A DNA stretch of 64,000 bases, taken from the NCBI RefSeq assembly GCF_030297155.1, contig NZ_AP028067.1:186001-250000 (forward strand), given 5' to 3'. The stretch is from Vibrio sp. FE10. GTDB taxonomy: Bacteria; Pseudomonadota; Gammaproteobacteria; Enterobacterales; Vibrionaceae. Below the pieces are notes generated by a model. The model made no database searches, had not been told where the DNA came from, and worked only from the letters and a program-made list of their open reading frames with translations. The translations under genes and the position numbers were made by a program. This document shows, one piece after another, positions 1-64,000 of the stretch; position 1 is the stretch's first letter, and every line of letters starts with the position of its first letter.

Positions 1-42
1 CTCTTTGCCGTAAGCGTTCGTCGTGCGAGTTGTTTCTGTCAT
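1..42 (-). CDS. gpsA: Glycerol-3-phosphate dehydrogenase GpsA, N-terminal 14 codons only
   Basis: Only the first 14 codons are inside the window (MTETTRTTNAYGKE); the gene runs off the left edge. The start is ATG at 42 on the minus strand, preceded by a good ribosome binding site (AGGTGGAAG). The name rests on the neighbour secB, which lies directly upstream of gpsA in enterobacteria and vibrios, and on a Thr-rich N-terminus that resembles Vibrio GpsA from memory. The visible stretch contains no catalytic motif, so this is a context call. Confidence 0.6.
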   Translation of the reverse strand, partial: MTETTRTTNAYGKE

Positions 43-130
43 GCTTCCACCTAAAAATAATGAGGAAAATCGAAGAGTTCTGAAAAAGCTATCCACTAAA
101 ATAAGAAGAGCTTTCAATCTTAGTACAGTG

Positions 131-170
131 TAAAGAAAAAATGCACATCGCAGAAGTTACGATGTGCATT
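131..170 (-). terminator. Rho-independent terminator of secB
   Basis: Read on the minus strand, an 11-bp perfect stem (AATGCACATCG / CGATGTGCATT) with a 9-nt loop is followed by TTTTTTCTTTA. It lies 50 bases after the secB stop and before gpsA, so secB transcripts should mostly end here and gpsA probably needs its own promoter or readthrough. Confidence 0.8.
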
Positions 171-220
171 TAAAAGCTAACTAGCGCTTGAAACGTTAGA
201 GTTAAGTTCTACTTTGAGAC

Positions 221-688
221 TTAAGCCTGTTCGCCTTCAGCTTGTTGAGCTTGGTTCTGTAGATAGTTCATGAACAAAGCATCAAAGTTTACTGGAGCTA
301 GGTTCAGTTGAGGGAACGTACCTTTAACCACTAGGCTAGAAATCGTTTCACGAGCGTATGGGAACAGGATGTTCGGGCAGAATGCACCTAGGCAATGAGC
401 CAGTTGACCAGCTTCCATTTCGCTTGCAGAGAAGATGCCGCCTTGTTGAACTTCACAAAGGAACGCCGTGTCTTCTGCATTCTTAACCGTAACAGTTAGA
501 CGTAGGATTACTTCGTAAACGCCTTCGCCAAGTTCACGGCTTTGAGTGTCTAGATCCAGTTTTACATCTGGGTTCCACTCTTTCTGAAACATGTCTGGAG
601 AGTTTGGCGCTTCGAAAGATACGTCTTTTAGGAAGATACGTTGGATTGCGAAGTTTTGTTGTGCGTCTTGTTGTGCTGCTTCAGCCAT
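221..688 (-). CDS. secB: Protein-export chaperone SecB
   Basis: The 155-residue product matches the usual SecB length. It has the typical opening ([20 protein letters not shown]), the central region [20 protein letters not shown], and the conserved stretch around residues 100-125 ([14 protein letters not shown]). SecB is a cytoplasmic tetramer that holds preproteins unfolded and delivers them to SecA for Sec translocation. The acidic, Gln-rich tail ([12 protein letters not shown]) is normal for the family. It sits between yibN and gpsA as in E. coli, but the glutaredoxin gene grxC, which lies between yibN and secB there, is missing. Start ATG 688 has the upstream site AAGGACAAG. Confidence 0.97.
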
Positions 689-714
689 TTTCTTGTCCTT
701 AAAAAATTTAAATT

Positions 715-748
715 AGGTTTTGTTCGTCATACCTGCCGGACAAAACCT
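715..748. other. Hairpin between yibN and secB
   Basis: An 11-bp stem (AGGTTTTGTTC / GGACAAAACCT, one G-T pair) with a 12-nt loop. On the minus strand it follows the rhodanese gene by about 45 bases and is followed by an AT-rich stretch with a run of six T a few bases later. It may be a weak terminator or an RNA-processing hairpin upstream of secB. Confidence 0.5.
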
Positions 749-794
749 TAAAGTCATATTCGTGTAATCAGGTCAGCTTACTTTTTGCTTTGAA

Positions 795-1229
795 CTACTT
801 CTTACCTTTAACCAAAGGTAAGTTAGCTTCGCTCCAAGCCACTAAGCCGCTTTTCAGCACACTTACATTCTCGAAGCCCGCTTTAACCAGTAGGTTTGCG
901 CTTTCTTGAGCGGTTTGACCTGTCTTGCATACTACGATGATTGGGTCTGCTTTGTGGCTTTCAAGGCTACCAAAGCTATTTGCTTTGATGTCTGACGGCA
1001 AAATGTGAACTGCGTCCGTAATATGGCCCTTTTTGAACTCATCCTTAGTACGAATATCAACCACAACACCGTTTTCACGGTTAATCATGTGTGTGGTTTG
1101 CGCTGCCGTGATCTCTTTGTAGGCTGCGTTTGATGTCTTGATAACGTTCGCAATGATGGCAACAACCAAGCCGATCCATACGATGGCTAAAATCATATTC
1201 TCTTGAACAAATGGAACTAATTCTTGCAT
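795..1229 (-). CDS. yibN: Membrane-anchored rhodanese-like protein (YibN family)
   Basis: The protein has 144 residues: one N-terminal membrane segment (about residues 13-30, MILAIVWIGLVVAIIANVIK) followed by a rhodanese domain (about 45-140). The active-site loop reads VVCKTGQTA with the catalytic cysteine near residue 102, and the first rhodanese signature VVDIRTKDEFKKGHI is clear. Length and layout match E. coli YibN (143 residues). Rhodaneses carry sulfur as a cysteine persulfide; the physiological role of YibN is not firmly known. It marks the left edge of the polysaccharide locus: in E. coli it faces gpmM directly, here gpmM is 46 kb away. Confidence 0.92.
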   Translation of the reverse strand: MQELVPFVQENMILAIVWIGLVVAIIANVIKTSNAAYKEITAAQTTHMINRENGVVVDIRTKDEFKKGHITDAVHILPSDIKANSFGSLESHKADPIIVVCKTGQTAQESANLLVKAGFENVSVLKSGLVAWSEANLPLVKGKK

Positions 1230-1632
1230 ATCTTGAACTCTTATTCGTTATTGGGCGAAAAACTATAGGTCAGGAGTATAGCGAGAAAGGGGGGGAGAAT
1301 ACAGAGGGAGTATGTTGTTGTAATTAACAGTATTGGTGACAGTTCATGGGGTTAACCTTCTTTGACCCTAGATCCCACTTCGAATACTTAATGGATTGAT
1401 CAATCGGCAGTTAGAATGGCCTTTTTGTATGCCAACTTATGCGAAGACCAATTCTACTTTTCGCAAGTGTCGCTCCGCTCAAATGTTGCAATAAAACGAG
1501 TTTACTGAGGGGATGAGATTATCATGATAAGAATACAAGTTTTCACTTTGTGATCCATATAAGTACACGTGCTCTCCCATGGATATACCAGTAAAGCGAA
1601 GTCAGTAAAGAGATCTCGCATAAAGTTTAAAC

Positions 1633-1661
1633 TGGTTAAAATGCACTTATTTTGCTAGCAT
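1633..1661 (+). promoter_or_regulatory. Putative promoter of unit A with shared 15-base element
   Basis: TGGTTA (-35-like, 1633-1638), a 17-nt spacer and TAGCAT (-10-like, 1656-1661) preceded by TGC as in an extended -10. Positions 1643-1657 read GCACTTATTTTGCTA, which recurs upstream of the other two ops elements in this window (19418 and 27502). The ops site lies 82 bases downstream. Confidence 0.6.
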
Positions 1662-1722
1662 TTGGTGTTCTATCCGTCATTAAATGTGAACTCAGTATAC
1701 ACACTAACAAGATTTTGCTTTT

Positions 1723-1750
1723 GGGAGCTAGACCTAAGGGCGGTAGCGTA
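1723..1750 (+). promoter_or_regulatory. JUMPStart / ops element of unit A
   Basis: The stretch GGGAGCTAGACC, then TAAGGGCGGTAGCGTA, carries the ops core GGCGGTAGCGTA at 1739-1750. Ops pauses RNA polymerase and recruits RfaH, which suppresses termination across long polysaccharide operons. It lies 60 bases before the first gene of unit A. Confidence 0.9.
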
Positions 1751-1809
1751 TCTGATGTGTGAGTGTTGGAACCCGACAATGTTAAAAATATTGAAAATGT
1801 TAAGTCTTT

Positions 1810-3318
1810 ATGCGTACTAAAAATAGTATAATAAATATAGTTGCTACTTATGCTAACTTTACTATCAGTACAATAGCGAGACTAGCTTATAGATACTATT
1901 TTATTACAATACTTGGAGTTGAGTATTTAGGGTTAAATGCACTATATACTAACCTTATATTCTTATTATCAGCGGGTGAAATGGGGGTCTCCCAAGCAAT
2001 TTCATTTAGTCTATATAAACCAGTTTCACGAGGTGAAGACAGTAAGATTTTAGAAGTTATTGTATATTTGAGGAAAATATACTTTTTGATTGGTGTTGGA
2101 ATATCTGTTGTAGGTCTATGCCTACTTCCATTATTACCACTTATATCTAAGGAAGTGGATTCCTTACCTGGCGCATATGTTGTATTTATTCTTTTTGTAG
2201 TCAATGCGTCTTCAACATACTTCTTTACACACAAAAGAATATTCATTACAGCTTGTCAAAAAGGTTATATGATCGCTCCATACCTGATCGCCTTTCAGGT
2301 GCTAGATTTGGCAGTGAAAATACTTCTGTTACATTTGTTTGAGAGTTTCGAATTGATTTTAATAAGTCAGATGATAGTGAAATTTATCGAATGTTACTTT
2401 GTGAATAGATTTATTAATAGAGAGTATCCAATATTAAACCTCATGAAGGGAGTTCAAACTTCTAAAGAGACAAAGACAGAAATTAAAGGGAATGTAATAT
2501 CTTTAATGTTCCACAAGTTTGGTGATGTGATATTAAATGGTACTGATAATGTTATCGTTTCTAAATTTCTAACTGTTTCTGTTCTAGGATTGTTCTCTAA
2601 TTATATATTGATAATGCAAACGCTCGTAACCTTATTGAGTCAAACCTTTAGTGCGGTAATATCTAGTGTTGGGAATTTAATTGTCACTAAAGAACAGGAT
2701 GAGATAGAAAAGATACTCAAAGCACTTGAATTGGCGGGTTTTTTTATATTTTCTTTTTTCTCTGTGTATTTATACTTGTTTGCTGATTATTTTATTAAAT
2801 CTTGGCTTGGGGAGGAATATTTGATAAATAGTAGTTTGCCTTTATTATTGGCTGTTAATTTATTTTTATATGGAATGAGAATTCCGATAAATACGGTTAA
2901 GTCAGCTGCGGGACTTTATGTTCAAGATAAATATGCCCCAATGATTCAAAGTGTAATTAATATCGCTTTTTCTGTTTATTTAGTTAATGACTTCGGAGTT
3001 GATGGAGTTGTTATGGGAACGATTATCTCAGGCGTCCTTGTCCCCCTATGGATTAGACCTCTGGTTGTTTATAGAAATCTTTTAACAAGGAAATCTTTGA
3101 AGGTTTATTACTTAAGCAGCCTTAGCTATGCGGTGGTTTTTTCTTTAACGCTATGTATTTCATCTTACTTATTCTTTGATTTCGCTTATGTTGAAAATGA
3201 GGTTGTAAAAGGTATTTTGCTATCTCCATTAATTGCCTTGATATTGTTATTACCTTACTTTAAACGAAGTGAATTCGATTTTCTTTATCAGCGTGTAGTT
3301 AGAAGGTTTATTAAATGA
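1810..3318 (+). CDS. wzx: Polysaccharide flippase Wzx (unit A)
   Basis: A very hydrophobic 502-residue protein with about 12-14 predicted membrane segments and the N-terminal pattern of the Wzx/RfbX (MOP superfamily) flippases (SIINIVATYANFTISTIARL, then FITILGVEYLGLNALYTN). Such proteins move undecaprenyl-diphosphate-linked repeat units across the inner membrane. The central stretch around 240-265 (LNGTDNVIVSKFLTVSVLGL) is typical of the second half of the family. It is the first gene after the JUMPStart and overlaps the next gene by ATGA, indicating one operon. The coding sequence is strongly AT-rich compared with secB and gpmM, as is usual for horizontally moved antigen clusters. Specificity cannot be read from sequence. 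Confidence 0.92.
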   Translation: MRTKNSIINIVATYANFTISTIARLAYRYYFITILGVEYLGLNALYTNLIFLLSAGEMGVSQAISFSLYKPVSRGEDSKILEVIVYLRKIYFLIGVGISVVGLCLLPLLPLISKEVDSLPGAYVVFILFVVNASSTYFFTHKRIFITACQKGYMIAPYLIAFQVLDLAVKILLLHLFESFELILISQMIVKFIECYFVNRFINREYPILNLMKGVQTSKETKTEIKGNVISLMFHKFGDVILNGTDNVIVSKFLTVSVLGLFSNYILIMQTLVTLLSQTFSAVISSVGNLIVTKEQDEIEKILKALELAGFFIFSFFSVYLYLFADYFIKSWLGEEYLINSSLPLLLAVNLFLYGMRIPINTVKSAAGLYVQDKYAPMIQSVINIAFSVYLVNDFGVDGVVMGTIISGVLVPLWIRPLVVYRNLLTRKSLKVYYLSSLSYAVVFSLTLCISSYLFFDFAYVENEVVKGILLSPLIALILLLPYFKRSEFDFLYQRVVRRFIK

Positions 3319-4235
3319 GCTCTCCCTTGGTCTCAATTATCTCACCATGCTTTAATGGTGAAAGATATATAGACCGATTTTTGGAATCGGTTTTATCTCA
3401 AGACTATGAATCTATTGAGTTGATAGTTATTGATGACGGTTCTACCGACAAAACCTTATGTAAGCTCTATAGCTATAAAGACCGATTTGAAGAAAAAGGT
3501 TATAGATATAAAGTTTTGGTGCAAGATAATCAAGGGCAGTCGTCCGCTATAAATAAAGCTCTTCCTTTCGTTAAAGGGCAATTTTTGACTTGGCCTGATT
3601 CCGACGATGTGCTTACTAAGAGCTCTATTTCAAGAAAAGTAAGTTATCTCGGAAAAAATAACGATGTTAACATCGTTCGAAGTGATGTGGAATTTATTGA
3701 TGAGGACCATTCTCACCTTTACTATGCTTCTGATAGATATCATTTTCGTACAAAAAACATATTCGAAGACTTGATTTTTGAAAATGATGTGTACTTTTGT
3801 CCAGGTGGTTACATGATTAGGATGAGTTGCTTTGATTGTGTTTTTAGCAATCGAAATATTATTGAATCCAGGGCGGGACAGAATTGGCAAATGCTATTAC
3901 CAATATGTCTGAATAATATATGTGGATATATAGATGAAGTAACGTACCGCTATGTAGTAAGGAGAGGGTCCCACTCTAGGAGTAGCTCTACTTATTTAGA
4001 AAAGAAATCTAAATTCGAAAAACATCAATCTCTCTTGATTGATGTAGTCAACATGCTAGGTATTTCAGGATATATTTCTCCTATTAAACATAAATACCAG
4101 ATGAAGTTCATATATCTTGCATGTGAATATAATAAATTTTATGAGGCTATTGTCATAGTTAAAAATAACATTAGTCTAATCAGTATTTTTACTTTTCTTA
4201 AAGCTATTTTAAATCGATACCGGAATAAATCATGA
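3315..4235 (+). CDS. Family 2 glycosyltransferase (unit A, first)
   Basis: The 306-residue protein opens with the GT2 (GT-A fold) nucleotide-binding signature PLVSIISPCFNGERYIDRFL, followed by VIDDGSTD (residues about 38-45) and the metal-binding acidic motif DSDD near 95 (LTWPDSDDVL). These enzymes transfer a sugar from an NDP donor to the growing lipid-linked repeat unit on the cytoplasmic face. The C-terminal third is less conserved and may hold acceptor specificity. It is translationally coupled (ATGA overlaps) to the flippase upstream and the nitroreductase downstream. Donor and acceptor are unknown. Confidence 0.9.
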   Translation: MSSPLVSIISPCFNGERYIDRFLESVLSQDYESIELIVIDDGSTDKTLCKLYSYKDRFEEKGYRYKVLVQDNQGQSSAINKALPFVKGQFLTWPDSDDVLTKSSISRKVSYLGKNNDVNIVRSDVEFIDEDHSHLYYASDRYHFRTKNIFEDLIFENDVYFCPGGYMIRMSCFDCVFSNRNIIESRAGQNWQMLLPICLNNICGYIDEVTYRYVVRRGSHSRSSSTYLEKKSKFEKHQSLLIDVVNMLGISGYISPIKHKYQMKFIYLACEYNKFYEAIVIVKNNISLISIFTFLKAILNRYRNKS

Positions 4236-5221
4236 TTAGCTCTATTAAACGCATCCTAGGTCCATACAAAGAAAAGTTTCATTTGTGGCAATGTGCAATA
4301 TTTGATCTTAAGAGGTTTGATAAGTTCTACTCAAGTAAGTACGACTCGGACCTAACATGTGAAAATTTATCTGCGTGGATACTACAAGATAAGCATCGAA
4401 TAGAAAAGGCTTTGACATTGCCTAAGCCTAGGTTGAATTTTGGTGAGATTGCAGTTACTCGTCTGACAAAAAACCTACACAAATACTTTTCTGAATACGG
4501 CACTGGAGAGGAGTTTTTCTTTGGCGTCGGTGCCCTCCGTGCTTACAAAGAATTCCACGAAAACAATGGTGTGTCAGTTCCCCATTTCTTCAATCCGGGC
4601 ATCTTGGAAGCTTATTTTGATGATAAAGAAAGTTCGAGAGTGGGAACATTGGGTAATTCTGATTTGAATAAATTGCATGCTGATCATTATACTCATGTTT
4701 TCCAAGAGTTTTGCTTGGAACGATACAGTTGTCGAAACTATAGACCTGACTTGGTGGGTGCTGAAAAATTCAAAAAAGTTATGGATTTGGCTATTAAGGC
4801 TCCATCAGTCTGTAATCGACAGCATTGGAAAGTCCGAGTTTTTACCGGAGAAGAAAAAAATATTGTGCTACAGCATCAAAATGGAAACCTTGGCTTTACT
4901 GAAAATATACCTCATGTTGCATTGATAGTTAGCGACTTATCTGCGTTTTATAAGGCCAACGAAAGGAACCAACCTTTTGTCGACGGTGGCATATTTGCAA
5001 TGAACTTCATTTATGCATTACGTGCTTATGGTATTAGTTCTTGTGCATTAAATTGGTGTAATGATATTGCTGTTGATAAGAGCTTTTATAGCCAAGGTTA
5101 CCTCGTCGACTCAGAAACCGTTGTCTTAGCAATCGCATTTGGCTATGAGTCAGAGGTAGCACGTTTAGCTAAATCACCAAGAAAAAATGTCCAGGAGTTC
5201 TACCAGTATGATGCATCGTAA
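4232..5221 (+). CDS. Nitroreductase-family protein (unit A)
   Basis: A 329-residue protein. The C-terminal half (about residues 165-320) is a nitroreductase/FMN-binding domain: YSCRNYRPDLVGAEKFKKVM, then APSVCNRQHWKVRVF, and FVDGGIFAMNFIYALRAYGI. The N-terminal 150 residues (DKHRIEKALTLPKPRLNFGE) are a family-specific extension. It overlaps its neighbours (ATGA with the GT, 14 bases with the pyruvyl transferase). Nitroreductase-like proteins often sit beside polysaccharide pyruvyl transferases in exopolysaccharide clusters; their substrate there is not established. A redox step on a sugar or ketal donor is possible but is inference. Confidence 0.85.
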   Translation: MISSIKRILGPYKEKFHLWQCAIFDLKRFDKFYSSKYDSDLTCENLSAWILQDKHRIEKALTLPKPRLNFGEIAVTRLTKNLHKYFSEYGTGEEFFFGVGALRAYKEFHENNGVSVPHFFNPGILEAYFDDKESSRVGTLGNSDLNKLHADHYTHVFQEFCLERYSCRNYRPDLVGAEKFKKVMDLAIKAPSVCNRQHWKVRVFTGEEKNIVLQHQNGNLGFTENIPHVALIVSDLSAFYKANERNQPFVDGGIFAMNFIYALRAYGISSCALNWCNDIAVDKSFYSQGYLVDSETVVLAIAFGYESEVARLAKSPRKNVQEFYQYDAS

Positions 5222-6332
5222 AGTAGGTATACTAAATTTTCAATATTCTACACATAATTACGGAGCTGTTTTACAAGCATCTGCGTTAGAGCATGTTATT
5301 AAACATGAATTTAATATCCCAACGGAGCATATTGATTTTATACCAGTGCCGGTCAATGAGACTTCACGATTAAGGCAGTTTATCGTGCGGGCTCTCAAGC
5401 AGTTGGGGGTAACAAACCCTAGAAAAAGGCCAGATATTGCTAATGAACAGGTATTTGAGTGTTTTAGAAAAGACTTCATAACTAGAAGTGCAACTACACT
5501 TTCTGATAAAAGTGCTTTTGCAGGACAATATAGAGGTTATTCTCATGTTGTTGTTGGTAGTGATCAAGTTTGGCGAACCAGTTATACAAAACAAAATGCT
5601 GATTTGTTTTTCTTACCTTTTAGAGGTAGAGGTCCAATAAAAATTTCATATGCGGCAAGTTTTGGCGTAGATTTTTGGGAGGAAAGTAAGTACTTCAAAA
5701 ACTCTGAGTTCATGGAATGGTTAAATGATTTTGATCATGTTTCAGTGAGAGAGGTTGCTGGTATTGATATTTGTAGCCAGAGTTTAATGTATACAAAAGC
5801 CATGCATGTGCTTGACCCTACTCTATTGGCGGGACTTGATTTTTTTGAATCGATACTCCAGCATTATGAACTGGCAGGTAAACCTGAGAGTCAAACCCCT
5901 ACAGTGGCTTACTATAAGTTGGATGTTGATCGTTCTTTCAGTGATGCCGCCGAATCTTTAGCCTCAAAGCTAAATACACAAGCAGAGAATTTTTACTACA
6001 AACCTAATGGTAATGGATATGAGTACTTTTCCGTACCGGAATGGTTAGGTAAAATCAAGTCAAGTCAAGTTGTGTTGACTGATTCCTATCATTGTATTTG
6101 TCTTGCTATCTTGTTTAAAAAAGAATTCGTATGTGTGTCGAATGCTTCACGTGGAGTTAGTCGATTAGAGAGTTTACTCGGAATGGTAGGGTTAGAAGAG
6201 CGGCTAGTCTCCTCACCAGATAATATTGAGAGCGCTCTCGAAAATCCGATCGACTATGTGTGTGTTGAAAAAAAATTAGAGGCGCTTAGAGTTGAATCGA
6301 AGAGGTATTTACATGACGCTCTTAACATCTAA
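5208..6332 (+). CDS. Polysaccharide pyruvyl transferase family protein
   Basis: A 374-residue protein of the WcaK/CsaB-type pyruvyl transferase family (PF04230): N-terminal VGILNFQYSTHNYGAVLQ, a central VVGSDQVWR (about residues 112-120), and C-terminal LTDSYHCICLAILFKKEF, corresponding to the conserved SxRxH-like region. The family adds pyruvate ketals from phosphoenolpyruvate to sugars, giving the polymer negative charge. I chose ATG 5208 because CCAGGAG lies 11 bases upstream; an in-frame ATG at 5187 would extend it by seven residues without a clear ribosome site. The start is inside the nitroreductase gene and the end overlaps the polymerase gene, so translation is coupled. Confidence 0.88.
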   Translation: MMHRKVGILNFQYSTHNYGAVLQASALEHVIKHEFNIPTEHIDFIPVPVNETSRLRQFIVRALKQLGVTNPRKRPDIANEQVFECFRKDFITRSATTLSDKSAFAGQYRGYSHVVVGSDQVWRTSYTKQNADLFFLPFRGRGPIKISYAASFGVDFWEESKYFKNSEFMEWLNDFDHVSVREVAGIDICSQSLMYTKAMHVLDPTLLAGLDFFESILQHYELAGKPESQTPTVAYYKLDVDRSFSDAAESLASKLNTQAENFYYKPNGNGYEYFSVPEWLGKIKSSQVVLTDSYHCICLAILFKKEFVCVSNASRGVSRLESLLGMVGLEERLVSSPDNIESALENPIDYVCVEKKLEALRVESKRYLHDALNI

Positions 6333-7587
6333 ATTGAACTACGCCTTTTGTGCTTTGGTGTTATTTTTCTTTTTGTACACGTTCAGAGTTCCATACTTGG
6401 GCAATTCTGCCATTATTGCGGTACTTATTTCTTTAGCATATGTAATATTTACAAATAAGCTAGGTGCTTTTCTCGGTCTTATCCTCCATCGAAATACGAT
6501 TTTTTATGTAGGGTTAGTTTCCACTCCTTTTGTATATTATCTGATACTCACTATATTTTTAGGAGAAATGGATTTTAGCTATTTGACACAGTATAAGCGA
6601 TTAGTCTTCTATTTTTTTGGTTCATCTGTTGTCTCAATCTTCATTTCAAGTTTGGTTGATATAGAGCGTCATAAATTGGTTAAAATATTTCGAACAGTTG
6701 TAGTTATTCAACTTTTGATCATGCTGACGGCTTTTTTTGTTCCCGCGTTTAGAGAGCTTCTAGCATTGACCAAACCTGAAGATTTAGTTCTTGTAGCTAA
6801 TCGATATAGTGATGGCGGGGTAAGAGGGTTATCTCTCTCTGGTCCACAGTTTTTTGGATTGGCTGTTACTTTGTCTTTTCTTCTTTTCTTATTTGTAGTT
6901 GATGAATATAACAACAAAAATAGAACATATATGTATATGTTCTATGCATTCATGTTGTTATTCTTTATGTCCGCTGGTCGAGTTATCTTGGTCGCTGCTG
7001 TGGTATTTTTTGTCTACCTATTATGCCAGAGTAGAATAAAGTCTTACTCTTTAGTCTTACGTTTTTTGTTTTTTTCAGTGATCGCTGCGATCGTGATGGT
7101 TGCTATTTATTATTTGGTTCTTCCTTATTCATTCAAGGTAAGAATAGATAATTTTATTGGGTTTACATTTGAATTTATTCTCAATTATCTCGAAAGCGGT
7201 AAGTTAGAGACCTCATCGACAAATCACTTACTTGAAATGTATTTCCCAATATCTTTGGAAACGTTTGTTTTTGGCGATGGTCGATATTCAGGTACACTTA
7301 CCGGCTACTATATGAATACGGATAGTGGTTATATGCGTCAGATTCTTGCCTCTGGTATTATGAGTTTGGTCTTATTTTTCTTTTCTACTGTTTATTTACT
7401 TTATTTTTGCGCTATTGATATTTGCCGAAATAATAAATCGGCAGTTTCTGGTGTATTATTGTCATCAACTGTTCTTCTTTTAATTTTCCAGTATAAAGGC
7501 GAGGTTTTGGGGTACTTTCTAAACTTACATATGATTCTTTGGGTGTTTTATTTTACTTATAGGTATAAAAAAATTAATGAGTATTAG
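6313..7587 (+). CDS. wzy: O-antigen/capsule polymerase Wzy-like membrane protein (unit A)
   Basis: A 424-residue protein with about 10-12 hydrophobic segments and one large periplasmic loop (about residues 285-350). Wzy polymerases share little primary sequence; the call rests on topology, size and position in a Wzx cluster. Weak O-antigen-ligase-like features are GVRGLSLSGPQFFG and the later VFGDGRYSG, resembling the conserved loop of the Wzy_C/EpsG-type proteins. Wzy joins repeat units on the periplasmic side. ATG 6313 has AGAGGT seven bases upstream and overlaps the pyruvyl transferase by 20 bases. Strongly AT-rich. Confidence 0.82.
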   Translation: MTLLTSKLNYAFCALVLFFFLYTFRVPYLGNSAIIAVLISLAYVIFTNKLGAFLGLILHRNTIFYVGLVSTPFVYYLILTIFLGEMDFSYLTQYKRLVFYFFGSSVVSIFISSLVDIERHKLVKIFRTVVVIQLLIMLTAFFVPAFRELLALTKPEDLVLVANRYSDGGVRGLSLSGPQFFGLAVTLSFLLFLFVVDEYNNKNRTYMYMFYAFMLLFFMSAGRVILVAAVVFFVYLLCQSRIKSYSLVLRFLFFSVIAAIVMVAIYYLVLPYSFKVRIDNFIGFTFEFILNYLESGKLETSSTNHLLEMYFPISLETFVFGDGRYSGTLTGYYMNTDSGYMRQILASGIMSLVLFFFSTVYLLYFCAIDICRNNKSAVSGVLLSSTVLLLIFQYKGEVLGYFLNLHMILWVFYFTYRYKKINEY

Positions 7588-8545
7588 TATTATTATCCCA
7601 GCTTATAACTCGGATAGATATATTGTTGAGGCTTTAGACTCAATTACAAAGCATAATGAGTGTGACCTTGAAATTATTGTTATTGATGATGGATCGATCG
7701 ACGATACAAAGAGCCTAGTTGAGAGTTATATATCAGAAGATTGTAGGGTGCGGTATGTTTATCAATCAAACCAGGGGCAATCCGTAGCTAGAAATGTAGG
7801 TCAAACCTTAGCTAATAAGGATTATGTCCTTTTTATGGATAGCGATGATACTTATGAGCCTGGTTCAATAGATCGGCTTTATCATCAGGTGGTTTCTAAC
7901 CGGTTAGATGGCCTTTTTTTTGAGGCAAAAGACTTCGATGAAATGAATGGAGAGAGTGGCATCAAGTTTGATTACTCACGTCCTACTCAAAAGAAAGGTG
8001 CTGTGGCGACAGGTCAAGAGTTGTTTGTTGACTTTGTTTCCGAAAATACTTTAACTGTCTCTCCATGTTTGTACTTGATTCGACGAGAAATTGTAGGAAA
8101 GATAAGTTTCTTTCCTAATATTCATTATGAAGATAACTTATTTACTTTTCAGTTACTTATGTCTGAATCTCTCAAGAGGTGTCAAACACTAAATGAGGCT
8201 TTTTATAATCGAAGAGTTCGTTATGGTTCTATAATGACGGGAGAGAAGACAAGCAGACATCTAGAAGGTTATTATCAGGTTTATTTAGGTGTATGTGATT
8301 ATATTAGAGAGAATCGAGAACAACTTCATGGGGATCTTTTGATTTGTATATTACGTTTTAAGGCTCGATTAATGTACAAAGTCTCCCTTGCTTTAGTGGA
8401 AACAAGAAATTTGTATTCATTAAGAGGGTTAAAAATAAGATACTTCCTTTTTTGTCATGTGACTAAAAATATTCGTTACCTGAAAAGTAGTCAGTTGTTT
8501 TCAATTTTAATTCCAGAAGTTAATTTAGTTAGAGGTTTTCTATGA
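7577..8545 (+). CDS. Family 2 glycosyltransferase (unit A, second)
   Basis: A 322-residue GT2 enzyme: N-terminal ISIIIPAYNSDRYIVEALDS, VIDDGSIDDT (about 37-46), QGQSVARNVGQ, and the metal-binding MDSDDTY near residue 95. It should add one sugar to the lipid-linked intermediate at the cytoplasmic face of the membrane. It overlaps the polymerase by 11 bases and the epimerase homologue by ATGA, so it is translated within the same operon. Donor sugar unknown. Confidence 0.9.
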   Translation: MSISIIIPAYNSDRYIVEALDSITKHNECDLEIIVIDDGSIDDTKSLVESYISEDCRVRYVYQSNQGQSVARNVGQTLANKDYVLFMDSDDTYEPGSIDRLYHQVVSNRLDGLFFEAKDFDEMNGESGIKFDYSRPTQKKGAVATGQELFVDFVSENTLTVSPCLYLIRREIVGKISFFPNIHYEDNLFTFQLLMSESLKRCQTLNEAFYNRRVRYGSIMTGEKTSRHLEGYYQVYLGVCDYIRENREQLHGDLLICILRFKARLMYKVSLALVETRNLYSLRGLKIRYFLFCHVTKNIRYLKSSQLFSILIPEVNLVRGFL

Positions 8546-9504
8546 GCCGATTGTTTTTCTATATAAAAAAAGGCTTTGCCGATCTATTTAACCCATTGAT
8601 ATATAGTCCAGTTTACGGTGAAGATACGTTACAGTATTATTATTTAAAGTATGAATTACCCTCGTTATTAGACGGTAGAAGTCAGAAGTTTAGCTTTGAT
8701 GACAATAACATCCCGATAATACCTCATTACATTGACTCATCCTCAAAGAAAGAGGGGGGAGAAGGCTTTCATTATTATCCGATTGCAATAGGTCAACTTG
8801 CGCTAGCCTACTTGCACGATTACTTAGATAGTAAAAAGGCTGATAGCTTAACTACATTTCTAACTTATGCTTCATGGTTTGTTGATAATCAGGAAGATAA
8901 CGGTACTTGGTTAGCGCAAACTAATGTTGACAAATATGGTGTAGAGGCTCCTTGGGTATCTGCAATGACACAAGGACGAGCACTTTCTGTTTTACTGAGA
9001 GCGTATCGAATGACTGGCGACAATAAGTATTTAGATTCTGCAAGTTTGGCATTTGAGGCATTGCTATCTGATTCAAGTTTTGTAAAGTACTATAAGGAAG
9101 GGCTTTTCTTACTTGAGTATCCAAGTAAATCAACACCTAGGATACTTAATGGATTTATTTTTGCGTTATATGGCATAGTGGACTTTTCGAGAGCTGTGCC
9201 AGGTGATGAGAGGTGCAAGGAAATACTTGAAAGTTCAAGGCGGAGTTTGCTTGAACATTTACCGTTGTACGATAACGGGTTCTGGTCTGTATATGATCTT
9301 GATCATATCGATTATCAGAAAACAGTGAATATCTCAACGGTACATTATCATTTTATACATATATCACAGCTGCGCACACTCGCAGATATTTATGACGATT
9401 CTAGATTTAATGAAGTTGCTACGCGATGGGATGGATATTATCGTAATAAACTTTCACTGTTTAGGATCTATTTTGTTAAAGCGAGAAGATTGTTTAAACT
9501 GTGA
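8542..9504 (+). CDS. D-glucuronyl C5-epimerase family protein
   Basis: A 320-residue protein resembling the C-terminal catalytic domain of heparosan-N-sulfate-glucuronate C5-epimerase (PF06662). Supporting stretches are WFVDNQEDNGTW, TQGRALSVLLRAYRMTGD (about 147-165), LEYPSKSTPRILNGFIFALY (about 192-211), and VHYHFIHISQLRTLADIY near 275-292. The family converts D-glucuronic to L-iduronic acid inside a polymer or oligosaccharide. There is no signal peptide, so it would act in the cytoplasm, presumably on the lipid-linked repeat. It lies between two GT2 genes with overlaps on both sides. The homology call is good; the reaction in this organism is inferred. Confidence 0.78.
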   Translation: MSRLFFYIKKGFADLFNPLIYSPVYGEDTLQYYYLKYELPSLLDGRSQKFSFDDNNIPIIPHYIDSSSKKEGGEGFHYYPIAIGQLALAYLHDYLDSKKADSLTTFLTYASWFVDNQEDNGTWLAQTNVDKYGVEAPWVSAMTQGRALSVLLRAYRMTGDNKYLDSASLAFEALLSDSSFVKYYKEGLFLLEYPSKSTPRILNGFIFALYGIVDFSRAVPGDERCKEILESSRRSLLEHLPLYDNGFWSVYDLDHIDYQKTVNISTVHYHFIHISQLRTLADIYDDSRFNEVATRWDGYYRNKLSLFRIYFVKARRLFKL

Positions 9505-10370
9505 TGAAGATATCGATAATTATTCCGACTTATAATTCTAGTAGCTACATTAAGAAGTTACTAAGTAGTATTCCTATTACTCAGAATGTTGAGATCATCA
9601 TCGTGGATGATTATTCTTCTGATATTGCTGAACTAAAGATGGTCGCTTCTTTATTTTTCAACGTTGATATTTATTCTAACAATGGTACAAAGGGTGCTGG
9701 TACATGTAGGAATATAGGGGTAAATCATGCTTTAGGTGAATTTTTAATTTTTGCTGATTCAGATGATTTTTTTGATGCTGATGTTGAGTTAGTTTTTGAT
9801 AATATCGATGAACTAATTCCAAAGAATTGTGAGGTAGGGTATTTTAAACCATTTTCAATTTCAACATGCGGAAAACCTTCCTCTAGACACGAAATGTATG
9901 AGAGATTAGTCAAGTTACATTTGAAATGTAATTGCGAATATGTGAGGTACTGGTTCCATGTACCTTGGTCGAAAATTATTCGTCGCAACTTTGTTCTTAG
10001 TCACCAATTAAAGTTCTCTGAAACTATGGTATCCAATGATGTTATTTTTTCACTATTAGTTGGGATAAAATCGACGTCTATTATTTCACACAATCTAAGT
10101 TTCTATACCGTTCTTGAAAGGGAAGGATCTCTTACTAAAAATCCTAGCTTTTTGATGCTAAATCAAAGGCTTGATATTGTAAGAGAATATAATGCTTTAT
10201 TGAAGGAATATCGATTAAGTGAGTATTGTATTCCTGAGGTTATTTATTTGATAAAGATGTTTAAGTTAGAACCGACCAAAGTCGTCAAATTGGCTTGGAA
10301 AGCCAATAATTTATTTCCAAATTTCACTTATATCAGATCAAGGATAGCTAATCGATTATGTAAAAAATGA
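9501..10370 (+). CDS. Family 2 glycosyltransferase (unit A, third)
   Basis: A 289-residue GT2 protein: KISIIIPTYNSSSYIKKLLS, VDDYSSD (about 35-41), GAGTCRNIGVNHALGEFLIF and ADSDDFFD near residue 90. Starts are GTG 9501 or ATG 9504; both overlap the epimerase stop, and the ATG is the more likely. It is the last gene of the tightly packed part of unit A: 340 bases without a gene follow. It is very AT-rich. Donor and acceptor unknown. Confidence 0.87.
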   Translation: MMKISIIIPTYNSSSYIKKLLSSIPITQNVEIIIVDDYSSDIAELKMVASLFFNVDIYSNNGTKGAGTCRNIGVNHALGEFLIFADSDDFFDADVELVFDNIDELIPKNCEVGYFKPFSISTCGKPSSRHEMYERLVKLHLKCNCEYVRYWFHVPWSKIIRRNFVLSHQLKFSETMVSNDVIFSLLVGIKSTSIISHNLSFYTVLEREGSLTKNPSFLMLNQRLDIVREYNALLKEYRLSEYCIPEVIYLIKMFKLEPTKVVKLAWKANNLFPNFTYIRSRIANRLCKK

Positions 10371-10710
10371 TTATTTGCTAGATTATTTTTATGATAACCT
10401 TTTTGACCATTAAATTTTAATTATATTTAGGGTTTCAATATCGATAGTTAGATATTATATTACCTGCCTATAGAATTATCAATTTTAAAATTAGTAAAGA
10501 GTGAAGGTAACCGATAAAACCAGTAATGCTTGGTAGTCAGAAGTGAACGTTATCAAGCACGGTTAATTGTTGTATGCTGTTAGGTATAGATATCAATATG
10601 TAGCTAAATGAAAGTAAATTAGGGGCAATTGAACTGAGTTTTTCTAGCGTGATTTTTTCAGAACAAGAATTGATTCAGTTTAACTTCAGAACTTACAAGT
10701 AAGAGGATTT
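10371..10710 (+). other. AT-rich gap inside unit A
   Basis: About 340 bases between two glycosyltransferase genes with no credible coding region on either strand. I see no strong terminator and no ops copy. A local promoter for the last GT is possible but I cannot point to one. The gap suggests that a gene was lost here or that the following GT was added separately. Confidence 0.5.
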
Positions 10711-11460
10711 ATGTTAGTTTCAATCATTACAGCAACCTATAACTCCAGTGGTCATATACTAGAGACTTATAATTGTATTGTTGGTCAGTCTCATTCTGAT
10801 TGGGAGTGGTTAGTTACAGACGATTGTTCAACTGATAATACAGTCGATATATTGAATGATATTTCTCAACACGACAATAGAGTCAAGGTTTATCGAAATT
10901 CCGTTAACTCTGGTGCGGCTGTGAGTAGAAATAATTCACTAACAAGCGCAAATGGAGAGTTTATTGCTTTTATTGATAGTGACGATACTTGGGTATCTAG
11001 TAAGTTAGAGTTACAAGTTGGTTTTATGGAAAAGCAGAATGTAGACTTTTGCTTTACTGCTTATCAACTTATGGATGAATTCGGTGTGCCTTTAAATACG
11101 TTTGTGGATTCTAAGCAAGTCGGTGCTTTTACTTATGAAGATATGCTTAGGAAAAAGGCGACTTTAGGTTGTTCAACTGTGCTTTTACGCAGCGCAAGCT
11201 TCATTGATCTACAAATGCCCTTAATTAGAACAGGCCAAGACTATGCTACTTGGTTGAAGCTATTAAAAACTGGCAAGGACGCTTATGTTTTTCCTAAGGC
11301 CCTTACTAACTACCGTATTATGCCCGGCTCTATATCTAGAAATAAAGTTAAGAAGGCTATGAGGCAATGGCAGATATACCGTCATATTGAAAAACTGACG
11401 TTGTCTAAGAGTCTAATTTGTTTTTCTTTTTATGCATGGAGAGCTGTGTTTAGAAAGTAA
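10711..11460 (+). CDS. Family 2 glycosyltransferase (unit A, last, WcaA-like)
   Basis: A compact 249-residue GT2 enzyme: LVSIITATYNSSGHILETYN, TDDCSTDNTVDIL (about 35-47), SGAAVSRNNSLTSANGEFIA and IDSDDTW near residue 89. A later TGQDYATWLKLLKTG resembles the catalytic-base (ED/QD) region of WcaA-type enzymes. It starts at ATG 10711 with TAAGAGG upstream and stands apart from the rest of unit A by 340 bases. It converges on wecA. Length and compactness resemble the GT2 enzymes that act early in repeat-unit assembly, but specificity is unknown. Confidence 0.88.
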   Translation: MLVSIITATYNSSGHILETYNCIVGQSHSDWEWLVTDDCSTDNTVDILNDISQHDNRVKVYRNSVNSGAAVSRNNSLTSANGEFIAFIDSDDTWVSSKLELQVGFMEKQNVDFCFTAYQLMDEFGVPLNTFVDSKQVGAFTYEDMLRKKATLGCSTVLLRSASFIDLQMPLIRTGQDYATWLKLLKTGKDAYVFPKALTNYRIMPGSISRNKVKKAMRQWQIYRHIEKLTLSKSLICFSFYAWRAVFRK

Positions 11461-11592
11461 TATATAACTTAGAGTGAATTTTGTTATTGAAGTTAGAAGT
11501 TAATGGCTAGTATTTATTAATGTTAGCCCATCTGTGATTTATGTATTGATAATGTTAAAAATTATTTTTTGGAATAAAATGTTTTAGCTACA

Positions 11593-12678
11593 CTAATCGA
11601 ATTTATTAGATTTAGGCATGCACGAAGCATACTTTCTAATGTGCGCTGTAATCTTCCATATATTGCTTAAAAGAAAAAGGTATATCAAGAAACATATTAA
11701 AAAAGTATAGAGCATAATATATTCAGGAACCCCAATCATTTCAGCGTAGATCCCAACACCAGCATATAGAGCTGCGATAGTACAAATAAGAATAAGTGTT
11801 TGGGTTGAGCTCAAGCCTAAACGTTGAAAAATATGATGTAAGTGATCGCGGTCGGGCTTAAATGGTGAATCACCTCTTCGAATGCGACGAATCATGATTG
11901 AGGCCATATCCATTAAAGGAACAGCAATAAGCCATAGTGCGGTTACTGGTCGTAGAGGTGGCTTTGTTCCGTTTTGGCTAGAAAGTAATAGCAACCAAAT
12001 AACGGTAAAACCGATAAGCATGCTACCTGCATCTCCCATAAAAACCTTTCTTTTCCTACCGAAAGCACCTAGGTTCAGTAAAATATAGGGGATTATAACT
12101 ACAACAAGTACAAGACAAATATAAGCTAGGTTTGCTTGTCCATCATGGTTAAGCATAATTCCCAGTCCACCAAAGGTTACTACTGCTAGTCCCCCTAGAA
12201 GCCCATCTATACCATCAACCATATTAAAAGCATTGATTGCTCCTACCACAGCTAAAACGGTCACTAAGTACCCAAACCAACCAAGCGTAACCACCTCTCC
12301 TGATCCTACAATGTCTCCGATGGTATTAAGTTCAATTCCACCAACGACCATCATAGCAATTGAGAGGGCAGCCTGAATAACGAAACGTAATTTAAAACTC
12401 AAGTCAAACTTATCATCTAACGCACCAATACATACTAAAAGTAAAATGCATACAGAATATAGCTCAGCATTTGGTAGAATGGTTGGGTTGTTAAACAGAA
12501 AGTAGAGAATTGATATACAAATAGAGATCCCACCGACTAGGGGTACTGCGCCACTATGAAGTTTACGAATATTAGGTTTATCGACTAACCCAATTCTCTT
12601 TGCAAGTTTACGCATAGTAAAAAGGGTCGCAAGAGAAAAGAAAAATAGAAAAGAGAGATCAAGTAATGAAATGAGCAC
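11593..12678 (-). CDS. wecA: Undecaprenyl-phosphate GlcNAc-1-phosphate transferase WecA
   Basis: A 361-residue polytopic protein (about 10-11 membrane segments) of the PNPT family. Diagnostic motifs are present: GALDDKFDL (Mg-binding DD, about residue 93), NAFNMVDGIDGLLGG (about 155), VFMGDAGSMLIGF (about 213), and RDHLHHIFQRLGL (about 275, the HxxH-type loop that recognises N-acetylated sugars). It starts O-antigen and related glycans by moving GlcNAc-1-P from UDP-GlcNAc to undecaprenyl phosphate. It is transcribed against unit A, and divergently from wzz across a 340-base gap. As a WecA homologue it is the likely initiator for one of the two polymers here. Confidence 0.95.
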   Translation of the reverse strand: MLISLLDLSFLFFFSLATLFTMRKLAKRIGLVDKPNIRKLHSGAVPLVGGISICISILYFLFNNPTILPNAELYSVCILLLVCIGALDDKFDLSFKLRFVIQAALSIAMMVVGGIELNTIGDIVGSGEVVTLGWFGYLVTVLAVVGAINAFNMVDGIDGLLGGLAVVTFGGLGIMLNHDGQANLAYICLVLVVVIIPYILLNLGAFGRKRKVFMGDAGSMLIGFTVIWLLLLSSQNGTKPPLRPVTALWLIAVPLMDMASIMIRRIRRGDSPFKPDRDHLHHIFQRLGLSSTQTLILICTIAALYAGVGIYAEMIGVPEYIMLYTFLICFLIYLFLLSNIWKITAHIRKYASCMPKSNKFD

Positions 12679-13020
12679 GACTAACCCTGATAGTGTATGT
12701 GGAGAACAGATTTTAGTGTATTTGCATTTGATATAAAAGGGGGGAGGCGGAGTCCCCGTGATCTTTTCCTACTTAATAGCATGAACTTCACGTTAAACCG
12801 CGTAATTCTATCGGTTATCGTATGTGATTAGGGGGGGAATGTAAATGTCAATAGCCTCATGGTGTACTAGATATACTGGTCGATTCTCTTGCTCTTATAC
12901 GTAACCATTCGAATGACTGTTAGGATTTTCTATATTTTACACAACTTCACCATTAAACTGTACAGATCGAACAATACTAAAAGAATGCAGTGTGCTAGCA
13001 TCCGAACACTACTAATTCAG
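12679..13020. other. Divergent promoter region wecA / wzz
   Basis: About 340 bases between wecA (minus) and the preferred start of wzz (plus). It must hold promoters for both directions. No ops element or long palindrome is visible. Part of it (12889-13020) is open in the wzz frame, but that stretch lacks a ribosome site and looks non-coding. Confidence 0.5.
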
Positions 13021-14163
13021 ATGTTTGAGAGATTGAGAGTGAAGCCTAAAGTACAACCACAACCATACTCCCCAGAAAACCCACCAATGTATAATATAGA
13101 TCGTGAAATTGATCCTAGAGAGCTTCTCAGGGTGCTATGGGAGGGAAAGTTAATCATCATATTAGTTACTGCTTTATTCGCGATTTGTAGTATAGGCTTC
13201 GCTCTCACTGCTCAAGAGTGGTGGTCTTCTAGTGCTAGAATAACAAAGGCTCAACCTCAGAACCTAGCAGCTTATCAACAACAAGTTAGGCAATTTCAAC
13301 CTGTCTTCAACGTTTATCAAGATGACGGCACGGTTATTGTGAGTAGTGAACTAGAGAGTTTGGTTAACTCTAGAGTGTTATTTCAACGTTTTGTAAACGC
13401 TTTTAATTCTGTTAATAACAAGCGGGATTTCTTGGACCAGAGCCCTGATTTTGAAAAAGTCAAGGATGCTCTTTTTGCTGAGAGCACTGGAATGACCGAA
13501 GACGCTATCCCTGCGTTGTATTCTGATTGGTTCGGGAAAATTACGGCATCTAATGTCGATAAAAAAGATGACAATTCACCCTACGTCATGACTTTTCAGA
13601 CTATGACAAAAGAAAGTAGCTTCGACTTGCTTACTGCTTATATTTCTGAAACTGAATCTAAAGTTCATCAGGACGCGTTTAATAATTTGCAGGCCGTAGT
13701 TAGCGGTAAGCGTAATGAGTTAATCCAACAGAAGAGAATTTGGGAAACTCAGGCGAAAAATAAATTGTTAGTGGAAACTGAACGAACGAAGTATGCCGCT
13801 GATATAGCACGAGCTGCTGGAGTGGATAGTCCAATTCAGACTGGTAACGATAATGAACTATTTGGTATCGATCTGGGGTTGAAAGGTTTGGAGGCAAAAG
13901 TCCACGCTTTGGAATCAATAAAAAATCTCAGCGTCATTGAGCCTCGCCTACAGCAGATAAATGCAAAATTGGATATGTTGAAGAGTCTTGAAATAGACAG
14001 AAATGCTGAATTTCAAACATTCCGTTTCCTTGAGAATGTCCAAAAACCGATTACTAGAGATAAACCCAAGCGCGCTGCGATTGTTGTCCTTGCTACATTA
14101 ATTGGTGGGATGATTGGTGTGGCAATTGTGCTGATACGCTTCGTGTTTAGAAAAGAAGATTAA
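13021..14163 (+). CDS. wzz: Polysaccharide chain-length determinant Wzz
   Basis: About 380 residues with the Wzz (PCP1) layout: N-terminal DPRELLRVLWEGKLIIIL leading into membrane segment 1 (about residues 40-60), a long periplasmic, partly coiled-coil domain, a Pro-containing stretch (VQKPITRDKPKRAAI) and membrane segment 2 near the C-terminus (AIVVLATLIGGMIGVAIVLI). There is no cytoplasmic kinase domain, unlike Wzc. It sets the modal length of the Wzy product. The frame is open back to 12889; ATG 13021 or GTG 13039 (GAGAG seven bases upstream) fit the family better. It lies next to wecA and ends at a strong terminator, so it is a single-gene unit, most likely serving the WecA-started polymer. 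Confidence 0.92.
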   Translation: MFERLRVKPKVQPQPYSPENPPMYNIDREIDPRELLRVLWEGKLIIILVTALFAICSIGFALTAQEWWSSSARITKAQPQNLAAYQQQVRQFQPVFNVYQDDGTVIVSSELESLVNSRVLFQRFVNAFNSVNNKRDFLDQSPDFEKVKDALFAESTGMTEDAIPALYSDWFGKITASNVDKKDDNSPYVMTFQTMTKESSFDLLTAYISETESKVHQDAFNNLQAVVSGKRNELIQQKRIWETQAKNKLLVETERTKYAADIARAAGVDSPIQTGNDNELFGIDLGLKGLEAKVHALESIKNLSVIEPRLQQINAKLDMLKSLEIDRNAEFQTFRFLENVQKPITRDKPKRAAIVVLATLIGGMIGVAIVLIRFVFRKED

Positions 14164-14172
14164 CTCCCATTC

Positions 14173-14205
14173 AATGGCTAGTCTCTATACACTAGCCATT
14201 TTTTA
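14173..14205 (+). terminator. Rho-independent terminator of wzz
   Basis: A 10-bp perfect stem (AATGGCTAGT / ACTAGCCATT) with an 8-nt loop, followed by a T-run, starting 10 bases after the wzz stop. Confidence 0.92.
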
Positions 14206-14667
14206 TTCCCCCCGCATACTATCCCCTGAGCCAAGACTGCATAATGAATAGCTATCGTAATTCCAACCAAATACCTATCCCTAAAATTTGGCGGAGTAGG
14301 GTGCTTCCACTTAATACATCGAATGCCAGGCAGACCTCCGAACATCATTCAAACCGTATGAGGCAAAGGCTTTACCCTCTAAGCTTAACAATGAGATTAT
14401 GCTCTCAGTTTGATATTGGTGTTCTGCTTTTCATTAGTTTCTACCTTGTATCAATATAACTTTGTAGTTCTACACATAACCTCGCAGACCATTTTTATGT
14501 GACGCTATTTCCTAAATAATGCTTTATAAGGTATTGCTTATGATTTACTCATTTACTTGATTGTGGTTATTATCTATCATGATCAATCAGTTGTTTAAGC
14601 TGAGCAACTGATTGAGGGTGTGAAAATCATCCTCTACATATAAACGTTTATATCAATGGAAATCATT
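14206..14667 (+). promoter_or_regulatory. Upstream region of the yjbEFGH-like operon with an 11-bp inverted repeat
   Basis: About 460 bases with no credible gene. At 14583-14615 lies a perfect inverted repeat (TCAATCAGTTG and CAACTGATTGA, 11-bp arms, 11-base spacer), ending 52 bases before the yjbE-like start. It is not followed by a T-run, so it is more likely a regulator binding site or a leader hairpin than a terminator. I could not assign a -10/-35 pair with confidence. Confidence 0.5.
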
Positions 14668-14913
14668 ATGAAAAAGATGGCTCTAGCAGCTGCATTAGCA
14701 GTTAGCTTCTCAGGTGCTGCATTTGCAGCTGAAACTACAGCGGCAGCGGGTGCTGGTTCAGGTACTGGTACAGCAGCAGGCGCTGGTGCATCTGCAGCAG
14801 CAGCTGGCACAGCAACAACAGTTGCAGTAGCGACAGCAGCAGTAGCGGCAGCAGCAGCTGTAGCGGTTGCTTCTAACGAAAGCGGTGCAACAACTACAAC
14901 AACTACTCGATAA
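14668..14913 (+). CDS. yjbE: YjbE/GfcA-like small secreted Ala/Gly/Thr-rich protein
   Basis: An 81-residue protein: a signal peptide (MKKMALAAALAVSFSGAAFA) and a low-complexity Ala/Gly/Thr mature part ending in a run of threonines (GATTTTTTR). E. coli YjbE and GfcA have the same size, composition and Thr-rich end and are the first genes of yjbEFGH / gfcABCDE, as here. The function of this small protein is unknown. I prefer ATG 14668 over the in-frame ATG 14656 because TGGAA sits six bases before it and it gives a clean signal peptide. It is cut off from the following genes by a strong terminator, so it is probably made in excess. Confidence 0.85.
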   Translation: MKKMALAAALAVSFSGAAFAAETTAAAGAGSGTGTAAGAGASAAAAGTATTVAVATAAVAAAAAVAVASNESGATTTTTTR

Positions 14914-14950
14914 TTTTTGAGTAATACATGTTTTAGTTAATGTATGTTTA

Positions 14951-14987
14951 AAACCATTTTATGTGAAAGCATAAAGTGGTTTTTTTA
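14951..14987 (+). terminator. Terminator or attenuator between yjbE and yjbF
   Basis: A 13-bp stem (AAACCATTTTATG / CATAAAGTGGTTT, one G-T pair) with a 6-nt loop and a T7 run. It follows yjbE by 37 bases and precedes yjbF. Because yjbFGH have no obvious promoter of their own, partial readthrough would give high YjbE and lower YjbFGH. Confidence 0.9.
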
Positions 14988-15052
14988 TATCTAATGGATT
15001 AATTTTCCATATTGGACAGCAGCAACCAGATTGCTAGGAAGCAGAACTCGTC

Positions 15053-15757
15053 ATGCTTAAACCTCTAATCATATCTCTTGGTCTTTTTCTTGCTGGTTGT
15101 TCTCAGCAGTTTCAAGACGTTAACTCTACTTTTGATGAAGCCTTTTTTGGAAGCTCTGATGTTGAGCTATCCAAGGAATACATTCAAAACTTACCTTATT
15201 CCAGCATTTATGCAGAAGTGAATGACCAAGGTAAAATCTTCATGGTCTTAGCGTACGTCGGTGAAAACCCTCAAACGGGCGCAGAGCAGTTAAAGTGGAT
15301 GTCTTCTGACAAAGCGATGATCGTCACTGAAAATGGACGCATCGTACAAACGTTATTGCTTCCTTATGAAAACCTCTCTGGTTTGGCATTCCAATCGTTG
15401 GATACATTCTCTTCTGCAAACAGCTCGTCACCAGGTTCTTCTTCTGCGTTTGATGTGTCCGCTAACCCCGGTGCCCAAAAATGGCAAGCGGTTTACGACT
15501 GGCAACCCAACTATCGATTTGGCTACAAAGCAAACATCACCCGGACGTATGCGGGGAATCAAACGGTAGAAACACCGTTAGCGTCTATCGATACTAAGAA
15601 GTTCCAAGAAAAGATTAACTTCCCTATGTTAGAGCAAGAGATCACCAACGCATATTGGGTCGACAGCAAAGGCAAAGTGGTCAAAACCATACAGTATTTA
15701 GGTCCTGATATGACAAGGCTTGAGTTAACCGTCCTTAAGCATTATCAAAGCAATTAA
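15053..15757 (+). CDS. yjbF: YjbF/GfcB-family lipoprotein
   Basis: A 234-residue lipoprotein precursor: short signal peptide with lipobox LAGC (Cys about residue 16), then a mature domain of the YjbF/GfcB (DUF2886) family containing LPYSSIYAEVNDQGKIFMVL and the C-terminal ITNAYWVDSKGKVVKTIQYL. The E. coli proteins belong to the yjbEFGH and group 4 capsule operons, which affect secreted polysaccharide; the molecular role of the lipoprotein is not settled. The start has AGGAAGCAG upstream. It is followed 21 bases later by yjbG, and the three genes yjbFGH form one operon. Confidence 0.9.
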   Translation: MLKPLIISLGLFLAGCSQQFQDVNSTFDEAFFGSSDVELSKEYIQNLPYSSIYAEVNDQGKIFMVLAYVGENPQTGAEQLKWMSSDKAMIVTENGRIVQTLLLPYENLSGLAFQSLDTFSSANSSSPGSSSAFDVSANPGAQKWQAVYDWQPNYRFGYKANITRTYAGNQTVETPLASIDTKKFQEKINFPMLEQEITNAYWVDSKGKVVKTIQYLGPDMTRLELTVLKHYQSN

Positions 15758-15778
15758 CGAACAGGGTAATGAATTAAA

Positions 15779-16699
15779 ATGATGAATTATATTAGTCACG
15801 CATCAAAAATGACGGGGCGTCGGTTGCCATTGGTGAGAACTTTATTAACGGTGAGACCTACGTTAACGATGAGAGCTCTGTTGACGTTGAGTGCGTTGTT
15901 ATCTCTGTGTACTTTTAGCTACGCTTCTGCGGCATCTAACGTTGTTACGCCCTCGATTAAAACAACAATTGAGCTTCCGCTTCAAGGTGTGACGCTTGAG
16001 TATAAAGCTAATGTTCGACTGCTTCAGGTCTTAGAGGACGCAAATGCTAGCGGCAGTATTGGTTATTTCCCCCTTTCAGCTCAACTGTTTGATAAAACAC
16101 ATACTGAATATAACAAAGTTATCGAAGCCAAAAAACGCAATGTATTTAACCAACTTGACGCTTTCTCGGTAGAAGAACCAGAAGCAAAATTAGTAAAGCA
16201 ACAATTAGCTTCTTTCCAATATCTCAATCGAGTTTTTATTGAATTAGACCGCAATGCGGTTATCTCGCAATCAGATAAGAACCCGTTGCTTGTTTCAAGT
16301 TCTAATGCTAACAAGCCGTCGTCTGCTGCCATCAAAAGAGCGTCGACTAGCGAAACTCAAGCCTTTTCTCTGTACTTACCACAACGACCAACTTCCATTC
16401 AGTTGATGGGTGTAATGAAAGAGTCGGTAACAATGAATCTGATTGAACATGGAACGTTGAATGATTATCTAGACGCATTATCAAAGGGTTTTGTGGGTGA
16501 ATCAGCAGATAAAAGCGTGGCTTATGTTGTTCAGCCAGATGGCGTGGTACAAACCATTCAATACGCTTACTGGAACGAACAGCCGGTTTATTTAGCACCA
16601 GGTGCCATCGTATTTATGGCGTTTTACTCTTTGCCATCGGAATACTCAACGTTGAACCAAGATATTGTCGACTTGTTACGTCATAAGGTTGGCCTGTAA
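15779..16699 (+). CDS. yjbG: YjbG/GfcC-family periplasmic capsule protein
   Basis: Up to 306 residues. The C-terminal half has the GfcC/YjbG signatures (VQPDGVVQTIQYAYWNEQPV, then YLAPGAIVFMAFYSLPSEYS), corresponding to the capsule-biosynthesis GfcC domain. GfcC is a periplasmic protein structurally related to the soluble part of Wza. The N-terminus is odd: before the signal peptide (MRALLTLSALLSLCTFSYASA) there are 30 further residues that contain a degenerate duplication (LLTVRPTLT / LLTLSALLS). The real start may therefore be ATG 15869 rather than 15779. It overlaps yjbH by one base (TAATG). Confidence 0.9.
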   Translation: MMNYISHASKMTGRRLPLVRTLLTVRPTLTMRALLTLSALLSLCTFSYASAASNVVTPSIKTTIELPLQGVTLEYKANVRLLQVLEDANASGSIGYFPLSAQLFDKTHTEYNKVIEAKKRNVFNQLDAFSVEEPEAKLVKQQLASFQYLNRVFIELDRNAVISQSDKNPLLVSSSNANKPSSAAIKRASTSETQAFSLYLPQRPTSIQLMGVMKESVTMNLIEHGTLNDYLDALSKGFVGESADKSVAYVVQPDGVVQTIQYAYWNEQPVYLAPGAIVFMAFYSLPSEYSTLNQDIVDLLRHKVGL

Positions 16700-18984
16700 T
16701 GCTGAAACAGAAATCATTCCCTCTATCGGTAGTGTGCACATCGGTTACCTGCGCCTTGTTAATGACCAACAGTGGCTTTGTATTTGCTGCAGATACGGTT
16801 TTTGCCGAAACAACCATTGATCCCTCTTCGATTCGAGCAGAGAAATCATCATTCGACGACACAGAATACAGAACGTCGCAAATGAACTTTGGTGGTGTTG
16901 GCCTAATGCAAATGCCAACAGGCCGAATGGCGCCAGAAGGGGAGTTTAACTTTAGCACTTCGTTTAATAACGAATACCATTTTTATAATGTCAGCCTGCA
17001 GGTGATGCCTTGGCTTGAAACCACGATTCGTTATACACAAGTGCAAGATCTGCTTTATAGCGGAGGTGGAGACCAAGATTGTTCACAAAACTCATTCAGT
17101 GGTTGTAACAAACTTGCTGACAAAGGCATCGACTTTAAACTGCGTTTAATCGAAGAAGGATACTACTTGCCGGAAGTGTCGGTAGGCGTGCGTGACTTCG
17201 GCGGTACAGGCTTGTTTGATGGCGAATTTGTCGCGGCAACCAAACGCTTTGGCCCTGTTGATTTTACCTTGGGCATGGCTTGGGGATACATGGGCACCAG
17301 TGGCAACTTCATTAACCCATTGTGTAAAGCCAGTGATAAGTATTGTGAACGCCCTTCTGACTATAAAGGCAATGGCGGCAGTGTCGATTTTGAACGCTGG
17401 TTTAAAGGTGATGCTGCGATTTATGGTGGCTTTGAATACCAAACTCCTTATAAGCCGCTAACCTTAAAGCTTGAATATGATAGTAATGATTACTCTCAAG
17501 ATTACCCTGTAGTACGTGGTGGTGTCGACATGACACAACATACGCCATGGAACGTGGGTGCGGTGTACCGTTTCACCGATTGGGGTTCGGCTAAAGTCAG
17601 CTACGAGCGAGGTGATACGCTAACCCTTGGTTTCGATCTCTCTACCAATTTCAATGAAATGTATTCCGTGTGGCGAGATACTGAAACAGCAGAGTTACGC
17701 CCGAGCGGTGTCGAGACGGTTGATGACATTGATATGGCGGCCCTTGCAAGCCAACTTGAAACGATCGCTGGTTATGAACAAGCGCAAATCTTGGTCGACG
17801 ATAACAGCATTGTGGTAAAGGGCACTCAGGTTAAATATCGAGACAGAGATATCGCTGTTGAACGCGGTGCGACCGTGATCGCGAATGCGGTGCCAAGTTA
17901 CATTGATACTTACAAAATCATCGAAAACGATAAATCGATGGAACTCACCGAGACAACGGTCAATGCCCCAGCATTCAAAGCGGCGGCGAACAACCATTAC
18001 CTTAATGCTCAAACCCGTGATGCTTCACACACTCACGAATTAGAACGCAAGAAATCCGTTATCTATCATGATGGGCGTGAGCGATTCGATGTGTCGGTTT
18101 CACCAAACCTAGCTCAATCGTTCGGTTCAGCTGAAAACTTCTACTTATACAGCTTGGGTTTATACACCAATGCTTCGTTCTGGGCGTTAAACAATGTCGA
18201 ACTGTCGGGTTCTCTGTACGTTAACTTAGTCGACAACTACGACAAGTTTAATTACGAAATCCCATCAGACGGCACTGACCAAACGCCAAGAGTAAGAACC
18301 TTGTTCCGCTCTTACGTTGACGATCCGGTTCGCTTAGACCGTTTACAACTGACGTGGTTTGAAGACTATGGCAGCGGTGTCTACACCCAAGCTTACGGCG
18401 GTTACCTAGAGAGTATGTTCGCAGGTGTAGGTGGCGAAATTCTTTATCGCCCATTCAACCAAAACTGGGCCATTGGCGCAGACATGACGGCAATAAGCCA
18501 GCGCGATCCAGAAAGCTGGTTTGGAACGTTTGATGAAGAGATCCAAGTCAACCCAGACGACAGCAGCCGAACGTACAAAGTGATCGACAAAGGCACGACG
18601 GGCTTTATTACCGGTTACTACACCCCACAATGGGATTTCTTGAGCGATACCTTGCTTAAAGTAGGCGTCGGTAAATTCCTTGCGGGTGATATCGGTACTC
18701 GTGTCGACTTCTCTAAGCAATTCAAGAGTGGTGTGATTGCTGGCGCGTTTGTCAGCCTAACCGACATGACAACCGAAGAATACGGTGAGGGCAGCTACAC
18801 CAAAGGCTTCTACGTATCGATTCCGTTTGATTTAGTCACCGTGAAACCAAGTTCAAGCCGCGCTGGCTTCACCTGGTTACCGATCACTCGTGATGGCGGA
18901 CAAGTACTGAATAAACAGTACAACTTGTTCGATCAAACCGATGCGCGCTCACCTTGGTTCCAAAGACCAAGTAGCGTTAAGTAG
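16699..18984 (+). CDS. yjbH: YjbH/GfcD-family outer-membrane protein
   Basis: A 761-residue protein with an N-terminal signal peptide (about residues 1-30, ending AAD) and the YjbH (PF06082) landmarks: NFGGVGLMQMPTGRMAPEGE, EVSVGVRDFGGTGLFDGEFV, and the C-terminal VSLTDMTTEEYGEGSYTKGF followed by a barrel-like end. Alternating hydrophobic strands throughout agree with an outer-membrane beta-barrel. E. coli YjbH/GfcD are required for normal extracellular polysaccharide display. It is the last gene of the operon. The codons for its end directly abut a dispersed repeat (18985 on). GC content here is clearly higher than in unit A, so this operon looks resident rather than newly acquired. Confidence 0.92.
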   Translation: MLKQKSFPLSVVCTSVTCALLMTNSGFVFAADTVFAETTIDPSSIRAEKSSFDDTEYRTSQMNFGGVGLMQMPTGRMAPEGEFNFSTSFNNEYHFYNVSLQVMPWLETTIRYTQVQDLLYSGGGDQDCSQNSFSGCNKLADKGIDFKLRLIEEGYYLPEVSVGVRDFGGTGLFDGEFVAATKRFGPVDFTLGMAWGYMGTSGNFINPLCKASDKYCERPSDYKGNGGSVDFERWFKGDAAIYGGFEYQTPYKPLTLKLEYDSNDYSQDYPVVRGGVDMTQHTPWNVGAVYRFTDWGSAKVSYERGDTLTLGFDLSTNFNEMYSVWRDTETAELRPSGVETVDDIDMAALASQLETIAGYEQAQILVDDNSIVVKGTQVKYRDRDIAVERGATVIANAVPSYIDTYKIIENDKSMELTETTVNAPAFKAAANNHYLNAQTRDASHTHELERKKSVIYHDGRERFDVSVSPNLAQSFGSAENFYLYSLGLYTNASFWALNNVELSGSLYVNLVDNYDKFNYEIPSDGTDQTPRVRTLFRSYVDDPVRLDRLQLTWFEDYGSGVYTQAYGGYLESMFAGVGGEILYRPFNQNWAIGADMTAISQRDPESWFGTFDEEIQVNPDDSSRTYKVIDKGTTGFITGYYTPQWDFLSDTLLKVGVGKFLAGDIGTRVDFSKQFKSGVIAGAFVSLTDMTTEEYGEGSYTKGFYVSIPFDLVTVKPSSSRAGFTWLPITRDGGQVLNKQYNLFDQTDARSPWFQRPSSVK

Positions 18985-19066
18985 ATCGAAAGCAGATGCG
19001 GGTAACGAGTAAGCGGGATACGAAGAGCGGGGAAAGAGCAGTATCGAGATTCGGGTAACCGAGTTT
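18985..19066. repeat. Dispersed repeat, copy 1 (after yjbH)
   Basis: Degenerate modules of the window-wide family: AGCAGATGCGGGTAACGAGT, AAGCGGGATACGAAGAGC, GAGATTCGGGTAACCGAGT. It starts right after the yjbH stop. Confidence 0.75.
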
Positions 19067-19124
19067 TTAAGAGCTTTAAAGCTGGTGAGAGTAATTAAGC
19101 CTGCGACGAGCCTAGCTTTTGGTT

Positions 19125-19177
19125 CTCCCCCTTGAACGCCGTTCGTTTGTGAGCGGTGATGTTCATCAAAGGGGGAG
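19125..19177. repeat. Long imperfect palindrome
   Basis: Outer arms CTCCCCCTT and AAGGGGGAG are perfect; the interior also pairs in part (CGCCG with CGGTG). It has no T-run. It could be a terminator-like hairpin or one copy of a small palindromic repeat element of the genome. Confidence 0.6.
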
Positions 19178-19239
19178 TTAGAGGGGGATGTTAATCTATG
19201 TGTTACCAACCCCTCCCAGCCTCCCGTCACGGCTTTACC

Positions 19240-19336
19240 CTGCTCTTAGCTCTTTGCATCTAGTTCACTCGCATCCCGCATTTGCCCTTAGTCTGTTCGC
19301 ATCTAGTTCACTCGCATCTCGCATCTGCTCTTATCT
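19240..19336. repeat. Dispersed repeat, copy 2 (before wza)
   Basis: Opposite orientation to copy 1: two near-identical modules, each reading GCATCTAGTTCACTCGCATC then CCGCATTTGCCCTTA or TCGCATCTGCTCTTA. With copy 1 it flanks the palindrome at 19125. Confidence 0.75.
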
Positions 19337-19417
19337 ACATTTAAAACCATTCAACTAGGTTGATAATAACCACAATTTGTGGATAATGCTTACGGATTAA
19401 ACTAACCGTATGCAAGC

Positions 19418-19436
19418 GCACTTTTTTTGCTACGTT
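19418..19436 (+). promoter_or_regulatory. Putative promoter element of unit B (wza)
   Basis: GCACTTTTTTTGCTA at 19418-19432 matches the 15-base element found before the other two ops sites; TACGTT (19431-19436) is the candidate -10. The ops core starts 85 bases downstream. Confidence 0.5.
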
Positions 19437-19514
19437 TTAGACAAAATACGCCTATTCAAATTCCATATTGATAGGGGCAGATTAACTACGCAGTGTGATG
19501 TCGCGGAATATCAA

Positions 19515-19528
19515 GGGGCGGTAGCGTT
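19515..19528 (+). promoter_or_regulatory. ops element of unit B
   Basis: GGGGCGGTAGCGTT contains the ops core GGCGGTAGCGTT at 19517-19528. It lies about 150 bases before the wza start. The upstream part of a full JUMPStart is not well conserved here. Confidence 0.85.
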
Positions 19529-19680
19529 CCTATCTTTGATATTAAGATGGAAGCGAGGTCACGGTAATGACTCTCCTTAACTCTCTTAAATGCTGCGTAG
19601 CTGATAAAATTGTTTGTTCTAACTTCTTTGGGTGTCCTTTGGGATATCACGACACATTCCGTTTCTATGACTTGGTTAAC

Positions 19681-20817
19681 ATGAAGATTAATAAAAATCG
19701 TCTCCTTTTAGCGCTCCTTCCTGCATTACTCGCAGGGTGTACTACTCCAGGAACTCACCTTTCTACTGGCAACAAGAATGTGATTCAGCCTTCAGAGGAA
19801 CAACAAGAGTCTGATATCTCTGATGTGGTTAACCTTTACCCACTGACTGCTCAATCAGTATCGAGTTACCGAAGCGAATCTTTATCGGTTTCCCAAGCGA
19901 ACCCGACGTTAGATGTTGATATTGCAAAGTATGAATACCAAGTGGGCGTTGGTGACATCTTAAACATCACCATTTGGGATCACCCTGAACTAACCATTCC
20001 TGCGGGCTCTTACCGTAGTAGTACCGAAGCGGGTAATTGGGTTCATGCAGACGGCACCATCTTCTACCCATACATTGGTACAGTAGAAGTGGCGGGAAAA
20101 ACCGTTCGTGAAGTGCGTACTGATATTGCAAGTCGCTTAGCTAAGTACATCGAAAGCCCTCAAGTTGATGTTAACGTCGCTGCTTTCCGCTCAAAGAAAA
20201 CTTACATTACTGGCGAAGTGTCTAAACCTGGCCAGCAGCCGATTACCAATATCCCTTTAACGTTATTGGATGCCGTGAACCGTTCTGGCGGTTTGTCTGA
20301 AAATGCCGATTGGCGTAATGTTTCATTAACGCGTAATGGCGTAGAAGAAAACCTCTCACTTTACGGCTTAATGCAACGTGGTGATCTAACCCAAAACCGC
20401 TTATTGCAAGCCGGTGACATTGTTCATGTGCCGCGTAATGATAAGCAGAAAGTGTTTGTGATGGGTGAAGTGAAAGAGCCTAAGTTATTAAAGATTGATC
20501 GCGTAGGAATGAGCCTGACTGAAGCGCTCAGTAATGTTGGTGGAATAAATGAACTAACAGCGGATGCAACCGGCGTGTTTGTTATTCGAACTTCGGATGA
20601 TAAATCCGAGCGTATGGCAGATATCTACCAACTCAATATAGAAGATGCATCAGCATTGGTGATTGGCACCGAGTTTGATTTAAAACCTTATGACATTGTT
20701 TACGTTACCGCTGCGCCAATCAGCCGCTGGAACCGTGTTGTGGGGCAGTTGCTTCCAACCATCAACGGATTTAATAATTTAACCGAAGGTGCGTTACGTG
20801 TTCGTAACTGGCCTTAG
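19681..20817 (+). CDS. wza: Outer-membrane polysaccharide export lipoprotein Wza
   Basis: A 378-residue lipoprotein precursor: signal peptide with lipobox LLAGC (Cys about 20), then the Poly_export domain (YQVGVGDILNITIWDHPELT, about 90-110) and SLBB-type segments (YITGEVSKPGQQPI; VFVMGEVKEPKLLKI). It ends with the membrane-spanning amphipathic helix (NNLTEGALRVRNWP). Wza octamers form the outer-membrane exit channel for Wzy-dependent capsule. The frame is open to ATG 19567, which has a good GAGGT site, but only ATG 19681 puts the signal peptide at the N-terminus and gives the usual Wza length. A terminator follows before wzb. Confidence 0.95.
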   Translation: MKINKNRLLLALLPALLAGCTTPGTHLSTGNKNVIQPSEEQQESDISDVVNLYPLTAQSVSSYRSESLSVSQANPTLDVDIAKYEYQVGVGDILNITIWDHPELTIPAGSYRSSTEAGNWVHADGTIFYPYIGTVEVAGKTVREVRTDIASRLAKYIESPQVDVNVAAFRSKKTYITGEVSKPGQQPITNIPLTLLDAVNRSGGLSENADWRNVSLTRNGVEENLSLYGLMQRGDLTQNRLLQAGDIVHVPRNDKQKVFVMGEVKEPKLLKIDRVGMSLTEALSNVGGINELTADATGVFVIRTSDDKSERMADIYQLNIEDASALVIGTEFDLKPYDIVYVTAAPISRWNRVVGQLLPTINGFNNLTEGALRVRNWP

Positions 20818-20834
20818 GCTAAGATAGAACAGTA

Positions 20835-20868
20835 ATCAGGTCGCACTTCACGTGTGGCCTGATTTTTT
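20835..20868 (+). terminator. Terminator between wza and wzb
   Basis: A 12-bp stem (ATCAGGTCGCAC / GTGTGGCCTGAT, two G-T pairs), 5-nt loop and a T-run. Because it sits inside the wza-wzb-wzc unit, expression of wzb and wzc probably depends on RfaH antitermination loaded at the upstream ops site. Confidence 0.88.
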
Positions 20869-20876
20869 ATGTTTAG

Positions 20877-20963
20877 AAGTGCATTTGGTTTATGAAGTGC
20901 ATTCGGCTTATAAGTATATTTAGTTTATAAGTACGTTCCGCTTATAAGCCCATTACAGTTAGA
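20877..20963. repeat. 17-18 bp degenerate tandem repeat in the wza-wzb spacer
   Basis: Five units such as AAGTGCATTTGGTTTATG, AAGTGCATTCGGCTTATA and AGTACGTTCCGCTTATA follow one another and end just before the wzb start codon. Confidence 0.7.
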
Positions 20964-20971
20964 AGTCAGTT

Positions 20972-21412
20972 ATGTTTAATAAAATTTTAGTGGTCTGCGT
21001 GGGCAACATTTGTCGTTCCCCGACTGGAGAGCGAGTTTTACAAAACTTGCTGCCTAATAAAGAGGTGGCTTCTGCTGGCATCGCTGCTGAAAAAAGCCGT
21101 TTAATTGGTAAGCCAGCAGACGACACGGCGATTTTAATTGCCGCTGAAAATGGTGTCGATGTTGAAAATCATCAGTCTCAGCAAGTTACACCACAGCTTT
21201 GTGCCCAGTATGATTTGATATTGGTGATGGAGAAAGGCCATATGGAGGCGCTCACTCAAATTTCACCGGAAGCGCGTGGTAAAACCATGCTGTTTGGTCA
21301 GTGGATTGGCCAGAAAGACATTCCAGATCCGCACCGTCAAAGCCGTGAAGCGTTTGAATACGCTTATAAGCTGATTGACGAAGCTGCACTGGCTTGGGCA
21401 AAAAAACTGTAG
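20972..21412 (+). CDS. wzb: Low-molecular-weight protein-tyrosine phosphatase Wzb
   Basis: A 146-residue enzyme with the signature loop VCVGNICRSPT (Cys9-x5-Arg15), a second active-site loop with the general acid Asp in IPDPHRQS (about 113-120), and length matching E. coli Wzb (147). Wzb removes phosphate from the tyrosine tail of Wzc; cycles of phosphorylation are needed for capsule assembly. It lies between wza and wzc in the standard order. The ribosome binding site is poor (AGAAG), in line with low expression. Confidence 0.96.
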   Translation: MFNKILVVCVGNICRSPTGERVLQNLLPNKEVASAGIAAEKSRLIGKPADDTAILIAAENGVDVENHQSQQVTPQLCAQYDLILVMEKGHMEALTQISPEARGKTMLFGQWIGQKDIPDPHRQSREAFEYAYKLIDEAALAWAKKL

Positions 21413-21582
21413 GTTTAAATGCAGTAGATTTTAGATGCAGTAGGTTTTAAATAGACAGCTTTTTAAATGTCATGCTCTATACGTAGGCTTGGCTAAGCCA
21501 CCAACAGAATCATATAAAAGAGAAGTACGCGGAGCGTATATATCGTCTCTTAAATAGCAATAATTTAGGAAGTAGCAATCTG

Positions 21583-23754
21583 ATGACAACACAACCATCT
21601 CAGCAATCACACACAGATAACTCTGATGAGATAGATTTAGGAAAACTGTTTGGTATCTTATTAGATGCTAAATGGTTAATCATGCTCACCACATTTGCTT
21701 TTGCTGTGTTTGGTATTGCGTTTGCCCTGCTTTCAACACCGATATACAAAGCCGATGCACTGATCCAAATTGAAGAGAAGAGCTCTGGCGGTATTTCATC
21801 GATGGTCGGCGACATGGGAGACATGTTCTCTCAGGAATCTTCGGCGACGACAGAAGTGGAGATCATCAAATCGCGTATGATTTTGGGCGAGACGGTTGAT
21901 AAGTTTAACCTTACTACTGTTACATCACCGAACTACGCACCCATCGTCGGTAAAGGTTTTGCTCGCTTAACTGGCGACATTAACCACATCGCAGTAAGCC
22001 GTTTGACCTTGCCAAGCTACGCGAGCGAATATGCTCACACGATTCAGATTGTTGATGCTGAACAAGGCACTTACCAACTGGTACGTGACGATGAACGCGT
22101 TATCTTAAAAGGCAAAGTGGGTGAGCTAGCAACATCCGATGATTACAGCTTGTTTGTGGCAGGTTTTGAATCGCATAACGGTTTTGAATTCTCGATTGGG
22201 CAACGTAGCCGATTACAAGCGATCGAATGGTTGAAATCTTCTTTGTCTTTGTCTGAGCAAGGAAAGCAAACCGGCATTCTGAAGCTGAGTTTTGAAGGCG
22301 AAAACAAACAGCAGATTTCTGATCTCCTTAACCACATTAGTCAAATTTACTTCTTACAAAACGTGAAGCGTAACTCAGCAGAAGCAGAAAAGAGCCTAGA
22401 GTTCTTAGAGAGCCACCTTCCGGGCATTAAATCTGAGCTAACCGGCTATGAAGACGTATTAAACAATTATCGTCAAAAGAACGAATCGATCGACTTGGGT
22501 TTAGAAGCACAATCCACCCTGAAGGTAATGGTAGAGCTTGAAGCGCAATTAAATGAACTGACGTTCAAAGAGAGCGAAATCAGCCAACGTTTTACTAAAG
22601 ATCACCCAGCATACAAAGCCCTGCTTGATAAACGTAAAACGCTATTAGGTGAGAAAGAGCGCCTAAACAAGCAAGTACAAAAACTACCAAAAACACAACG
22701 TGAAGTACTGCGTATGACACGTGATGTTGAAGTAAATCAACAGATCTACATCCAGCTTTTAAACAAGGTTCAAGAGCTAAGCATCATCAAAGCCGGTACC
22801 GTCGGTAACGTTCGCATCTTAGATGACGCACAAGCCTATGCTCGCGCCGTTAAACCGAAGAAGCCGTTGATTGTTGTATTGGCGACGCTACTGGGTGGCA
22901 TGTTAAGTGTCGCGTTTGTATTGGTTAAAGCGGCGTTCCACCGTGGTGTTGAAAACCCAGACCAAATTGAACAAATCGGCCTTCCGGTTTACGCAGCCGT
23001 ACCAAAATCTGATTTACAAATTGAACTGACTAACCGCTTTAAATCGAAGAAAATACAAACAAAAGGCGTTCAGGCACTGCTTGCCGAATCGAACCCTGCT
23101 GATCTTTCGGTTGAAGCACTGCGTGGCCTTCGCACCAGCTTGCACTTTGCGATGCTGGAAGCGAAAAACAACGTCTTGATGATCTCTGGCCCAGCACCGG
23201 GTATCGGTAAATCATTCATCTCGACCAACTTTGCCGCAGTAGCCGCAAAAACAGGCCAAAAAGTGCTGTTGATAGATGCCGATATGCGTAAAGGTTACTT
23301 ACAACAAAGCTTTGGTGTGAACTGGGATAACGGCCTTTCTGATGTATTGAGCAGCAAACAAGAGTTCGCTCAATCAGTGAAGTCGACGCCAGTTGAAAAC
23401 CTCGACATTATTACTCGCGGCCAAGTGCCACCCAACCCATCTGAACTGCTGATGCACCCACGCTTTGCAGAGCTAATGGAATGGGCTTCAAAAGAGTATG
23501 ACTTGGTGATTGTCGATACCCCACCAGTACTCGCGGTAACCGACCCAAGCATCGTCGGCGCCTTCGCTGGTACCACATTAATGGTTGCTCGTTACGGTCA
23601 AAACACCATTAAAGAGATCGATGTGGCTCGTAACCGCTTCGAACAATCAGGCATCGAAGTGAAAGGCGTTATCTTCAACGCTATCGAGAAGAAAGCATCG
23701 AGCTCGTATGGCTACGGCTACTACAACTACGCGTATTCGAGCGATAAGAAGTAG
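21583..23754 (+). CDS. wzc: Capsule assembly tyrosine autokinase Wzc
   Basis: A 723-residue inner-membrane PCP2a protein. N-terminal Wzz domain with membrane segment 1 (about residues 27-50), periplasmic coiled-coil part, GNVRILDDAQ then Pro-rich KPKKPLIVVLATLLGG with membrane segment 2 (about 425-450), and a C-terminal BY-kinase domain: Walker A GPAPGIGKSF (about 537-546), Walker A' VLLIDADMRKG (about 560), Walker B LVIVDTPP (about 640), and a tyrosine-rich tail (YGYGYYNYAY). It controls capsule chain length and export together with Wza and Wzb. Downstream are dispersed repeats and the phage-like patch rather than polysaccharide genes. Confidence 0.96.
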   Translation: MTTQPSQQSHTDNSDEIDLGKLFGILLDAKWLIMLTTFAFAVFGIAFALLSTPIYKADALIQIEEKSSGGISSMVGDMGDMFSQESSATTEVEIIKSRMILGETVDKFNLTTVTSPNYAPIVGKGFARLTGDINHIAVSRLTLPSYASEYAHTIQIVDAEQGTYQLVRDDERVILKGKVGELATSDDYSLFVAGFESHNGFEFSIGQRSRLQAIEWLKSSLSLSEQGKQTGILKLSFEGENKQQISDLLNHISQIYFLQNVKRNSAEAEKSLEFLESHLPGIKSELTGYEDVLNNYRQKNESIDLGLEAQSTLKVMVELEAQLNELTFKESEISQRFTKDHPAYKALLDKRKTLLGEKERLNKQVQKLPKTQREVLRMTRDVEVNQQIYIQLLNKVQELSIIKAGTVGNVRILDDAQAYARAVKPKKPLIVVLATLLGGMLSVAFVLVKAAFHRGVENPDQIEQIGLPVYAAVPKSDLQIELTNRFKSKKIQTKGVQALLAESNPADLSVEALRGLRTSLHFAMLEAKNNVLMISGPAPGIGKSFISTNFAAVAAKTGQKVLLIDADMRKGYLQQSFGVNWDNGLSDVLSSKQEFAQSVKSTPVENLDIITRGQVPPNPSELLMHPRFAELMEWASKEYDLVIVDTPPVLAVTDPSIVGAFAGTTLMVARYGQNTIKEIDVARNRFEQSGIEVKGVIFNAIEKKASSSYGYGYYNYAYSSDKK

Positions 23755-23955
23755 ATAAGAGCAGTAACGGGATGCGAGTAACCGGGTAAACGAAGAGCAG
23801 AAAGGCAGATACGAGATTCGAGTGGCGAGATACGAAAAGCGCCACTCGAATCCGCTCTTCATCTCTTCGTTACCCGTATCTATTATTTATCCACTCGCAT
23901 CTGCTCTTTTAGCTTTTCGCATCCCGTTTACTCGCTACTCGAATCTGCTTTTCTA
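23755..23955. repeat. Dispersed repeat, copy 3, with head-to-head inverted arms
   Basis: About 200 bases made of the family modules in both orientations (GGGATGCGAGTAACCGGG to the left, CCACTCGCATCTGCTCTT to the right). The centre is a perfect 12-bp inverted repeat (ATTCGAGTGGCG, 12-nt loop, CGCCACTCGAAT; 23816-23851). It fills the space between the convergent wzc and holin-like genes and may act as a bidirectional terminator. Confidence 0.75.
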
Positions 23956-24288
23956 CTTCTTCACCACCCCACCAGTTAAATACAATCCAATCGCCGCTAA
24001 CACCGGGTAGCCAAACGCTTCATTGGTCATTTCCCCCAATGGCTTCCAATCGTAGCCGTGCATGCAGCCCAGAATCACCATCACATGCAGTGCCACATAA
24101 GGAATGGTGAACAACAACACAATGTAGCGCTGTATTAACTTAAAAGGTTCATACGCTTTAAGCAGTGCCAGCTTGTGCTTCGCTTTTTCTTCATCAGTAA
24201 AAAACATCGCATCTCCTGTGTTGGTGAGTGCATCTAACCCTTTGTTAATGGAAGACTGACTCCCGAATATTCTTCCGAACAATGTCAT
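23953..24288 (-). CDS. Phage holin-like membrane protein (3TM type)
   Basis: About 111 residues from ATG 24288, which has an excellent AAGGAG site five bases upstream; an in-frame ATG at 24324 has none. The N-terminal half is soluble and charged (FTDEEKAKHKLALLKAYEPF) and the C-terminal half has two hydrophobic segments (YIVLLFTIPYVALHVMVILG and the stretch ending AIGLYLTGGVV), as in 3TM-type phage/GTA holins. It lies downstream of a T7-lysozyme-like amidase in the same direction, the usual lysis-cassette arrangement. The stop codon abuts the dispersed repeat. Whether it is still used is unknown. Confidence 0.65.
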   Translation of the reverse strand: MTLFGRIFGSQSSINKGLDALTNTGDAMFFTDEEKAKHKLALLKAYEPFKLIQRYIVLLFTIPYVALHVMVILGCMHGYDWKPLGEMTNEAFGYPVLAAIGLYLTGGVVKK

Positions 24289-24351
24289 ACTGCTCCTTGG
24301 TTTATTGATTGGCTTTGACCGCATGTATAGCCTTTGACTGTATAACCCTCT

Positions 24352-24500
24352 CTCTCTTCACCTCTGCTTTTCCGCTCTTCGAATCTCGCTATCCGTCACT
24401 CGCATCCGCTCTTCCAGCTTTTCGCATCTCGATACTCGAATCCCGCATCTGCTCTTCCTGCTCTTCGCATCTCGTTCACTCGCATCCCGTATCTGTCTTT
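24352..24500. repeat. Dispersed repeat, copy 4 (overlaps amidase 3' end)
   Basis: Modules such as CGAATCTCGCTATCCGTCAC, TCGCATCCGCTCTTCC and GTTCACTCGCATCCCGTATC. The right end lies inside the coding region of the amidase and supplies its last residues and stop codon. Confidence 0.75.
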
Positions 24501-25288
24501 AAAACCATAACCGGACACGCTTTATTCACTCCCCAATCTTTATGCCCCTTAACATTCTCATCTGAAATCAAGAACTGCTCTTGCAGTGCAGCCATCAAAC
24601 CAAATAATGCCTTACGCTGCGCAAGCGTGAAGTTATCTTCTGGTTGCAGCTTGGCATTACAACCGCCGACCAAACAAACCCCAATATTGCCTTTGTTGTG
24701 TCCCTTCACATGCGCGCCGGTTTGTGACAGTGGCCTGCCAAGTTCGACATCCCCATTGCGACGAATAACAAAGTGATACCCGACATCGCGCCAACCTCTC
24801 TTTTTATGCCATCGGCGAATCTCGGCTACGTCTACATCTTGCTGTGGCGGCGTGGCGCTACAATGCACAGTAATAAAAGAGTATGGCGGGCAATGAGGTA
24901 AGCGGAGTAAAACTGAAACCAAGCTTAGAGAATAGGAAGCAGGAGATAAGCAAGGCTCTAACGAAGGGATGAGCTCTGTAGATCCAGCCTGTTCTTGTAA
25001 GTCAGCCCGCTCTCGTGAACCTGCTGGCTCTTGCGAGCTAGCTCGCTCTTGCAAACCGGTCGGCTCTTGCAAAATAGCAGGCGCTTCTAACGGCTGGTGT
25101 GAAACTCGATCAGTTGCTGGTGGAGTGTGTGACAAAATAAATCCTCGTGTTGTTGTAACCAGGTGACTAAAGACGTTGATAACGAACCTTTTAAATTTGG
25201 GTGTAATGCGATGTGTTGTCGCAAACTGGCGGCTACGGTTTTGGCATAACCGGTGTGGTGGCTCACATAACGTAAATACATCACGCAA
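24476..25288 (-). CDS. Phage-type N-acetylmuramoyl-L-alanine amidase (T7 lysozyme-like)
   Basis: The C-terminal 140 residues match T7 lysozyme (Amidase_2): FITVHCSATPP with the first zinc His, VAEIRRWHKKRGWRDVGYHF, GAHVKGHNKGNIGVCLVGG and VKGHKDWGVNKACP with the other zinc ligands. It would cut the amide bond between MurNAc and L-Ala. The upstream part is odd: five 6-residue repeats (LQEPTG, LQERAS, SQEPAG, SRERAD, LQEQAG) and a hydrophobic stretch. The frame is open to 25288 but its first 70 codons overlap the next gene in another frame, so the true start is probably later and not ATG. The final residues (KTDTGCE) are encoded by a dispersed repeat. Confidence 0.8.
   Translation of the reverse strand: MRDVFTLCEPPHRLCQNRSRQFATTHRITPKFKRFVINVFSHLVTTTRGFILSHTPPATDRVSHQPLEAPAILQEPTGLQERASSQEPAGSRERADLQEQAGSTELIPSLEPCLSPASYSLSLVSVLLRLPHCPPYSFITVHCSATPPQQDVDVAEIRRWHKKRGWRDVGYHFVIRRNGDVELGRPLSQTGAHVKGHNKGNIGVCLVGGCNAKLQPEDNFTLAQRKALFGLMAALQEQFLISDENVKGHKDWGVNKACPVMVLKTDTGCE
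24982..25071 (-). repeat. 18-bp tandem repeat inside the amidase gene
   Basis: Five imperfect 18-bp units, for example TTGCAAGAGCGAGCTAGC and TCGCAAGAGCCAGCAGGT on the minus strand, each coding for six residues of the pattern (L/S)(Q/R)E(P/R/Q)(A/T)x. Confidence 0.85.
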
Positions 25289-25569
25289 TAACCCAGTGGC
25301 GCTTCACGCCTTGCCCGGCTGATCATCCAACAAACATCCTCGTAGCTGGGGTCTTCAAAGAGCTGATTTTCAAAACAGTCATCTTCGGAGCGCTTTAGTT
25401 CTTCATTCGGCCAATCGTCATAAACTTTGTCTTTATAAACCCCAGCGTCACTGCACCTATCACTAAAAAATAACGACTGGTTCGACCGAATGAGGGAATA
25501 AGCTCGGCACTCGATGCTCGCCATACCGGGTTGATACGCTGAAATAAAAAGAGAAACTATCGCCTTCAT
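25087..25569 (-). CDS. Hypothetical protein of the phage-like patch
   Basis: A 160-residue protein that I do not recognise. The first half is acidic and Ser-rich (DDWPNEELKRSEDDCFENQL), the second half predicted helical (SLRQHIALHPNLKGSLSTSL, then WLQQHEDLFCHTLHQQLIEF). ATG 25569 has a clear AAGGTG site. It is directly upstream of the amidase and in the same direction, so it is probably co-transcribed with the lysis-type genes. No membrane segment and no catalytic motif seen. Confidence 0.6.
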   Translation of the reverse strand: MKAIVSLFISAYQPGMASIECRAYSLIRSNQSLFFSDRCSDAGVYKDKVYDDWPNEELKRSEDDCFENQLFEDPSYEDVCWMISRARREAPLGYCVMYLRYVSHHTGYAKTVAASLRQHIALHPNLKGSLSTSLVTWLQQHEDLFCHTLHQQLIEFHTSR

Positions 25570-25913
25570 TAAGCACCTTATTGCTGTATGGGGAGGGCAA
25601 TGTACTGCAACATTCTTGATTGGGGTTGGCGGTAATAACGCGAAAACGGAGGAACACAGAAAAGTGAGAGATGCTTCGAAGGTTATCAGCTTAGGTGTTG
25701 TTCTTGTTGCATATCAATGAGAGCAAGCAGGAAAACACTTTTTGTTACTTTTTATCCCGCCTCATCTTCGCCCCCAATGCCTAAAAAAGTGGTGTTAATA
25801 ACTTGTTATGCAAACGAATGGCTCTAGCCAGATCTGCCCAATCGCCAAATCAAGGGTAATAGATAGATCAAGGCAATCACTAGACCAATACCAATTAACA
25901 AGGAGCGTTATCC
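25570..25913. other. Divergent region in the phage-like patch
   Basis: About 340 bases between the minus-strand hypothetical gene and the plus-strand HTH gene. No coding region is supported; it must hold divergent promoters. No repeat of the dispersed family is seen here. Confidence 0.5.
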
Positions 25914-27009
25914 ATGTGTGTTTCTCTAATACTTTCTTTCATCCCCTTAAAAACCGGGTCGCCGATCAGCAAGTTGGTGTTATTAAAATTGGCCGATAAT
26001 GCAGACGCGCGCGGCGTGTGTTTTCCATCCTTAAATTACTTAGCGCAATATTGCGAAGTATCGGTAAGAACCGTTAAACGACACGTTAACGAGCTCGAAA
26101 AAACAAGGGTTTGTGAAGCGGATAAAGCGGTTTGATGATTCAGGGCGCCAACGCAGCAATATCTATCAGCTGCGCCTACCCAGCGACAACCACATTCAGC
26201 AGGCCGATCTAGACCAAACGGATAGCAACCTAAACAACGCCAATGTAGACCTAACAGACTTACCGCCAGCCTCATTAGCATGTACGCAGAAAAAAGAGCG
26301 AGCAAAGAAAATAGAACATGCGCAGAAAACCGATCATTCAGACACCCTCCTGGGTGACTCAAGATCCAACACGGAGAGTGATCATTCGGCACTCATAATC
26401 TTTCATAAAGAACATAAAACAGACATTCCTTGTAAAACAGCCCCAGATCTTGAAACAGCCTTGTCCCTTGAAAAAGAGCCAACGATACCTCAAACCACCA
26501 CTCCCATACCCCAACAGAATGAAGCCGTGATTCACCTGCTCACCAAGGAAGGCAGCGCGCCGATTTATCATGAGTTCTACAAAATCTTAGAACACACCTA
26601 CCCAAAGTTAGATGTGCTGCAAGAACTGCATGCCATGCAAGCGTGGCTGTACATCAACCCCAATAAGCGCAAGCCCTTCGAGCACATTGGCCATTTTGTG
26701 AATGGCTGGCTAAGAAGAAGCGCCCAAGCCAAAGCGAAGCGAAACTCATCGCCGGTCTCTAAGCAAACAAGGGCGGGTAAACCAGTAAGAGCTTCTACAC
26801 CAACCAAGGCAGCTAAACTCCAAAAGGCCGCGCAAGCAATAGGTTCCGAAAAAGCCATACAGGCCACCAAGCCCATGGAACCACAACACCCCACGCCTGT
26901 TACTCAAGCCTTAACGGAATTCAAAGCCACCAGTAAAACCAATCCGTTTGAAGAGCGTATCAAGACACTCATCCAATCTAAATCGTCCGGCACGGATTCC
27001 AAGCAGTGA
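25914..27009 (+). pseudogene. Phage replication-type helix-turn-helix protein, frameshifted at an A6 run
   Basis: Two frames join into one protein of about 364 residues. The first (ATG 25914, AAGGAG upstream) gives SKLVLLKLADNADARGVCFP and an HTH (YLAQYCEVSVRTVKRHVNEL), then runs into a stop at 26135. Reading on in the next frame from the A6 run at 26098-26103 continues the expected HTH wing (EKQGFVKRIKRFDDSGRQRS). The C-terminal part has the motif AWLYINPNKRKPFEHIGHFV, then GWLRR, typical of phage O-type replication proteins. One surplus A in the A6 run explains the break. It may be a decayed gene, a sequencing error or a slippage-controlled gene. Confidence 0.7.
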
Positions 27010-27098
27010 GAATCCAGCTTTTCAGGGAAACCTTGGCTCAAGCAGCCCAATGGTTAGACAACTCCATAGCTAAGCAAAACCAGCATAAGCACATCTAA
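27006..27098 (+). CDS. Possible 30-residue peptide coupled to the HTH gene
   Basis: GTG 27006 overlaps the stop of the preceding frame (GTGA). The product (RETLAQAAQWLDNSIAKQNQ in its middle) looks amphipathic and helical. The overlap suggests translational coupling, but length and lack of homology make it tentative. Confidence 0.25.
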   Translation: MRIQLFRETLAQAAQWLDNSIAKQNQHKHI

Positions 27099-27139
27099 CA
27101 AACGTGACGAGATAAAAATAGAATGAGGGATAGGGCACC

Positions 27140-27460
27140 ATGGACTATACCAGCCTAAAAAAACTGACAACAAAAGAAAAAGTCACCATTTTAGAAAAAG
27201 AGGTAGCGCGAGTGGAAGGGCGCATTGGCGAGTTCTTGAAACTGCTTGTTAGCCACTACCCACAAGGGCTAACACGCACAGAGATTAAAGCGTTACTGGC
27301 GGTAAACAACAACCCAAGCTTCGTATCTTTGTACCGCAACGGCAATATCTTCATTGATATAGAAAAGCGTTATTGCACCACAGCACAAGAAAACCGCTAC
27401 CACATAGGGACCCAGCTTCTGCAAGACGTACAATGCTTTAGGTGGATAAACGCGTGGTGA
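27140..27460 (+). CDS. Hypothetical protein, winged-helix-like
   Basis: A 106-residue protein. The N-terminus is charged and helical (KLTTKEKVTILEKEVARVEG); the middle (YPQGLTRTEIKALLAVNNNP) resembles a helix-turn-helix, and RNGNIFIDIEKRYCTT could be the wing. No confident family. It has GGGATAGGG upstream of ATG 27140 and follows the frameshifted HTH gene on the same strand, so it belongs to the phage-like patch. It ends 22 bases before the leader of unit C. Confidence 0.5.
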   Translation: MDYTSLKKLTTKEKVTILEKEVARVEGRIGEFLKLLVSHYPQGLTRTEIKALLAVNNNPSFVSLYRNGNIFIDIEKRYCTTAQENRYHIGTQLLQDVQCFRWINAW

Positions 27461-27491
27461 GAGATTTGTCTAAATAGGGCAAATTTCAAAC

Positions 27492-27520
27492 TGGTCAATA
27501 TGCACTTACTTTGCTAGAAT
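27492..27520 (+). promoter_or_regulatory. Putative promoter of unit C with shared 15-base element
   Basis: TGGTCA (27492-27497), a 17-nt spacer and TAGAAT (27515-27520) with TGC in front. Positions 27502-27516 read GCACTTACTTTGCTA. The stretch from 27488 matches the unit A promoter at 1630 over about 30 bases with few changes. The ops core starts 86 bases after the element. Confidence 0.7.
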
Positions 27521-27584
27521 GCGCAGCAAATTAGAAACCGTATGAAAACCGCATAATAGCGAGTAAACCATCAAACCTTGCCTG

Positions 27585-27613
27585 TAGGAGCCAAACCTAA
27601 GGGCGGTAGCGTA
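27585..27613 (+). promoter_or_regulatory. JUMPStart / ops element of unit C
   Basis: TAGGAGCCAAACC then TAAGGGCGGTAGCGTA, with the ops core GGCGGTAGCGTA at 27602-27613; nearly identical to the unit A element. A leader of about 237 bases separates it from wecB. Confidence 0.92.
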
Positions 27614-27849
27614 CCCAAATGTAATGGATAGCAAGTTAAAAGTGTTCCAAGTTACTGAAAGACTGTTTTTTGTTGCCTATTGGGGCGGTTCTAAGAAAGT
27701 TAGCAAAATCTGTGTTTTATAAGGGACGGTTTAAAATAGACTGTCTAAAAATGAATAAAAAATGTCTCAGTGGCTTCAAAGAAGTTGAGACAATAAGTTT
27801 AAAAAAATCACTTCTTTTAATTTCATCAGTTGGTTGGAAACTCAATAAA

Positions 27850-28974
27850 ATGACTAAGAAAAAAATTCTTACGGTTTTTGGCACGCGTCCAGAAGCCATC
27901 AAAATGGCACCTCTTGTTCATGCTCTAGCAGCTGATGATCGCTTTGAAGCAAAGTGCTGTGTTACCGCTCAACACCGTGAGATGCTTGATCAAGTATTAG
28001 ATCTATTTGAAATCACGCCTGACTACGATTTGAATTTAATGAAAGCGGGCCAAACCCTTAACGAAGTGACCGCGCGTATTTTGTTAGAGCTTAAACCCGT
28101 ACTAGAAGAATTCAACCCCGATGTGGTTTTAGTACATGGTGATACGGCAACGACGTTTGCCGCTAGCCTAGCGGCTTACTATGAGCAAGTCGCTGTAGGA
28201 CATGTTGAAGCAGGTCTTCGTACGGGCAATATTTACTCGCCGTGGCCAGAAGAAGGTAATCGCCGTTTAACAGGAGCGTTAACCAAGTATCACTTTGCAC
28301 CGACTACAACGTCAAAAGAAAACCTGCTTAAAGAGAACTTCGATTCAGAAGATATTTCAGTAACAGGTAATACCGTAATTGATGCCTTGCTGATGGTAAA
28401 AGACAAAATTGATACAGATAAAGATCTGAACGCTACACTTGCTGCTCAGTTTCCGTTTTTAGATGAAAATAAGAAGCTCATTTTGGTAACTGGTCATCGC
28501 CGTGAAAGTTTTGGTGGTGGTTTTGAGCGTATTTGTGAATCGCTTGCTATCACAGCTAAAGCGCATCCAGAGACACAAATACTGTATCCAATGCACCTCA
28601 ACCCAAATGTGCGTGAACCTGTCAATCGCATTCTTGCTGGGATTGATAACATCCATCTTATTGAGCCTCAGCAATACTTACCATTTATCTACTTAATGAG
28701 CCGCGCGCACATTATTTTGACGGACTCGGGCGGCATTCAAGAAGAAGCCCCTTCATTAGGCAAGCCTGTATTGGTGATGCGCGATACAACAGAGCGACCA
28801 GAAGCGGTTGCTGCGGGGACGGTAAAGTTAGTAGGCACTGATGTTGGCATGATTGTTGACAATTTAAATCAGCTCCTAACGGATGAAAGCGTTTATCAAG
28901 CGATGAGTTTTGCACACAACCCATATGGTGATGGTAAAGCTTGTCAAAGAATCTTGAACGAATTAGAAAAATAA
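27850..28974 (+). CDS. wecB: UDP-N-acetylglucosamine 2-epimerase (non-hydrolysing) WecB
   Basis: A 374-residue enzyme with the opening [20 protein letters not shown], then [55 protein letters not shown] and [20 protein letters not shown]. It interconverts UDP-GlcNAc and UDP-ManNAc in the cytoplasm. The frame is open upstream to 27670, but ATG 27850 gives the normal family length (E. coli WecB 376) and begins with the conserved motif. The extra 60 codons are AT-rich and look non-coding. It is followed 17 bases later by wecC; together they supply UDP-ManNAcA for unit C. Confidence 0.96.
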
Positions 28975-28991
28975 AAATTTAGGAAATCAGA

Positions 28992-30257
28992 ATGTCTTTT
29001 GAAACAATTTCAGTTGTAGGCTTAGGTTACATCGGGCTGCCGACAGCAGCGATGTTTGCATCCCGTAAGAAAAAAGTAATTGGTGTTGATGTAAATCTAC
29101 ATGCAGTTGATACTATCAATCGTGGTGAGATTCACATTGTAGAACCAGATTTAGATATGTTGGTAAGCGCAGCTGTTCAACAAGGTTACTTAAAAGCAGT
29201 AACAACTCCTGAAGCAGCGGATGCTTTTTTAATTGCAGTCCCAACACCATTTCTTCCAATTGATAATGATGGTGATATTCCAAAACCTGATTTGCGTTAT
29301 ATCGAAGCAGCATCAAAAGCAATTGCGCCTGTACTTAAAAAAGGCGATTTAGTGATATTAGAATCGACATCACCAGTCGGTGCTACAGAGCAAATGGCAG
29401 AGTGGTTAAGTGAAGCACGTTCTGATTTAACATTCCCACAAACACACGGTGAAAGTGCAGATGTTAACGTTGCACATTGCCCGGAGCGCGTTTTGCCAGG
29501 CCATGTTGTTACAGAGCTTGTACAGAATGACCGTGTGATTGGTGGTATGAGTAAGCGCTGTTCAGAACGCAGTGTTGAGCTGTATAAAACTTTTGTTATG
29601 GGTGAGTGCGTTATCACCAATGCTCGAACAGCCGAAATGGCCAAACTGACAGAAAACTCATCGCGAGACGTGCAAATTGCTTTCGCAAATGAGCTCTCAA
29701 TGATTTGTGATGATCTAGATATCGATGTATGGGAGCTCATTGCTCTAGCTAACCGCCACCCTAGAGTCAGTATACTTCAGCCTGGTCCTGGTGTCGGAGG
29801 ACACTGTATTGCAGTTGACCCTTGGTTTATTGTATCTAAAACACCAGAGATGGCCAAGATTATTCACACTGCCCGTAATGTAAACGATCGTAAACCAGAA
29901 TGGGTAGTTAACAAAGTAAAACTAGCTGTGGCAGACTTTTTGAATGCCAATACCACCAAAACAGAAAAAGACGTAACAATTGCTTGTTATGGACTTGCTT
30001 TTAAGCCGGATATTGATGACCTAAGAGAAAGCCCTGCATTAAATATTGCTAAGTCTATCGTCACGATACACTCAGGCACTGTCCTTGCTATCGAGCCAAA
30101 TGTCGACAGAATTAATATTGATCGACTTAAACTTGTTACTATCGAAGAATCACTGACGATTGCAGATATTCATGTACTACTAGTCGATCATAAGCAGTTT
30201 AGAAAAATTAAGATTAATGATCCATTCATAGTAGATACTAAGGGTATCTGGAATTAG
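28992..30257 (+). CDS. wecC: UDP-N-acetyl-D-mannosamine dehydrogenase WecC
   Basis: A 421-residue enzyme of the UDP-glucose/GDP-mannose dehydrogenase family: Rossmann motif VVGLGYIGLPTAAMFA (residues 8-23), ENSSRDVQIAFANELSMICD (about 220), catalytic Cys in GPGVGGHCIAVDPWFIV (about 262), and the C-terminal NDP-binding ACYGLAFKPDIDDLRESPAL. It oxidises UDP-ManNAc to UDP-ManNAcA with NAD+. The ribosome site AGGAAATC precedes ATG 28992. GC falls towards the 3' end, where the strongly AT-rich cassette begins three bases after the stop. That position is a likely recombination boundary. Confidence 0.96.
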   Translation: MSFETISVVGLGYIGLPTAAMFASRKKKVIGVDVNLHAVDTINRGEIHIVEPDLDMLVSAAVQQGYLKAVTTPEAADAFLIAVPTPFLPIDNDGDIPKPDLRYIEAASKAIAPVLKKGDLVILESTSPVGATEQMAEWLSEARSDLTFPQTHGESADVNVAHCPERVLPGHVVTELVQNDRVIGGMSKRCSERSVELYKTFVMGECVITNARTAEMAKLTENSSRDVQIAFANELSMICDDLDIDVWELIALANRHPRVSILQPGPGVGGHCIAVDPWFIVSKTPEMAKIIHTARNVNDRKPEWVVNKVKLAVADFLNANTTKTEKDVTIACYGLAFKPDIDDLRESPALNIAKSIVTIHSGTVLAIEPNVDRINIDRLKLVTIEESLTIADIHVLLVDHKQFRKIKINDPFIVDTKGIWN

Positions 30258-30259
30258 AA

Positions 30260-31519
30260 GTGTTATATAAGTATGTATTTGGTAGCACTGCTGCTTCGCT
30301 GATAAGATTACTAGCATTCTTTATATTGATTAAAACTCTTGGAGCAGAAGAGTATGGTGTAATAGCATATTTCTTAACGATATCAATAATAGTATCTAAT
30401 GTGGCACTACTTGGTTCATATAACAGCTCTATAAGAAGAGTCATAGATAATGAAAGAAAAGCTCATGTTCTGTATTTATCTATGGTTCCAGTTGTATTTA
30501 CGATAGTGATTTTCACAGTTACTTCTTATTTTTTCGTCAGACAAAATTTTGAATTATTACTACTAATTTTTTTCTCTGAAATACTTTCAACAGTATTGTT
30601 TAGTTTTTTTTGTGCATTATTAAATACTATTAATAAGTATGAGATTTCCGCTGGTTGTCGATTATTAAATGCTATTGGTTCCTTAACCGTGAGTATCATT
30701 GTTTACGCACAAGAGTTCGATAAGGTTGAATGGGCTGTATTAAATGTTATAAATGCGATACTTTCAGCAAGTGCTGTTTTGCTATGTTTTTGTTTTTGTT
30801 ATAGGCCATTAATAGGTAAGAAAAATGAAGACTATTCAGTGAAATATCTAATCAACAACATAAGAAATAACAAGTGGGTAACAATTTCTGTTTTTTCTAG
30901 GACAGCATTTTTTCAGTCAGATAGAATTATACTAAATTTCATCCTTAATCCTGAAATTTATGGAATATATAGTATATGTATCCGGTTGATATCTTCATTT
31001 TATTTACTTATCTCAAATTTAATTCATTACTATGAGGCAGAGTTCTATAGGAAGGCCAAAGTTGGGTTTAACGAAGTAATAAAATTAAAAGATCTTGTCA
31101 CATCAAAATCAAATAAAATCGCTACGATACTAATTATTCTAAATTTTTCACTAATTGTTTTTTTGTTTTCACTATACAAATTTAATAGCGACATATTTTT
31201 TTTTCTAGGCGCCTTCATACTCAACGATTTTAACTATACAGTCTTTGTACCCATGTATATTGTGTTACTATTTTCACTGTATCCAATGAGTAAGTTTTGG
31301 ATATATCTTTATATGTTAAACGGATTAGGTTTAGAGAAGCTTAGGGCTTTAGTCTTAATGTCTCTAATATTGATTTCGTGTTTTATTGTAGGTGCAAGTT
31401 CTAGTGTCAGCTATTACTTAACACCTTTTTCAATTGTAATTAGTTATTACGTGGCATGCTATGTGATAAATAGAAGCACAATTTATTGGTATGATAATGG
31501 AAAAGTTAAGCAAGATTGA
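30260..31519 (+). CDS. wzx: Polysaccharide flippase Wzx (unit C)
   Basis: A 419-residue protein with about 12 hydrophobic segments. The N-terminus (FGSTAASLIRLLAFFILIKT, then LGAEEYGVIAYFLTISII) matches the polysaccharide-biosynthesis (Wzx/MATE-like) exporters. It starts with GTG two bases after the wecC stop. It differs from the flippase of unit A and so most likely carries a different lipid-linked repeat unit. Very AT-rich, with long T-runs. It overlaps the next gene by 29 bases. Confidence 0.85.
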   Translation: MLYKYVFGSTAASLIRLLAFFILIKTLGAEEYGVIAYFLTISIIVSNVALLGSYNSSIRRVIDNERKAHVLYLSMVPVVFTIVIFTVTSYFFVRQNFELLLLIFFSEILSTVLFSFFCALLNTINKYEISAGCRLLNAIGSLTVSIIVYAQEFDKVEWAVLNVINAILSASAVLLCFCFCYRPLIGKKNEDYSVKYLINNIRNNKWVTISVFSRTAFFQSDRIILNFILNPEIYGIYSICIRLISSFYLLISNLIHYYEAEFYRKAKVGFNEVIKLKDLVTSKSNKIATILIILNFSLIVFLFSLYKFNSDIFFFLGAFILNDFNYTVFVPMYIVLLFSLYPMSKFWIYLYMLNGLGLEKLRALVLMSLILISCFIVGASSSVSYYLTPFSIVISYYVACYVINRSTIYWYDNGKVKQD

Positions 31520-32948
31520 TATTCTTGAAAAGATTGGCGGTATTTATAAAGATAAACTTCAAAATGAAGAATATGAAGTCATTGAGATGGATCCTCTTGA
31601 TTTAATCTCTGAAGATAGATTGGATATCGTTTTAAAATTATTGTCAATACCAAGAATAATAGGGGTTAATAATTCTGAATACCTTTTTGAAATATATAAA
31701 AAGCATATTAGATGCATAACCGAAAATACATTTAGTGAAAATGGCTCCACAACAAAGCTATCATTGGATGATTTTAAGTCTGAGTTTAAACAGGTATGTG
31801 AATCGATTTCTGAAAATGGGTTTAATGATACATTATCTTTAATCCCTGTTGATGGTAATTCTTCACCAATAAATGGTGCACATCGTGTAGCTGCTGCAAT
31901 TTACTATAAAGTAAAAGTTAAAGTCGTAATTATACCAGAACTATCTGCCAAGTATGATGCAGAGTTTTTTAGAAAAAGAGGACTATGTGAAGACATTATT
32001 GAACATGCTTTTTGTAGACTGGTTGAGATCAGTCGGAAGTATGTATGTGGATTGACTTGGCCTGCATCTAAGATTACAGATACGACAATTAATTCGGTGA
32101 TAGAAGATATATGCTACCTAAAATCTTTTAACATAAATGAGAGGGGGATGCATAATATAATTTGTGAAGCTTACAGTTCTGAGCAATGGCTAGGTACACC
32201 TGAAAATAGCTATAAAGGTGCTTGGAAAAAAGCTTTACCTTGCCTTGGCGATAAAAAAAATAAAATTGTAAACTTCTTTATTATGAAAGTCGGGAACAAT
32301 GATTTAGTAGAAATCAAAGAAAATATTAGACAAGAATTTGGTATTGGAAAACATTCGGTTCACATATGTGATGATAATTTTGATTCATTGAGACTTTCAA
32401 GATATATTCTAAACCCACATTTCATCAAAATAGTTAATAAAGCTTCTCACTATAGATATAGTACTTTCATTGATAAATTGGAAAAGCTAAAAATGGAAAT
32501 CGGAAATAAAGCTATACCTGGAGACCAGTTACTTCTCGATGGAAGTACTTTATTAGGTGTTTTAGGGCTTAGAGAACCTAACGATCTTGATTTTTTGTCA
32601 TCTAGTGATTTTCAATTAAAATGTGCAGATAGTCACAATAGATACTTATACTTATATCAAAATAACATGGATGAGCTTCAAGGAAACCCTAGTAATTACG
32701 TTTACTTTTACGGTTTAAAGTTTATTGGAATATTACCATTAATTGATTTTAAGCGAAACCGTTCTGAAGCAAAAGATAATATTGACATAAGTCTCATTAA
32801 AGGGTTTGGAGAAAATAATTTATATTCAAAATTTATGGTGTTTTTTAAAAGCAAATTTTATTTTACAAAATTGAAAGTTAGAAATTTTACAGTTAAATTA
32901 ATAACATTATTTGGTTTGAAAAATATTTTAAAGTCGATTATCAAATAA
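31491..32948 (+). CDS. Putative ParB/sulfiredoxin-like domain plus nucleotidyltransferase-like domain protein
   Basis: A 485-residue soluble protein that I cannot assign to a named family. Around residues 110-140, SLIPVDGNSSPINGAHRVAA followed by an Ile/Val-rich strand resembles the ParB/Srx fold (GxHR signature). Around 345-370, LLLDGSTLLGVLGLREPNDL then DF gives GS-x12-DLD, the metal/nucleotide motif of pol-beta-type nucleotidyltransferases. Some ParB-like enzymes are ATP- or ADP-dependent serine kinases (SbnI, SerK), so a role in adding a phosphate or nucleotidyl-linked decoration to the repeat unit is conceivable, but that is inference. It overlaps the flippase by 29 bases, and 266 AT-rich bases follow. 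Confidence 0.6.
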   Translation: MIMEKLSKIDILEKIGGIYKDKLQNEEYEVIEMDPLDLISEDRLDIVLKLLSIPRIIGVNNSEYLFEIYKKHIRCITENTFSENGSTTKLSLDDFKSEFKQVCESISENGFNDTLSLIPVDGNSSPINGAHRVAAAIYYKVKVKVVIIPELSAKYDAEFFRKRGLCEDIIEHAFCRLVEISRKYVCGLTWPASKITDTTINSVIEDICYLKSFNINERGMHNIICEAYSSEQWLGTPENSYKGAWKKALPCLGDKKNKIVNFFIMKVGNNDLVEIKENIRQEFGIGKHSVHICDDNFDSLRLSRYILNPHFIKIVNKASHYRYSTFIDKLEKLKMEIGNKAIPGDQLLLDGSTLLGVLGLREPNDLDFLSSSDFQLKCADSHNRYLYLYQNNMDELQGNPSNYVYFYGLKFIGILPLIDFKRNRSEAKDNIDISLIKGFGENNLYSKFMVFFKSKFYFTKLKVRNFTVKLITLFGLKNILKSIIK

Positions 32949-33214
32949 ATTAATTTAAAATTTTCTTAAGTGAATAATTTACATTCTAATTTTATAAACA
33001 TTTATATAAGAGTAAATGGTTGGAATTTGTCTTAGATAGATTAAAAAATGTATATGATAAATTGAACTTATATATTACTAGTTATAACGTAATGAAAGCT
33101 CTTTAGGTGTTGTGAAGTGTAAAGTCTCTAGGATTTTAAGCTATATGATTAAAAAATCATATAGCTAACTGGCTTTTATATAAATACTGTGGTTGAAAGA
33201 TATAGGATAAATTT

Positions 33215-34057
33215 ATGGGTAAAGTAGTTGAAGTATCAGTAGTGTTACCTGTATATAATGCTGAGAAATATATTCATGATGCTATTGAATCGACGTTAAA
33301 TCAGACTTACAAAGATTTTGAACTAATTATTATAGACGATGGTAGTACTGACCGCTCGTTAGATATTATTAATAGTTTCGAAGATGAAAGAATAGTCGTG
33401 GTTTCACGAGATAATAAGGGCTTAGTTGCAAGCCTAAATGAAGGCGTGAGTCTTAGTAAAGGTAAATTTATTGCTCGAATGGATGCGGATGATATCAATC
33501 ATCCCAAAAGACTAGAGATACAAGTGAAGCAGTTTTCTAGCAATAAAGACTTGGTTTTGCATTGTTCAAATGTTCGTTATATTGATAGTTTTGGTGTTGT
33601 GACAGGTTTTTCTGGTGTTCCATTGTCAAATCGAGGACTAAAGAAAAAACTTAGGCGCGGAAATTGTATTTTTCACCCTTCTGTAATGTTTCTAAAAAGT
33701 GCATTTGATATTGTTGGTGGTTACGATAGGGTAGTAGATAAGTATTTTGAAGATTATATTCTTTGGCTTGATCTCAGTCGAAAGGGTGATTTTAAGTGCT
33801 CTTCAAAATCACTTCTAGATTATCGTATTTTGACTACTTCCTTATCAAGAAATCAACCTGATGCAATAAAAAAAATCTACCATAAAGTGATACGTAACTA
33901 TGGACACTATCCAGAATTACATGATGATTTCAAACTGGCTCTAACAGATACCAATATCAGTAAATTGGATGCTAAAGTTAGAGAAAATAAGTTTTTAAGT
34001 TTCTTTACGAAGTTTCCAAAAATATTAATTTTTGAAATGAGTGGTTTAATTAAGTGA
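33215..34057 (+). CDS. Family 2 glycosyltransferase (unit C)
   Basis: A 280-residue GT2 protein: EVSVVLPVYNAEKYIHDAIE, IIDDGSTDRSLDI (about 40-52), KGLVASLNEGVSLSKGKFIA and MDADDINHPKRLEIQ near residue 90. The IARMDADDI version of the motif is common in GT2 enzymes of O-antigen clusters. ATG 33215 has AGGAT upstream. It overlaps the polymerase gene by four bases (GTGA). Donor unknown. Confidence 0.9.
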   Translation: MGKVVEVSVVLPVYNAEKYIHDAIESTLNQTYKDFELIIIDDGSTDRSLDIINSFEDERIVVVSRDNKGLVASLNEGVSLSKGKFIARMDADDINHPKRLEIQVKQFSSNKDLVLHCSNVRYIDSFGVVTGFSGVPLSNRGLKKKLRRGNCIFHPSVMFLKSAFDIVGGYDRVVDKYFEDYILWLDLSRKGDFKCSSKSLLDYRILTTSLSRNQPDAIKKIYHKVIRNYGHYPELHDDFKLALTDTNISKLDAKVRENKFLSFFTKFPKILIFEMSGLIK

Positions 34058-35331
34058 TTGAGATATTGATAGTTTGTAATGCCTTAGTTTGGTTTGCTCC
34101 AATTCTAAGGTATAGAGATAAAGCTTTCTATTTTATGCTAGCACCTTTGTTTTTAATTTCTTCTGGGTATTGGATTTACCCTCTGCTAATTGAAATTTTA
34201 GGTATGAACTATAGTGTGGTTATTAATGTTGATCATATTCAAAAAGTTTTGAAATATAGTGTTTTGGCTGGTGTTTGTTTTCATTCGGGTTTTTTTAGTA
34301 GAAGGAAATTTACAGAAGACATTGTATTAAAAAAAATTGATTTAAATAAACTATTACCACCAATAAATATTGGAATATTTTTAAAACCAATTGTGATATT
34401 GATACTAATTTATAGTTATTATGAAGCACTTGGAATGATAGGAATATCTGATCGAAAAACATTTGTTTCGGAAATAAGGCCATTTTGGTATGATGTTTTA
34501 CTCAGAATTAACGCGCTGCTTCTTTTTATAGTCGTTTTATTCGATTTTAGAAAAAGTAACAGAGTCCGACCATTTTATTTTTCATACTTTATTATTATTT
34601 TTCATATAATCTTGGTTGGTTTTGATGGTGGGCGGCGAGATGCGATTATCCCTATTTTTGGAATGGTAACGGTACTTATTGTTAGCTATTTAAACAAAGG
34701 GTTATCTAAGAAAGATATTCATCGATTACTGTTAATGGTCATATTTTCAGTAGGCCTTTCTTCGTTTTTTGCATTAGGGCGCTCACTACCTGTTGGTTGG
34801 ACGATTCTCAGGAGCTTTGATGGGTTGAGCAGTTTTGACCCTGGATATTTTTTAGTTTACATATTAGCGCCTATGCCTACGCTGCATGTTAATACCGCAA
34901 TGTCGGCATTTGTTGACTCTTATGGTTATCAAGGTATCTCATCTTATTTATCAGCTATCGGAAATACGCTTTTTCCTCGATTTATATTTCAGCATTATCT
35001 ATTTGGCGAACCTTTAGCATTATCGCTACAGGATAAATTTGGTTGGTTTGGCTTCGATTTTGGTTTTCTTGCTGAGGGTATATATAGCGGAGGTTGGACA
35101 ACAGTCGGTGTCACACACTTTATTCTTGGTGTAATGTTTAAAAAATCTCTCAAAGGAATTTATAGCAATTCTGTCTATTATACATTTTGCTATATTGCAC
35201 TAATTTTTGCTATAACAAACTCATTTAGATCAGACTTTATGAACTTTTCAAAGTCTTTTCTATATATTTGGATAGCGCTTTCACTGGCATATCTGCTATT
35301 AAATCGTTTAGCTAGACTCTCACAAAGGTAG
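34054..35331 (+). CDS. wzy: O-antigen/capsule polymerase Wzy-like membrane protein (unit C)
   Basis: A 425-residue membrane protein with about 10-12 hydrophobic segments and a periplasmic-type loop around residues 250-340 (LSALGR... region FALGRSLPVGWTILRSFDG, then LFGEPLALSLQDKFGWFGFD). It resembles oligosaccharide repeat unit polymerases (FDGGRRDAIIPI is a typical charged loop of that group). Assigned by topology and position, since Wzy proteins are poorly conserved. GTG start overlapping the GT stop. It is distinct from the unit A polymerase. Confidence 0.8.
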   Translation: MIEILIVCNALVWFAPILRYRDKAFYFMLAPLFLISSGYWIYPLLIEILGMNYSVVINVDHIQKVLKYSVLAGVCFHSGFFSRRKFTEDIVLKKIDLNKLLPPINIGIFLKPIVILILIYSYYEALGMIGISDRKTFVSEIRPFWYDVLLRINALLLFIVVLFDFRKSNRVRPFYFSYFIIIFHIILVGFDGGRRDAIIPIFGMVTVLIVSYLNKGLSKKDIHRLLLMVIFSVGLSSFFALGRSLPVGWTILRSFDGLSSFDPGYFLVYILAPMPTLHVNTAMSAFVDSYGYQGISSYLSAIGNTLFPRFIFQHYLFGEPLALSLQDKFGWFGFDFGFLAEGIYSGGWTTVGVTHFILGVMFKKSLKGIYSNSVYYTFCYIALIFAITNSFRSDFMNFSKSFLYIWIALSLAYLLLNRLARLSQR

Positions 35332-35335
35332 TTTA

Positions 35336-36454
35336 ATGAATAAAAAATACTTGATAAACTTATACCCAGTTTCTCTTGGTGGAGGGTTACAAAATGCTTC
35401 TTCATTTATCACTATGTTGGCAAGTGATAATAAAAGACGAAAAGATTCGGTTGTTGTTGTTAGAAAAAATACGACTTTGGAAAGACTTTGCATCGAAAGT
35501 GATATTGACGTTTTATCTGTAAGTGATTCTTTTTTAGGGCGAATTTTCATTGAATTTTTATATATTAAATATTTATGTGTGAAGTTTGAGATAGAAAGGG
35601 TATTTACTTTGTTTGGAAATACACCATTAAACAGACCAAGTTGTAAGTGTATATCTGGATTTGCATACTCCAATATAATTGAGAAGAATGTTGATTTTTG
35701 GTTTTTCCTTAGTCGACGGAGTAAGTTATTAGCGCGTATAAAAGATTGGATTAGACTTAAGTCATCTTTACGTAGTGATGTTATTATCCTCGAAACTTAT
35801 CATTTACACAAAATTGCAAAACAAAACCGAACATTTAATAATGTTGAGTTAAAGGTAGTTCAAATGTCGCCTAGCTCAATGTTAAATAGTTTAAGTGCTT
35901 TGAATCGGAATGATGTGTTAAGTGATTTAAAGATCGAGTACAACATACTCTATTTATCAGGCGCTCATCCAAATAAAAACATTCATCGTCTAGCTCCGAT
36001 CATACTCGAGTTAAACTATAAATTGAATATAAAATTGATAGTCACTTTACCAAAGTCTGATTACACTAATACCGTAACTTCTGCTTTTTATTCTATGGGG
36101 ATTATAGATAAACTGAAAAACATAGGCCCAATCACTCCAGATCAGGTTGGATCCTGTCTTGAAAAATCAGATTTTATAATAAACGTAGCAAACTTGGAAA
36201 GCTTTAGCAATAATTGGGTAGAAGCTTGGGCGAGTGGTAGGGTTCTTATATGTAATGACAAATCCTATGCATATTCATCTTGTGAAAATGCGGCTATATA
36301 TATTGATTTAGATGACCCCAAAAAAGCTGCAGAATTAATCATTTCAGCTTTTTCTAAAAAAAATGAACTTCAAAATGCAGGTAATGAGCTATTAAAGCGT
36401 TTACCTTCTGCAAAAAAACGATACGAAGATTTTTGGCATGTTATTGAAAAGTAA
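35336..36454 (+). CDS. Glycosyltransferase, GT4-like (unit C)
   Basis: A 372-residue protein with a GT-B layout: N-terminal YLINLYPVSLGGGLQNASSF (donor-independent glycine-rich loop) and a C-terminal donor domain with ILYLSGAHPNKNIHRLAPII, NIGPITPDQVGSCLEKSDFI and NLESFSNNWVEAWASGRVLI, the last carrying the E-x7-E-type motif of GT4 enzymes. It would add one sugar to the repeat unit. ATG 35336 has AAAGG upstream. It overlaps the acetyltransferase by 17 bases. Similarity is moderate, so the family number is tentative. Confidence 0.75.
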   Translation: MNKKYLINLYPVSLGGGLQNASSFITMLASDNKRRKDSVVVVRKNTTLERLCIESDIDVLSVSDSFLGRIFIEFLYIKYLCVKFEIERVFTLFGNTPLNRPSCKCISGFAYSNIIEKNVDFWFFLSRRSKLLARIKDWIRLKSSLRSDVIILETYHLHKIAKQNRTFNNVELKVVQMSPSSMLNSLSALNRNDVLSDLKIEYNILYLSGAHPNKNIHRLAPIILELNYKLNIKLIVTLPKSDYTNTVTSAFYSMGIIDKLKNIGPITPDQVGSCLEKSDFIINVANLESFSNNWVEAWASGRVLICNDKSYAYSSCENAAIYIDLDDPKKAAELIISAFSKKNELQNAGNELLKRLPSAKKRYEDFWHVIEK

Positions 36455-36974
36455 AGTAGTCCGTAATGAGTTGGTTATTTTTGTAGAGAGTCTATCGTGG
36501 CTAGTCTTTCTATTACCAAGATTTAGAGTCCTTAACTATTTGAAGTCCATGTATTTGAGAATATTTTTCTCCGCAACAGTAGGTAAGAGGGTAGTTTACT
36601 ATCCTGGAATATGGGTATTTAGTGGCAGGAATTTAGTCATAGGCAATGATGTCGATTTCGCAAAAGGTGTTTTAGTTACAACAGACGGTGGGTTAGTTAT
36701 TAAGGATAGAGTTCTTATTGGTTATGGAACAAATATATTGACATCTAATCATAAGATTCCAAATGGTAAAGATAAGATCTTTGGCGCAGGTCATATAAAA
36801 AAAAGAGTCATTATAGAGAATGATGTGTGGATTGGTTCAAACTGCGTAATACTGCCAGGAGTTACTATAGGAGAAGGTAGTGTAGTTGCTGCTGGAAGTG
36901 TAGTAACAAAAGATATACCAAGTTTTTGTATTTGTGCAGGAGTTCCTGCGAAAAAGATAAAGGATAGAGGATGA
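36438..36974 (+). CDS. Hexapeptide-repeat O-acetyltransferase (WbbJ/CysE-like)
   Basis: A 178-residue left-handed beta-helix acyltransferase. Isoleucine-patch repeats run through about residues 65-165 (VIGNDVDFAKGVLVTTDGGL, VIIENDVWIGSNCVILPGVT, TIGEGSVVAAGSVVTKDIPS) with the catalytic His in LTSNHKIPNG, and the end VPAKKIKDRG is typical. It probably acetylates a sugar of the repeat unit using acetyl-CoA. It overlaps the genes on both sides. It is the last AT-rich gene: the next gene has much higher GC, marking the right border of the variable cassette. Confidence 0.88.
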   Translation: MLLKSKVVRNELVIFVESLSWLVFLLPRFRVLNYLKSMYLRIFFSATVGKRVVYYPGIWVFSGRNLVIGNDVDFAKGVLVTTDGGLVIKDRVLIGYGTNILTSNHKIPNGKDKIFGAGHIKKRVIIENDVWIGSNCVILPGVTIGEGSVVAAGSVVTKDIPSFCICAGVPAKKIKDRG

Positions 36975-39112
36975 AGCAAATATTACAAGATATGGCTAAA
37001 GGTGGGTCAAACCTTGTTGATGCACCGGCTCCCAAAGCGACGCGCGGTAACATTTTAATTGATACATCAATCTCGCTGATTTCCGCAGGTACTGAGCGCA
37101 TGCTGGTAGATTTTGGTAAAGCTAGCCTATTAGATAAAGCACGAAAGCAACCGGATAAAGTTAAAATGGTACTTGAAAAAGTACAAACGGATGGGCTGAT
37201 GACAACGGTTGAAGCGGTTCAGTCTAAGTTGGCTCAACCATTACCGCTTGGTTATTGTAATGTAGGTGTAGTTAATCAAGTAGGCGCTGGTGTTACGGGT
37301 TTTAAAGAAGGCGACCGTGTTGCCTCTAACGGTCCTCATGCTGATGTGGTTCGTGTACCTAAAAACTTGTGCGCACTTGTTCCAGATAACGTTTCAGATG
37401 AAGAAGCGTCTTTTACTGTTGTTGCTAGTATTGGTTTACAAGGTATTCGTTTAGCGGAACCTACTTTGGGCGAAGCGTTTGTTGTTACTGGCGTTGGCCT
37501 TATTGGTCTGTTAACCGTGCAACTTCTACGTGCGCAAGGCTGCCGTGTTCTGGCTATCGACTTTGATGAGGCAAAGCTTGAGCTTGCGAAGCAGTTTGGC
37601 GCTGAAGTTTGTAACCCTGGTAAAGGTGAAGACCCAGTTGCTGCTGGTATGGCGTTTAGCCGTGGGAATGGTGTGGACGGTGTCATTATAACGGCATCGA
37701 CAAAGTCAAACGACCCAGTTACCCAAGCCGCGCGTATGTCGCGCAAACGTGGTCGAATTATTTTAGTGGGTGTAACGGGCCTTGAATTAAACCGTGCTGA
37801 CTTCTATGAAAAAGAACTGAACTTCCAAGTTTCTTGTTCTTATGGTCCTGGTCGTTATGACCCAGATTATGAAGACAATGGCAATGATTACCCACTAGCT
37901 TTTGTTCGCTGGACTGAGCAACGTAACTTTGAAGCTATTTTGGATATGATGTCATCTGGCCAGGTTGATGTAAAACCGCTTATTACACATCGATTCAAGT
38001 TTGAAGATGCTCCTAAAGCTTATGATTTGTTAACCTCTGATAAATCAGCATTAGGTATTTTGCTGCAATACCAAAGTGAAATTAACGCAAGGCATCAGTC
38101 GACGGTTGAGCTTGATACAACAGCGACATTTGAAGCGAATAAGCCCGTTGTCGGGTTTGTTGGCGCTGGTAACTATGCATCTCGCATGCTTATCCCTGCC
38201 TTTAAAGAAGGTGGTGCACAGTTACATACCATTGCGACATCTGGCGGTATTAACGGCGTAACGCACGGTGAAAAAACGGGCTTTGCTAAAACCACTACTG
38301 ACACCGCCGCGATGATTAATGATTCTGAGATCAATACCATTGCCATTGTTACCCGTCATAATAGCCATGCTAAGTTTGTATGTGATGCATTAAATGCGGG
38401 TAAGAATGTTTTTGTTGAAAAGCCATTAGCGATCACTCTTGAAGAGCTTGCTCAAGTTGAAGCAACGTATTACTCAGTTGCAAATCAAACGGCAGCACCA
38501 AAGTTAATGGTGGGCTTTAACCGCCGTTTCTCTCCTCAAGTTCAAAAAATGAAAGAATTGCTGTCATCAGTTAAAGAACCAAAGAGTTTTATGATGACTA
38601 TGAACGCTGGTGCGATTCCTGCAGATCACTGGACGCAAGATAATGATGTCGGTGGTGGACGTATTATTGGTGAAGCTTGTCATTTTATCGATCTAATGCG
38701 CTTCCTTGCAGGCTCAGAAATTACGTCAGTACAGTGTCGCCGAATGGGTGATGTTGATAGTGTTGATATCACGGAAGATAAGGCTGCTATTATTCTTGGT
38801 TTTGCTGATGGTTCTTTCGGCACTATTCAGTATTTAGCAAATGGTGCGGCTAGTTTCCCGAAAGAGCGTATAGAAGTTTTCGCTGCAGGCCGTGTTTTAC
38901 AGTTAGATAACTTCCGTAAACTCAAAGGTTTTGGCTGGCCTGGATTCAAGACAATGAATCTTTGGAAGCAAGATAAAGGTCAAACACCGTGTTCTGCAGC
39001 TTTCCTTGAATCGATTGAGAAGGGCACAGAAGCGCCGATTACAGCACGCGAGTTGTTTGAAGTGGCCAAAGTAACCATTGAAATTGCTGAGCAGTTACGA
39101 AATCAACGATGA
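36971..39112 (+). CDS. Fusion of zinc-type alcohol dehydrogenase and Gfo/Idh/MocA oxidoreductase
   Basis: A 713-residue two-domain enzyme. Residues about 1-360 form an MDR-type dehydrogenase (SLISAGTERMLVDFGKASLL, LGYCNVGVVNQVGAGVTGFK, Rossmann motif VTGVGLIGLLTVQLLRAQGC). Residues about 390-700 are a Gfo/Idh/MocA oxidoreductase (VVGFVGAGNYASRMLIPAF, the EKPLAIT motif near 482, then GGGRIIGEACHFIDLMRF). Such fusions recur in capsule clusters next to heparinase II/III-like proteins, as here; a role in sugar oxidation or reduction is assumed. The substrate is unknown. Start and stop overlap the neighbours by ATGA. Confidence 0.88.
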   Translation: MKQILQDMAKGGSNLVDAPAPKATRGNILIDTSISLISAGTERMLVDFGKASLLDKARKQPDKVKMVLEKVQTDGLMTTVEAVQSKLAQPLPLGYCNVGVVNQVGAGVTGFKEGDRVASNGPHADVVRVPKNLCALVPDNVSDEEASFTVVASIGLQGIRLAEPTLGEAFVVTGVGLIGLLTVQLLRAQGCRVLAIDFDEAKLELAKQFGAEVCNPGKGEDPVAAGMAFSRGNGVDGVIITASTKSNDPVTQAARMSRKRGRIILVGVTGLELNRADFYEKELNFQVSCSYGPGRYDPDYEDNGNDYPLAFVRWTEQRNFEAILDMMSSGQVDVKPLITHRFKFEDAPKAYDLLTSDKSALGILLQYQSEINARHQSTVELDTTATFEANKPVVGFVGAGNYASRMLIPAFKEGGAQLHTIATSGGINGVTHGEKTGFAKTTTDTAAMINDSEINTIAIVTRHNSHAKFVCDALNAGKNVFVEKPLAITLEELAQVEATYYSVANQTAAPKLMVGFNRRFSPQVQKMKELLSSVKEPKSFMMTMNAGAIPADHWTQDNDVGGGRIIGEACHFIDLMRFLAGSEITSVQCRRMGDVDSVDITEDKAAIILGFADGSFGTIQYLANGAASFPKERIEVFAAGRVLQLDNFRKLKGFGWPGFKTMNLWKQDKGQTPCSAAFLESIEKGTEAPITARELFEVAKVTIEIAEQLRNQR

Positions 39113-40923
39113 GCCTTAAACTAAAAGCGCAAACTGCAAAAGATCTGGGATTTTTGAACTTAGCGCGAGTCGCTATCTATCAAATCGGTGTCCGAAGTGG
39201 ATTGAATCCTGTTAAGCGTCTTTCTCAAGCCCCTGCTCCGGGGCTTTTGTTTCGCCCCATGGCGTCTTTAAGCCATAGTAACTGTGTCGAACAATACAAA
39301 CTGTCTCCATTTGGTTGGTTGCCAAATTTGTCTGTGAGTGAACTGAGGTGGGATCAGAGTGTATTAACTGAGCATCACTTCTCCGAGATGAATAAGCCTT
39401 GGTTTAGCTTGGCTGACTTTGATTCAAATGTTGGTGATATCAAAGGTATTTGGGAGGCATCAAGATTTGATTGGGCTCTGGGTTTAGCGAGAGACTATCT
39501 TGCAGGTAGAGATGCTGCTTTAGAAGAACTTAACGCTACCGCTAGAAGTTGGATGGATCAGAATACGCCTTATTTGGGTCCAAACTGGAAGTGCGGACAA
39601 GAAGCCTCAATACGGGTCATGCACTTAGCATTTACCGCTAAACTGCTTAATCAAGTTCAGAAGCCTGAACCAGCACTTTTGGCATTGATAAAAGCACATC
39701 TACAACGAATCGCGCCAACGATCTCTTATGCTGTAGCGCAAGACAATAATCATGGTACATCAGAGGCAGCAGCTTTGTTTATTGGTGGGAGTTGGTTGGT
39801 TGTTAATGGGGATAAAAGTGGCGCTTGTTGGCAAAAGCAGGGGCGTAAGTGGCTAGAGAACAGGGCGAAACATCTTGTCGCTAAAGATGGGACATTCAGT
39901 CAATACTCCGTGAACTACCATAGAGTCATGCTAGACACCTATTCGATGGTAGAACTTTGGCGCCGCGAATTAGAACTTGAACCATTTACTCAAGAATTGA
40001 TCGAGAAAATGGGTCTCGCCACTCAATGGCTTTACCAGTTAACTGAACCATCAACTGGCGATGCCCCTAACCTTGGCCACAATGATGGTGCTCGCTTATT
40101 GCAGCTCTCGAGTAGCGATTATCGAGATTTTCGACCATCTGTTCAGTTAGCCGCTGCCATCTTCCTTCAAGCAACAGCATGGCAAAATCAAGGTGAGTAT
40201 GATGAGGCGCTTTCTTTATTGCAGATTAAAAAACCAGAGAAAGTCCTATCTAAGCCTACATCGTTTCATTTTCAACACGGCGGCTATATTGGGTTGAGAA
40301 ATCAGGCTGGTGCATTTGCCTTATTCAACTACCCTAAGTTTCGATTTAGGCCTGCACAAAACGACGCGCTTCACGTTGACCTTTGGTTAGATGGCATCAA
40401 TCTATTACGCGACGGTGGCACGTTCAGCTACAACGCGGGGCAAGACTACATTGATTACTATGGCGGAACACAAAGTCACAACACGATTCAATTTGACGGC
40501 AACGAGCAAATGCCAAGGCTTAGTCGCTTTTTGTTAGGGGCTTGGTTGAAAGCAAAGGATGTTAGCTTTGATGAGCATAAGTTAACTGGGCAAGCCGGTT
40601 ACCGAGACTATTTGGGGTGTGAGCATCAGCGGCATATCTCTCTTACGGAAACCTCTCTTACGGTAAAAGACCAAGTGCAAGGCATTGAAAGTAAAGCAAC
40701 CCTTCGATGGCGACTAAGCCCTGATAATTGGGTGGTGCAAGGTCGCAAGGTGACGAATGGCAATCACGAGATCAAAATCGATAGCGACGTAAAGATTGAT
40801 CGTTTAGAAATTGTAGAAGGCAGAGAGTCCCGTTATTACTACCAAGAAACTTCTATCCCCGTTCTTGAGGTAGAGATTTCGTCAGATGGCAACATTACAA
40901 CAGAGTACCAATTTCACTCATGA
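39109..40923 (+). CDS. Heparinase II/III family protein
   Basis: A 604-residue protein with the alginate-lyase-like helical domain (about residues 60-330; DNNHGTSEAAALFIGGSWLV) and the heparinase II/III beta domain (about 380-600; RPAQNDALHVDLWLDGINLL, RDGGTFSYNAG, and GGTQSHNTIQFDG). The family cleaves uronic-acid-containing polymers by beta-elimination. No signal peptide is visible, so a cytoplasmic role is suggested, unlike secreted lyases. It overlaps both neighbours by ATGA and is part of the ADH-fusion/heparinase/GT4 trio. Whether it cleaves or only binds the product is unknown. Confidence 0.88.
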   Translation: MSLKLKAQTAKDLGFLNLARVAIYQIGVRSGLNPVKRLSQAPAPGLLFRPMASLSHSNCVEQYKLSPFGWLPNLSVSELRWDQSVLTEHHFSEMNKPWFSLADFDSNVGDIKGIWEASRFDWALGLARDYLAGRDAALEELNATARSWMDQNTPYLGPNWKCGQEASIRVMHLAFTAKLLNQVQKPEPALLALIKAHLQRIAPTISYAVAQDNNHGTSEAAALFIGGSWLVVNGDKSGACWQKQGRKWLENRAKHLVAKDGTFSQYSVNYHRVMLDTYSMVELWRRELELEPFTQELIEKMGLATQWLYQLTEPSTGDAPNLGHNDGARLLQLSSSDYRDFRPSVQLAAAIFLQATAWQNQGEYDEALSLLQIKKPEKVLSKPTSFHFQHGGYIGLRNQAGAFALFNYPKFRFRPAQNDALHVDLWLDGINLLRDGGTFSYNAGQDYIDYYGGTQSHNTIQFDGNEQMPRLSRFLLGAWLKAKDVSFDEHKLTGQAGYRDYLGCEHQRHISLTETSLTVKDQVQGIESKATLRWRLSPDNWVVQGRKVTNGNHEIKIDSDVKIDRLEIVEGRESRYYYQETSIPVLEVEISSDGNITTEYQFHS

Positions 40924-42194
40924 ATATTCTTTATTTTCATCAACACTTCTCGACACCAAAAGGTTCGACTGGAATACGCTCCTATGAAATGGCTAAGCGC
41001 CTGATCCATCACGGGCATAATGTTACTATGGTTTGTGGTACTTACGGTGGCGGCGAAACTGGCCTTGATTCTGTGTTTACCACGGGCAAACGCGAAGGCA
41101 TTGTTGATGGTATTCGCATCATAGAATTTGATTTGGCTTATTCAAACTCAGATAGCTTTTTAAAGCGCAGTATGACGTTTGTTAAGTTTGCCTTGAAAAG
41201 TATTGGCCTTGCCTTTACTGAAAAATATGATGTACTTTTTGCAACCACAACGCCTCTTACTGCTGGAATTCCGGGTATATTTGCTCGTTGGTTGCGTGGC
41301 AAGCCATTTGTTTTTGAAGTGCGAGATCTATGGCCAGAATTACCCAAAGAGATGGGGGTAATCAAAAATCCTATCATTCTGGGACTGATGTCTTTCTTAG
41401 AGTGGGCATCCTACCGTAGCGCGCATCGTTGTATTGGTTTGTCTCCAGGTATTGTTGAAGGCATTAAAAAGCGTGGCGTAGATGAAAGCAAAGTAACGAT
41501 GGTGCCTAATGGCTGTGATTTATCTATCTTTAGCCAACCAGGCGAGCTTTGGCGTCCTGAGGGAGTTAAAGATAACGATCTGATGGCGATTTTTACAGGT
41601 ACTCATGGCATGGCAAATGGTCTTAACGCTGTTTTAGATACGGCTGTTGAGCTCCGAAAGCGGGGCCGAGAAGACATTAAGCTAGTTTTAGTTGGGCAAG
41701 GTAAATTAAAGCCTGAACTAGAGAAACGAGCGGCAAAGTTAACATTAGATAATGTCGTGTTTCACCCGCCGGTAAATAAAGAAAAACTGTCTGGTTTAAT
41801 GGCAAGTGCAGACGTAGGTATGCAGCTATTAGCGAATATTCCAGCCTTTTATTACGGGACATCGCCCAACAAGTTTTTTGACTACATATCTGCAGGGTTA
41901 CCAGTTATAAATAATTACCCAGGTTGGTTAGCGGGAATGATTGAGCAAACACAATGTGGATTTTCTGTTCAGCCGGAAGACCCGAAAGCGTTTGCTGACG
42001 CGTTAGAAAATGCGGCAGACCAAAGAGAAGCTTTAGCTAAAATGGGAACGAATGCCCGTCAGCTTGCTGAAAGCCAGTTTGACCGTTCTCTATTGGCGGA
42101 TAAATGGGTTGAGTGGGTGACTAATGTTAATGCAACAGATGCTAATGAATCAAAACTGACTTCTTCAGAGGTAAATGATGAAAAGACTGTTTGA
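40920..42194 (+). CDS. Family 4 glycosyltransferase (WbuB-like)
   Basis: A 424-residue GT4 enzyme: N-terminal ILYFHQHFSTPKGSTGIRSY, FVFEVRDLWPELPKEMGVI (about 120-140), donor-domain start LMAIFTGTHGMANGLNAVLD, then LVLVGQGKLKPELEKRA and YGTSPNKFFDYISAGLPVI (nucleotide-sugar site). It resembles WbuB, which adds a FucNAc-type sugar as an early step in enterobacterial O-antigens. Position just before the initiating transferase suggests it adds the second sugar. The C-terminal 20 residues overlap the next gene by 20 bases. Confidence 0.9.
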   Translation: MNILYFHQHFSTPKGSTGIRSYEMAKRLIHHGHNVTMVCGTYGGGETGLDSVFTTGKREGIVDGIRIIEFDLAYSNSDSFLKRSMTFVKFALKSIGLAFTEKYDVLFATTTPLTAGIPGIFARWLRGKPFVFEVRDLWPELPKEMGVIKNPIILGLMSFLEWASYRSAHRCIGLSPGIVEGIKKRGVDESKVTMVPNGCDLSIFSQPGELWRPEGVKDNDLMAIFTGTHGMANGLNAVLDTAVELRKRGREDIKLVLVGQGKLKPELEKRAAKLTLDNVVFHPPVNKEKLSGLMASADVGMQLLANIPAFYYGTSPNKFFDYISAGLPVINNYPGWLAGMIEQTQCGFSVQPEDPKAFADALENAADQREALAKMGTNARQLAESQFDRSLLADKWVEWVTNVNATDANESKLTSSEVNDEKTV

Positions 42195-42789
42195 TTTTCT
42201 GGCGTCTCTTATTGCACTTATCTTGTTAGCTCCTGTTATTGCTTTCGTCGCTTGGAAGATTCGTAAAAACCTTGGCTCTCCCGTTTTATTTCGGCAAACA
42301 CGCCCTGGATTGAATGGAAAGCCATTTGAAATGGTGAAGTTTCGCAGCATGAAAGATGCGGTTGATGCTAATGGCAATCCGCTACCAGACGACGAGCGTA
42401 TGACACCGTTTGGTGACAAATTGCGTTCAAGCAGTCTAGATGAGTTACCGGGCCTTTGGAACGTTTTGAAGGGTGATATGAGTTTAGTCGGCCCTCGTCC
42501 TTTATTGGTGCAATATCTTCCCCTTTATAACAAAGAGCAAGCTCGCCGCCATGATGTTCGCCCTGGGGTAACGGGATGGGCTCAAATTAACGGGCGTAAT
42601 GCAATCAGTTGGGAAGATAAGTTCGAATTAGACGTTTGGTATGTTGATAACCGATCCCTTTGGCTGGATATTAAAATTCTTTTCCTAACGGTAAAAAAAG
42701 TCTTTGTAAAAGAGGGCATATCAGCAGAAGGGCACGTTACTATCGAACCTTTTATGGGCTCATCGCATAAAGGTAATAACCAATCATGA
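42175..42789 (+). CDS. Initiating phosphoglycosyl transferase (PglC-like sugar transferase)
   Basis: A 204-residue monotopic PGT (bacterial sugar transferase family): one N-terminal membrane helix (LFDFLASLIALILLAPVIAF), FRQTRPGLNGKPFEMVKFRS, the catalytic Asp-Glu pair in SSLDELPGLWNVLKGDMSL (about 86-104), VGPRPLL and DVRPGVTGWAQINGRNAISW. It lacks the long N-terminal part of WbaP/WcaJ and has the size of PglC. It would transfer a phospho-sugar from a UDP donor to undecaprenyl phosphate. The genes downstream make a diacetamido-bacillosamine-type UDP-sugar, the natural donor of PglC. Confidence 0.93.
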   Translation: MMKRLFDFLASLIALILLAPVIAFVAWKIRKNLGSPVLFRQTRPGLNGKPFEMVKFRSMKDAVDANGNPLPDDERMTPFGDKLRSSSLDELPGLWNVLKGDMSLVGPRPLLVQYLPLYNKEQARRHDVRPGVTGWAQINGRNAISWEDKFELDVWYVDNRSLWLDIKILFLTVKKVFVKEGISAEGHVTIEPFMGSSHKGNNQS

Positions 42790-43412
42790 AAAGCTGCGCC
42801 ATTTTAGGTGCCAGTGGGCACGGAAAAGTAATCGCCGAGATAGCCGAACTGAATGGTTATCACAATATTGTCTTTTTTGATGATCGTTGGCCAAGCTTAA
42901 AATCCGTTGAGCATTGGTCTGTGTCTGGTGATACAAGTACGCTTCTTTCTAACGTGAAAGAGTATGACCTGACCGTGGTCGCGATTGGTCACAATGCGAC
43001 TCGCAGCGCCAAACAACATGAGTTGAGCCAAGCGGGAGCGACCTTTGATGTGCTTGTTCATCCTAGTGCGTTGATAAGTAAATATGCCATCATCAACGTT
43101 GGGACTGTGGTTATGGCGAATGCGGTCGTGAATCCTTTTAGTCATGTTGGTATAAGCTGCATTATTAATACGGGTTCTACCATCGATCATGATTGTAAGC
43201 TCGCTGATGGCGTCCACATTAGCCCAGGTGTTAACTTGGCGGGGGGCGTTGAAGTTGGCAAAAATACTTGGATTGGAATCGGTAGCCAAGTTAAACAACT
43301 TGTTGCTATTGGGTGTGATACCGTTGTTGGTGCAGGTTCAACGGTTATCAATAATGTTCCAAATTTTAAAACCGTCGTGGGCTCTCCAGCTCATGAGCTT
43401 ATCAAATTATAA
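42786..43412 (+). CDS. PglD/NeuD-like sugar N/O-acetyltransferase
   Basis: A 208-residue protein with a PglD-type N-terminal Rossmann-like domain (AILGASGHGKVIAEIAELNG, then IVFFDD) and a C-terminal left-handed beta-helix with the catalytic His in STIDHDCKLADGVHISPGVN (about 136-155), ending VVGSPAHELIKL. In Campylobacter, PglD acetylates the 4-amino group of UDP-4-amino-sugar using acetyl-CoA. The order PGT, acetyltransferase, aminotransferase, dehydratase here mirrors the bacillosamine genes. ATGA overlap with the PGT. Confidence 0.9.
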   Translation: MKSCAILGASGHGKVIAEIAELNGYHNIVFFDDRWPSLKSVEHWSVSGDTSTLLSNVKEYDLTVVAIGHNATRSAKQHELSQAGATFDVLVHPSALISKYAIINVGTVVMANAVVNPFSHVGISCIINTGSTIDHDCKLADGVHISPGVNLAGGVEVGKNTWIGIGSQVKQLVAIGCDTVVGAGSTVINNVPNFKTVVGSPAHELIKL

Positions 43413-43437
43413 AAATCAAAACTGATTAGGTGACATC

Positions 43438-44613
43438 GTGCTTAATACATCATTTTCCCCATGGCCTTCGTTTACTCAAGAAGAAGCGGACGCCGTAAGT
43501 AAGGTTGTACTTTCAAATAAAGTAAACTATTGGACGGGTCAAGAAGGTCGTGAATTCGAAAAAGAGTTCGCGGCTTGGGTTGGCTGTGAATACGCAGTGG
43601 CTCTAGGTAACGGGACGCTAGCGTTAGATGTTGCATTGAAAGCATTTGGGGTTGGTGCGGGGGATGAAGTGATCACTACATCTCGTACTTTCTTAGCATC
43701 GGCTTCGTCAATTGTAACGGCTGGTGCGACACCTGTTTTTGCCGATGTTGATCTGAACAGCCAAAACATTACTGCAGAATCTATTGAGGCGGTATTAACG
43801 CCAAAAACCAAAGTTGTGATTGTTGTCCACCTTGCCGGCATGCCAGCCGAAATGGATGCAATTATGGCGCTTTCTGAACAGCATGGCTTCAAGGTAATTG
43901 AAGATTGTGCTCAGGCACACGGCGCAAAATACAAAGGCCGCAGTGTCGGTACGATTGGTCATATTGGTGCGTGGTCTTTTTGCCAAGACAAGATCATGAC
44001 CACAGGCGGTGAAGGCGGCATGGTAACGACAAACGATAAAGATCTATGGTCGTTTATGTGGTCTTATAAAGATCATGGTAAAAGCTATGATGCTATTTAC
44101 AACCGCGAACACCCACCGGGCTTCCGTTGGCTTCATGAAAGCTTTGGTACCAACTGGCGCATGACAGAAATGCAAGCGGTTATTGGTCGTATCCAAATTA
44201 AACGCATGGCTGAATGGACGCAAAATCGTCAAGCGAATGCTGCTGCGATTGAAGCTGCTATTGCTGGTCTCCCTATTGTTCGAAGTGTGGATATTCCAGA
44301 ATACATTGAACATGCCGAATATAAGCATTATATGTTTATCCGCCCTGAGCATCTACAACCAGGTTGGACTCGTGATAAAATTGTTGATGTTATTGTTGAA
44401 CAGGATGTCCCTGCCTATCAAGGCAGTTGTTCAGAGGTTTACCTTGAAAAAGCATTTGATGGTACAAGTTTTAGACCTGAAATGCCGTTAAAGAACGCGG
44501 TTGAGCTAGGGGAAACCAGCTTAATGTTTTTAGTGCACCCGACTTTAACTCAAGAAGAAGTGAATAAGATGGCTAAGGTTATTCGTGCTGTTTTACTAGA
44601 AGCACAAGCTTAA
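43438..44613 (+). CDS. DegT/DnrJ/EryC1-family aminotransferase (PglE-like)
   Basis: A 391-residue PLP enzyme: GREFEKEFAAWVGCEYAVAL, GNGTLALDVALKAFGVGAGD, EDCAQAHGAKYKGRSVGTIG and the PLP lysine in SFCQDKIMTTGGEGG (about residue 185). It would add an amino group to a UDP-4-keto-6-deoxy sugar made by the dehydratase encoded downstream, using glutamate. It starts with GTG 43438 preceded by AGGTGA. A 308-base gap follows before the dehydratase gene. Other sugar aminotransferases (perosamine, QuiNAc4N) are hard to tell apart from sequence alone. Confidence 0.9.
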   Translation: MLNTSFSPWPSFTQEEADAVSKVVLSNKVNYWTGQEGREFEKEFAAWVGCEYAVALGNGTLALDVALKAFGVGAGDEVITTSRTFLASASSIVTAGATPVFADVDLNSQNITAESIEAVLTPKTKVVIVVHLAGMPAEMDAIMALSEQHGFKVIEDCAQAHGAKYKGRSVGTIGHIGAWSFCQDKIMTTGGEGGMVTTNDKDLWSFMWSYKDHGKSYDAIYNREHPPGFRWLHESFGTNWRMTEMQAVIGRIQIKRMAEWTQNRQANAAAIEAAIAGLPIVRSVDIPEYIEHAEYKHYMFIRPEHLQPGWTRDKIVDVIVEQDVPAYQGSCSEVYLEKAFDGTSFRPEMPLKNAVELGETSLMFLVHPTLTQEEVNKMAKVIRAVLLEAQA

Positions 44614-44921
44614 TTATCCTCACCAGTAAAAAGAGCTTTTTCTTTCAGCATCTTTGGTCTCAATATTATTGGCTTATTTGTTTGAGTTTCCAATATATGA
44701 GATGTCAGTTAGTTTAAGCTCCTTTCTAAATCGGTCACTAATACCCCAATAACTTAAAGTCGTCGAACTGTTGGGTTTTTATATCAATAACAAATTAAAG
44801 CGCGAATTAAATATTCGGGTTATCTTTTGCAAGTTCTCTTTGCGAATTTAAATAATGTTCAACACATCCCACTCATGCAGTCTTTGTGGTTTATTAAATA
44901 CTCATAAATAAGAATAACTTT
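44614..44921 (+). other. Gap before the 4,6-dehydratase gene
   Basis: A gap of 308 bases without a gene. It holds a weak terminator candidate (44745-44780) and must contain leader sequence, perhaps a separate promoter, for the dehydratase gene. No ops copy is seen. Confidence 0.5.
44745..44780 (+). terminator. Weak terminator candidate after the aminotransferase
   Basis: A 7-bp stem (CCCAATA / TGTTGGG, one G-T pair) with a 17-nt loop followed by TTTTT. Long loop and short stem make it weak. Confidence 0.35.
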
Positions 44922-46865
44922 ATGCAACGTCTAAACTTCATATGGCACCTCTCTCGTTTTAAAAAGCGGGTTATCAGTGTTTCTATTGATGCTTTACTCA
45001 TTATATTTGCTCTGCACATTGCGTTGTGGACAAGGCTAGGTGATTTCCAATTTTTGAATGATGGCGATAATTTATTACTGACAGGCTTAACAGTAATAAT
45101 GACGGTGCTTATATTTACTAAAATTGGGCTTTATCGCGCAGTACTTAGATATCTCACCTTTCAAGCGCTGTTTGTGGTAACGGCAGGCGCAATATTATCG
45201 TCAATATCTCTGGCTCTGTTTGCCTATTATCTGCAAGAACCTGTCCCTCGGACGGTGCCTATTATTTACGGTGCTTATTTAGCCTTGTTGTGCGGCGGCT
45301 CTCGTTTGGTGGTTCGCAATCTTGTCGCGACTACGTCACCTTTGAAAGACTCACGTGAAGAAGTACTGATTTACGGTGCGGGTTCTGGCGGCCGACAATT
45401 GGCTGTTGCACTAAGAGCATCTGAAAACTATCGAGTACGTGCGTTTATTGATGAAGACAAAACGCTCACCAATACGATGATTTTAGGTATGCCTGTTATT
45501 GTATTAGGCAAAGCTGAACGTTTGATTGAAAAACACGACGTTTCTAAAATCTTGCTAGCGATTCCTAGCGCCTCTCGCGCTCGCCGTAAGCAAGTGTTGG
45601 ACTTGTTAGCGCCACTGCCTGTTGAGATTCAAACCGTTCCTGAAATGGCCGATATTGTGTCAGGTAAAGCAAAAATTGATGAGCTTACCGATGTACCTAT
45701 CGAAGATTTGTTAGGTCGCGATGCGGTGGCGCCTCAGCAAGTCTTAATGGAAGCCAACATCAAAGGCAAAGTGGTGATGGTGACCGGTGCTGGCGGCTCT
45801 ATCGGCTCTGAGCTTTGTCGTCAAATCTTAAAGCAACAACCTAAAACTCTGGTCTTATTTGAAGTCTCTGAGTTTGGCTTATATCAAATTGATCGCGAGC
45901 TTTCCCTAGTGAAAGAAACCAAAGGTTATGATGTTGAGATAGTGCCACTATTAGGCTCTGTTCAACGTGCGCATCGCTTGTTAACCTCAATGCAGTCTTT
46001 TGGTGTTCAAACGGTTTATCACGCTGCAGCTTATAAACATGTCCCTCTTGTTGAATACAATGTAGTCGAAGGCGTGCGCAACAATGTTTACGGGACTTAC
46101 TATACCGCTAAAGCAGCGATTGAAGCGGGTGTCGAATCTTTTGTACTTATCTCGACAGACAAAGCGGTACGTCCTACTAATGTTATGGGCACAACCAAGC
46201 GTATGGCAGAGTTAGGCCTGCAGGCTTTAGCGCAACAAGAGAATCAAAAAGAGCACGGCACGCGTTTTTGTATGGTTCGTTTTGGTAATGTGCTTGGTTC
46301 TTCTGGTTCTGTGATTCCTCTGTTTAAAAGGCAGATTAAAGCCGGTGGTCCACTCACTGTGACTCACCGCGATATTACTCGTTTCTTTATGACCATCCCT
46401 GAAGCGGCGCAATTGGTTATTCAGGCGGGGGCTATGGGTAAAGGCGGTGATGTGTTTGTTCTTGATATGGGGGAATCGGTCAAAATCACAGACCTTGCAG
46501 CAAACTTGATCAACCTTTCAGGACTTTCTGTTAAAAATGAAGAGAACCCTCATGGTGATATTGAGATCCAATTCTCGGGCCTGCGCCCTGGTGAGAAGCT
46601 CTATGAAGAGTTGTTGATTGGCGATAACGTGGCCCCAACAGCCCATGAGCGAATCATGACCGCACAAGAAGTGTTCTTACCGATTGACGAATATGACACA
46701 CTGTTGGAATCTTTGGATTTTGCTTGTCATAACTTAGAGCATGATACGATTCGTCAACTTCTGCTTGATGCGCCAACTGGCTTTAAGCCGACAGACGGGA
46801 TTGGTGATTTGGTTTGGAATGCTGCTCAGGCACAAGATATGCTTTTTCTAGAACCTAGAACCTAG
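44922..46865 (+). CDS. UDP-GlcNAc 4,6-dehydratase, WbpM/PglF-like membrane enzyme
   Basis: A 647-residue protein: four N-terminal membrane segments (about residues 15-125), a CoA_binding_3 domain (VLIYGAGSGGRQLAVALRAS), and a C-terminal SDR domain from about 280 (MVTGAGGSIGSELCRQILKQ; VYHAAAYKHVPLVE; ISTDKAVRPTNVMGTTKRMA). It converts UDP-GlcNAc to the UDP-4-keto-6-deoxy sugar, the first step towards bacillosamine, QuiNAc or FucNAc. Together with the aminotransferase, acetyltransferase and PGT upstream it completes a Pgl-type set. Its last codons (LEPRT, stop) are encoded by a 7-bp tandem repeat. Confidence 0.94.
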   Translation: MQRLNFIWHLSRFKKRVISVSIDALLIIFALHIALWTRLGDFQFLNDGDNLLLTGLTVIMTVLIFTKIGLYRAVLRYLTFQALFVVTAGAILSSISLALFAYYLQEPVPRTVPIIYGAYLALLCGGSRLVVRNLVATTSPLKDSREEVLIYGAGSGGRQLAVALRASENYRVRAFIDEDKTLTNTMILGMPVIVLGKAERLIEKHDVSKILLAIPSASRARRKQVLDLLAPLPVEIQTVPEMADIVSGKAKIDELTDVPIEDLLGRDAVAPQQVLMEANIKGKVVMVTGAGGSIGSELCRQILKQQPKTLVLFEVSEFGLYQIDRELSLVKETKGYDVEIVPLLGSVQRAHRLLTSMQSFGVQTVYHAAAYKHVPLVEYNVVEGVRNNVYGTYYTAKAAIEAGVESFVLISTDKAVRPTNVMGTTKRMAELGLQALAQQENQKEHGTRFCMVRFGNVLGSSGSVIPLFKRQIKAGGPLTVTHRDITRFFMTIPEAAQLVIQAGAMGKGGDVFVLDMGESVKITDLAANLINLSGLSVKNEENPHGDIEIQFSGLRPGEKLYEELLIGDNVAPTAHERIMTAQEVFLPIDEYDTLLESLDFACHNLEHDTIRQLLLDAPTGFKPTDGIGDLVWNAAQAQDMLFLEPRT

Positions 46866-46894
46866 AACCTAGAACCTAGAACCTAGAACCTAGA
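46848..46894. repeat. 7-bp tandem repeat CTAGAAC, six full copies
   Basis: Six perfect CTAGAAC units (46848-46889) plus CTAGA. The array begins inside the dehydratase gene and provides its final codons and TAG stop. Confidence 0.97.
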
Positions 46895-47018
46895 GGTGAT
46901 ATTGGGTTATGTGAATTATGACTTTTAGTTAGCAAATATTTCACACAATCTTTTCGGAAGCGTCATGATTATTGTCCATAATTACTATTAGCTTTAGTAG
47001 CGATATGAGGCAGTAATC

Positions 47019-47201
47019 ATGATAATAGATATTTCATCTAGTCAAGAAATTGAAGAAAGTTTGGATCAAATATTGTGGGATGATTTTAGCTTTCAATATG
47101 TTACCAACAAAACCACAGTGATAGAGCAACCAGTGGTGCATGATCTAAAGTCACAGGACGATGATGAAGATCATGACACTGAAATTAATCTTCTAAACTG
47201 A
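47019..47201 (+). CDS. Small acidic hypothetical protein
   Basis: A 60-residue, strongly acidic product (DLKSQDDDEDHDTEINLLN at the end). ATG 47019 follows GAGGCAG at a plausible distance. No family recognised, no membrane segment or signal peptide. It stands alone between the polysaccharide locus and gpmM. It could be a real small gene, but chance is not excluded. Confidence 0.4.
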   Translation: MIIDISSSQEIEESLDQILWDDFSFQYVTNKTTVIEQPVVHDLKSQDDDEDHDTEINLLN

Positions 47202-47243
47202 AGAGCCGTGAGGTTATTGTTGTTCCAGCTTTCCTATGTAGAT

Positions 47244-47271
47244 GTAGGGATATAAACTTTCATATCCCTAC
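47244..47271. other. Hairpin before gpmM
   Basis: A perfect 10-bp stem (GTAGGGATAT / ATATCCCTAC) with an 8-nt loop, 43 bases after the small acidic gene. No strong T-run follows, so termination here is uncertain. Confidence 0.5.
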
Positions 47272-47426
47272 TTTACTCCCTCCTAAAATGACATTTTTTT
47301 TCACATCCGATCCGCCTACCTGCGACGTTTCTTGATCTTCCGCTACAGTTTTGACTGTAAACTGTAGTAAAATTACGCTAATTTGTTTTTATACCGATTT
47401 ATTTTGAATTGAACGAGGTCAGTCCT

Positions 47427-48959
47427 ATGTCAGCTAAGAAGCCAATGGCTCTAGTGATCCTTGACGGTTACGGTTACCGTGAAGACAACCAAGACAATGC
47501 TATCGCGAACGCTAATACACCTGTATTAGACGGTCTTATTGCTAACCAACCTAACACGCTAATCTCGGCTTCTGGCTTAGATGTAGGCCTACCTGATGGC
47601 CAAATGGGTAACTCTGAAGTGGGTCACACCAACATCGGCGCGGGTCGCGTGGTATACCAAGATCTAACGCGTATTACTAAATCAATCGCAGACGGTGAGT
47701 TCGGTCAAACTGAAGCGCTAGTGAATGCTGTTGATAAAGCGGTTAAAGCAGACAAAGCGGTTCACATCATGGGCCTTATGTCTCCAGGTGGCGTTCACTC
47801 TCATGAAGATCATATCTACGCAGCTGTTGAAATGGCAGCAGAGCGTGGCGCAGAGAAAATCTACCTACACGCATTCCTAGACGGTCGTGATACACCGCCA
47901 CGTAGCGCAGAAAACACACTGGCACGTTTTCAAGAGCTATTTGCGAAACTGGGTAAAGGCCGTGTGGCTTCGCTTATTGGTCGTTACTACGCAATGGACC
48001 GTGATAACAACTGGGATCGCGTTCAAGAATCTTACGACCTGCTTACTCAAGCTAAAGGTGAGTTCACATTCGACACTGCGGTTGCTGGCCTAGAAGCGGC
48101 TTATGCTCGTGACGAAAACGATGAGTTCGTTAAAGCGACTGAAATCAAAGCGGAAGGTGAAGAATCTGCAGCTATCGTTGATGGCGATGCGGTTATCTTC
48201 ATGAACTACCGTGCTGACCGTGCTCGTGAGATCACTCGTGCGTTCGTGCCTAACTTCGACGGTTTTGAGCGTAATGTATTCCCAGCGATCGATTTCGTGA
48301 TGCTGACTCAATACGCAGCAGACATCCCACTTCTATGTGCATTCCCACCGGCTTCTCTAGAGAACACATACGGTGAGTGGCTATCGAAAGAAGGCAAAAC
48401 GCAGCTACGTATCTCTGAAACAGAGAAATACGCGCACGTGACGTTCTTCTTCAACGGCGGTAAAGAAGACGAGTTTGAAGGCGAAGAGCGTCAGCTTGTT
48501 GCTTCTCCAAAAGTAGCAACTTACGATCTACAGCCAGAAATGAGCGCTCCAGAGCTCACTGAAAAGCTAGTTGCAGCAATCAAAGGCGGCAAATACGACG
48601 CTATCGTGTGTAACTTCCCTAACTGTGACATGGTTGGCCACACTGGCGTTTACGATGCAGCAGTTAAAGCCGTAGAGTCGTTAGACGAATGTCTTGGCAA
48701 AGTGGTTGAAGCAATCAAAGAAGCCGATGGCCAACTGCTTATCACTGCTGACCACGGTAACGCAGAAATGATGGTAAACCCAGAAACGGGCGGCATCCAC
48801 ACGGCGCACACGAACCTACCAGTTCCACTTATCTACGTGGGCAGCAAAGACGTTGAGTTCAAAGAAGGCGGTAAGCTGTCTGACTTAGCACCAACGATGC
48901 TTTCTCTGTCTGGTATCGCAATCCCGGCTGAGATGTCAGGTGATGTGATCGTTAAGTAA
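47427..48959 (+). CDS. gpmM: 2,3-bisphosphoglycerate-independent phosphoglycerate mutase
   Basis: A 510-residue enzyme with all landmarks: [11 protein letters not shown] (metal-binding Asp13), the catalytic serine in [14 protein letters not shown] (Ser63), [42 protein letters not shown], and [10 protein letters not shown] (metal site near 450). It interconverts 3- and 2-phosphoglycerate in glycolysis and needs Mn2+. ATG 47427 follows GAGGTCAG; an in-frame TTG at 47409 is less likely. It marks the right edge of the polysaccharide locus, as its E. coli neighbour yibN is 46 kb to the left. A second, broken copy of its 3' end lies at 49860. Confidence 0.97.
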
Positions 48960-49000
48960 TGGTTTGGCTCAGCGGTTCACGTTGAGCTTTAATGATTTTG

Positions 49001-49031
49001 AAAGCCCACACTTCAAAGTGCGGGCTTTTTT
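49001..49031 (+). terminator. Terminator of gpmM
   Basis: Stem AAAGCCC-A-CACTT / AAGTG-C-GGGCTTT (one mismatch) with a tiny loop and a T6 run, 41 bases after the stop. Confidence 0.93.
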
Positions 49032-49140
49032 ATAGATTCGAGATACGAGTAAACGGGATACGAAGAGCTTAAGGGCAGATGCGAGAAAACGAGATGCGAA
49101 GAACTTTAAAGGCAGATGAGATATACGGGTAATAGAGATT
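49032..49140. repeat. Dispersed repeat, copy 5 (after the gpmM terminator)
   Basis: Modules GATTCGAGATACGAGTAAAC, GGGATACGAAGAGC, GCAGATGCGAGAAAACGAGA, TGCGAAGAAC. It begins right behind the gpmM terminator T-run. Confidence 0.78.
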
Positions 49141-49154
49141 CGCAGAGCTAAACG

Positions 49155-49501
49155 TTATTTGTAGAGTATGCAGTGTTGAATGAGCAGTTGTTCTAAGTTT
49201 TGTTTTTGCAATGCGATCACATCTACAATTACTCTCGTTTCTTTCGGATGAGCTGACGGTAACGTTCGGTAGATAATACGAAAACTATCGAGGTGAAATT
49301 CGCGAAAGTTTTTCACTCCAAGCTCTAGTAAAGAAGGGGCAATGTTTGCAGCATGAGGGTTATCAGAACTAAGGCTTCAAATCGGTCGAGAAGAGCTTCT
49401 ATGCGTTCAATGACAGCCACTTCACTAGAATAATCACTTAAGTAATTAATTAAAGCATCAAGTAATTGCTCAAAGGTGTCTGTGTACTCGATGGTTGTCA
49501 T
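49155..49501 (-). pseudogene. RelE/ParE-type toxin gene with a one-base frameshift
   Basis: From ATG 49501 the frame reads a ParE-like start (ERIEALLDRFEALV) and then breaks at about 49367-49370; one base further the second half continues in another frame: SDNPHAANIAPSLLELGVKN, then FREFHLDSFRIIYRTLPSA, and VIVDVIALQKQNLEQLL. That is the expected RelE/ParE fold (VKNFREFHLDSFRIIYR core). Total length of 347 bases is one short of 116 codons, in line with loss of one T in a TTT run of the coding strand. The ATG lies two bases after the antitoxin stop, so the two genes form a normal antitoxin-toxin operon. Probably inactive unless the missing base is a sequencing error. Confidence 0.75.
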
Positions 49502-49502
49502 A

Positions 49503-49754
49503 TTATTGAACCGATTGTTTACGCTTTGCCAATTTATCTCGAACCTGAGAGCTGGAGTTTACTCGGCCATATTTTTCATCATCAATAGAAAACGACAATA
49601 GTTTCATTAGCGCTATAGCTTCATCTCTACGCTTTCGATCTTCATAGGATTCAATCGTATAAGCGGGCTTACCATTTTGAGTAATGGTCATAGGCTCAGA
49701 TAAATCGAGGTTAGCTGCGTGCTTTTTTAAGTAACTTATCGTTTCAGTGGACAT
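49503..49754 (-). CDS. Phd/YefM-family antitoxin
   Basis: An 83-residue antitoxin from ATG 49754 (AAGAG nine bases upstream; three further in-frame ATGs up to 49766 are too close to that site). The N-terminal STETISYLKKHAANLDLSEP, MTITQNGKPAYTIESYEDRK is the Phd/YefM DNA-binding fold; the C-terminal tail would wrap the toxin. It normally neutralises a ParE/RelE toxin and represses its own operon. The toxin gene that follows carries a frameshift, so this antitoxin may now be an orphan. Confidence 0.85.
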   Translation of the reverse strand: MSTETISYLKKHAANLDLSEPMTITQNGKPAYTIESYEDRKRRDEAIALMKLLSFSIDDEKYGRVNSSSQVRDKLAKRKQSVQ

Positions 49755-49859
49755 TATCATCATCATCTCTTAATCTGGAAGTTTAAATGTAGACTATATT
49801 TAGTCTGATGACAACGAAGCTTCCTGATAGCGAAACGTTATATTGTTGGTCTAGCGAGA

Positions 49860-49999
49860 TAGAGTCGCTAGACGAATGTCTGGGTAAAGACGTTGAGTTC
49901 AAAGAAGGCGGTAAGCTGTCTGATTTAGCACCAACGATGCTTTCTCTAACTGGCACAGCTATCCCGGCTGAAATGTCAGGTGACGTGCTCGTTAAATAG
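49860..49999 (+). pseudogene. Broken second copy of the gpmM 3' end
   Basis: Codes for ESLDECLGK joined directly to [20 protein letters not shown] and the gpmM C-terminus. Compared with gpmM, 49 residues including the TADHGN metal site are missing; the joint falls at a shared AAAG. The remaining sequence is close to, but not identical with, gpmM ([17 protein letters not shown] against [17 protein letters not shown]), so it probably came from another strain's allele. It cannot be a functional enzyme. Confidence 0.92.
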
Positions 50000-50077
50000 T
50001 TAAATAGTTAAATGGCTAAATAACTAAGTCATGACTGTTTCAGATAAATAGTTTTTTAACTTTTATCGAATACTAGG

Positions 50078-50107
50078 ACGGCTGCACGCGAGTGTGGCCG
50101 TTTTTTT
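50078..50107 (+). terminator. Terminator behind the gpmM remnant
   Basis: A 10-bp stem (ACGGCTGCAC / GTGTGGCCGT, two G-T pairs) closed by a GCGA tetraloop, followed by T7. Confidence 0.93.
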
Positions 50108-50180
50108 GATCATTCCCCCATTGTTTATCAAATGAACAAAACCTTGCACATCTATTTTGTTAGTGCTAATTTGCTAAAAA

Positions 50181-50196
50181 TTGAACGATCGTTCAA
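50181..50196. promoter_or_regulatory. Perfect 16-bp palindrome, TetR-type operator candidate
   Basis: TTGAACGATCGTTCAA is fully symmetric and resembles operators of TetR-family repressors. It lies 135 bases before the membrane protein start and could control that gene. Confidence 0.55.
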
Positions 50197-50330
50197 GTTT
50201 TATTTAAGTTGTGGCTTGGTACGGTTTAACACGATCTAGCATGATTGGTTTGATGAGATAAACACGATAAATCTCGGGGTGTTTTTCTATTCAAGTGGTT
50301 CTATTTCTCTATCTAATGGAAGTTAAAAAT

Positions 50331-50813
50331 ATGAATAAAAAGACGCTTATCATGGCATTTGTTGTCGGCTTGATGGCGAGTATCGCTTTTATCTTGATTC
50401 AGCCTTTGTTTGGTATGTCGACCCTGACATCTCGACACGCCGCTGCGTACGTGACGTTAGGTGGCTACGATCCAACGAGTGCACTGGTGTTGTCGTGGGT
50501 TGTGCATGTTGGCGTTTCATTGTGCTATGCCTTTCTTTCGAATCTTATTTTTATCTTCAATTCATCGCTTTCCGTCAACCTTATCCAAATCGCCGTATTG
50601 GGTTGGATAACCACGCTGATTGCAACGCCAGCCAATGAATGGGTAGTGAAACTGGTGACGACAAAACAATTTCCGTCTATCAGTTCGTTATCTGCACTGA
50701 ACACCGATGTCGGACCAAAATTATGGCTGCATATTTTGTTTTTTGTTCTTATCGTTGGTGGGTTATGGGTGGCGAAAAAACAACGTTCCGCTATCGCTGT
50801 CGCGAAGGTTTAA
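50331..50813 (+). CDS. Hypothetical inner-membrane protein, four membrane segments
   Basis: A 160-residue protein with four hydrophobic segments (LIMAFVVGLMASIAFILI; LSWVVHVGVSLCYAFLSNLI; LIQIAVLGWITTLIATPA; LHILFFVLIVGGLWVA). No family name recognised. ATG 50331 has GGAAGT upstream and gives a compact N-terminus; in-frame codons back to 50295 are less likely. A palindromic operator candidate lies upstream at 50181. It is convergent with ogt. Confidence 0.75.
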   Translation: MNKKTLIMAFVVGLMASIAFILIQPLFGMSTLTSRHAAAYVTLGGYDPTSALVLSWVVHVGVSLCYAFLSNLIFIFNSSLSVNLIQIAVLGWITTLIATPANEWVVKLVTTKQFPSISSLSALNTDVGPKLWLHILFFVLIVGGLWVAKKQRSAIAVAKV

Positions 50814-50906
50814 AGGACTGTTGCTAAGATTTAAAGGGCTGTCGCGAATATTTAAAGCGCGCTTAAATAGCTATCTTGGTTTATTCGGCTACCTGTTTGT
50901 TTGGCA

Positions 50907-51386
50907 TTACTCTTTGTTCAGCATTTTTAACTCAAAGTCCAACAACCATTCTTTGCGGTTCATGCCGCCGGTGTAGCCCGTTAATGTACCGTTCGCCCCA
51001 ATCACTCGATGGCAGGGGACAACAATGCTAAACGGGTTTTTACCGTTCGCACCACCGACCGCTCTTACGGCTTTCGGGTTATCCATTCTTTTTGCTTGTT
51101 CACCGTAGCTGATGGTTTCGCCATAAGGGATACTGGTCAAGGCGACCCAGGCTTTGCGTTGGAAATCGGTACCTTTGGGTTCTAAAAGTAAGTCAAAGCT
51201 GGTGCGTTGGCCTGCAAAGTATTCGTCCAGTTGGCGAGCGGTTTCAATGCATAACGGGTCGGGGTTTTCTGTCAGCTCTGGTTCGGTATTGAGATGGTCA
51301 ATTTCAATGATTGCATCGCCATTGCTTATGATGACCATTTTGCCGATTGGCGCGTTGTAGAGCATTTTGTATGTGGTGTCTTCCAT
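50907..51386 (-). CDS. ogt: Methylated-DNA-[protein]-cysteine S-methyltransferase
   Basis: A 159-residue DNA-repair protein of the Ogt/AGT family with the active-site PCHRVIGANGTLTGYTGG (acceptor Cys near residue 125), the HTH-like FQRKAWVALTSIPYGETISY and the C-terminal GGMNRKEWLLDFE. It removes alkyl groups from O6-guanine by irreversible transfer to its cysteine. ATG 51386 has AAGGAA upstream. A 13-copy 7-bp array lies just upstream of the start (51404-51494), in the probable promoter region. Confidence 0.95.
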   Translation of the reverse strand: MEDTTYKMLYNAPIGKMVIISNGDAIIEIDHLNTEPELTENPDPLCIETARQLDEYFAGQRTSFDLLLEPKGTDFQRKAWVALTSIPYGETISYGEQAKRMDNPKAVRAVGGANGKNPFSIVVPCHRVIGANGTLTGYTGGMNRKEWLLDFELKMLNKE

Positions 51387-51403
51387 GTCATATTCCTTCT
51401 TCT

Positions 51404-51494
51404 AGTCTCTAGTCTCTAGTCTCTAGTCTCTAGTCTCTAGTCTCTAGTCTCTAGTCTCTAGTCTCTAGTCTCTAGTCTCTAGTCTCTAGTCTCT
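51404..51494. repeat. 7-bp tandem repeat AGTCTCT, 13 full copies
   Basis: Thirteen perfect AGTCTCT units, then degenerate AGTCTT-type copies to about 51515. On the minus strand the unit can be written CTAGAGA, close to the CTAGAAC unit at 46848. Confidence 0.98.
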
Positions 51495-51552
51495 AGTCTT
51501 CTAGTCTTCTAGTTTTTTATCTGCTGTTACTTTAAAGCCTTTCGTATTTCGG

Positions 51553-52896
51553 TTACTCGCATTCCGCATTGGCTTGAGCTCTAACACGAAGCGCAAAGCA
51601 ATACCCGGATATACCACCCAAAACATTGCCGAGTGCTAAACCAATAAACAGCCCTTCTACGCCGTCGATTTGGCTGCCTATCCACGCAAAGGGTAATGTA
51701 AAAACAAACAGGCGCATGAAGCTCCATTGGAAGGCTTTAAGTGGTTGATGCATCGCGTTCATGCCGCTGATCAACATCATCACAATCCCTTGGAACCCAT
51801 AGCTAAAGGGCACGACTAGCAGGTAATGCCATAATATGCCTCGCACCGACTCTTCTTGAGAGAACAGGGCGGCCAAAGGAATGCTCAGTGGCACCATCAT
51901 TAAGAAGACCAACCCTTGGAATAATAGGGCAAAGCGCATGCTTAGAAACAGGGCCTTAAAACTGCGCTGAGGGTTGTTTGCGCCAAAGTTCTGCGCCATG
52001 AACGGCGTAAGAGCCGAAGTAAGAGACATCAACACAATAATAAGAATGGACTCGATACGTTGTGCTGCGCCATACGCTGCCACCGCTTCAGTCCCTTGCT
52101 TGGCCAACATCATCATGATGATAGCGCCAGCAAGTGGGTTCAGAGCGTTAGACAGAGCCGCTGGGGTGCCTATTTTTAAGATCTGTCGCCAGTCACTGAT
52201 GATGTTTGTCAGCTTAGGCGGCGCAAGCAGTTTTTCTCGCACCATCAACACGTAGAGTGAGCCACACAAAGCACCAAACCAACTGAAACCACTGGCAATC
52301 GCAGCGCCTTGAATCCCCAGTTCAGGAAAAGGCCCATACCCGAAGATGAGTAGCGGATCTAAAACGCCATTGATAAGGCCAGCCAGTAGCATGATCTTGG
52401 CGGGCGTTTTTGTATCACCGGTCGCTCGAATCGCGCTGTTGCCTGCCATGGGGATGACCAACAATGGGATCGCGAGATACCACACCGACATGTATTCCGA
52501 TATCAGCGGCAGTAACTCTTGCTTTGCCCCTAACAGGGTAAACATAGGTTCTAAGGCGATAATACCTAATGTAGACGCGCAGCCGACCAGAAGCAGAGCC
52601 AGCAATAAACCATGACAGGTAAAGCGTGCTGCATTTTGTGCGCTGCCTTGGCCAAGCAATCGACCGATACACGTCGATAAGCCAATGCCAATCCCCATGG
52701 TGATGCAGTTGATGGCAAAGGTGACTGGAAAGGTAAAACTCACCGCGGCTAAGGCTTGCGTGCCCAGCAATGAGATGAAGAAAGTATCGACGAGGTTAAA
52801 CATCAAGATCGCCACCATACCGAATATGGTCGGTATGGTCATGGTACGCAATGTACTCTCAATAGGGGCGGTTAATAGCCCGTGCTTATCTTGCAT
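51553..52896 (-). CDS. MATE-family multidrug/Na+ antiporter
   Basis: A 447-residue, 12-segment MATE transporter: SVTF-type LVDTFFISLLGTQALAAVSF (about 30-50), GIGIGLSTCIGRLLGQG (about 73-89), IPMAGNSAIRATGDTKTPAK (about 145) and MPFMAQNFGANNPQR-like stretch (LTPFMAQNFGANNPQR, about 290). MATE proteins export cationic drugs or metabolites using Na+ or H+ gradients; the substrate is unknown. The last residues (NAECE) and the stop are encoded by a copy of the dispersed repeat (GCGGAATGCGAGTAA), so its C-terminus has been remodelled. Confidence 0.93.
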   Translation of the reverse strand: MQDKHGLLTAPIESTLRTMTIPTIFGMVAILMFNLVDTFFISLLGTQALAAVSFTFPVTFAINCITMGIGIGLSTCIGRLLGQGSAQNAARFTCHGLLLALLLVGCASTLGIIALEPMFTLLGAKQELLPLISEYMSVWYLAIPLLVIPMAGNSAIRATGDTKTPAKIMLLAGLINGVLDPLLIFGYGPFPELGIQGAAIASGFSWFGALCGSLYVLMVREKLLAPPKLTNIISDWRQILKIGTPAALSNALNPLAGAIIMMMLAKQGTEAVAAYGAAQRIESILIIVLMSLTSALTPFMAQNFGANNPQRSFKALFLSMRFALLFQGLVFLMMVPLSIPLAALFSQEESVRGILWHYLLVVPFSYGFQGIVMMLISGMNAMHQPLKAFQWSFMRLFVFTLPFAWIGSQIDGVEGLFIGLALGNVLGGISGYCFALRVRAQANAECE

Positions 52897-52924
52897 GTAA
52901 AACGCCGATTGAAACCAAAACCGT

Positions 52925-52975
52925 AGGATAAACAGATGCGAGATACGAGTAAACGAAAAGCAGGGAAAGATGAGG
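52925..52975. repeat. Dispersed repeat, copy 6 (between MATE gene and groES)
   Basis: GATAAACAGATGCGAGATAC, GAGTAAACGAAAAGCAGGG; lies in the divergent MATE/groES spacer. A shorter copy (ATTTCGGTTACTCGCATTCC) sits at the MATE 3' end near 51547. Confidence 0.7.
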
Positions 52976-53017
52976 GGTGAGAATCTGCACTTTAGCTCAC
53001 AATTTTTTCGTTCCCCC

Positions 53018-53046
53018 CTTGGGATTCATCACATTGTCCCCAACAT
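53018..53046 (+). promoter_or_regulatory. Heat-shock (sigma-32) promoter of groESL
   Basis: CTTGGGA (53018-53024), a 13-nt spacer and CCCCAACAT (53038-53046), close to the sigma-32 pattern CTTGAAA-N13/14-CCCCATNT. groES starts 68 bases downstream. Confidence 0.75.
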
Positions 53047-53114
53047 ATTGTTTGACCCACGCTAATCGTGGCAACTATCAAAATTTAAATGGAAATTATC
53101 AGGAGATAAGACCG

Positions 53115-53405
53115 ATGAATATCCGTCCTCTACATGACCGAGTTATCGTTGAGCGCCAAGAAGTTGAATCTAAATCTGCTGGTGGCATCGTTCTAACTGG
53201 TTCTGCCGCAGAAAAATCGACTCGCGGTATCATTCTAGCTGTTGGCAAAGGCCGCATTCTAGAAAACGGTTCAGTGCAACCGTTGGACGTAAAAGTTGGC
53301 GATACCGTTATCTTTGCTGAAGGTTACGGCACGAAAACTGAAAAAATCGACGGCAAAGAAGTTCTGATCATGTCTGAAAACGACATCATGGCGATCGTCG
53401 AGTAA
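53115..53405 (+). CDS. groES: Co-chaperonin GroES
   Basis: A 96-residue co-chaperonin: [20 protein letters not shown], then [20 protein letters not shown] (mobile loop, about 16-35) and [20 protein letters not shown]. Forms a heptameric lid on GroEL. ATG 53115 follows AGGAGATAAG, and the length is the family norm; upstream in-frame codons from 52977 overlap the promoter. First gene of the groESL operon, but separated from groEL by 206 bases containing a REP-like element. Confidence 0.98.
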
Positions 53406-53462
53406 TCTATTTTTCATTTAACTCTCAGTAAAAGTTATCAGAGCCAGTATTGGATGATTCAT

Positions 53463-53567
53463 ATCGTCATTCCAGAAATGAGGAACGAATTATCTGGAAT
53501 CTAAACAGAGTGCGATTTGAGTAGATTCTGAATCACGTTCGTCCCTCACTGTTCAGAATGACGCGAT
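53463..53567. repeat. REP-like palindromic element between groES and groEL
   Basis: About 105 bases with complementary ends (ATCGTCATTC and GAATGACGCGAT, one bulge) and internal partial symmetry (CAGAAATGAGGAACGA against CGTCCCTCACTGTTCAG; TCTGGAATCT against AGATTCTGAATCA). The GTCATTC-type ends are common in dispersed palindromic repeats of Vibrio and relatives. Confidence 0.7.
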
Positions 53568-53599
53568 AACGCTGAGACGCCCCGAAACAAAGAATTTGA

Positions 53600-55258
<1,659 letters not shown>

Positions 55259-55304
55259 TCATCCTCTTTCTCTATAGCAGAGAAAGCCATACATAAGCTT
55301 TGAA

Positions 55305-55332
55305 AACGGAGACCTCGGTCTCCGTTTTTTTT
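55305..55332 (+). terminator. Terminator of groESL
   Basis: A 9-bp perfect stem (AACGGAGAC / GTCTCCGTT) with a CTCG loop and a T8 run. A degenerate copy with the same flanking repeat is found at 58018. Confidence 0.95.
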
Positions 55333-55376
55333 GCTCTTCGCATCTCGCCACTCGAATCCCGCATCTGCTCTTAATC
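55333..55376. repeat. Dispersed repeat, copy 7 (after the groEL terminator)
   Basis: GCTCTTCGCATCTCGCCACT, CGAATCCCGCATCTGCTCTT, directly behind the T-run and ending at the 3' end of the convergent histidine kinase gene. Confidence 0.8.
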
Positions 55377-55381
55377 ATTGC

Positions 55382-57790
55382 TCACCCAGCCTCGTGTGTG
55401 AACTGTTGTGCGTCAATTTTTTGCAGCATCATGTCACGCTTAAATGGCTTTGGAAGATAATCGTCCATGCCACATTCAAAGCAACGTTTAATATCATCAT
55501 CGAGCACTGAAGCCGTTAGAGCAAGAATATGCGTTGCCTGAAGCTGCAGGCTTTCTTCATAGCGCCTGATTTGCGCCGTTGCCTCAAAGCCATCGACATT
55601 CGGCATCATGCAATCCATCAAAACAAGGCCGATTTCTTGATGATGCTCTCGATATAAATCAATCGCTTGTTGTCCATCATTAGCAACCCAATACTCAATC
55701 CCTAGCTTATCTAAATTGATACATACCACCTTCTGGTTCACGCGGTTATCTTCAACCACTAATACTTTTTGACGTCGAATCCCTGCAACAGGCTCTGACT
55801 TAGGGGGCTGGACCCTTTTAAGTAATGAGTTCATCATGCTATTTAAGCGGGAACCGAGCATAGGAAGAGTTACGTAGCCTGAGACAAAATCGCACTCCTT
55901 CACCGGCTCACTAAGGTTATTTTTCACCATGATGATTTTCACCTCTGGTGCTTGGTGGTGTAGTGCTTTAGCTTGATTAATATCTTCTGTAAAAGCGATA
56001 TCTGGGATGCTACCTAACGACAAATTTGCTTCAATTGATTTTAGTTTTGGTGAGTAACCAAAGCGGAACAAATCATCGAGTAAAAGCTTCGATGGTGCAT
56101 TTGAATAATAGACAACGGTCTGTTTACGCTTTTTAGTTTCAGTATGCTCTGATTGCATCACCGTTAATTGGAAACGGAAGCAACTGCCTACGCCTTTCTC
56201 TGACTCAACATCTATCGAGCCTCCCATTATCTCGACCATACGTGACGAAATACTAAGTCCTAACCCCGTGCCTACAATATTAGAGGTGGTATTGGTGTCT
56301 TCTTGGCAAAACTCTTTGAAAATGTGTTCGTGTTGACCTTCAGCAATACCAATACCAGTATCTCGAACGGAAAACTCAATCACACACTCTTGTTCTAACG
56401 ATGAAAGCCGTTGAGCTGCGAATACGATAGAGCCTTGTTCTGTAAATTTGATCGCATTTGAAGCAAAGTTCATCAACACTTGGCGAACCTTATTCTCATC
56501 GACATGAATGTACTCTGGAAGCTCGTCATCAATCTCAACTTCCAGCTTAATCTGTTTTTGATAAGCTTTAGAGGAGATCAAAGTTGCGCTATCAAATAGC
56601 AGTTCTCTTAGGTCTGTCGTATGTGGATTAATTTCCAGTTTACCTGATTCTATTTTGGACAGGTCGAGAACATCGTTGATCAACATAAGTAAGGCTTGAG
56701 AAGAGGTGTTGATCGTTCCAAGGCAGTCTTTCTGTTCTGGCGATAGCTTGGTCTCTGCCAGAATTTCTGACATACCAATAACACCATTAAGCGGTGTTCG
56801 TATCTCATGAGACATATTGGCAAGAAAGGCACTTTTTGCACGGTTAGCCTGTCGCTCTTTCTCTTGCGACACAATTAACTGAGTTTCGAGGTGACTGGCA
56901 CGCCACACAACATAGAAGAGCACCAGTAAAGTTACCCCTCCTAATGCGGCTGTCGATATATAGCGGTACCATTTTACCTGGTTGAGGTTCTCTGCGATTC
57001 GCTTGGGTGTTTCGGTGAAAAGTAAGTTGAGTTCATCTTCAACATGATAAATGCTGCTCGTGAGTTCTCCTTTCAAACCGCTGTCAGAACTATACCCTAC
57101 ACTCTTTAATCCCCGCTGCAATCGCCAAAAATGGCGTTTAAAATTATTAAACGAAGCCAGTGCAGTAATCGTTCGGGTATTCTCTTCGACTTCATATTGG
57201 ATTTTGAACAGTGAATCGACAATCTGATCTAATGTTTTCTGCTCAAAACCAGTAAAGTACTGATACATGAGCTCTTGAGTATTTATAGACAGTTCTTCAA
57301 GCTGCTTATTATTTGCTTCATATATGAAGCGCTCAAGTGTCAACGTTGCATTTTTAAGTTTCTCAATGAGTCCAATTTGGCTCCCTTGACCATGTATGCT
57401 CACTAACTCAAGGGCCAATAAAGAAAAGGCTGTGTGGTACTCGTCGAGATACTCGATAACTTTGGCGTAATTAAAGGAAATATTCAGATCGCTTCGTACG
57501 ATTTTCCCATCGATCTCAGCCAGTTTTTCGATTAGCTGACTTTGCTTGCTATCGAGAAGTTCTTGAGTTTCTGGTTGCCTTGCAGAAATAAACTGTTGTT
57601 CCTGACGCCTAACTGAGAGCATAACGCCGTAGGCTTGTGAAAGACTAAGCTGAAGATCAATCATGTCCTGCTCTTTGTTCTTCAGGACATGACTAGCATA
57701 GAGATAAAGGCCTAGAAACAGCACGATAGCTAAAGAGCCACGCGAAATAATCGCTTTAATGGTCTGTTTATTCGCAGGTGCCTTAATCAT
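55382..57790 (-). CDS. Hybrid sensor histidine kinase / response regulator
   Basis: An 802-residue inner-membrane kinase. Membrane segments at about 12-32 and 278-298 enclose a helical periplasmic sensor. HisKA with the phospho-His in FLANMSHEIRTPLNGVIGMS (about 325), HATPase (NFASNAIKFTEQGSIVF; DTGIGI; GTGLGLSISSRMVEIMGG), a degenerate receiver-like stretch (about 560-655) without the key Asp, and a C-terminal receiver (VLVVEDNRVNQKVV; phospho-Asp in VLMDCMMPNVDG, about 727). No Hpt domain is present, so phosphotransfer needs a separate Hpt protein. Signal and partner are unknown. Confidence 0.93.
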   Translation of the reverse strand: MIKAPANKQTIKAIISRGSLAIVLFLGLYLYASHVLKNKEQDMIDLQLSLSQAYGVMLSVRRQEQQFISARQPETQELLDSKQSQLIEKLAEIDGKIVRSDLNISFNYAKVIEYLDEYHTAFSLLALELVSIHGQGSQIGLIEKLKNATLTLERFIYEANNKQLEELSINTQELMYQYFTGFEQKTLDQIVDSLFKIQYEVEENTRTITALASFNNFKRHFWRLQRGLKSVGYSSDSGLKGELTSSIYHVEDELNLLFTETPKRIAENLNQVKWYRYISTAALGGVTLLVLFYVVWRASHLETQLIVSQEKERQANRAKSAFLANMSHEIRTPLNGVIGMSEILAETKLSPEQKDCLGTINTSSQALLMLINDVLDLSKIESGKLEINPHTTDLRELLFDSATLISSKAYQKQIKLEVEIDDELPEYIHVDENKVRQVLMNFASNAIKFTEQGSIVFAAQRLSSLEQECVIEFSVRDTGIGIAEGQHEHIFKEFCQEDTNTTSNIVGTGLGLSISSRMVEIMGGSIDVESEKGVGSCFRFQLTVMQSEHTETKKRKQTVVYYSNAPSKLLLDDLFRFGYSPKLKSIEANLSLGSIPDIAFTEDINQAKALHHQAPEVKIIMVKNNLSEPVKECDFVSGYVTLPMLGSRLNSMMNSLLKRVQPPKSEPVAGIRRQKVLVVEDNRVNQKVVCINLDKLGIEYWVANDGQQAIDLYREHHQEIGLVLMDCMMPNVDGFEATAQIRRYEESLQLQATHILALTASVLDDDIKRCFECGMDDYLPKPFKRDMMLQKIDAQQFTHEAG

Positions 57791-58229
57791 GCTATTCCCG
57801 TTGTTTCATATGTTTATGTCCCTGTAATTAAAACTTAGTTTATTTTGAGGATTTAACGAACATTAGTTTTTGAATCACTGAGGTCTGTTGAGCTTTCGTC
57901 ATTAAATTTTTTAGGATGACATCGCTTTAGATGCAGCAGTGAGTGTGTGGACCACAAGCTTGTGAAACATGTTAATTTTCTCGCTTAGATTTTTGTTTGG
58001 AATAATAAGCGTTAGAGCGGAGGTTTCGGTCTCCGTTTTTTCTCTTCGCATCTCGTTTACTCGCATCCCGTATCTGCTCTTAATCGTTGCGCTTTATGAC
58101 TTAGCGGCTTATATTCAACAGTACAGTTATGACATCAATTTAACATGGCTAACTGTTTAATTAAGGATAATAAATGCTTGATTGATAATATATAAATCAA
58201 GTTAATAATAGTCAGTGGAGACTTCCCCA
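57791..58229. other. Gap between the histidine kinase and the VC2662-like gene
   Basis: About 440 bases without a supported gene. The left part should hold the kinase promoter; 58018-58082 holds a terminator-like hairpin plus dispersed repeat (listed separately); the right part is the leader of the next gene. Confidence 0.5.
58018..58082 (+). repeat. Degenerate copy of the groEL terminator plus dispersed repeat, copy 8
   Basis: CGGAGGTTTCGGTCTCCG then T6, followed by CTCTTCGCATCTCGTTTACT, CGCATCCCGTATCTGCTCTT and AATCGTTGC. The order hairpin, T-run, repeat, AATCATTGC is the same as at 55305-55383, although no gene ends here on the plus strand. Confidence 0.8.
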
Positions 58230-58787
58230 ATGAAAAAATTACTTTCAGTACTCGCTTTGTCTGCCGCGGTAATGGCACCGGCTGCATTCGCTTCTTCGCC
58301 TGTTATGTTTTCAACCATTAACGGCTTCAATGCACCGGATTCAGATGCGGTTGGCGGCGTTCGTTTAGCGCTTCTTCATGGTCAAGTTAATGACCTTAAA
58401 GGTGTCGACCTTGCCGTTATTGGTATGTCAGAGACACAAACCACAACTGGTGTGAACCTAGGTATCTTTGGTGCATCAAAAGTGAACCAAGAGATGACTG
58501 GTGCTTCACTTGGTTTCTTCAACTGGAATACAGGTAAAACGACGGGTCTAAACCTTGGTGCTGTGAACATCACTAATGATGTGAAAGGCGCGAACGTGAG
58601 CTTCGTAAACTACTCTGAAGGCGACACTATGGTTGATGTTGGCGCAGCTAACCTTTCAGAAGTGTCTACGGTTCAGGTTGGTATTTTCAATAAAACAACG
58701 AAGATCGAAGGCGTACAGATTGGTCTGATCAACTGTGCTGACAATGGCTTCTTCCCTTGTTTCCCAATCGTAAACTTCGCTAAGTAA
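58230..58787 (+). CDS. Secreted VC2662-family protein with pentapeptide-like glycine repeats
   Basis: A 185-residue protein with a signal peptide (MKKLLSVLALSAAVMAPAAFA) and a mature part made of repeated strands such as GVNLGIFGASKVNQEMTGAS, LGFFNWNTGKTTGLNLGAVN and VQVGIFNKTTKIEGVQIGLI, suggesting a beta-solenoid or surface-repeat fold. It resembles the V. cholerae VC2662 family located near groEL and epmB, which agrees with the order here. Function unknown. ATG 58230 has GTGGAGAC upstream. A terminator follows. Confidence 0.8.
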   Translation: MKKLLSVLALSAAVMAPAAFASSPVMFSTINGFNAPDSDAVGGVRLALLHGQVNDLKGVDLAVIGMSETQTTTGVNLGIFGASKVNQEMTGASLGFFNWNTGKTTGLNLGAVNITNDVKGANVSFVNYSEGDTMVDVGAANLSEVSTVQVGIFNKTTKIEGVQIGLINCADNGFFPCFPIVNFAK

Positions 58788-58801
58788 GTTTATTGTTGAA
58801 T

Positions 58802-58837
58802 GCTTGGTTTGCTATTTATTGGTAAACCAAGCTTTTT
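58802..58837 (+). terminator. Terminator of the VC2662-like gene
   Basis: A 9-bp stem (GCTTGGTTT / AAACCAAGC) and T5. A second perfect 10-bp hairpin without a T-run (ACGCCTAAAC / GTTTAGGCGT) follows at 58859-58884. Confidence 0.85.
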
Positions 58838-59024
58838 GGCAAATCGGGCTTATTAGTAACGCCTAAACGTCTCTGTTTAGGCGTCATTATTTCAATACCT
58901 CGTCGAATCCAAATTTTCCTCGCCATAAAAATCATTAATAAGCATTTTGTTTTATATTAATGGTTGCGGTGTTTTTATTTATAAGTACAATGTGCGATAA
59001 ATTTATAACGATGATTTATATGCT

Positions 59025-60503
59025 TTGACTAATACCCATACCATCGATTTTAAAAAGGCTTTCTTCGGCCTTACCGCCAGTTTTTTAGTAGTTTTGAGCT
59101 TGTTGCTCGTTGATTCAGCGGAAGAATCAGATAAACAGTATGGAATTGAAAACCAAGGCGTGACACGCTCTTTAACGGAGCTCACACAGGTCATCAATGC
59201 GCTTGAGTACAACATTACGGCGCTCTATCCACTGCATGGGGATACCTATGTATTCTCGCATGAGAAAAAGATCGAAGATGAGACGTGCTATTTCACCAGT
59301 GAAGAGCAGCATGCCCCTCGCTTTGACTTTATGTTCTCTGGCCCACGCGAGATGTGCAACCCTAAGTCGGATCTTCATACCGAAGCCAGTAAGCGTCTGT
59401 TCATCGCGCCGACCATGGCTTACTTTGCCAATACCATAGAGACCATCTCTGCGATTTACTTCATCTCGAAAGAGAAGTTTATTATCTCTTCCCCCTCCGA
59501 TATTGCCCAATATATGAAAGGCGATACGTTCGACTCTATCGTAAATAGCAGGCCATATTGGATTAATACAGTTCGCTTTGGCTTAGCTCAAGGTCAAGAC
59601 CTGCTGGTGTATACGGGCCAATACGATGATTACTTAACAGGTAAGAAAGTGGTGACCTTAACCAAGGGGATCTACGTTAATGGCGAATTCAAAGGGATAT
59701 TGGGTGTCGATGGTTATGTCTCTAACCTCGTATCGAACCCTACCCATGGCTATAAAGTCACGAGTACTCGAGGCGCAAACAAATACGGGTTTATGGACTT
59801 TACCTATTCCAAGCCTCTGTATGTTGATGGCATTAATACCCAGCTATACCTGAGTATTGAAGAAGATAAGATCGAGCACTTTCTACATGTTTTGGAGATG
59901 GAAAGAGTCCAGCTTGTCATCTTATTAGCGTTGTATTTCATCTTGTCTTTATGGCTGTGGCGTGTATATGTCAAACAAGAGCACAAGCGGTTGAATGATT
60001 TAGCGATGCTTGACCCTATGACGGGGTTAATGAATCGCCGTGGCTTTGAAGCTAAATTGTTAGCACAAGAAGAAGCACCGATTATAGGCTTCGGTGTGTT
60101 CGATATTGACGACTTTAAAAAGGTGAATGATCAATATGGGAATAAAGTCGGAGACGAGGTGATTTGCCATGTTGCTCAGTTGATGCTGAACAGCGTTAGA
60201 CAACAAGATATCGTGGCGCGATTTGGTGGCGAAGAGTTTGTTGTCGCGATTACGGGCGAATCATCTGAGCTGCTTACGTCGATTTTTGAACGGATACAAA
60301 ACGACATCAATTTACAAAGCTATCGTTGTGCGAATGGTGACAAGATTGATATATCGGTTTCAGGGGGAGCGACGCTTTACTCGCTGTATAAGTTCGATAG
60401 TGTCGGACACTTGTGGGAAAACCAGAGTATTCGCGCTTCCGACGAGCAGCTTTATAAGGCCAAAGCTTCGGGCAAGAATCAGGTGTTGATTCACGTGCAT
60501 TAA
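59025..60503 (+). CDS. Membrane diguanylate cyclase (GGDEF) with periplasmic sensor
   Basis: A 492-residue protein: N-terminal membrane segment (about 12-26, LTASFLVVLSLLLV), periplasmic dCache/PDC-like sensor (about 30-290), second membrane segment (about 295-311), and a GGDEF domain (about 325-490) with LDPMTGLMNRRGFEAKL and the active site RFGGEEFVVAI (GGEEF, about 400). An RQQD inhibitory site lies five residues before it, so product feedback is expected. It makes c-di-GMP, which often controls polysaccharide genes in vibrios. The frame opens with TTG 59025 and there is no in-frame ATG before the membrane segment. Confidence 0.92.
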   Translation: MTNTHTIDFKKAFFGLTASFLVVLSLLLVDSAEESDKQYGIENQGVTRSLTELTQVINALEYNITALYPLHGDTYVFSHEKKIEDETCYFTSEEQHAPRFDFMFSGPREMCNPKSDLHTEASKRLFIAPTMAYFANTIETISAIYFISKEKFIISSPSDIAQYMKGDTFDSIVNSRPYWINTVRFGLAQGQDLLVYTGQYDDYLTGKKVVTLTKGIYVNGEFKGILGVDGYVSNLVSNPTHGYKVTSTRGANKYGFMDFTYSKPLYVDGINTQLYLSIEEDKIEHFLHVLEMERVQLVILLALYFILSLWLWRVYVKQEHKRLNDLAMLDPMTGLMNRRGFEAKLLAQEEAPIIGFGVFDIDDFKKVNDQYGNKVGDEVICHVAQLMLNSVRQQDIVARFGGEEFVVAITGESSELLTSIFERIQNDINLQSYRCANGDKIDISVSGGATLYSLYKFDSVGHLWENQSIRASDEQLYKAKASGKNQVLIHVH

Positions 60504-60572
60504 ACATTGTGCTTTGTTCTGGAATGCGTTTCTAAACGAGCAAATGTCTCGTCCTAAAATACGTTGACGATT

Positions 60573-61388
60573 TTAGTAAGCCAGTAACGCAAGTTGCTGG
60601 CTTTTTTCATGCATCTTATTTGGCGTATTCATACCTAGGCTGAGATGTGGCCTCATTTCGTTGTACGTATATATTGACTCTTCAACAAGTGTTTTCAACT
60701 CGCGAAGATCTTTGCACTGAGTAAGCAAGAACTCTTGCTTGAGGATACCATTGACCCGCTCAGCTAACGCGTTTTGGTAGCAGTCATAACCATCAGTCAT
60801 TGATGGAGTTATACCATGCTTTTTAAGTTTCTCTTGATAGAGGTTTGAGCAATACTGAAGCCCTCTATCTGAGTGATGGATTGTCGCATGACAATAACAT
60901 CGAGTTTTTACCGTCATATCTAAAGCCTTCACAACATCGCTCGCTTTCATTTCATTGCTAACTTCATACCCCATGATTTTACGGCTGAAGGCATCGGTAA
61001 CCAATGACAAGTAGTGAACGCCCTCGTTTGACTGAACATAAGTGATGTCGCTCACCAGAACTTCTTCTGGTTTTGACGGAACGACTTCTTTTAGCAAGTT
61101 CGGATGTTTTTTCATCCAGTGTCTGCTGTTCGTTGTTTTGGTGTAACTTCGTTTCGGCTTAACGAGTAAGCGCTCTTCTCTGAGGTAATTAAACAAAGCA
61201 TCACGGCCAAGTTTTATTCCCTTAGCTATCAACTTCGGCTTCAGTAAGAAATAGAGCTTACGAGCTCCCAGCCGAGGCATGAATCGTCTTATCTCAAGCA
61301 CCATCCCTTTCACAGGAGCAAGCACAGCCTGACGAGTGGTCTCACGCTTTTCTCTCTGATAGACACACTGACGAGATATATTGAGCAA
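60573..61388 (-). CDS. IS3-family transposase OrfB (DDE integrase)
   Basis: 271 residues from the listed start, with HTH_21 and integrase core: EEVLVSDITYVQSNEGVHYL (first Asp), HHSDRGLQYCSNLYQEKLKK (second Asp) and NALAERVNGILKQEFLL (Glu). The frame is open further upstream (KVSLSKACSLLNISRQCVYQ), so it is normally made as an OrfAB fusion by -1 frameshifting at the AAAAAG at 61421-61426 (reverse strand). It appears intact. Confidence 0.93.
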   Translation of the reverse strand: MLNISRQCVYQREKRETTRQAVLAPVKGMVLEIRRFMPRLGARKLYFLLKPKLIAKGIKLGRDALFNYLREERLLVKPKRSYTKTTNSRHWMKKHPNLLKEVVPSKPEEVLVSDITYVQSNEGVHYLSLVTDAFSRKIMGYEVSNEMKASDVVKALDMTVKTRCYCHATIHHSDRGLQYCSNLYQEKLKKHGITPSMTDGYDCYQNALAERVNGILKQEFLLTQCKDLRELKTLVEESIYTYNEMRPHLSLGMNTPNKMHEKSQQLALLAY

Positions 61389-61408
61389 TGAACAAGCTTT
61401 ACTTAAGC

Positions 61409-61816
61409 TTACTTTCTTCTCTTTTTGAAGGCTTCTTGCTCCTTCGCTATATACTTTTTTCTTAGCGACATCCCGTGCTCAGCATCAAGAATATCAACAA
61501 CCCTATTGAGAAGAAGGCATCTGAGACGTTCATCTTCGAGTTCTTGTTCAAGTCGTTTTATTTTTTGGGCAGGCGTTTCATTCGCTCTCGGTGATTTAGG
61601 CATCGTGTTCTTCCTTGGGTTGGTAGTCCAATCCATTTTGCCATGCTTTCTTAACCAAGTAAGAACAGTCGAACGACCTTGTATGCCGTAAATTGATTGG
61701 GCTTGTTTATAGGTCATGTCGCCCTTTTCGATGGCGTCTACAACCTGTAATTTAAAGCCTAGTGTGTAATCACGCTGAGTGCGCTTAACGTGGTGTTTAT
61801 TTGGAATGGTCATCAT
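61409..61816 (-). CDS. IS3-family transposase OrfA
   Basis: 135 residues with an N-terminal helix-turn-helix (YTLGFKLQVVDAIEKGDMTY, then KQAQSIYGIQGRSTVLTWL) and a leucine-zipper-like C-terminal helix (AQKIKRLEQELEDERLRCLL). It binds the element ends and regulates transposition. Its end contains the slippery AAAAAG that feeds into OrfB. Intact. Confidence 0.92.
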   Translation of the reverse strand: MMTIPNKHHVKRTQRDYTLGFKLQVVDAIEKGDMTYKQAQSIYGIQGRSTVLTWLRKHGKMDWTTNPRKNTMPKSPRANETPAQKIKRLEQELEDERLRCLLLNRVVDILDAEHGMSLRKKYIAKEQEAFKKRRK

Positions 61817-61866
61817 TAGTCCTCAATGTGTAAACACATTTCAGGACGGGACAAAATAAATTAACG

Positions 61867-61897
61867 AAAAGCCTAGTTGTTTTCCAACTAGGCTTTT
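61867..61897. terminator. Bidirectional terminator beside the IS element
   Basis: A 13-bp stem (AAAAGCCTAGTTG / CAACTAGGCTTTT) with a TTTTC loop and T/A tracts on both sides. It serves the mgtC-like gene on the minus strand and, before IS insertion, probably the GGDEF gene on the plus strand. Confidence 0.93.
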
Positions 61898-61921
61898 TGA
61901 TTTGATGAAGGGGGAGAGTTG

Positions 61922-62410
61922 TTACTTTTTCATTCGTCCTTTATTCATCCATTTCTGGTGAACACCACGGCGTAGGCTTTGGAAGCTGTTTTCCACCTTG
62001 TCGACTCCAAGCAGAATCACTAGAGCCATTAGCGTGATAATCACCGACTGTGAAAGGTGTCCTAACGCAATCATCATCCCTAATGCAGCTAGTACCCAAA
62101 TAATCGCGGCTGACGTGACACCATGAATCTTACCATCCAGTGTCATCATCACACCGGCACCAAGAAAACCCACCCCAGTAATGATCTGGCCAAGCACACG
62201 AGCCTGGTCGAGCGTGTTAGGAGATAGGCTAATCGCCATGGTGAGGAAGAAATAGGTACCGCTGATGATAAGGATCGATGTCCTTATTCCTACGGGTTTA
62301 CCACGAGTTTGTCTTTCGATTCCGATCAATGAACCACACAGCATACATGCCGCAAGGCCTGCCCAGCTAAAGGGGGCAAGGTTGAGAGTTTGTTCTATAA
62401 ATTGTGTCAT
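61922..62410 (-). CDS. MgtC/SapB-family membrane protein
   Basis: A 162-residue protein with about five hydrophobic segments and the MgtC/SapB signature: GSLIGIERQTRGKPVGIRTS, LGQIITGVGFLGAGVMMT, HGVTSAAIIWVLAALGMM. MgtC proteins are inner-membrane virulence or Mg-stress factors that affect the F1Fo ATPase in some pathogens; the function here is unknown, and the long C-terminal domain of Salmonella MgtC is missing. ATG 62410 has a strong GGAGGGG site. It ends before the terminator at 61867. Confidence 0.93.
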   Translation of the reverse strand: MTQFIEQTLNLAPFSWAGLAACMLCGSLIGIERQTRGKPVGIRTSILIISGTYFFLTMAISLSPNTLDQARVLGQIITGVGFLGAGVMMTLDGKIHGVTSAAIIWVLAALGMMIALGHLSQSVIITLMALVILLGVDKVENSFQSLRRGVHQKWMNKGRMKK

Positions 62411-62514
62411 ATCACCCCTCCTAAGAATTTAGAATAGAGCCGAGTATGCTAATAATAGACCGGACGATCGAACAAAAAATTTTTGTCTTAACGGTTGGTG
62501 CTAATGATGAAGCG

Positions 62515-63042
62515 CTAGCAGCCTGTCGTGGTTAGTGTGAAGGCCGGTGTTGTCGTCTCGGTCGCTTCTTGGTACTCAAGATAGCAGTTATCAGACTCAT
62601 TTTTTCGGCTAGAAGGTGCATACAAAATGATGCCATCATGCGCATCTGTGTTGGTAAAGAACCAGTCAGCTCGACCCGTATCCCAAACAGCATCTAGAAA
62701 AGTTGATTCAATGAGCTGTGACCAAGTTTGATCATTCATCGCTGCAGGGTAGCCGTAGACGACTGAGATATCGTCGCCCTCAACACTAATGGATGCGCTA
62801 GCTGCTTTATCTAAGCCTAATGCTGATGTCTTACCATAAAGCATAGCACTTGCACCTTCCATTCCGCCCTTGAGGCCATTTAATGTTGAGATACGCGCAT
62901 CGGTTTGAAGATTAAGAAACTTAGAAGCCGCGGTGACTGACACAATGCCCAGAATCACGATCACCACGACTAGTTCAATGATGGTGAAGCCTTTCTGTTG
63001 AGCTTGTGATTGTGAGCGAGCGCTTAAGGCGTTGGGATTCAT
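62515..63042 (-). CDS. Type IV prepilin-like protein
   Basis: About 175 residues from ATG 63042. Prepilin leader ending in QQKG, then FTIIELVVVIVILGIVSVTA with the conserved Glu at +5; the mature N-terminal helix is followed by a soluble domain with Cys near the C-terminus (CYLEYQEATETTTP; final GC) that could form a disulfide. It resembles MSHA/PilA-type pilins. No other pilus gene is in the window. The frame is open to 63063, overlapping epmB; ATG 63042 gives a standard 18-residue leader. A separate promoter is likely, inside epmB. Confidence 0.85.
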   Translation of the reverse strand: MNPNALSARSQSQAQQKGFTIIELVVVIVILGIVSVTAASKFLNLQTDARISTLNGLKGGMEGASAMLYGKTSALGLDKAASASISVEGDDISVVYGYPAAMNDQTWSQLIESTFLDAVWDTGRADWFFTNTDAHDGIILYAPSSRKNESDNCYLEYQEATETTTPAFTLTTTGC

Positions 63043-63055
63043 TGATATGACTTCT

Positions 63056-64000
63056 TTATTCAATGTGTAGATCGAGTGGCGTTTTGCTGCTGCGGCCGCC
63101 TATCTCGCGCGTTAACTTTGGTACTAGGTAACCAGAAACTTCAGAGATCAAGCCTTTGAAGTGACGCTTGGCTTCTTCATCAGAAATATAGAAATGAGCG
63201 GCGCCCTGAACTTTATCAAGTACATGCATATAGTAAGGTAAAACACCGGCGTCGAATAGCTTTTCGCTTAATTCTTTCAATGAGTTAGCGCTGTTATTTA
63301 CACCTTTTAGCATCACGCCTTGATTGAGAAGAGTAGCCCCACTTAGCTTCAACTTATGGAAGGCTTGCTTGAGCTCCAAGTTGATTTCATTAGCGTGATT
63401 AATATGGCTGACCATCACCACGTTTAGACGAGTATTAGCCAATGTTTGGCACAGTTCGTCAGTCACGCGGGCAGGGATCACGACAGGTAATCGGCTATGG
63501 ATACGAACCGTTTTCACATGCGGAACCTGTTCGATGGCATTGATCAGCCAATCTAGTTCGCTGTCCTTTGCCATCAGAGGATCGCCACCGGATAAGATAA
63601 CCTCGTTGATCTCTGGATGTTGAGCGACATAGTCTAAGCTGACTTGCCAAACTGACTTTGAGCCTTTGTTGTCTTGATAAGGGAAGTGACGGCGGAAGCA
63701 GTAGCGGCAGTTTATGGCGCAGCCACCTTTTACGATCATTAGTGCGCGACTTTTATATTTATGCAGCAACCCTGGGATCGCGTTGTCTTGTTCTTCCAGT
63801 GGATCAGCCGAATAACCTTGGTGTACTTCGAACTCTTCGTTTAAAGGTAACACCTGACGCAGTAATGGATCGTGTGGGTTGCCTTTTTCCATTCGCTCTA
63901 CAAAACTTAGGGGCACCCGAAGGGCAAATAACTCACGAGCAGCAAACCCTGCTTGCCACGGTGTTGGGTCTATTTCCAATGCTTCAAGCAGTTTTGTCGG
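63056..64000 (-). CDS. epmB: EF-P beta-lysylation protein EpmB (5' end beyond the window)
   Basis: A radical-SAM lysine 2,3-aminomutase-like enzyme. The visible part starts with TKLLEALEIDPTPWQAGFAA and contains the cluster motif GGCAINCRYCFRRHFPY, then EVILSGGDPLMAKDSELDWL and RIHSRLPVVIPARVTDELCQ; the C-terminus (GGRSSKTPLDLHIE) is complete. It makes (R)-beta-lysine, which EpmA attaches to elongation factor P. About 30 N-terminal residues should lie to the right of the window. In vibrios it is near groESL and efp. Confidence 0.95.
   Translation of the reverse strand, partial: PTKLLEALEIDPTPWQAGFAARELFALRVPLSFVERMEKGNPHDPLLRQVLPLNEEFEVHQGYSADPLEEQDNAIPGLLHKYKSRALMIVKGGCAINCRYCFRRHFPYQDNKGSKSVWQVSLDYVAQHPEINEVILSGGDPLMAKDSELDWLINAIEQVPHVKTVRIHSRLPVVIPARVTDELCQTLANTRLNVVMVSHINHANEINLELKQAFHKLKLSGATLLNQGVMLKGVNNSANSLKELSEKLFDAGVLPYYMHVLDKVQGAAHFYISDEEAKRHFKGLISEVSGYLVPKLTREIGGRSSKTPLDLHIE

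What the first reader, a model, noticed from the sequence alone, without database searches (positions are those of the whole stretch)
31491..32948. ParB/Srx-like plus nucleotidyltransferase-like fusion protein in a capsule cassette
GAHR in a ParB-type context and GS-x12-DLD in a pol-beta-type context occur in one 485-residue protein next to a flippase. I know of no named enzyme with this layout. It could be a kinase/nucleotidyl transferase that adds a phosphate-linked group (for example phosphoserine or a phosphodiester) to the repeat unit.
Basis: partly seen in the sequence, partly recalled or inferred. Interest (0 to 1): 0.75.

Follow-up and report, generated by a model that had tools for sequence, protein, structure and literature searches.

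The report
Three-fold phosphotransfer enzyme in capsule cluster
A capsule gene cluster holds an undescribed enzyme that joins three nucleotide-handling protein folds (ParB/sulfiredoxin-like, nucleoside-diphosphate-kinase-like and nucleotidyltransferase-like), recurs in sugar-coat gene clusters of many bacterial phyla, and probably adds a phosphate-linked group to surface sugars.

The parts
31491..32948 (+). whole gene, 485 aa; alternative start at 31497 (database copy is 483 aa)
   Evidence: AlphaFold2 pLDDT 95, pTM 0.91 with 51 sequences
31491..32033 (+). ParB/sulfiredoxin-fold domain, residues 1-181, with extra helices; invariant R43 D45 K49 Y69 H72 E83 K89 G129 H131 R132 F160
31875..31886 (+). 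GAHR (residues 129-132), opposite the GERR phosphate-binding motif of ParB in the profile alignment
32031..32423 (+). nucleoside-diphosphate-kinase-fold domain, residues 181-311
32352..32372 (+). HSVHICD (residues 288-294); H291 lies opposite the catalytic His of NDK (NSVHGSD in the host's own ndk)
   Evidence: profile alignments; H291 in 50 of 51, 22 of 22 motif-independent rows
32436..32840 (+). polymerase-beta-type nucleotidyltransferase-like domain, residues 316-450
   Evidence: motif GS-x12-DLD at 32541-32591; DUF6036 E 0.0048, NTP_transf_2 0.076, NTP_transf_5 0.099, each in 1 of 20 members; profile vs PF14907 P 0.0017
32811..32945 (+). basic, partly hydrophobic C-terminal tail, residues 441-485, net +9; candidate membrane-surface anchor
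   Evidence: last 45 residues: mean net charge +9.3 against -0.4 per 45 residues elsewhere; 46 of 51 at +5 or more
30260..31519 (+). Wzx-like flippase (PF01943) overlapping the start of the gene
33215..34057 (+). family-2 glycosyltransferase downstream; its homologue is the next gene in 10 of 39 loci examined

Best explanation
It is a cytoplasmic, probably membrane-surface-bound enzyme of surface-polysaccharide assembly that makes and/or attaches a phosphate-linked substituent on the repeat unit. Proposed working: the ParB/Srx domain binds a nucleotide at GAHR and phosphorylates a small hydroxyl compound or glycan hydroxyl, as the ParB-fold serine kinases SerK and SbnI do for serine; the NDK-fold domain passes a phosphoryl group through its kept histidine (H291); the NTase, in the same chain or as a neighbour gene, activates or transfers the phosphorylated group with a nucleotide; the basic tail holds the enzyme at the membrane where lipid-linked glycans are built. 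Shown here: the two N-terminal folds (by model), conservation of the residues, cis-or-trans NTase, gene context, basic tail. Inferred: every catalytic step, the order, the substrate, the acceptor and the membrane site.
For: NDK fold with the catalytic His conserved 50/51 and basic K276 and R280 50/51. ParB/Srx fold with 11 residues of that domain invariant in 51/51, E83 and GxHR among them. Profile cross-table: N-part best to ParB, middle best to NDK, C-part best to NTases. NTase complementarity: 25 cis, 16 trans, 0 both, 5 neither of 46 loci (three of the 25 by eye), 4 switches on the best tree, 3 forced. Homologues of the window's polysaccharide genes in 37 of 41 loci (29 with two or more), two of the other four have glycosyltransferase neighbours and one is itself fused to glycosyltransferases; fusions to GT2 (P0014-P0016) and to FkbM+GT2+GT4 (L016, 2726 aa). 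In L024 the gene directly upstream carries a CDP-glycerol glycerophosphotransferase (TagF-type, PF04464, E 3.3e-45) and a GT2 domain, as expected if a nucleotide-linked phospho-alcohol is the product. Precedent for the chemistry: C. difficile GlcNAc-phosphate-N-methylthreonine with a proposed CDP-threonine route (PMC10714395, abstract and passages), ParB-fold free-serine kinase (PMC5120207, passages).
Confidence: 0.45

Rival explanations
1. Direct glycan kinase: the enzyme phosphorylates a sugar hydroxyl of the lipid-linked repeat unit (sugar-O-phosphate), with no small-molecule substituent; the NTase domain serves substrate binding.
For: GT2 fusions and conserved GT2 neighbour, basic tail; a separate phospho-alcohol transferase was recognised in one locus only, none in the 25 of 45 neighbour families shown.
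Against: Does not explain why an NTase with DxD is supplied in cis or in trans in 41 of 46 loci, nor the TagF-type neighbour in L024.
Confidence: 0.2
2. Carboxyl or amino-acid activation: the NTase adenylylates, or the kinase phosphorylates, a uronic acid or amino acid so that an amide or ester forms; no phosphorus stays in the polymer.
For: Uronic-acid gene in this window (UDP-ManNAc dehydrogenase); amino-acid amides on uronic acids are known in marine polysaccharides (recalled).
Against: Relatives sit beside differing sugar genes, for example GDP-mannose dehydratase and GDP-fucose synthase in Ilyobacter; ParB/Srx and NDK folds are not known carboxyl activators, apart from Srx's sulfinate phosphorylation (recalled).
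Confidence: 0.12
3. Regulator: the ParB/NDK body is a nucleotide switch that tunes glycosyltransferase or export activity, catalytically idle.
For: ParB folds act as NTP switches (PMC12704722, abstract and section 7 read); NDK Lys lost.
Against: Invariant catalytic-type residues and NTase complementarity; no HTH family for the query.
Confidence: 0.1
4. Toxin-antitoxin or defence gene that drifted into the locus (AbiEii-like NTase).
For: Weak NTase kinship, AbiEii included (P 0.023, an unreliable set).
Against: 37 of 41 loci in polysaccharide context, glycosyltransferase fusions; no match of the protein in 50,697 phage records.
Confidence: 0.03

Closest known systems
ParB/Srx-fold free-serine kinases SerK (TK0378) and SbnI
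   Same: ParB/sulfiredoxin fold with a GxHR-type motif (their motif is recalled) and no recognised HTH; kinase chemistry on a small hydroxyl compound is the model used here
   Different: No NDK or NTase domain is described for them in what I read; sequence similarity to them was not tested; activity unknown here
Nucleoside diphosphate kinase (PF00334)
   Same: fold of residues 181-311; active-site His within SVH-x-x-D
   Different: KPD lysine replaced by Trp/Phe; the stretch between the helix-C basic residue and the His is about half as long (15 against 30 residues, by eye); not recognised by PF00334; the host has a separate ordinary ndk
PF14907 (NTP_transf_5), DUF6036 and related polymerase-beta-type NTases
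   Same: G-S/G ... R-x-x-x-D-h-D motif; the trans partner also leans to PF14907 (E 0.00091; profile P 0.0011)
   Different: below the curated cut-offs; third carboxylate not located in the cis domain
C. difficile flagellin Type A glycan pathway (CD0241-CD0244)
   Same: a phospho-amino-acid joined to a sugar by a phosphodiester; proposed phosphotransferase, cytidylyltransferase and TagF-like steps (PMC10714395)
   Different: different protein families (ThrH-like, GDP-mannose-pyrophosphorylase-like, TagF-like), separate genes, flagellin not capsule
ParB-CTPase-fold fusions surveyed in PMC12704722
   Same: ParB fold fused to other domains
   Different: its main text has no occurrence of 'diphosphate kinase', 'nucleotidyltransferase', 'polysaccharide' or 'glycosyltransferase'; its Fig. 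4 legend gives the fold as PF02195, which does not hit this family at E<=5; its supplement was not seen

Membership tests
ParB/sulfiredoxin superfamily | fold | tested here: met
ParB/sulfiredoxin superfamily | PF02195 match | tested here: not met
   not among the 9 families matched by 29 N-domains at E<=5; in the host genome only two other places match
ParB/sulfiredoxin superfamily | GxHR/GERR phosphate-binding motif | tested here: met
   G, H, R 51/51, 22/22 of motif-independent rows; opposite GERR
chromosome-partition ParB | HTH DNA-binding and C-terminal dimerisation domains | tested here: not met
   residues after the fold model as an NDK fold; no HTH family for the query
SerK/SbnI free-serine kinases | catalytic Glu and serine kinase activity | not tested
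   E83 (51/51) is a candidate by position; SerK residues are recalled; no SerK sequence was compared
nucleoside diphosphate kinase | fold | tested here: met
nucleoside diphosphate kinase | catalytic His | tested here: met
   50/51, aligned to NDK His
nucleoside diphosphate kinase | KPD lysine | tested here: not met
   W 48, F 3 of 51; the pairing WP/KP rests on strand position and the global profile alignment
nucleoside diphosphate kinase | PF00334 match | tested here: not met
   best E 0.081 in 1 of 51 members
polymerase-beta-type NTase | GS/GG ... DxD motif | tested here: met
   32 of 51 aligned rows
polymerase-beta-type NTase | third carboxylate | tested here: inconclusive
   not assigned in the cis domain; the trans partner has an invariant D86 that could serve
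polymerase-beta-type NTase | fold of the C-domain | tested here: inconclusive
   part of a confident model, but the listed structural rows were taken by the NDK part

The most novel reading that the evidence does not exclude
A new enzyme class: a compact phosphorelay in which a ParB/Srx-fold kinase and an NDK-fold phosphohistidine domain, with an NTase supplied in cis or in trans, build and hand over a phosphate-linked decoration to lipid-linked glycans. It would be an NDK fold recruited to glycan assembly instead of nucleotide balance, spread by horizontal transfer through capsule and exopolysaccharide loci of many phyla.
Probability: 0.3. Interest if true: 0.85.

Novelty: new variant of a known kind. 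Interest (0 to 1): 0.7.

Why it matters
The folds are old but the combination matched no family in Pfam, NCBIfam or PHROGs and no sequence relative in the PDB. It gives surface-polysaccharide loci of at least eight phyla a testable candidate for an unexplained phosphate chemistry, adds an NDK fold with a kept catalytic His outside the NDK family, and adds a ParB/Srx branch that PF02195-based searches miss. The cis-or-trans NTase rule gives a quick way to annotate members and to find their partners.

Tried and rejected
Tried and led nowhere: NCBIfam, PHROGs and PDB sequence searches found no convincing family. Weak Pfam hits judged chance: YqzH E 0.0043 for the query, DUF4003 E 0.00093 in 2 of 29 N-domains. 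phrog_7405 (E 0.013, residues 98-148) lies on the GAHR region and was not followed. The third homologue search, with the larger profile, gave 17 proteins, one of them new. Phage records: none. A third plasmid record (Paracoccus, 25% over 36% of the query) was not fetched. The 266-base gap 32949-33214 was read and held nothing I could name.

Rejected: ordinary ParB (no HTH); ordinary NDK (KPD Lys lost, host has its own ndk); toxin-antitoxin (context). 'Phosphoserine' is kept only as one candidate, as no sequence feature reads out the substrate.

Literature searches: (10 of 10); I saw listings, several of them capped (for example 15 of 126, 12 of 6,353). No listed title or abstract start described this architecture. 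Opened: PMC12704722 (outline, abstract, term search, section 7), PMC5120207 (passages) and PMC10714395 (outline, abstract, passages). The SbnI paper PMC5912478 was not held.

Limits and corrections: 29 of the 51 aligned rows are loci found through either of two peptide patterns covering GAHR and KHS-HI-D, so conservation of those motifs is partly built in; 14 of 29 match the first, 20 the second, 5 both, and the 22 rows not found that way keep E83, GxHR, Y228, K276, R280 and H291 in 22 of 22. 8 of 46 loci were left out of the cis/trans tree (L016, L017, L025, L032, L039, L040, L041, L063). The cis motif pattern counted 22; L007, L023 and L065 were added by eye (P0010). Its Fisher P (8e-7) ignores kinship and was computed before that correction. 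'None has both' refers to the partner profile only; stretches differ in length (L065 and L066 about 4 kb, L002 4.2 kb), and a PF14907-like ORF also lies in L026 and L041, several kb away. L017 is cut by its contig end. In one search, 7 of 24 ParB loci were read; one search used 17 of 20. In some searches, 31 of 35 NDK loci were read, 19 of 20. The AbiEii set was picked by an ORF rule that mis-took at least one row (the printed L120 row does not fit), so that P is unreliable. One search scanned 77 adjacent proteins and printed 25 of 45 families; frames over 900 aa were left out, among them the TagF-type neighbour of L024, which I found only on checking.

Full report
What was checked. The ORF at 31491-32948 (+) is intact (485 aa), overlaps the flippase gene by 29 bases and lies inside a wzx/wzy-type cluster: UDP-GlcNAc 2-epimerase and UDP-ManNAc dehydrogenase upstream, then flippase, this gene, a GT2, a protein without Pfam match that looks like a membrane polymerase by eye, a weakly matching group-1 glycosyltransferase, an acetyltransferase, an oxidoreductase, a heparinase-like protein, a second group-1-type glycosyltransferase, an initiating PF02397 transferase, a PglD-like protein, an aminotransferase and a PF02719 protein. 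GfcB/YjbF, GfcC, YjbH, Wza and Wzc genes lie at 15-24 kb, so a capsule setting is well supported. The gene is low in G+C (29%) against 41-45% for wecB, wecC and the genes from 36971 on, as serotype genes often are.

The protein family. The Pfam scan gave only YqzH (E 0.0043, below cut-off), NCBIfam none, and neither a PDB sequence search nor a profile search found a convincing relative. Searches of 5.8 billion proteins gave 20 and then 26 proteins, the window's own among them (only about 8,000 candidates are scored each time); a wider profile gave 17. A scan of genomes of 84,980 species gave 41 loci whose titles name Pseudomonadota, Bacteroidota, Campylobacterota, Bacillota, Planctomycetota, Chlamydiota, Cyanobacteriota, Saccharibacteria and a Kapabacteria bin (many are metagenome bins); two more (Ilyobacter, a fusobacterium, and Jannaschia) came from annotated plasmids as 'hypothetical protein' among polysaccharide genes. 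Among 196 genomes of relatives, the host included, 5 have a match, two of them weak or partial. The tree mixes phyla: an accessory gene that has probably moved sideways.

Residues. In 51 aligned sequences R43, D45, K49, Y69, H72, E83, K89, G129, H131, R132, F160 and Y228 are invariant; W233, K247, K276, R280 and H291 are in 50. The exception at H291 is L025 (Tyr). Twenty-nine rows were fetched with patterns over two of these motifs, so part of this is built in; the 22 others are 22 of 22 at E83, G129, H131, R132, Y228, W233, K247, K276, R280 and H291. H291 lies opposite the phosphorylated His of NDK in both profile alignments. W190 (48 W, 3 F) takes the place of the NDK KPD lysine, so the domain is probably not a plain NDK. 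The last 45 residues are strongly basic (mean +9.3; 46 of 51 at +5 or more), in long and short forms, which suggests a membrane-surface site; the GT2-fused forms P0014-P0016 end without it.

The NTase in cis or in trans. Eleven Bacteroidales loci hold short members that end soon after the NDK domain, and a twelfth (L022) has a ruined C-domain; directly upstream of all twelve lies a 226-242 aa protein, overlapping by 4-53 bases in 11 of 12 if the first start codon is taken. It has an invariant D-x-D and a later invariant Asp (D41, D43, D86) and PF14907 kinship (2 of the 5 scanned at E 0.0009 and 0.0035, below the cut-off; profile P 0.0011). A profile of it found further copies one or two genes from L019 and L024 (Saccharibacteria), L021 (Prochlorococcus) and L066 (same genus as the host), whose own NTase motif is ruined. 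Of seven loci with a ruined C-domain, five thus have the partner (L019, L021, L022, L024, L066) and two do not (L025, L032). Over 46 loci: 25 cis, 16 trans, none both, 5 neither (L017 cut by contig end; L025, L032, L039, L041). Three of the 25 were added by eye (L007, L023, L065). The best tree needs four switches, three forced by well-supported branches (38 of 46 loci). This is the best functional evidence here: an NTase belongs to the activity in nearly all members.

Neighbours and fusions. Homologues of the window's polysaccharide genes occur in 37 of 41 loci, two or more in 29 (stretches up to 10 kb each side; no control with random loci). Of the other four, L014 and L018 have glycosyltransferases next door, L016 is itself fused to glycosyltransferases, and in L040 nothing was found. 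Among 77 adjacent genes the commonest families are GT2 (15), group-1 glycosyltransferases (12), PF13524 glycosyltransferases (6) and PF01943 flippases (5). A homologue of the window's GT2 is the next gene in 10 of 39 loci examined. GT2 is fused to the N-terminus of P0014-P0016; L016 (2726 aa) carries FkbM, this module, GT2 and GT4 domains. In L024 the gene directly upstream (1135 aa) holds a TagF-type CDP-glycerol glycerophosphotransferase domain (PF04464, E 3.3e-45) and a GT2, and LytR-CpsA-Psr proteins lie three genes downstream in L019 and L024.

How it may work. The parts fit a phosphoryl/nucleotidyl pathway to a phosphate-linked substituent. ParB-fold SerK phosphorylates free serine with ADP (PMC5120207, passages). 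In C. difficile, GlcNAc carries N-methylthreonine through a phosphodiester, and a route over CDP-threonine and a TagF-like transferase is proposed (PMC10714395, abstract and passages); that paper also mentions CDP-glutamine and CDP-serine. The TagF-type neighbour in L024 fits such a route, but it is one locus. The role of the NDK domain, phosphohistidine carrier or a changed nucleotide site, is open.

Verdict. Real, widespread, and not described in what ten literature searches listed or in the family libraries used; mechanism inferred at moderate confidence.

Noticed in passing
window 1810-10370: A second polysaccharide-type cluster with a Polysacc_synt_3 flippase-like protein and a nitroreductase-family protein.
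   Followed up: no
window 23953-27460: Between Wzc and wecB lies a patch with a holin-like and an amidase-like ORF (by eye); it looks like a small phage-derived insert.
   Followed up: no
L016:8309-16486: 2726-aa open frame in a Kapabacteria bin: FkbM methyltransferase, the ParB/NDK/NTase module, GT2 and GT4 domains, a glycan assembly line in one protein.
   Followed up: partly
L024:6527-9931: 1135-aa protein with a TagF-type CDP-glycerol glycerophosphotransferase and a GT2 domain directly upstream of a family member in a Saccharibacteria bin.
   Followed up: partly
L039:9941-11497: Methylophilaceae protein with only the ParB-like part recognised, followed by an FkbM methyltransferase domain.
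   Followed up: no
L025 and L032: Bacillaceae relatives (Evansella, Halobacillus) with ruined or missing NTase motif; the Evansella one also has His-to-Tyr at 291. Their genomes each hold a PF14907 NTase, in Evansella about 14 kb away if contig C1 is that record.
   Followed up: partly
L019:9911-11314, L024:9938-11320, L021:9971-11311: C-terminal domain kept but DxD lost: pseudo-NTases beside an intact trans NTase that carries an extra N-terminal part of over 100 residues.
   Followed up: partly
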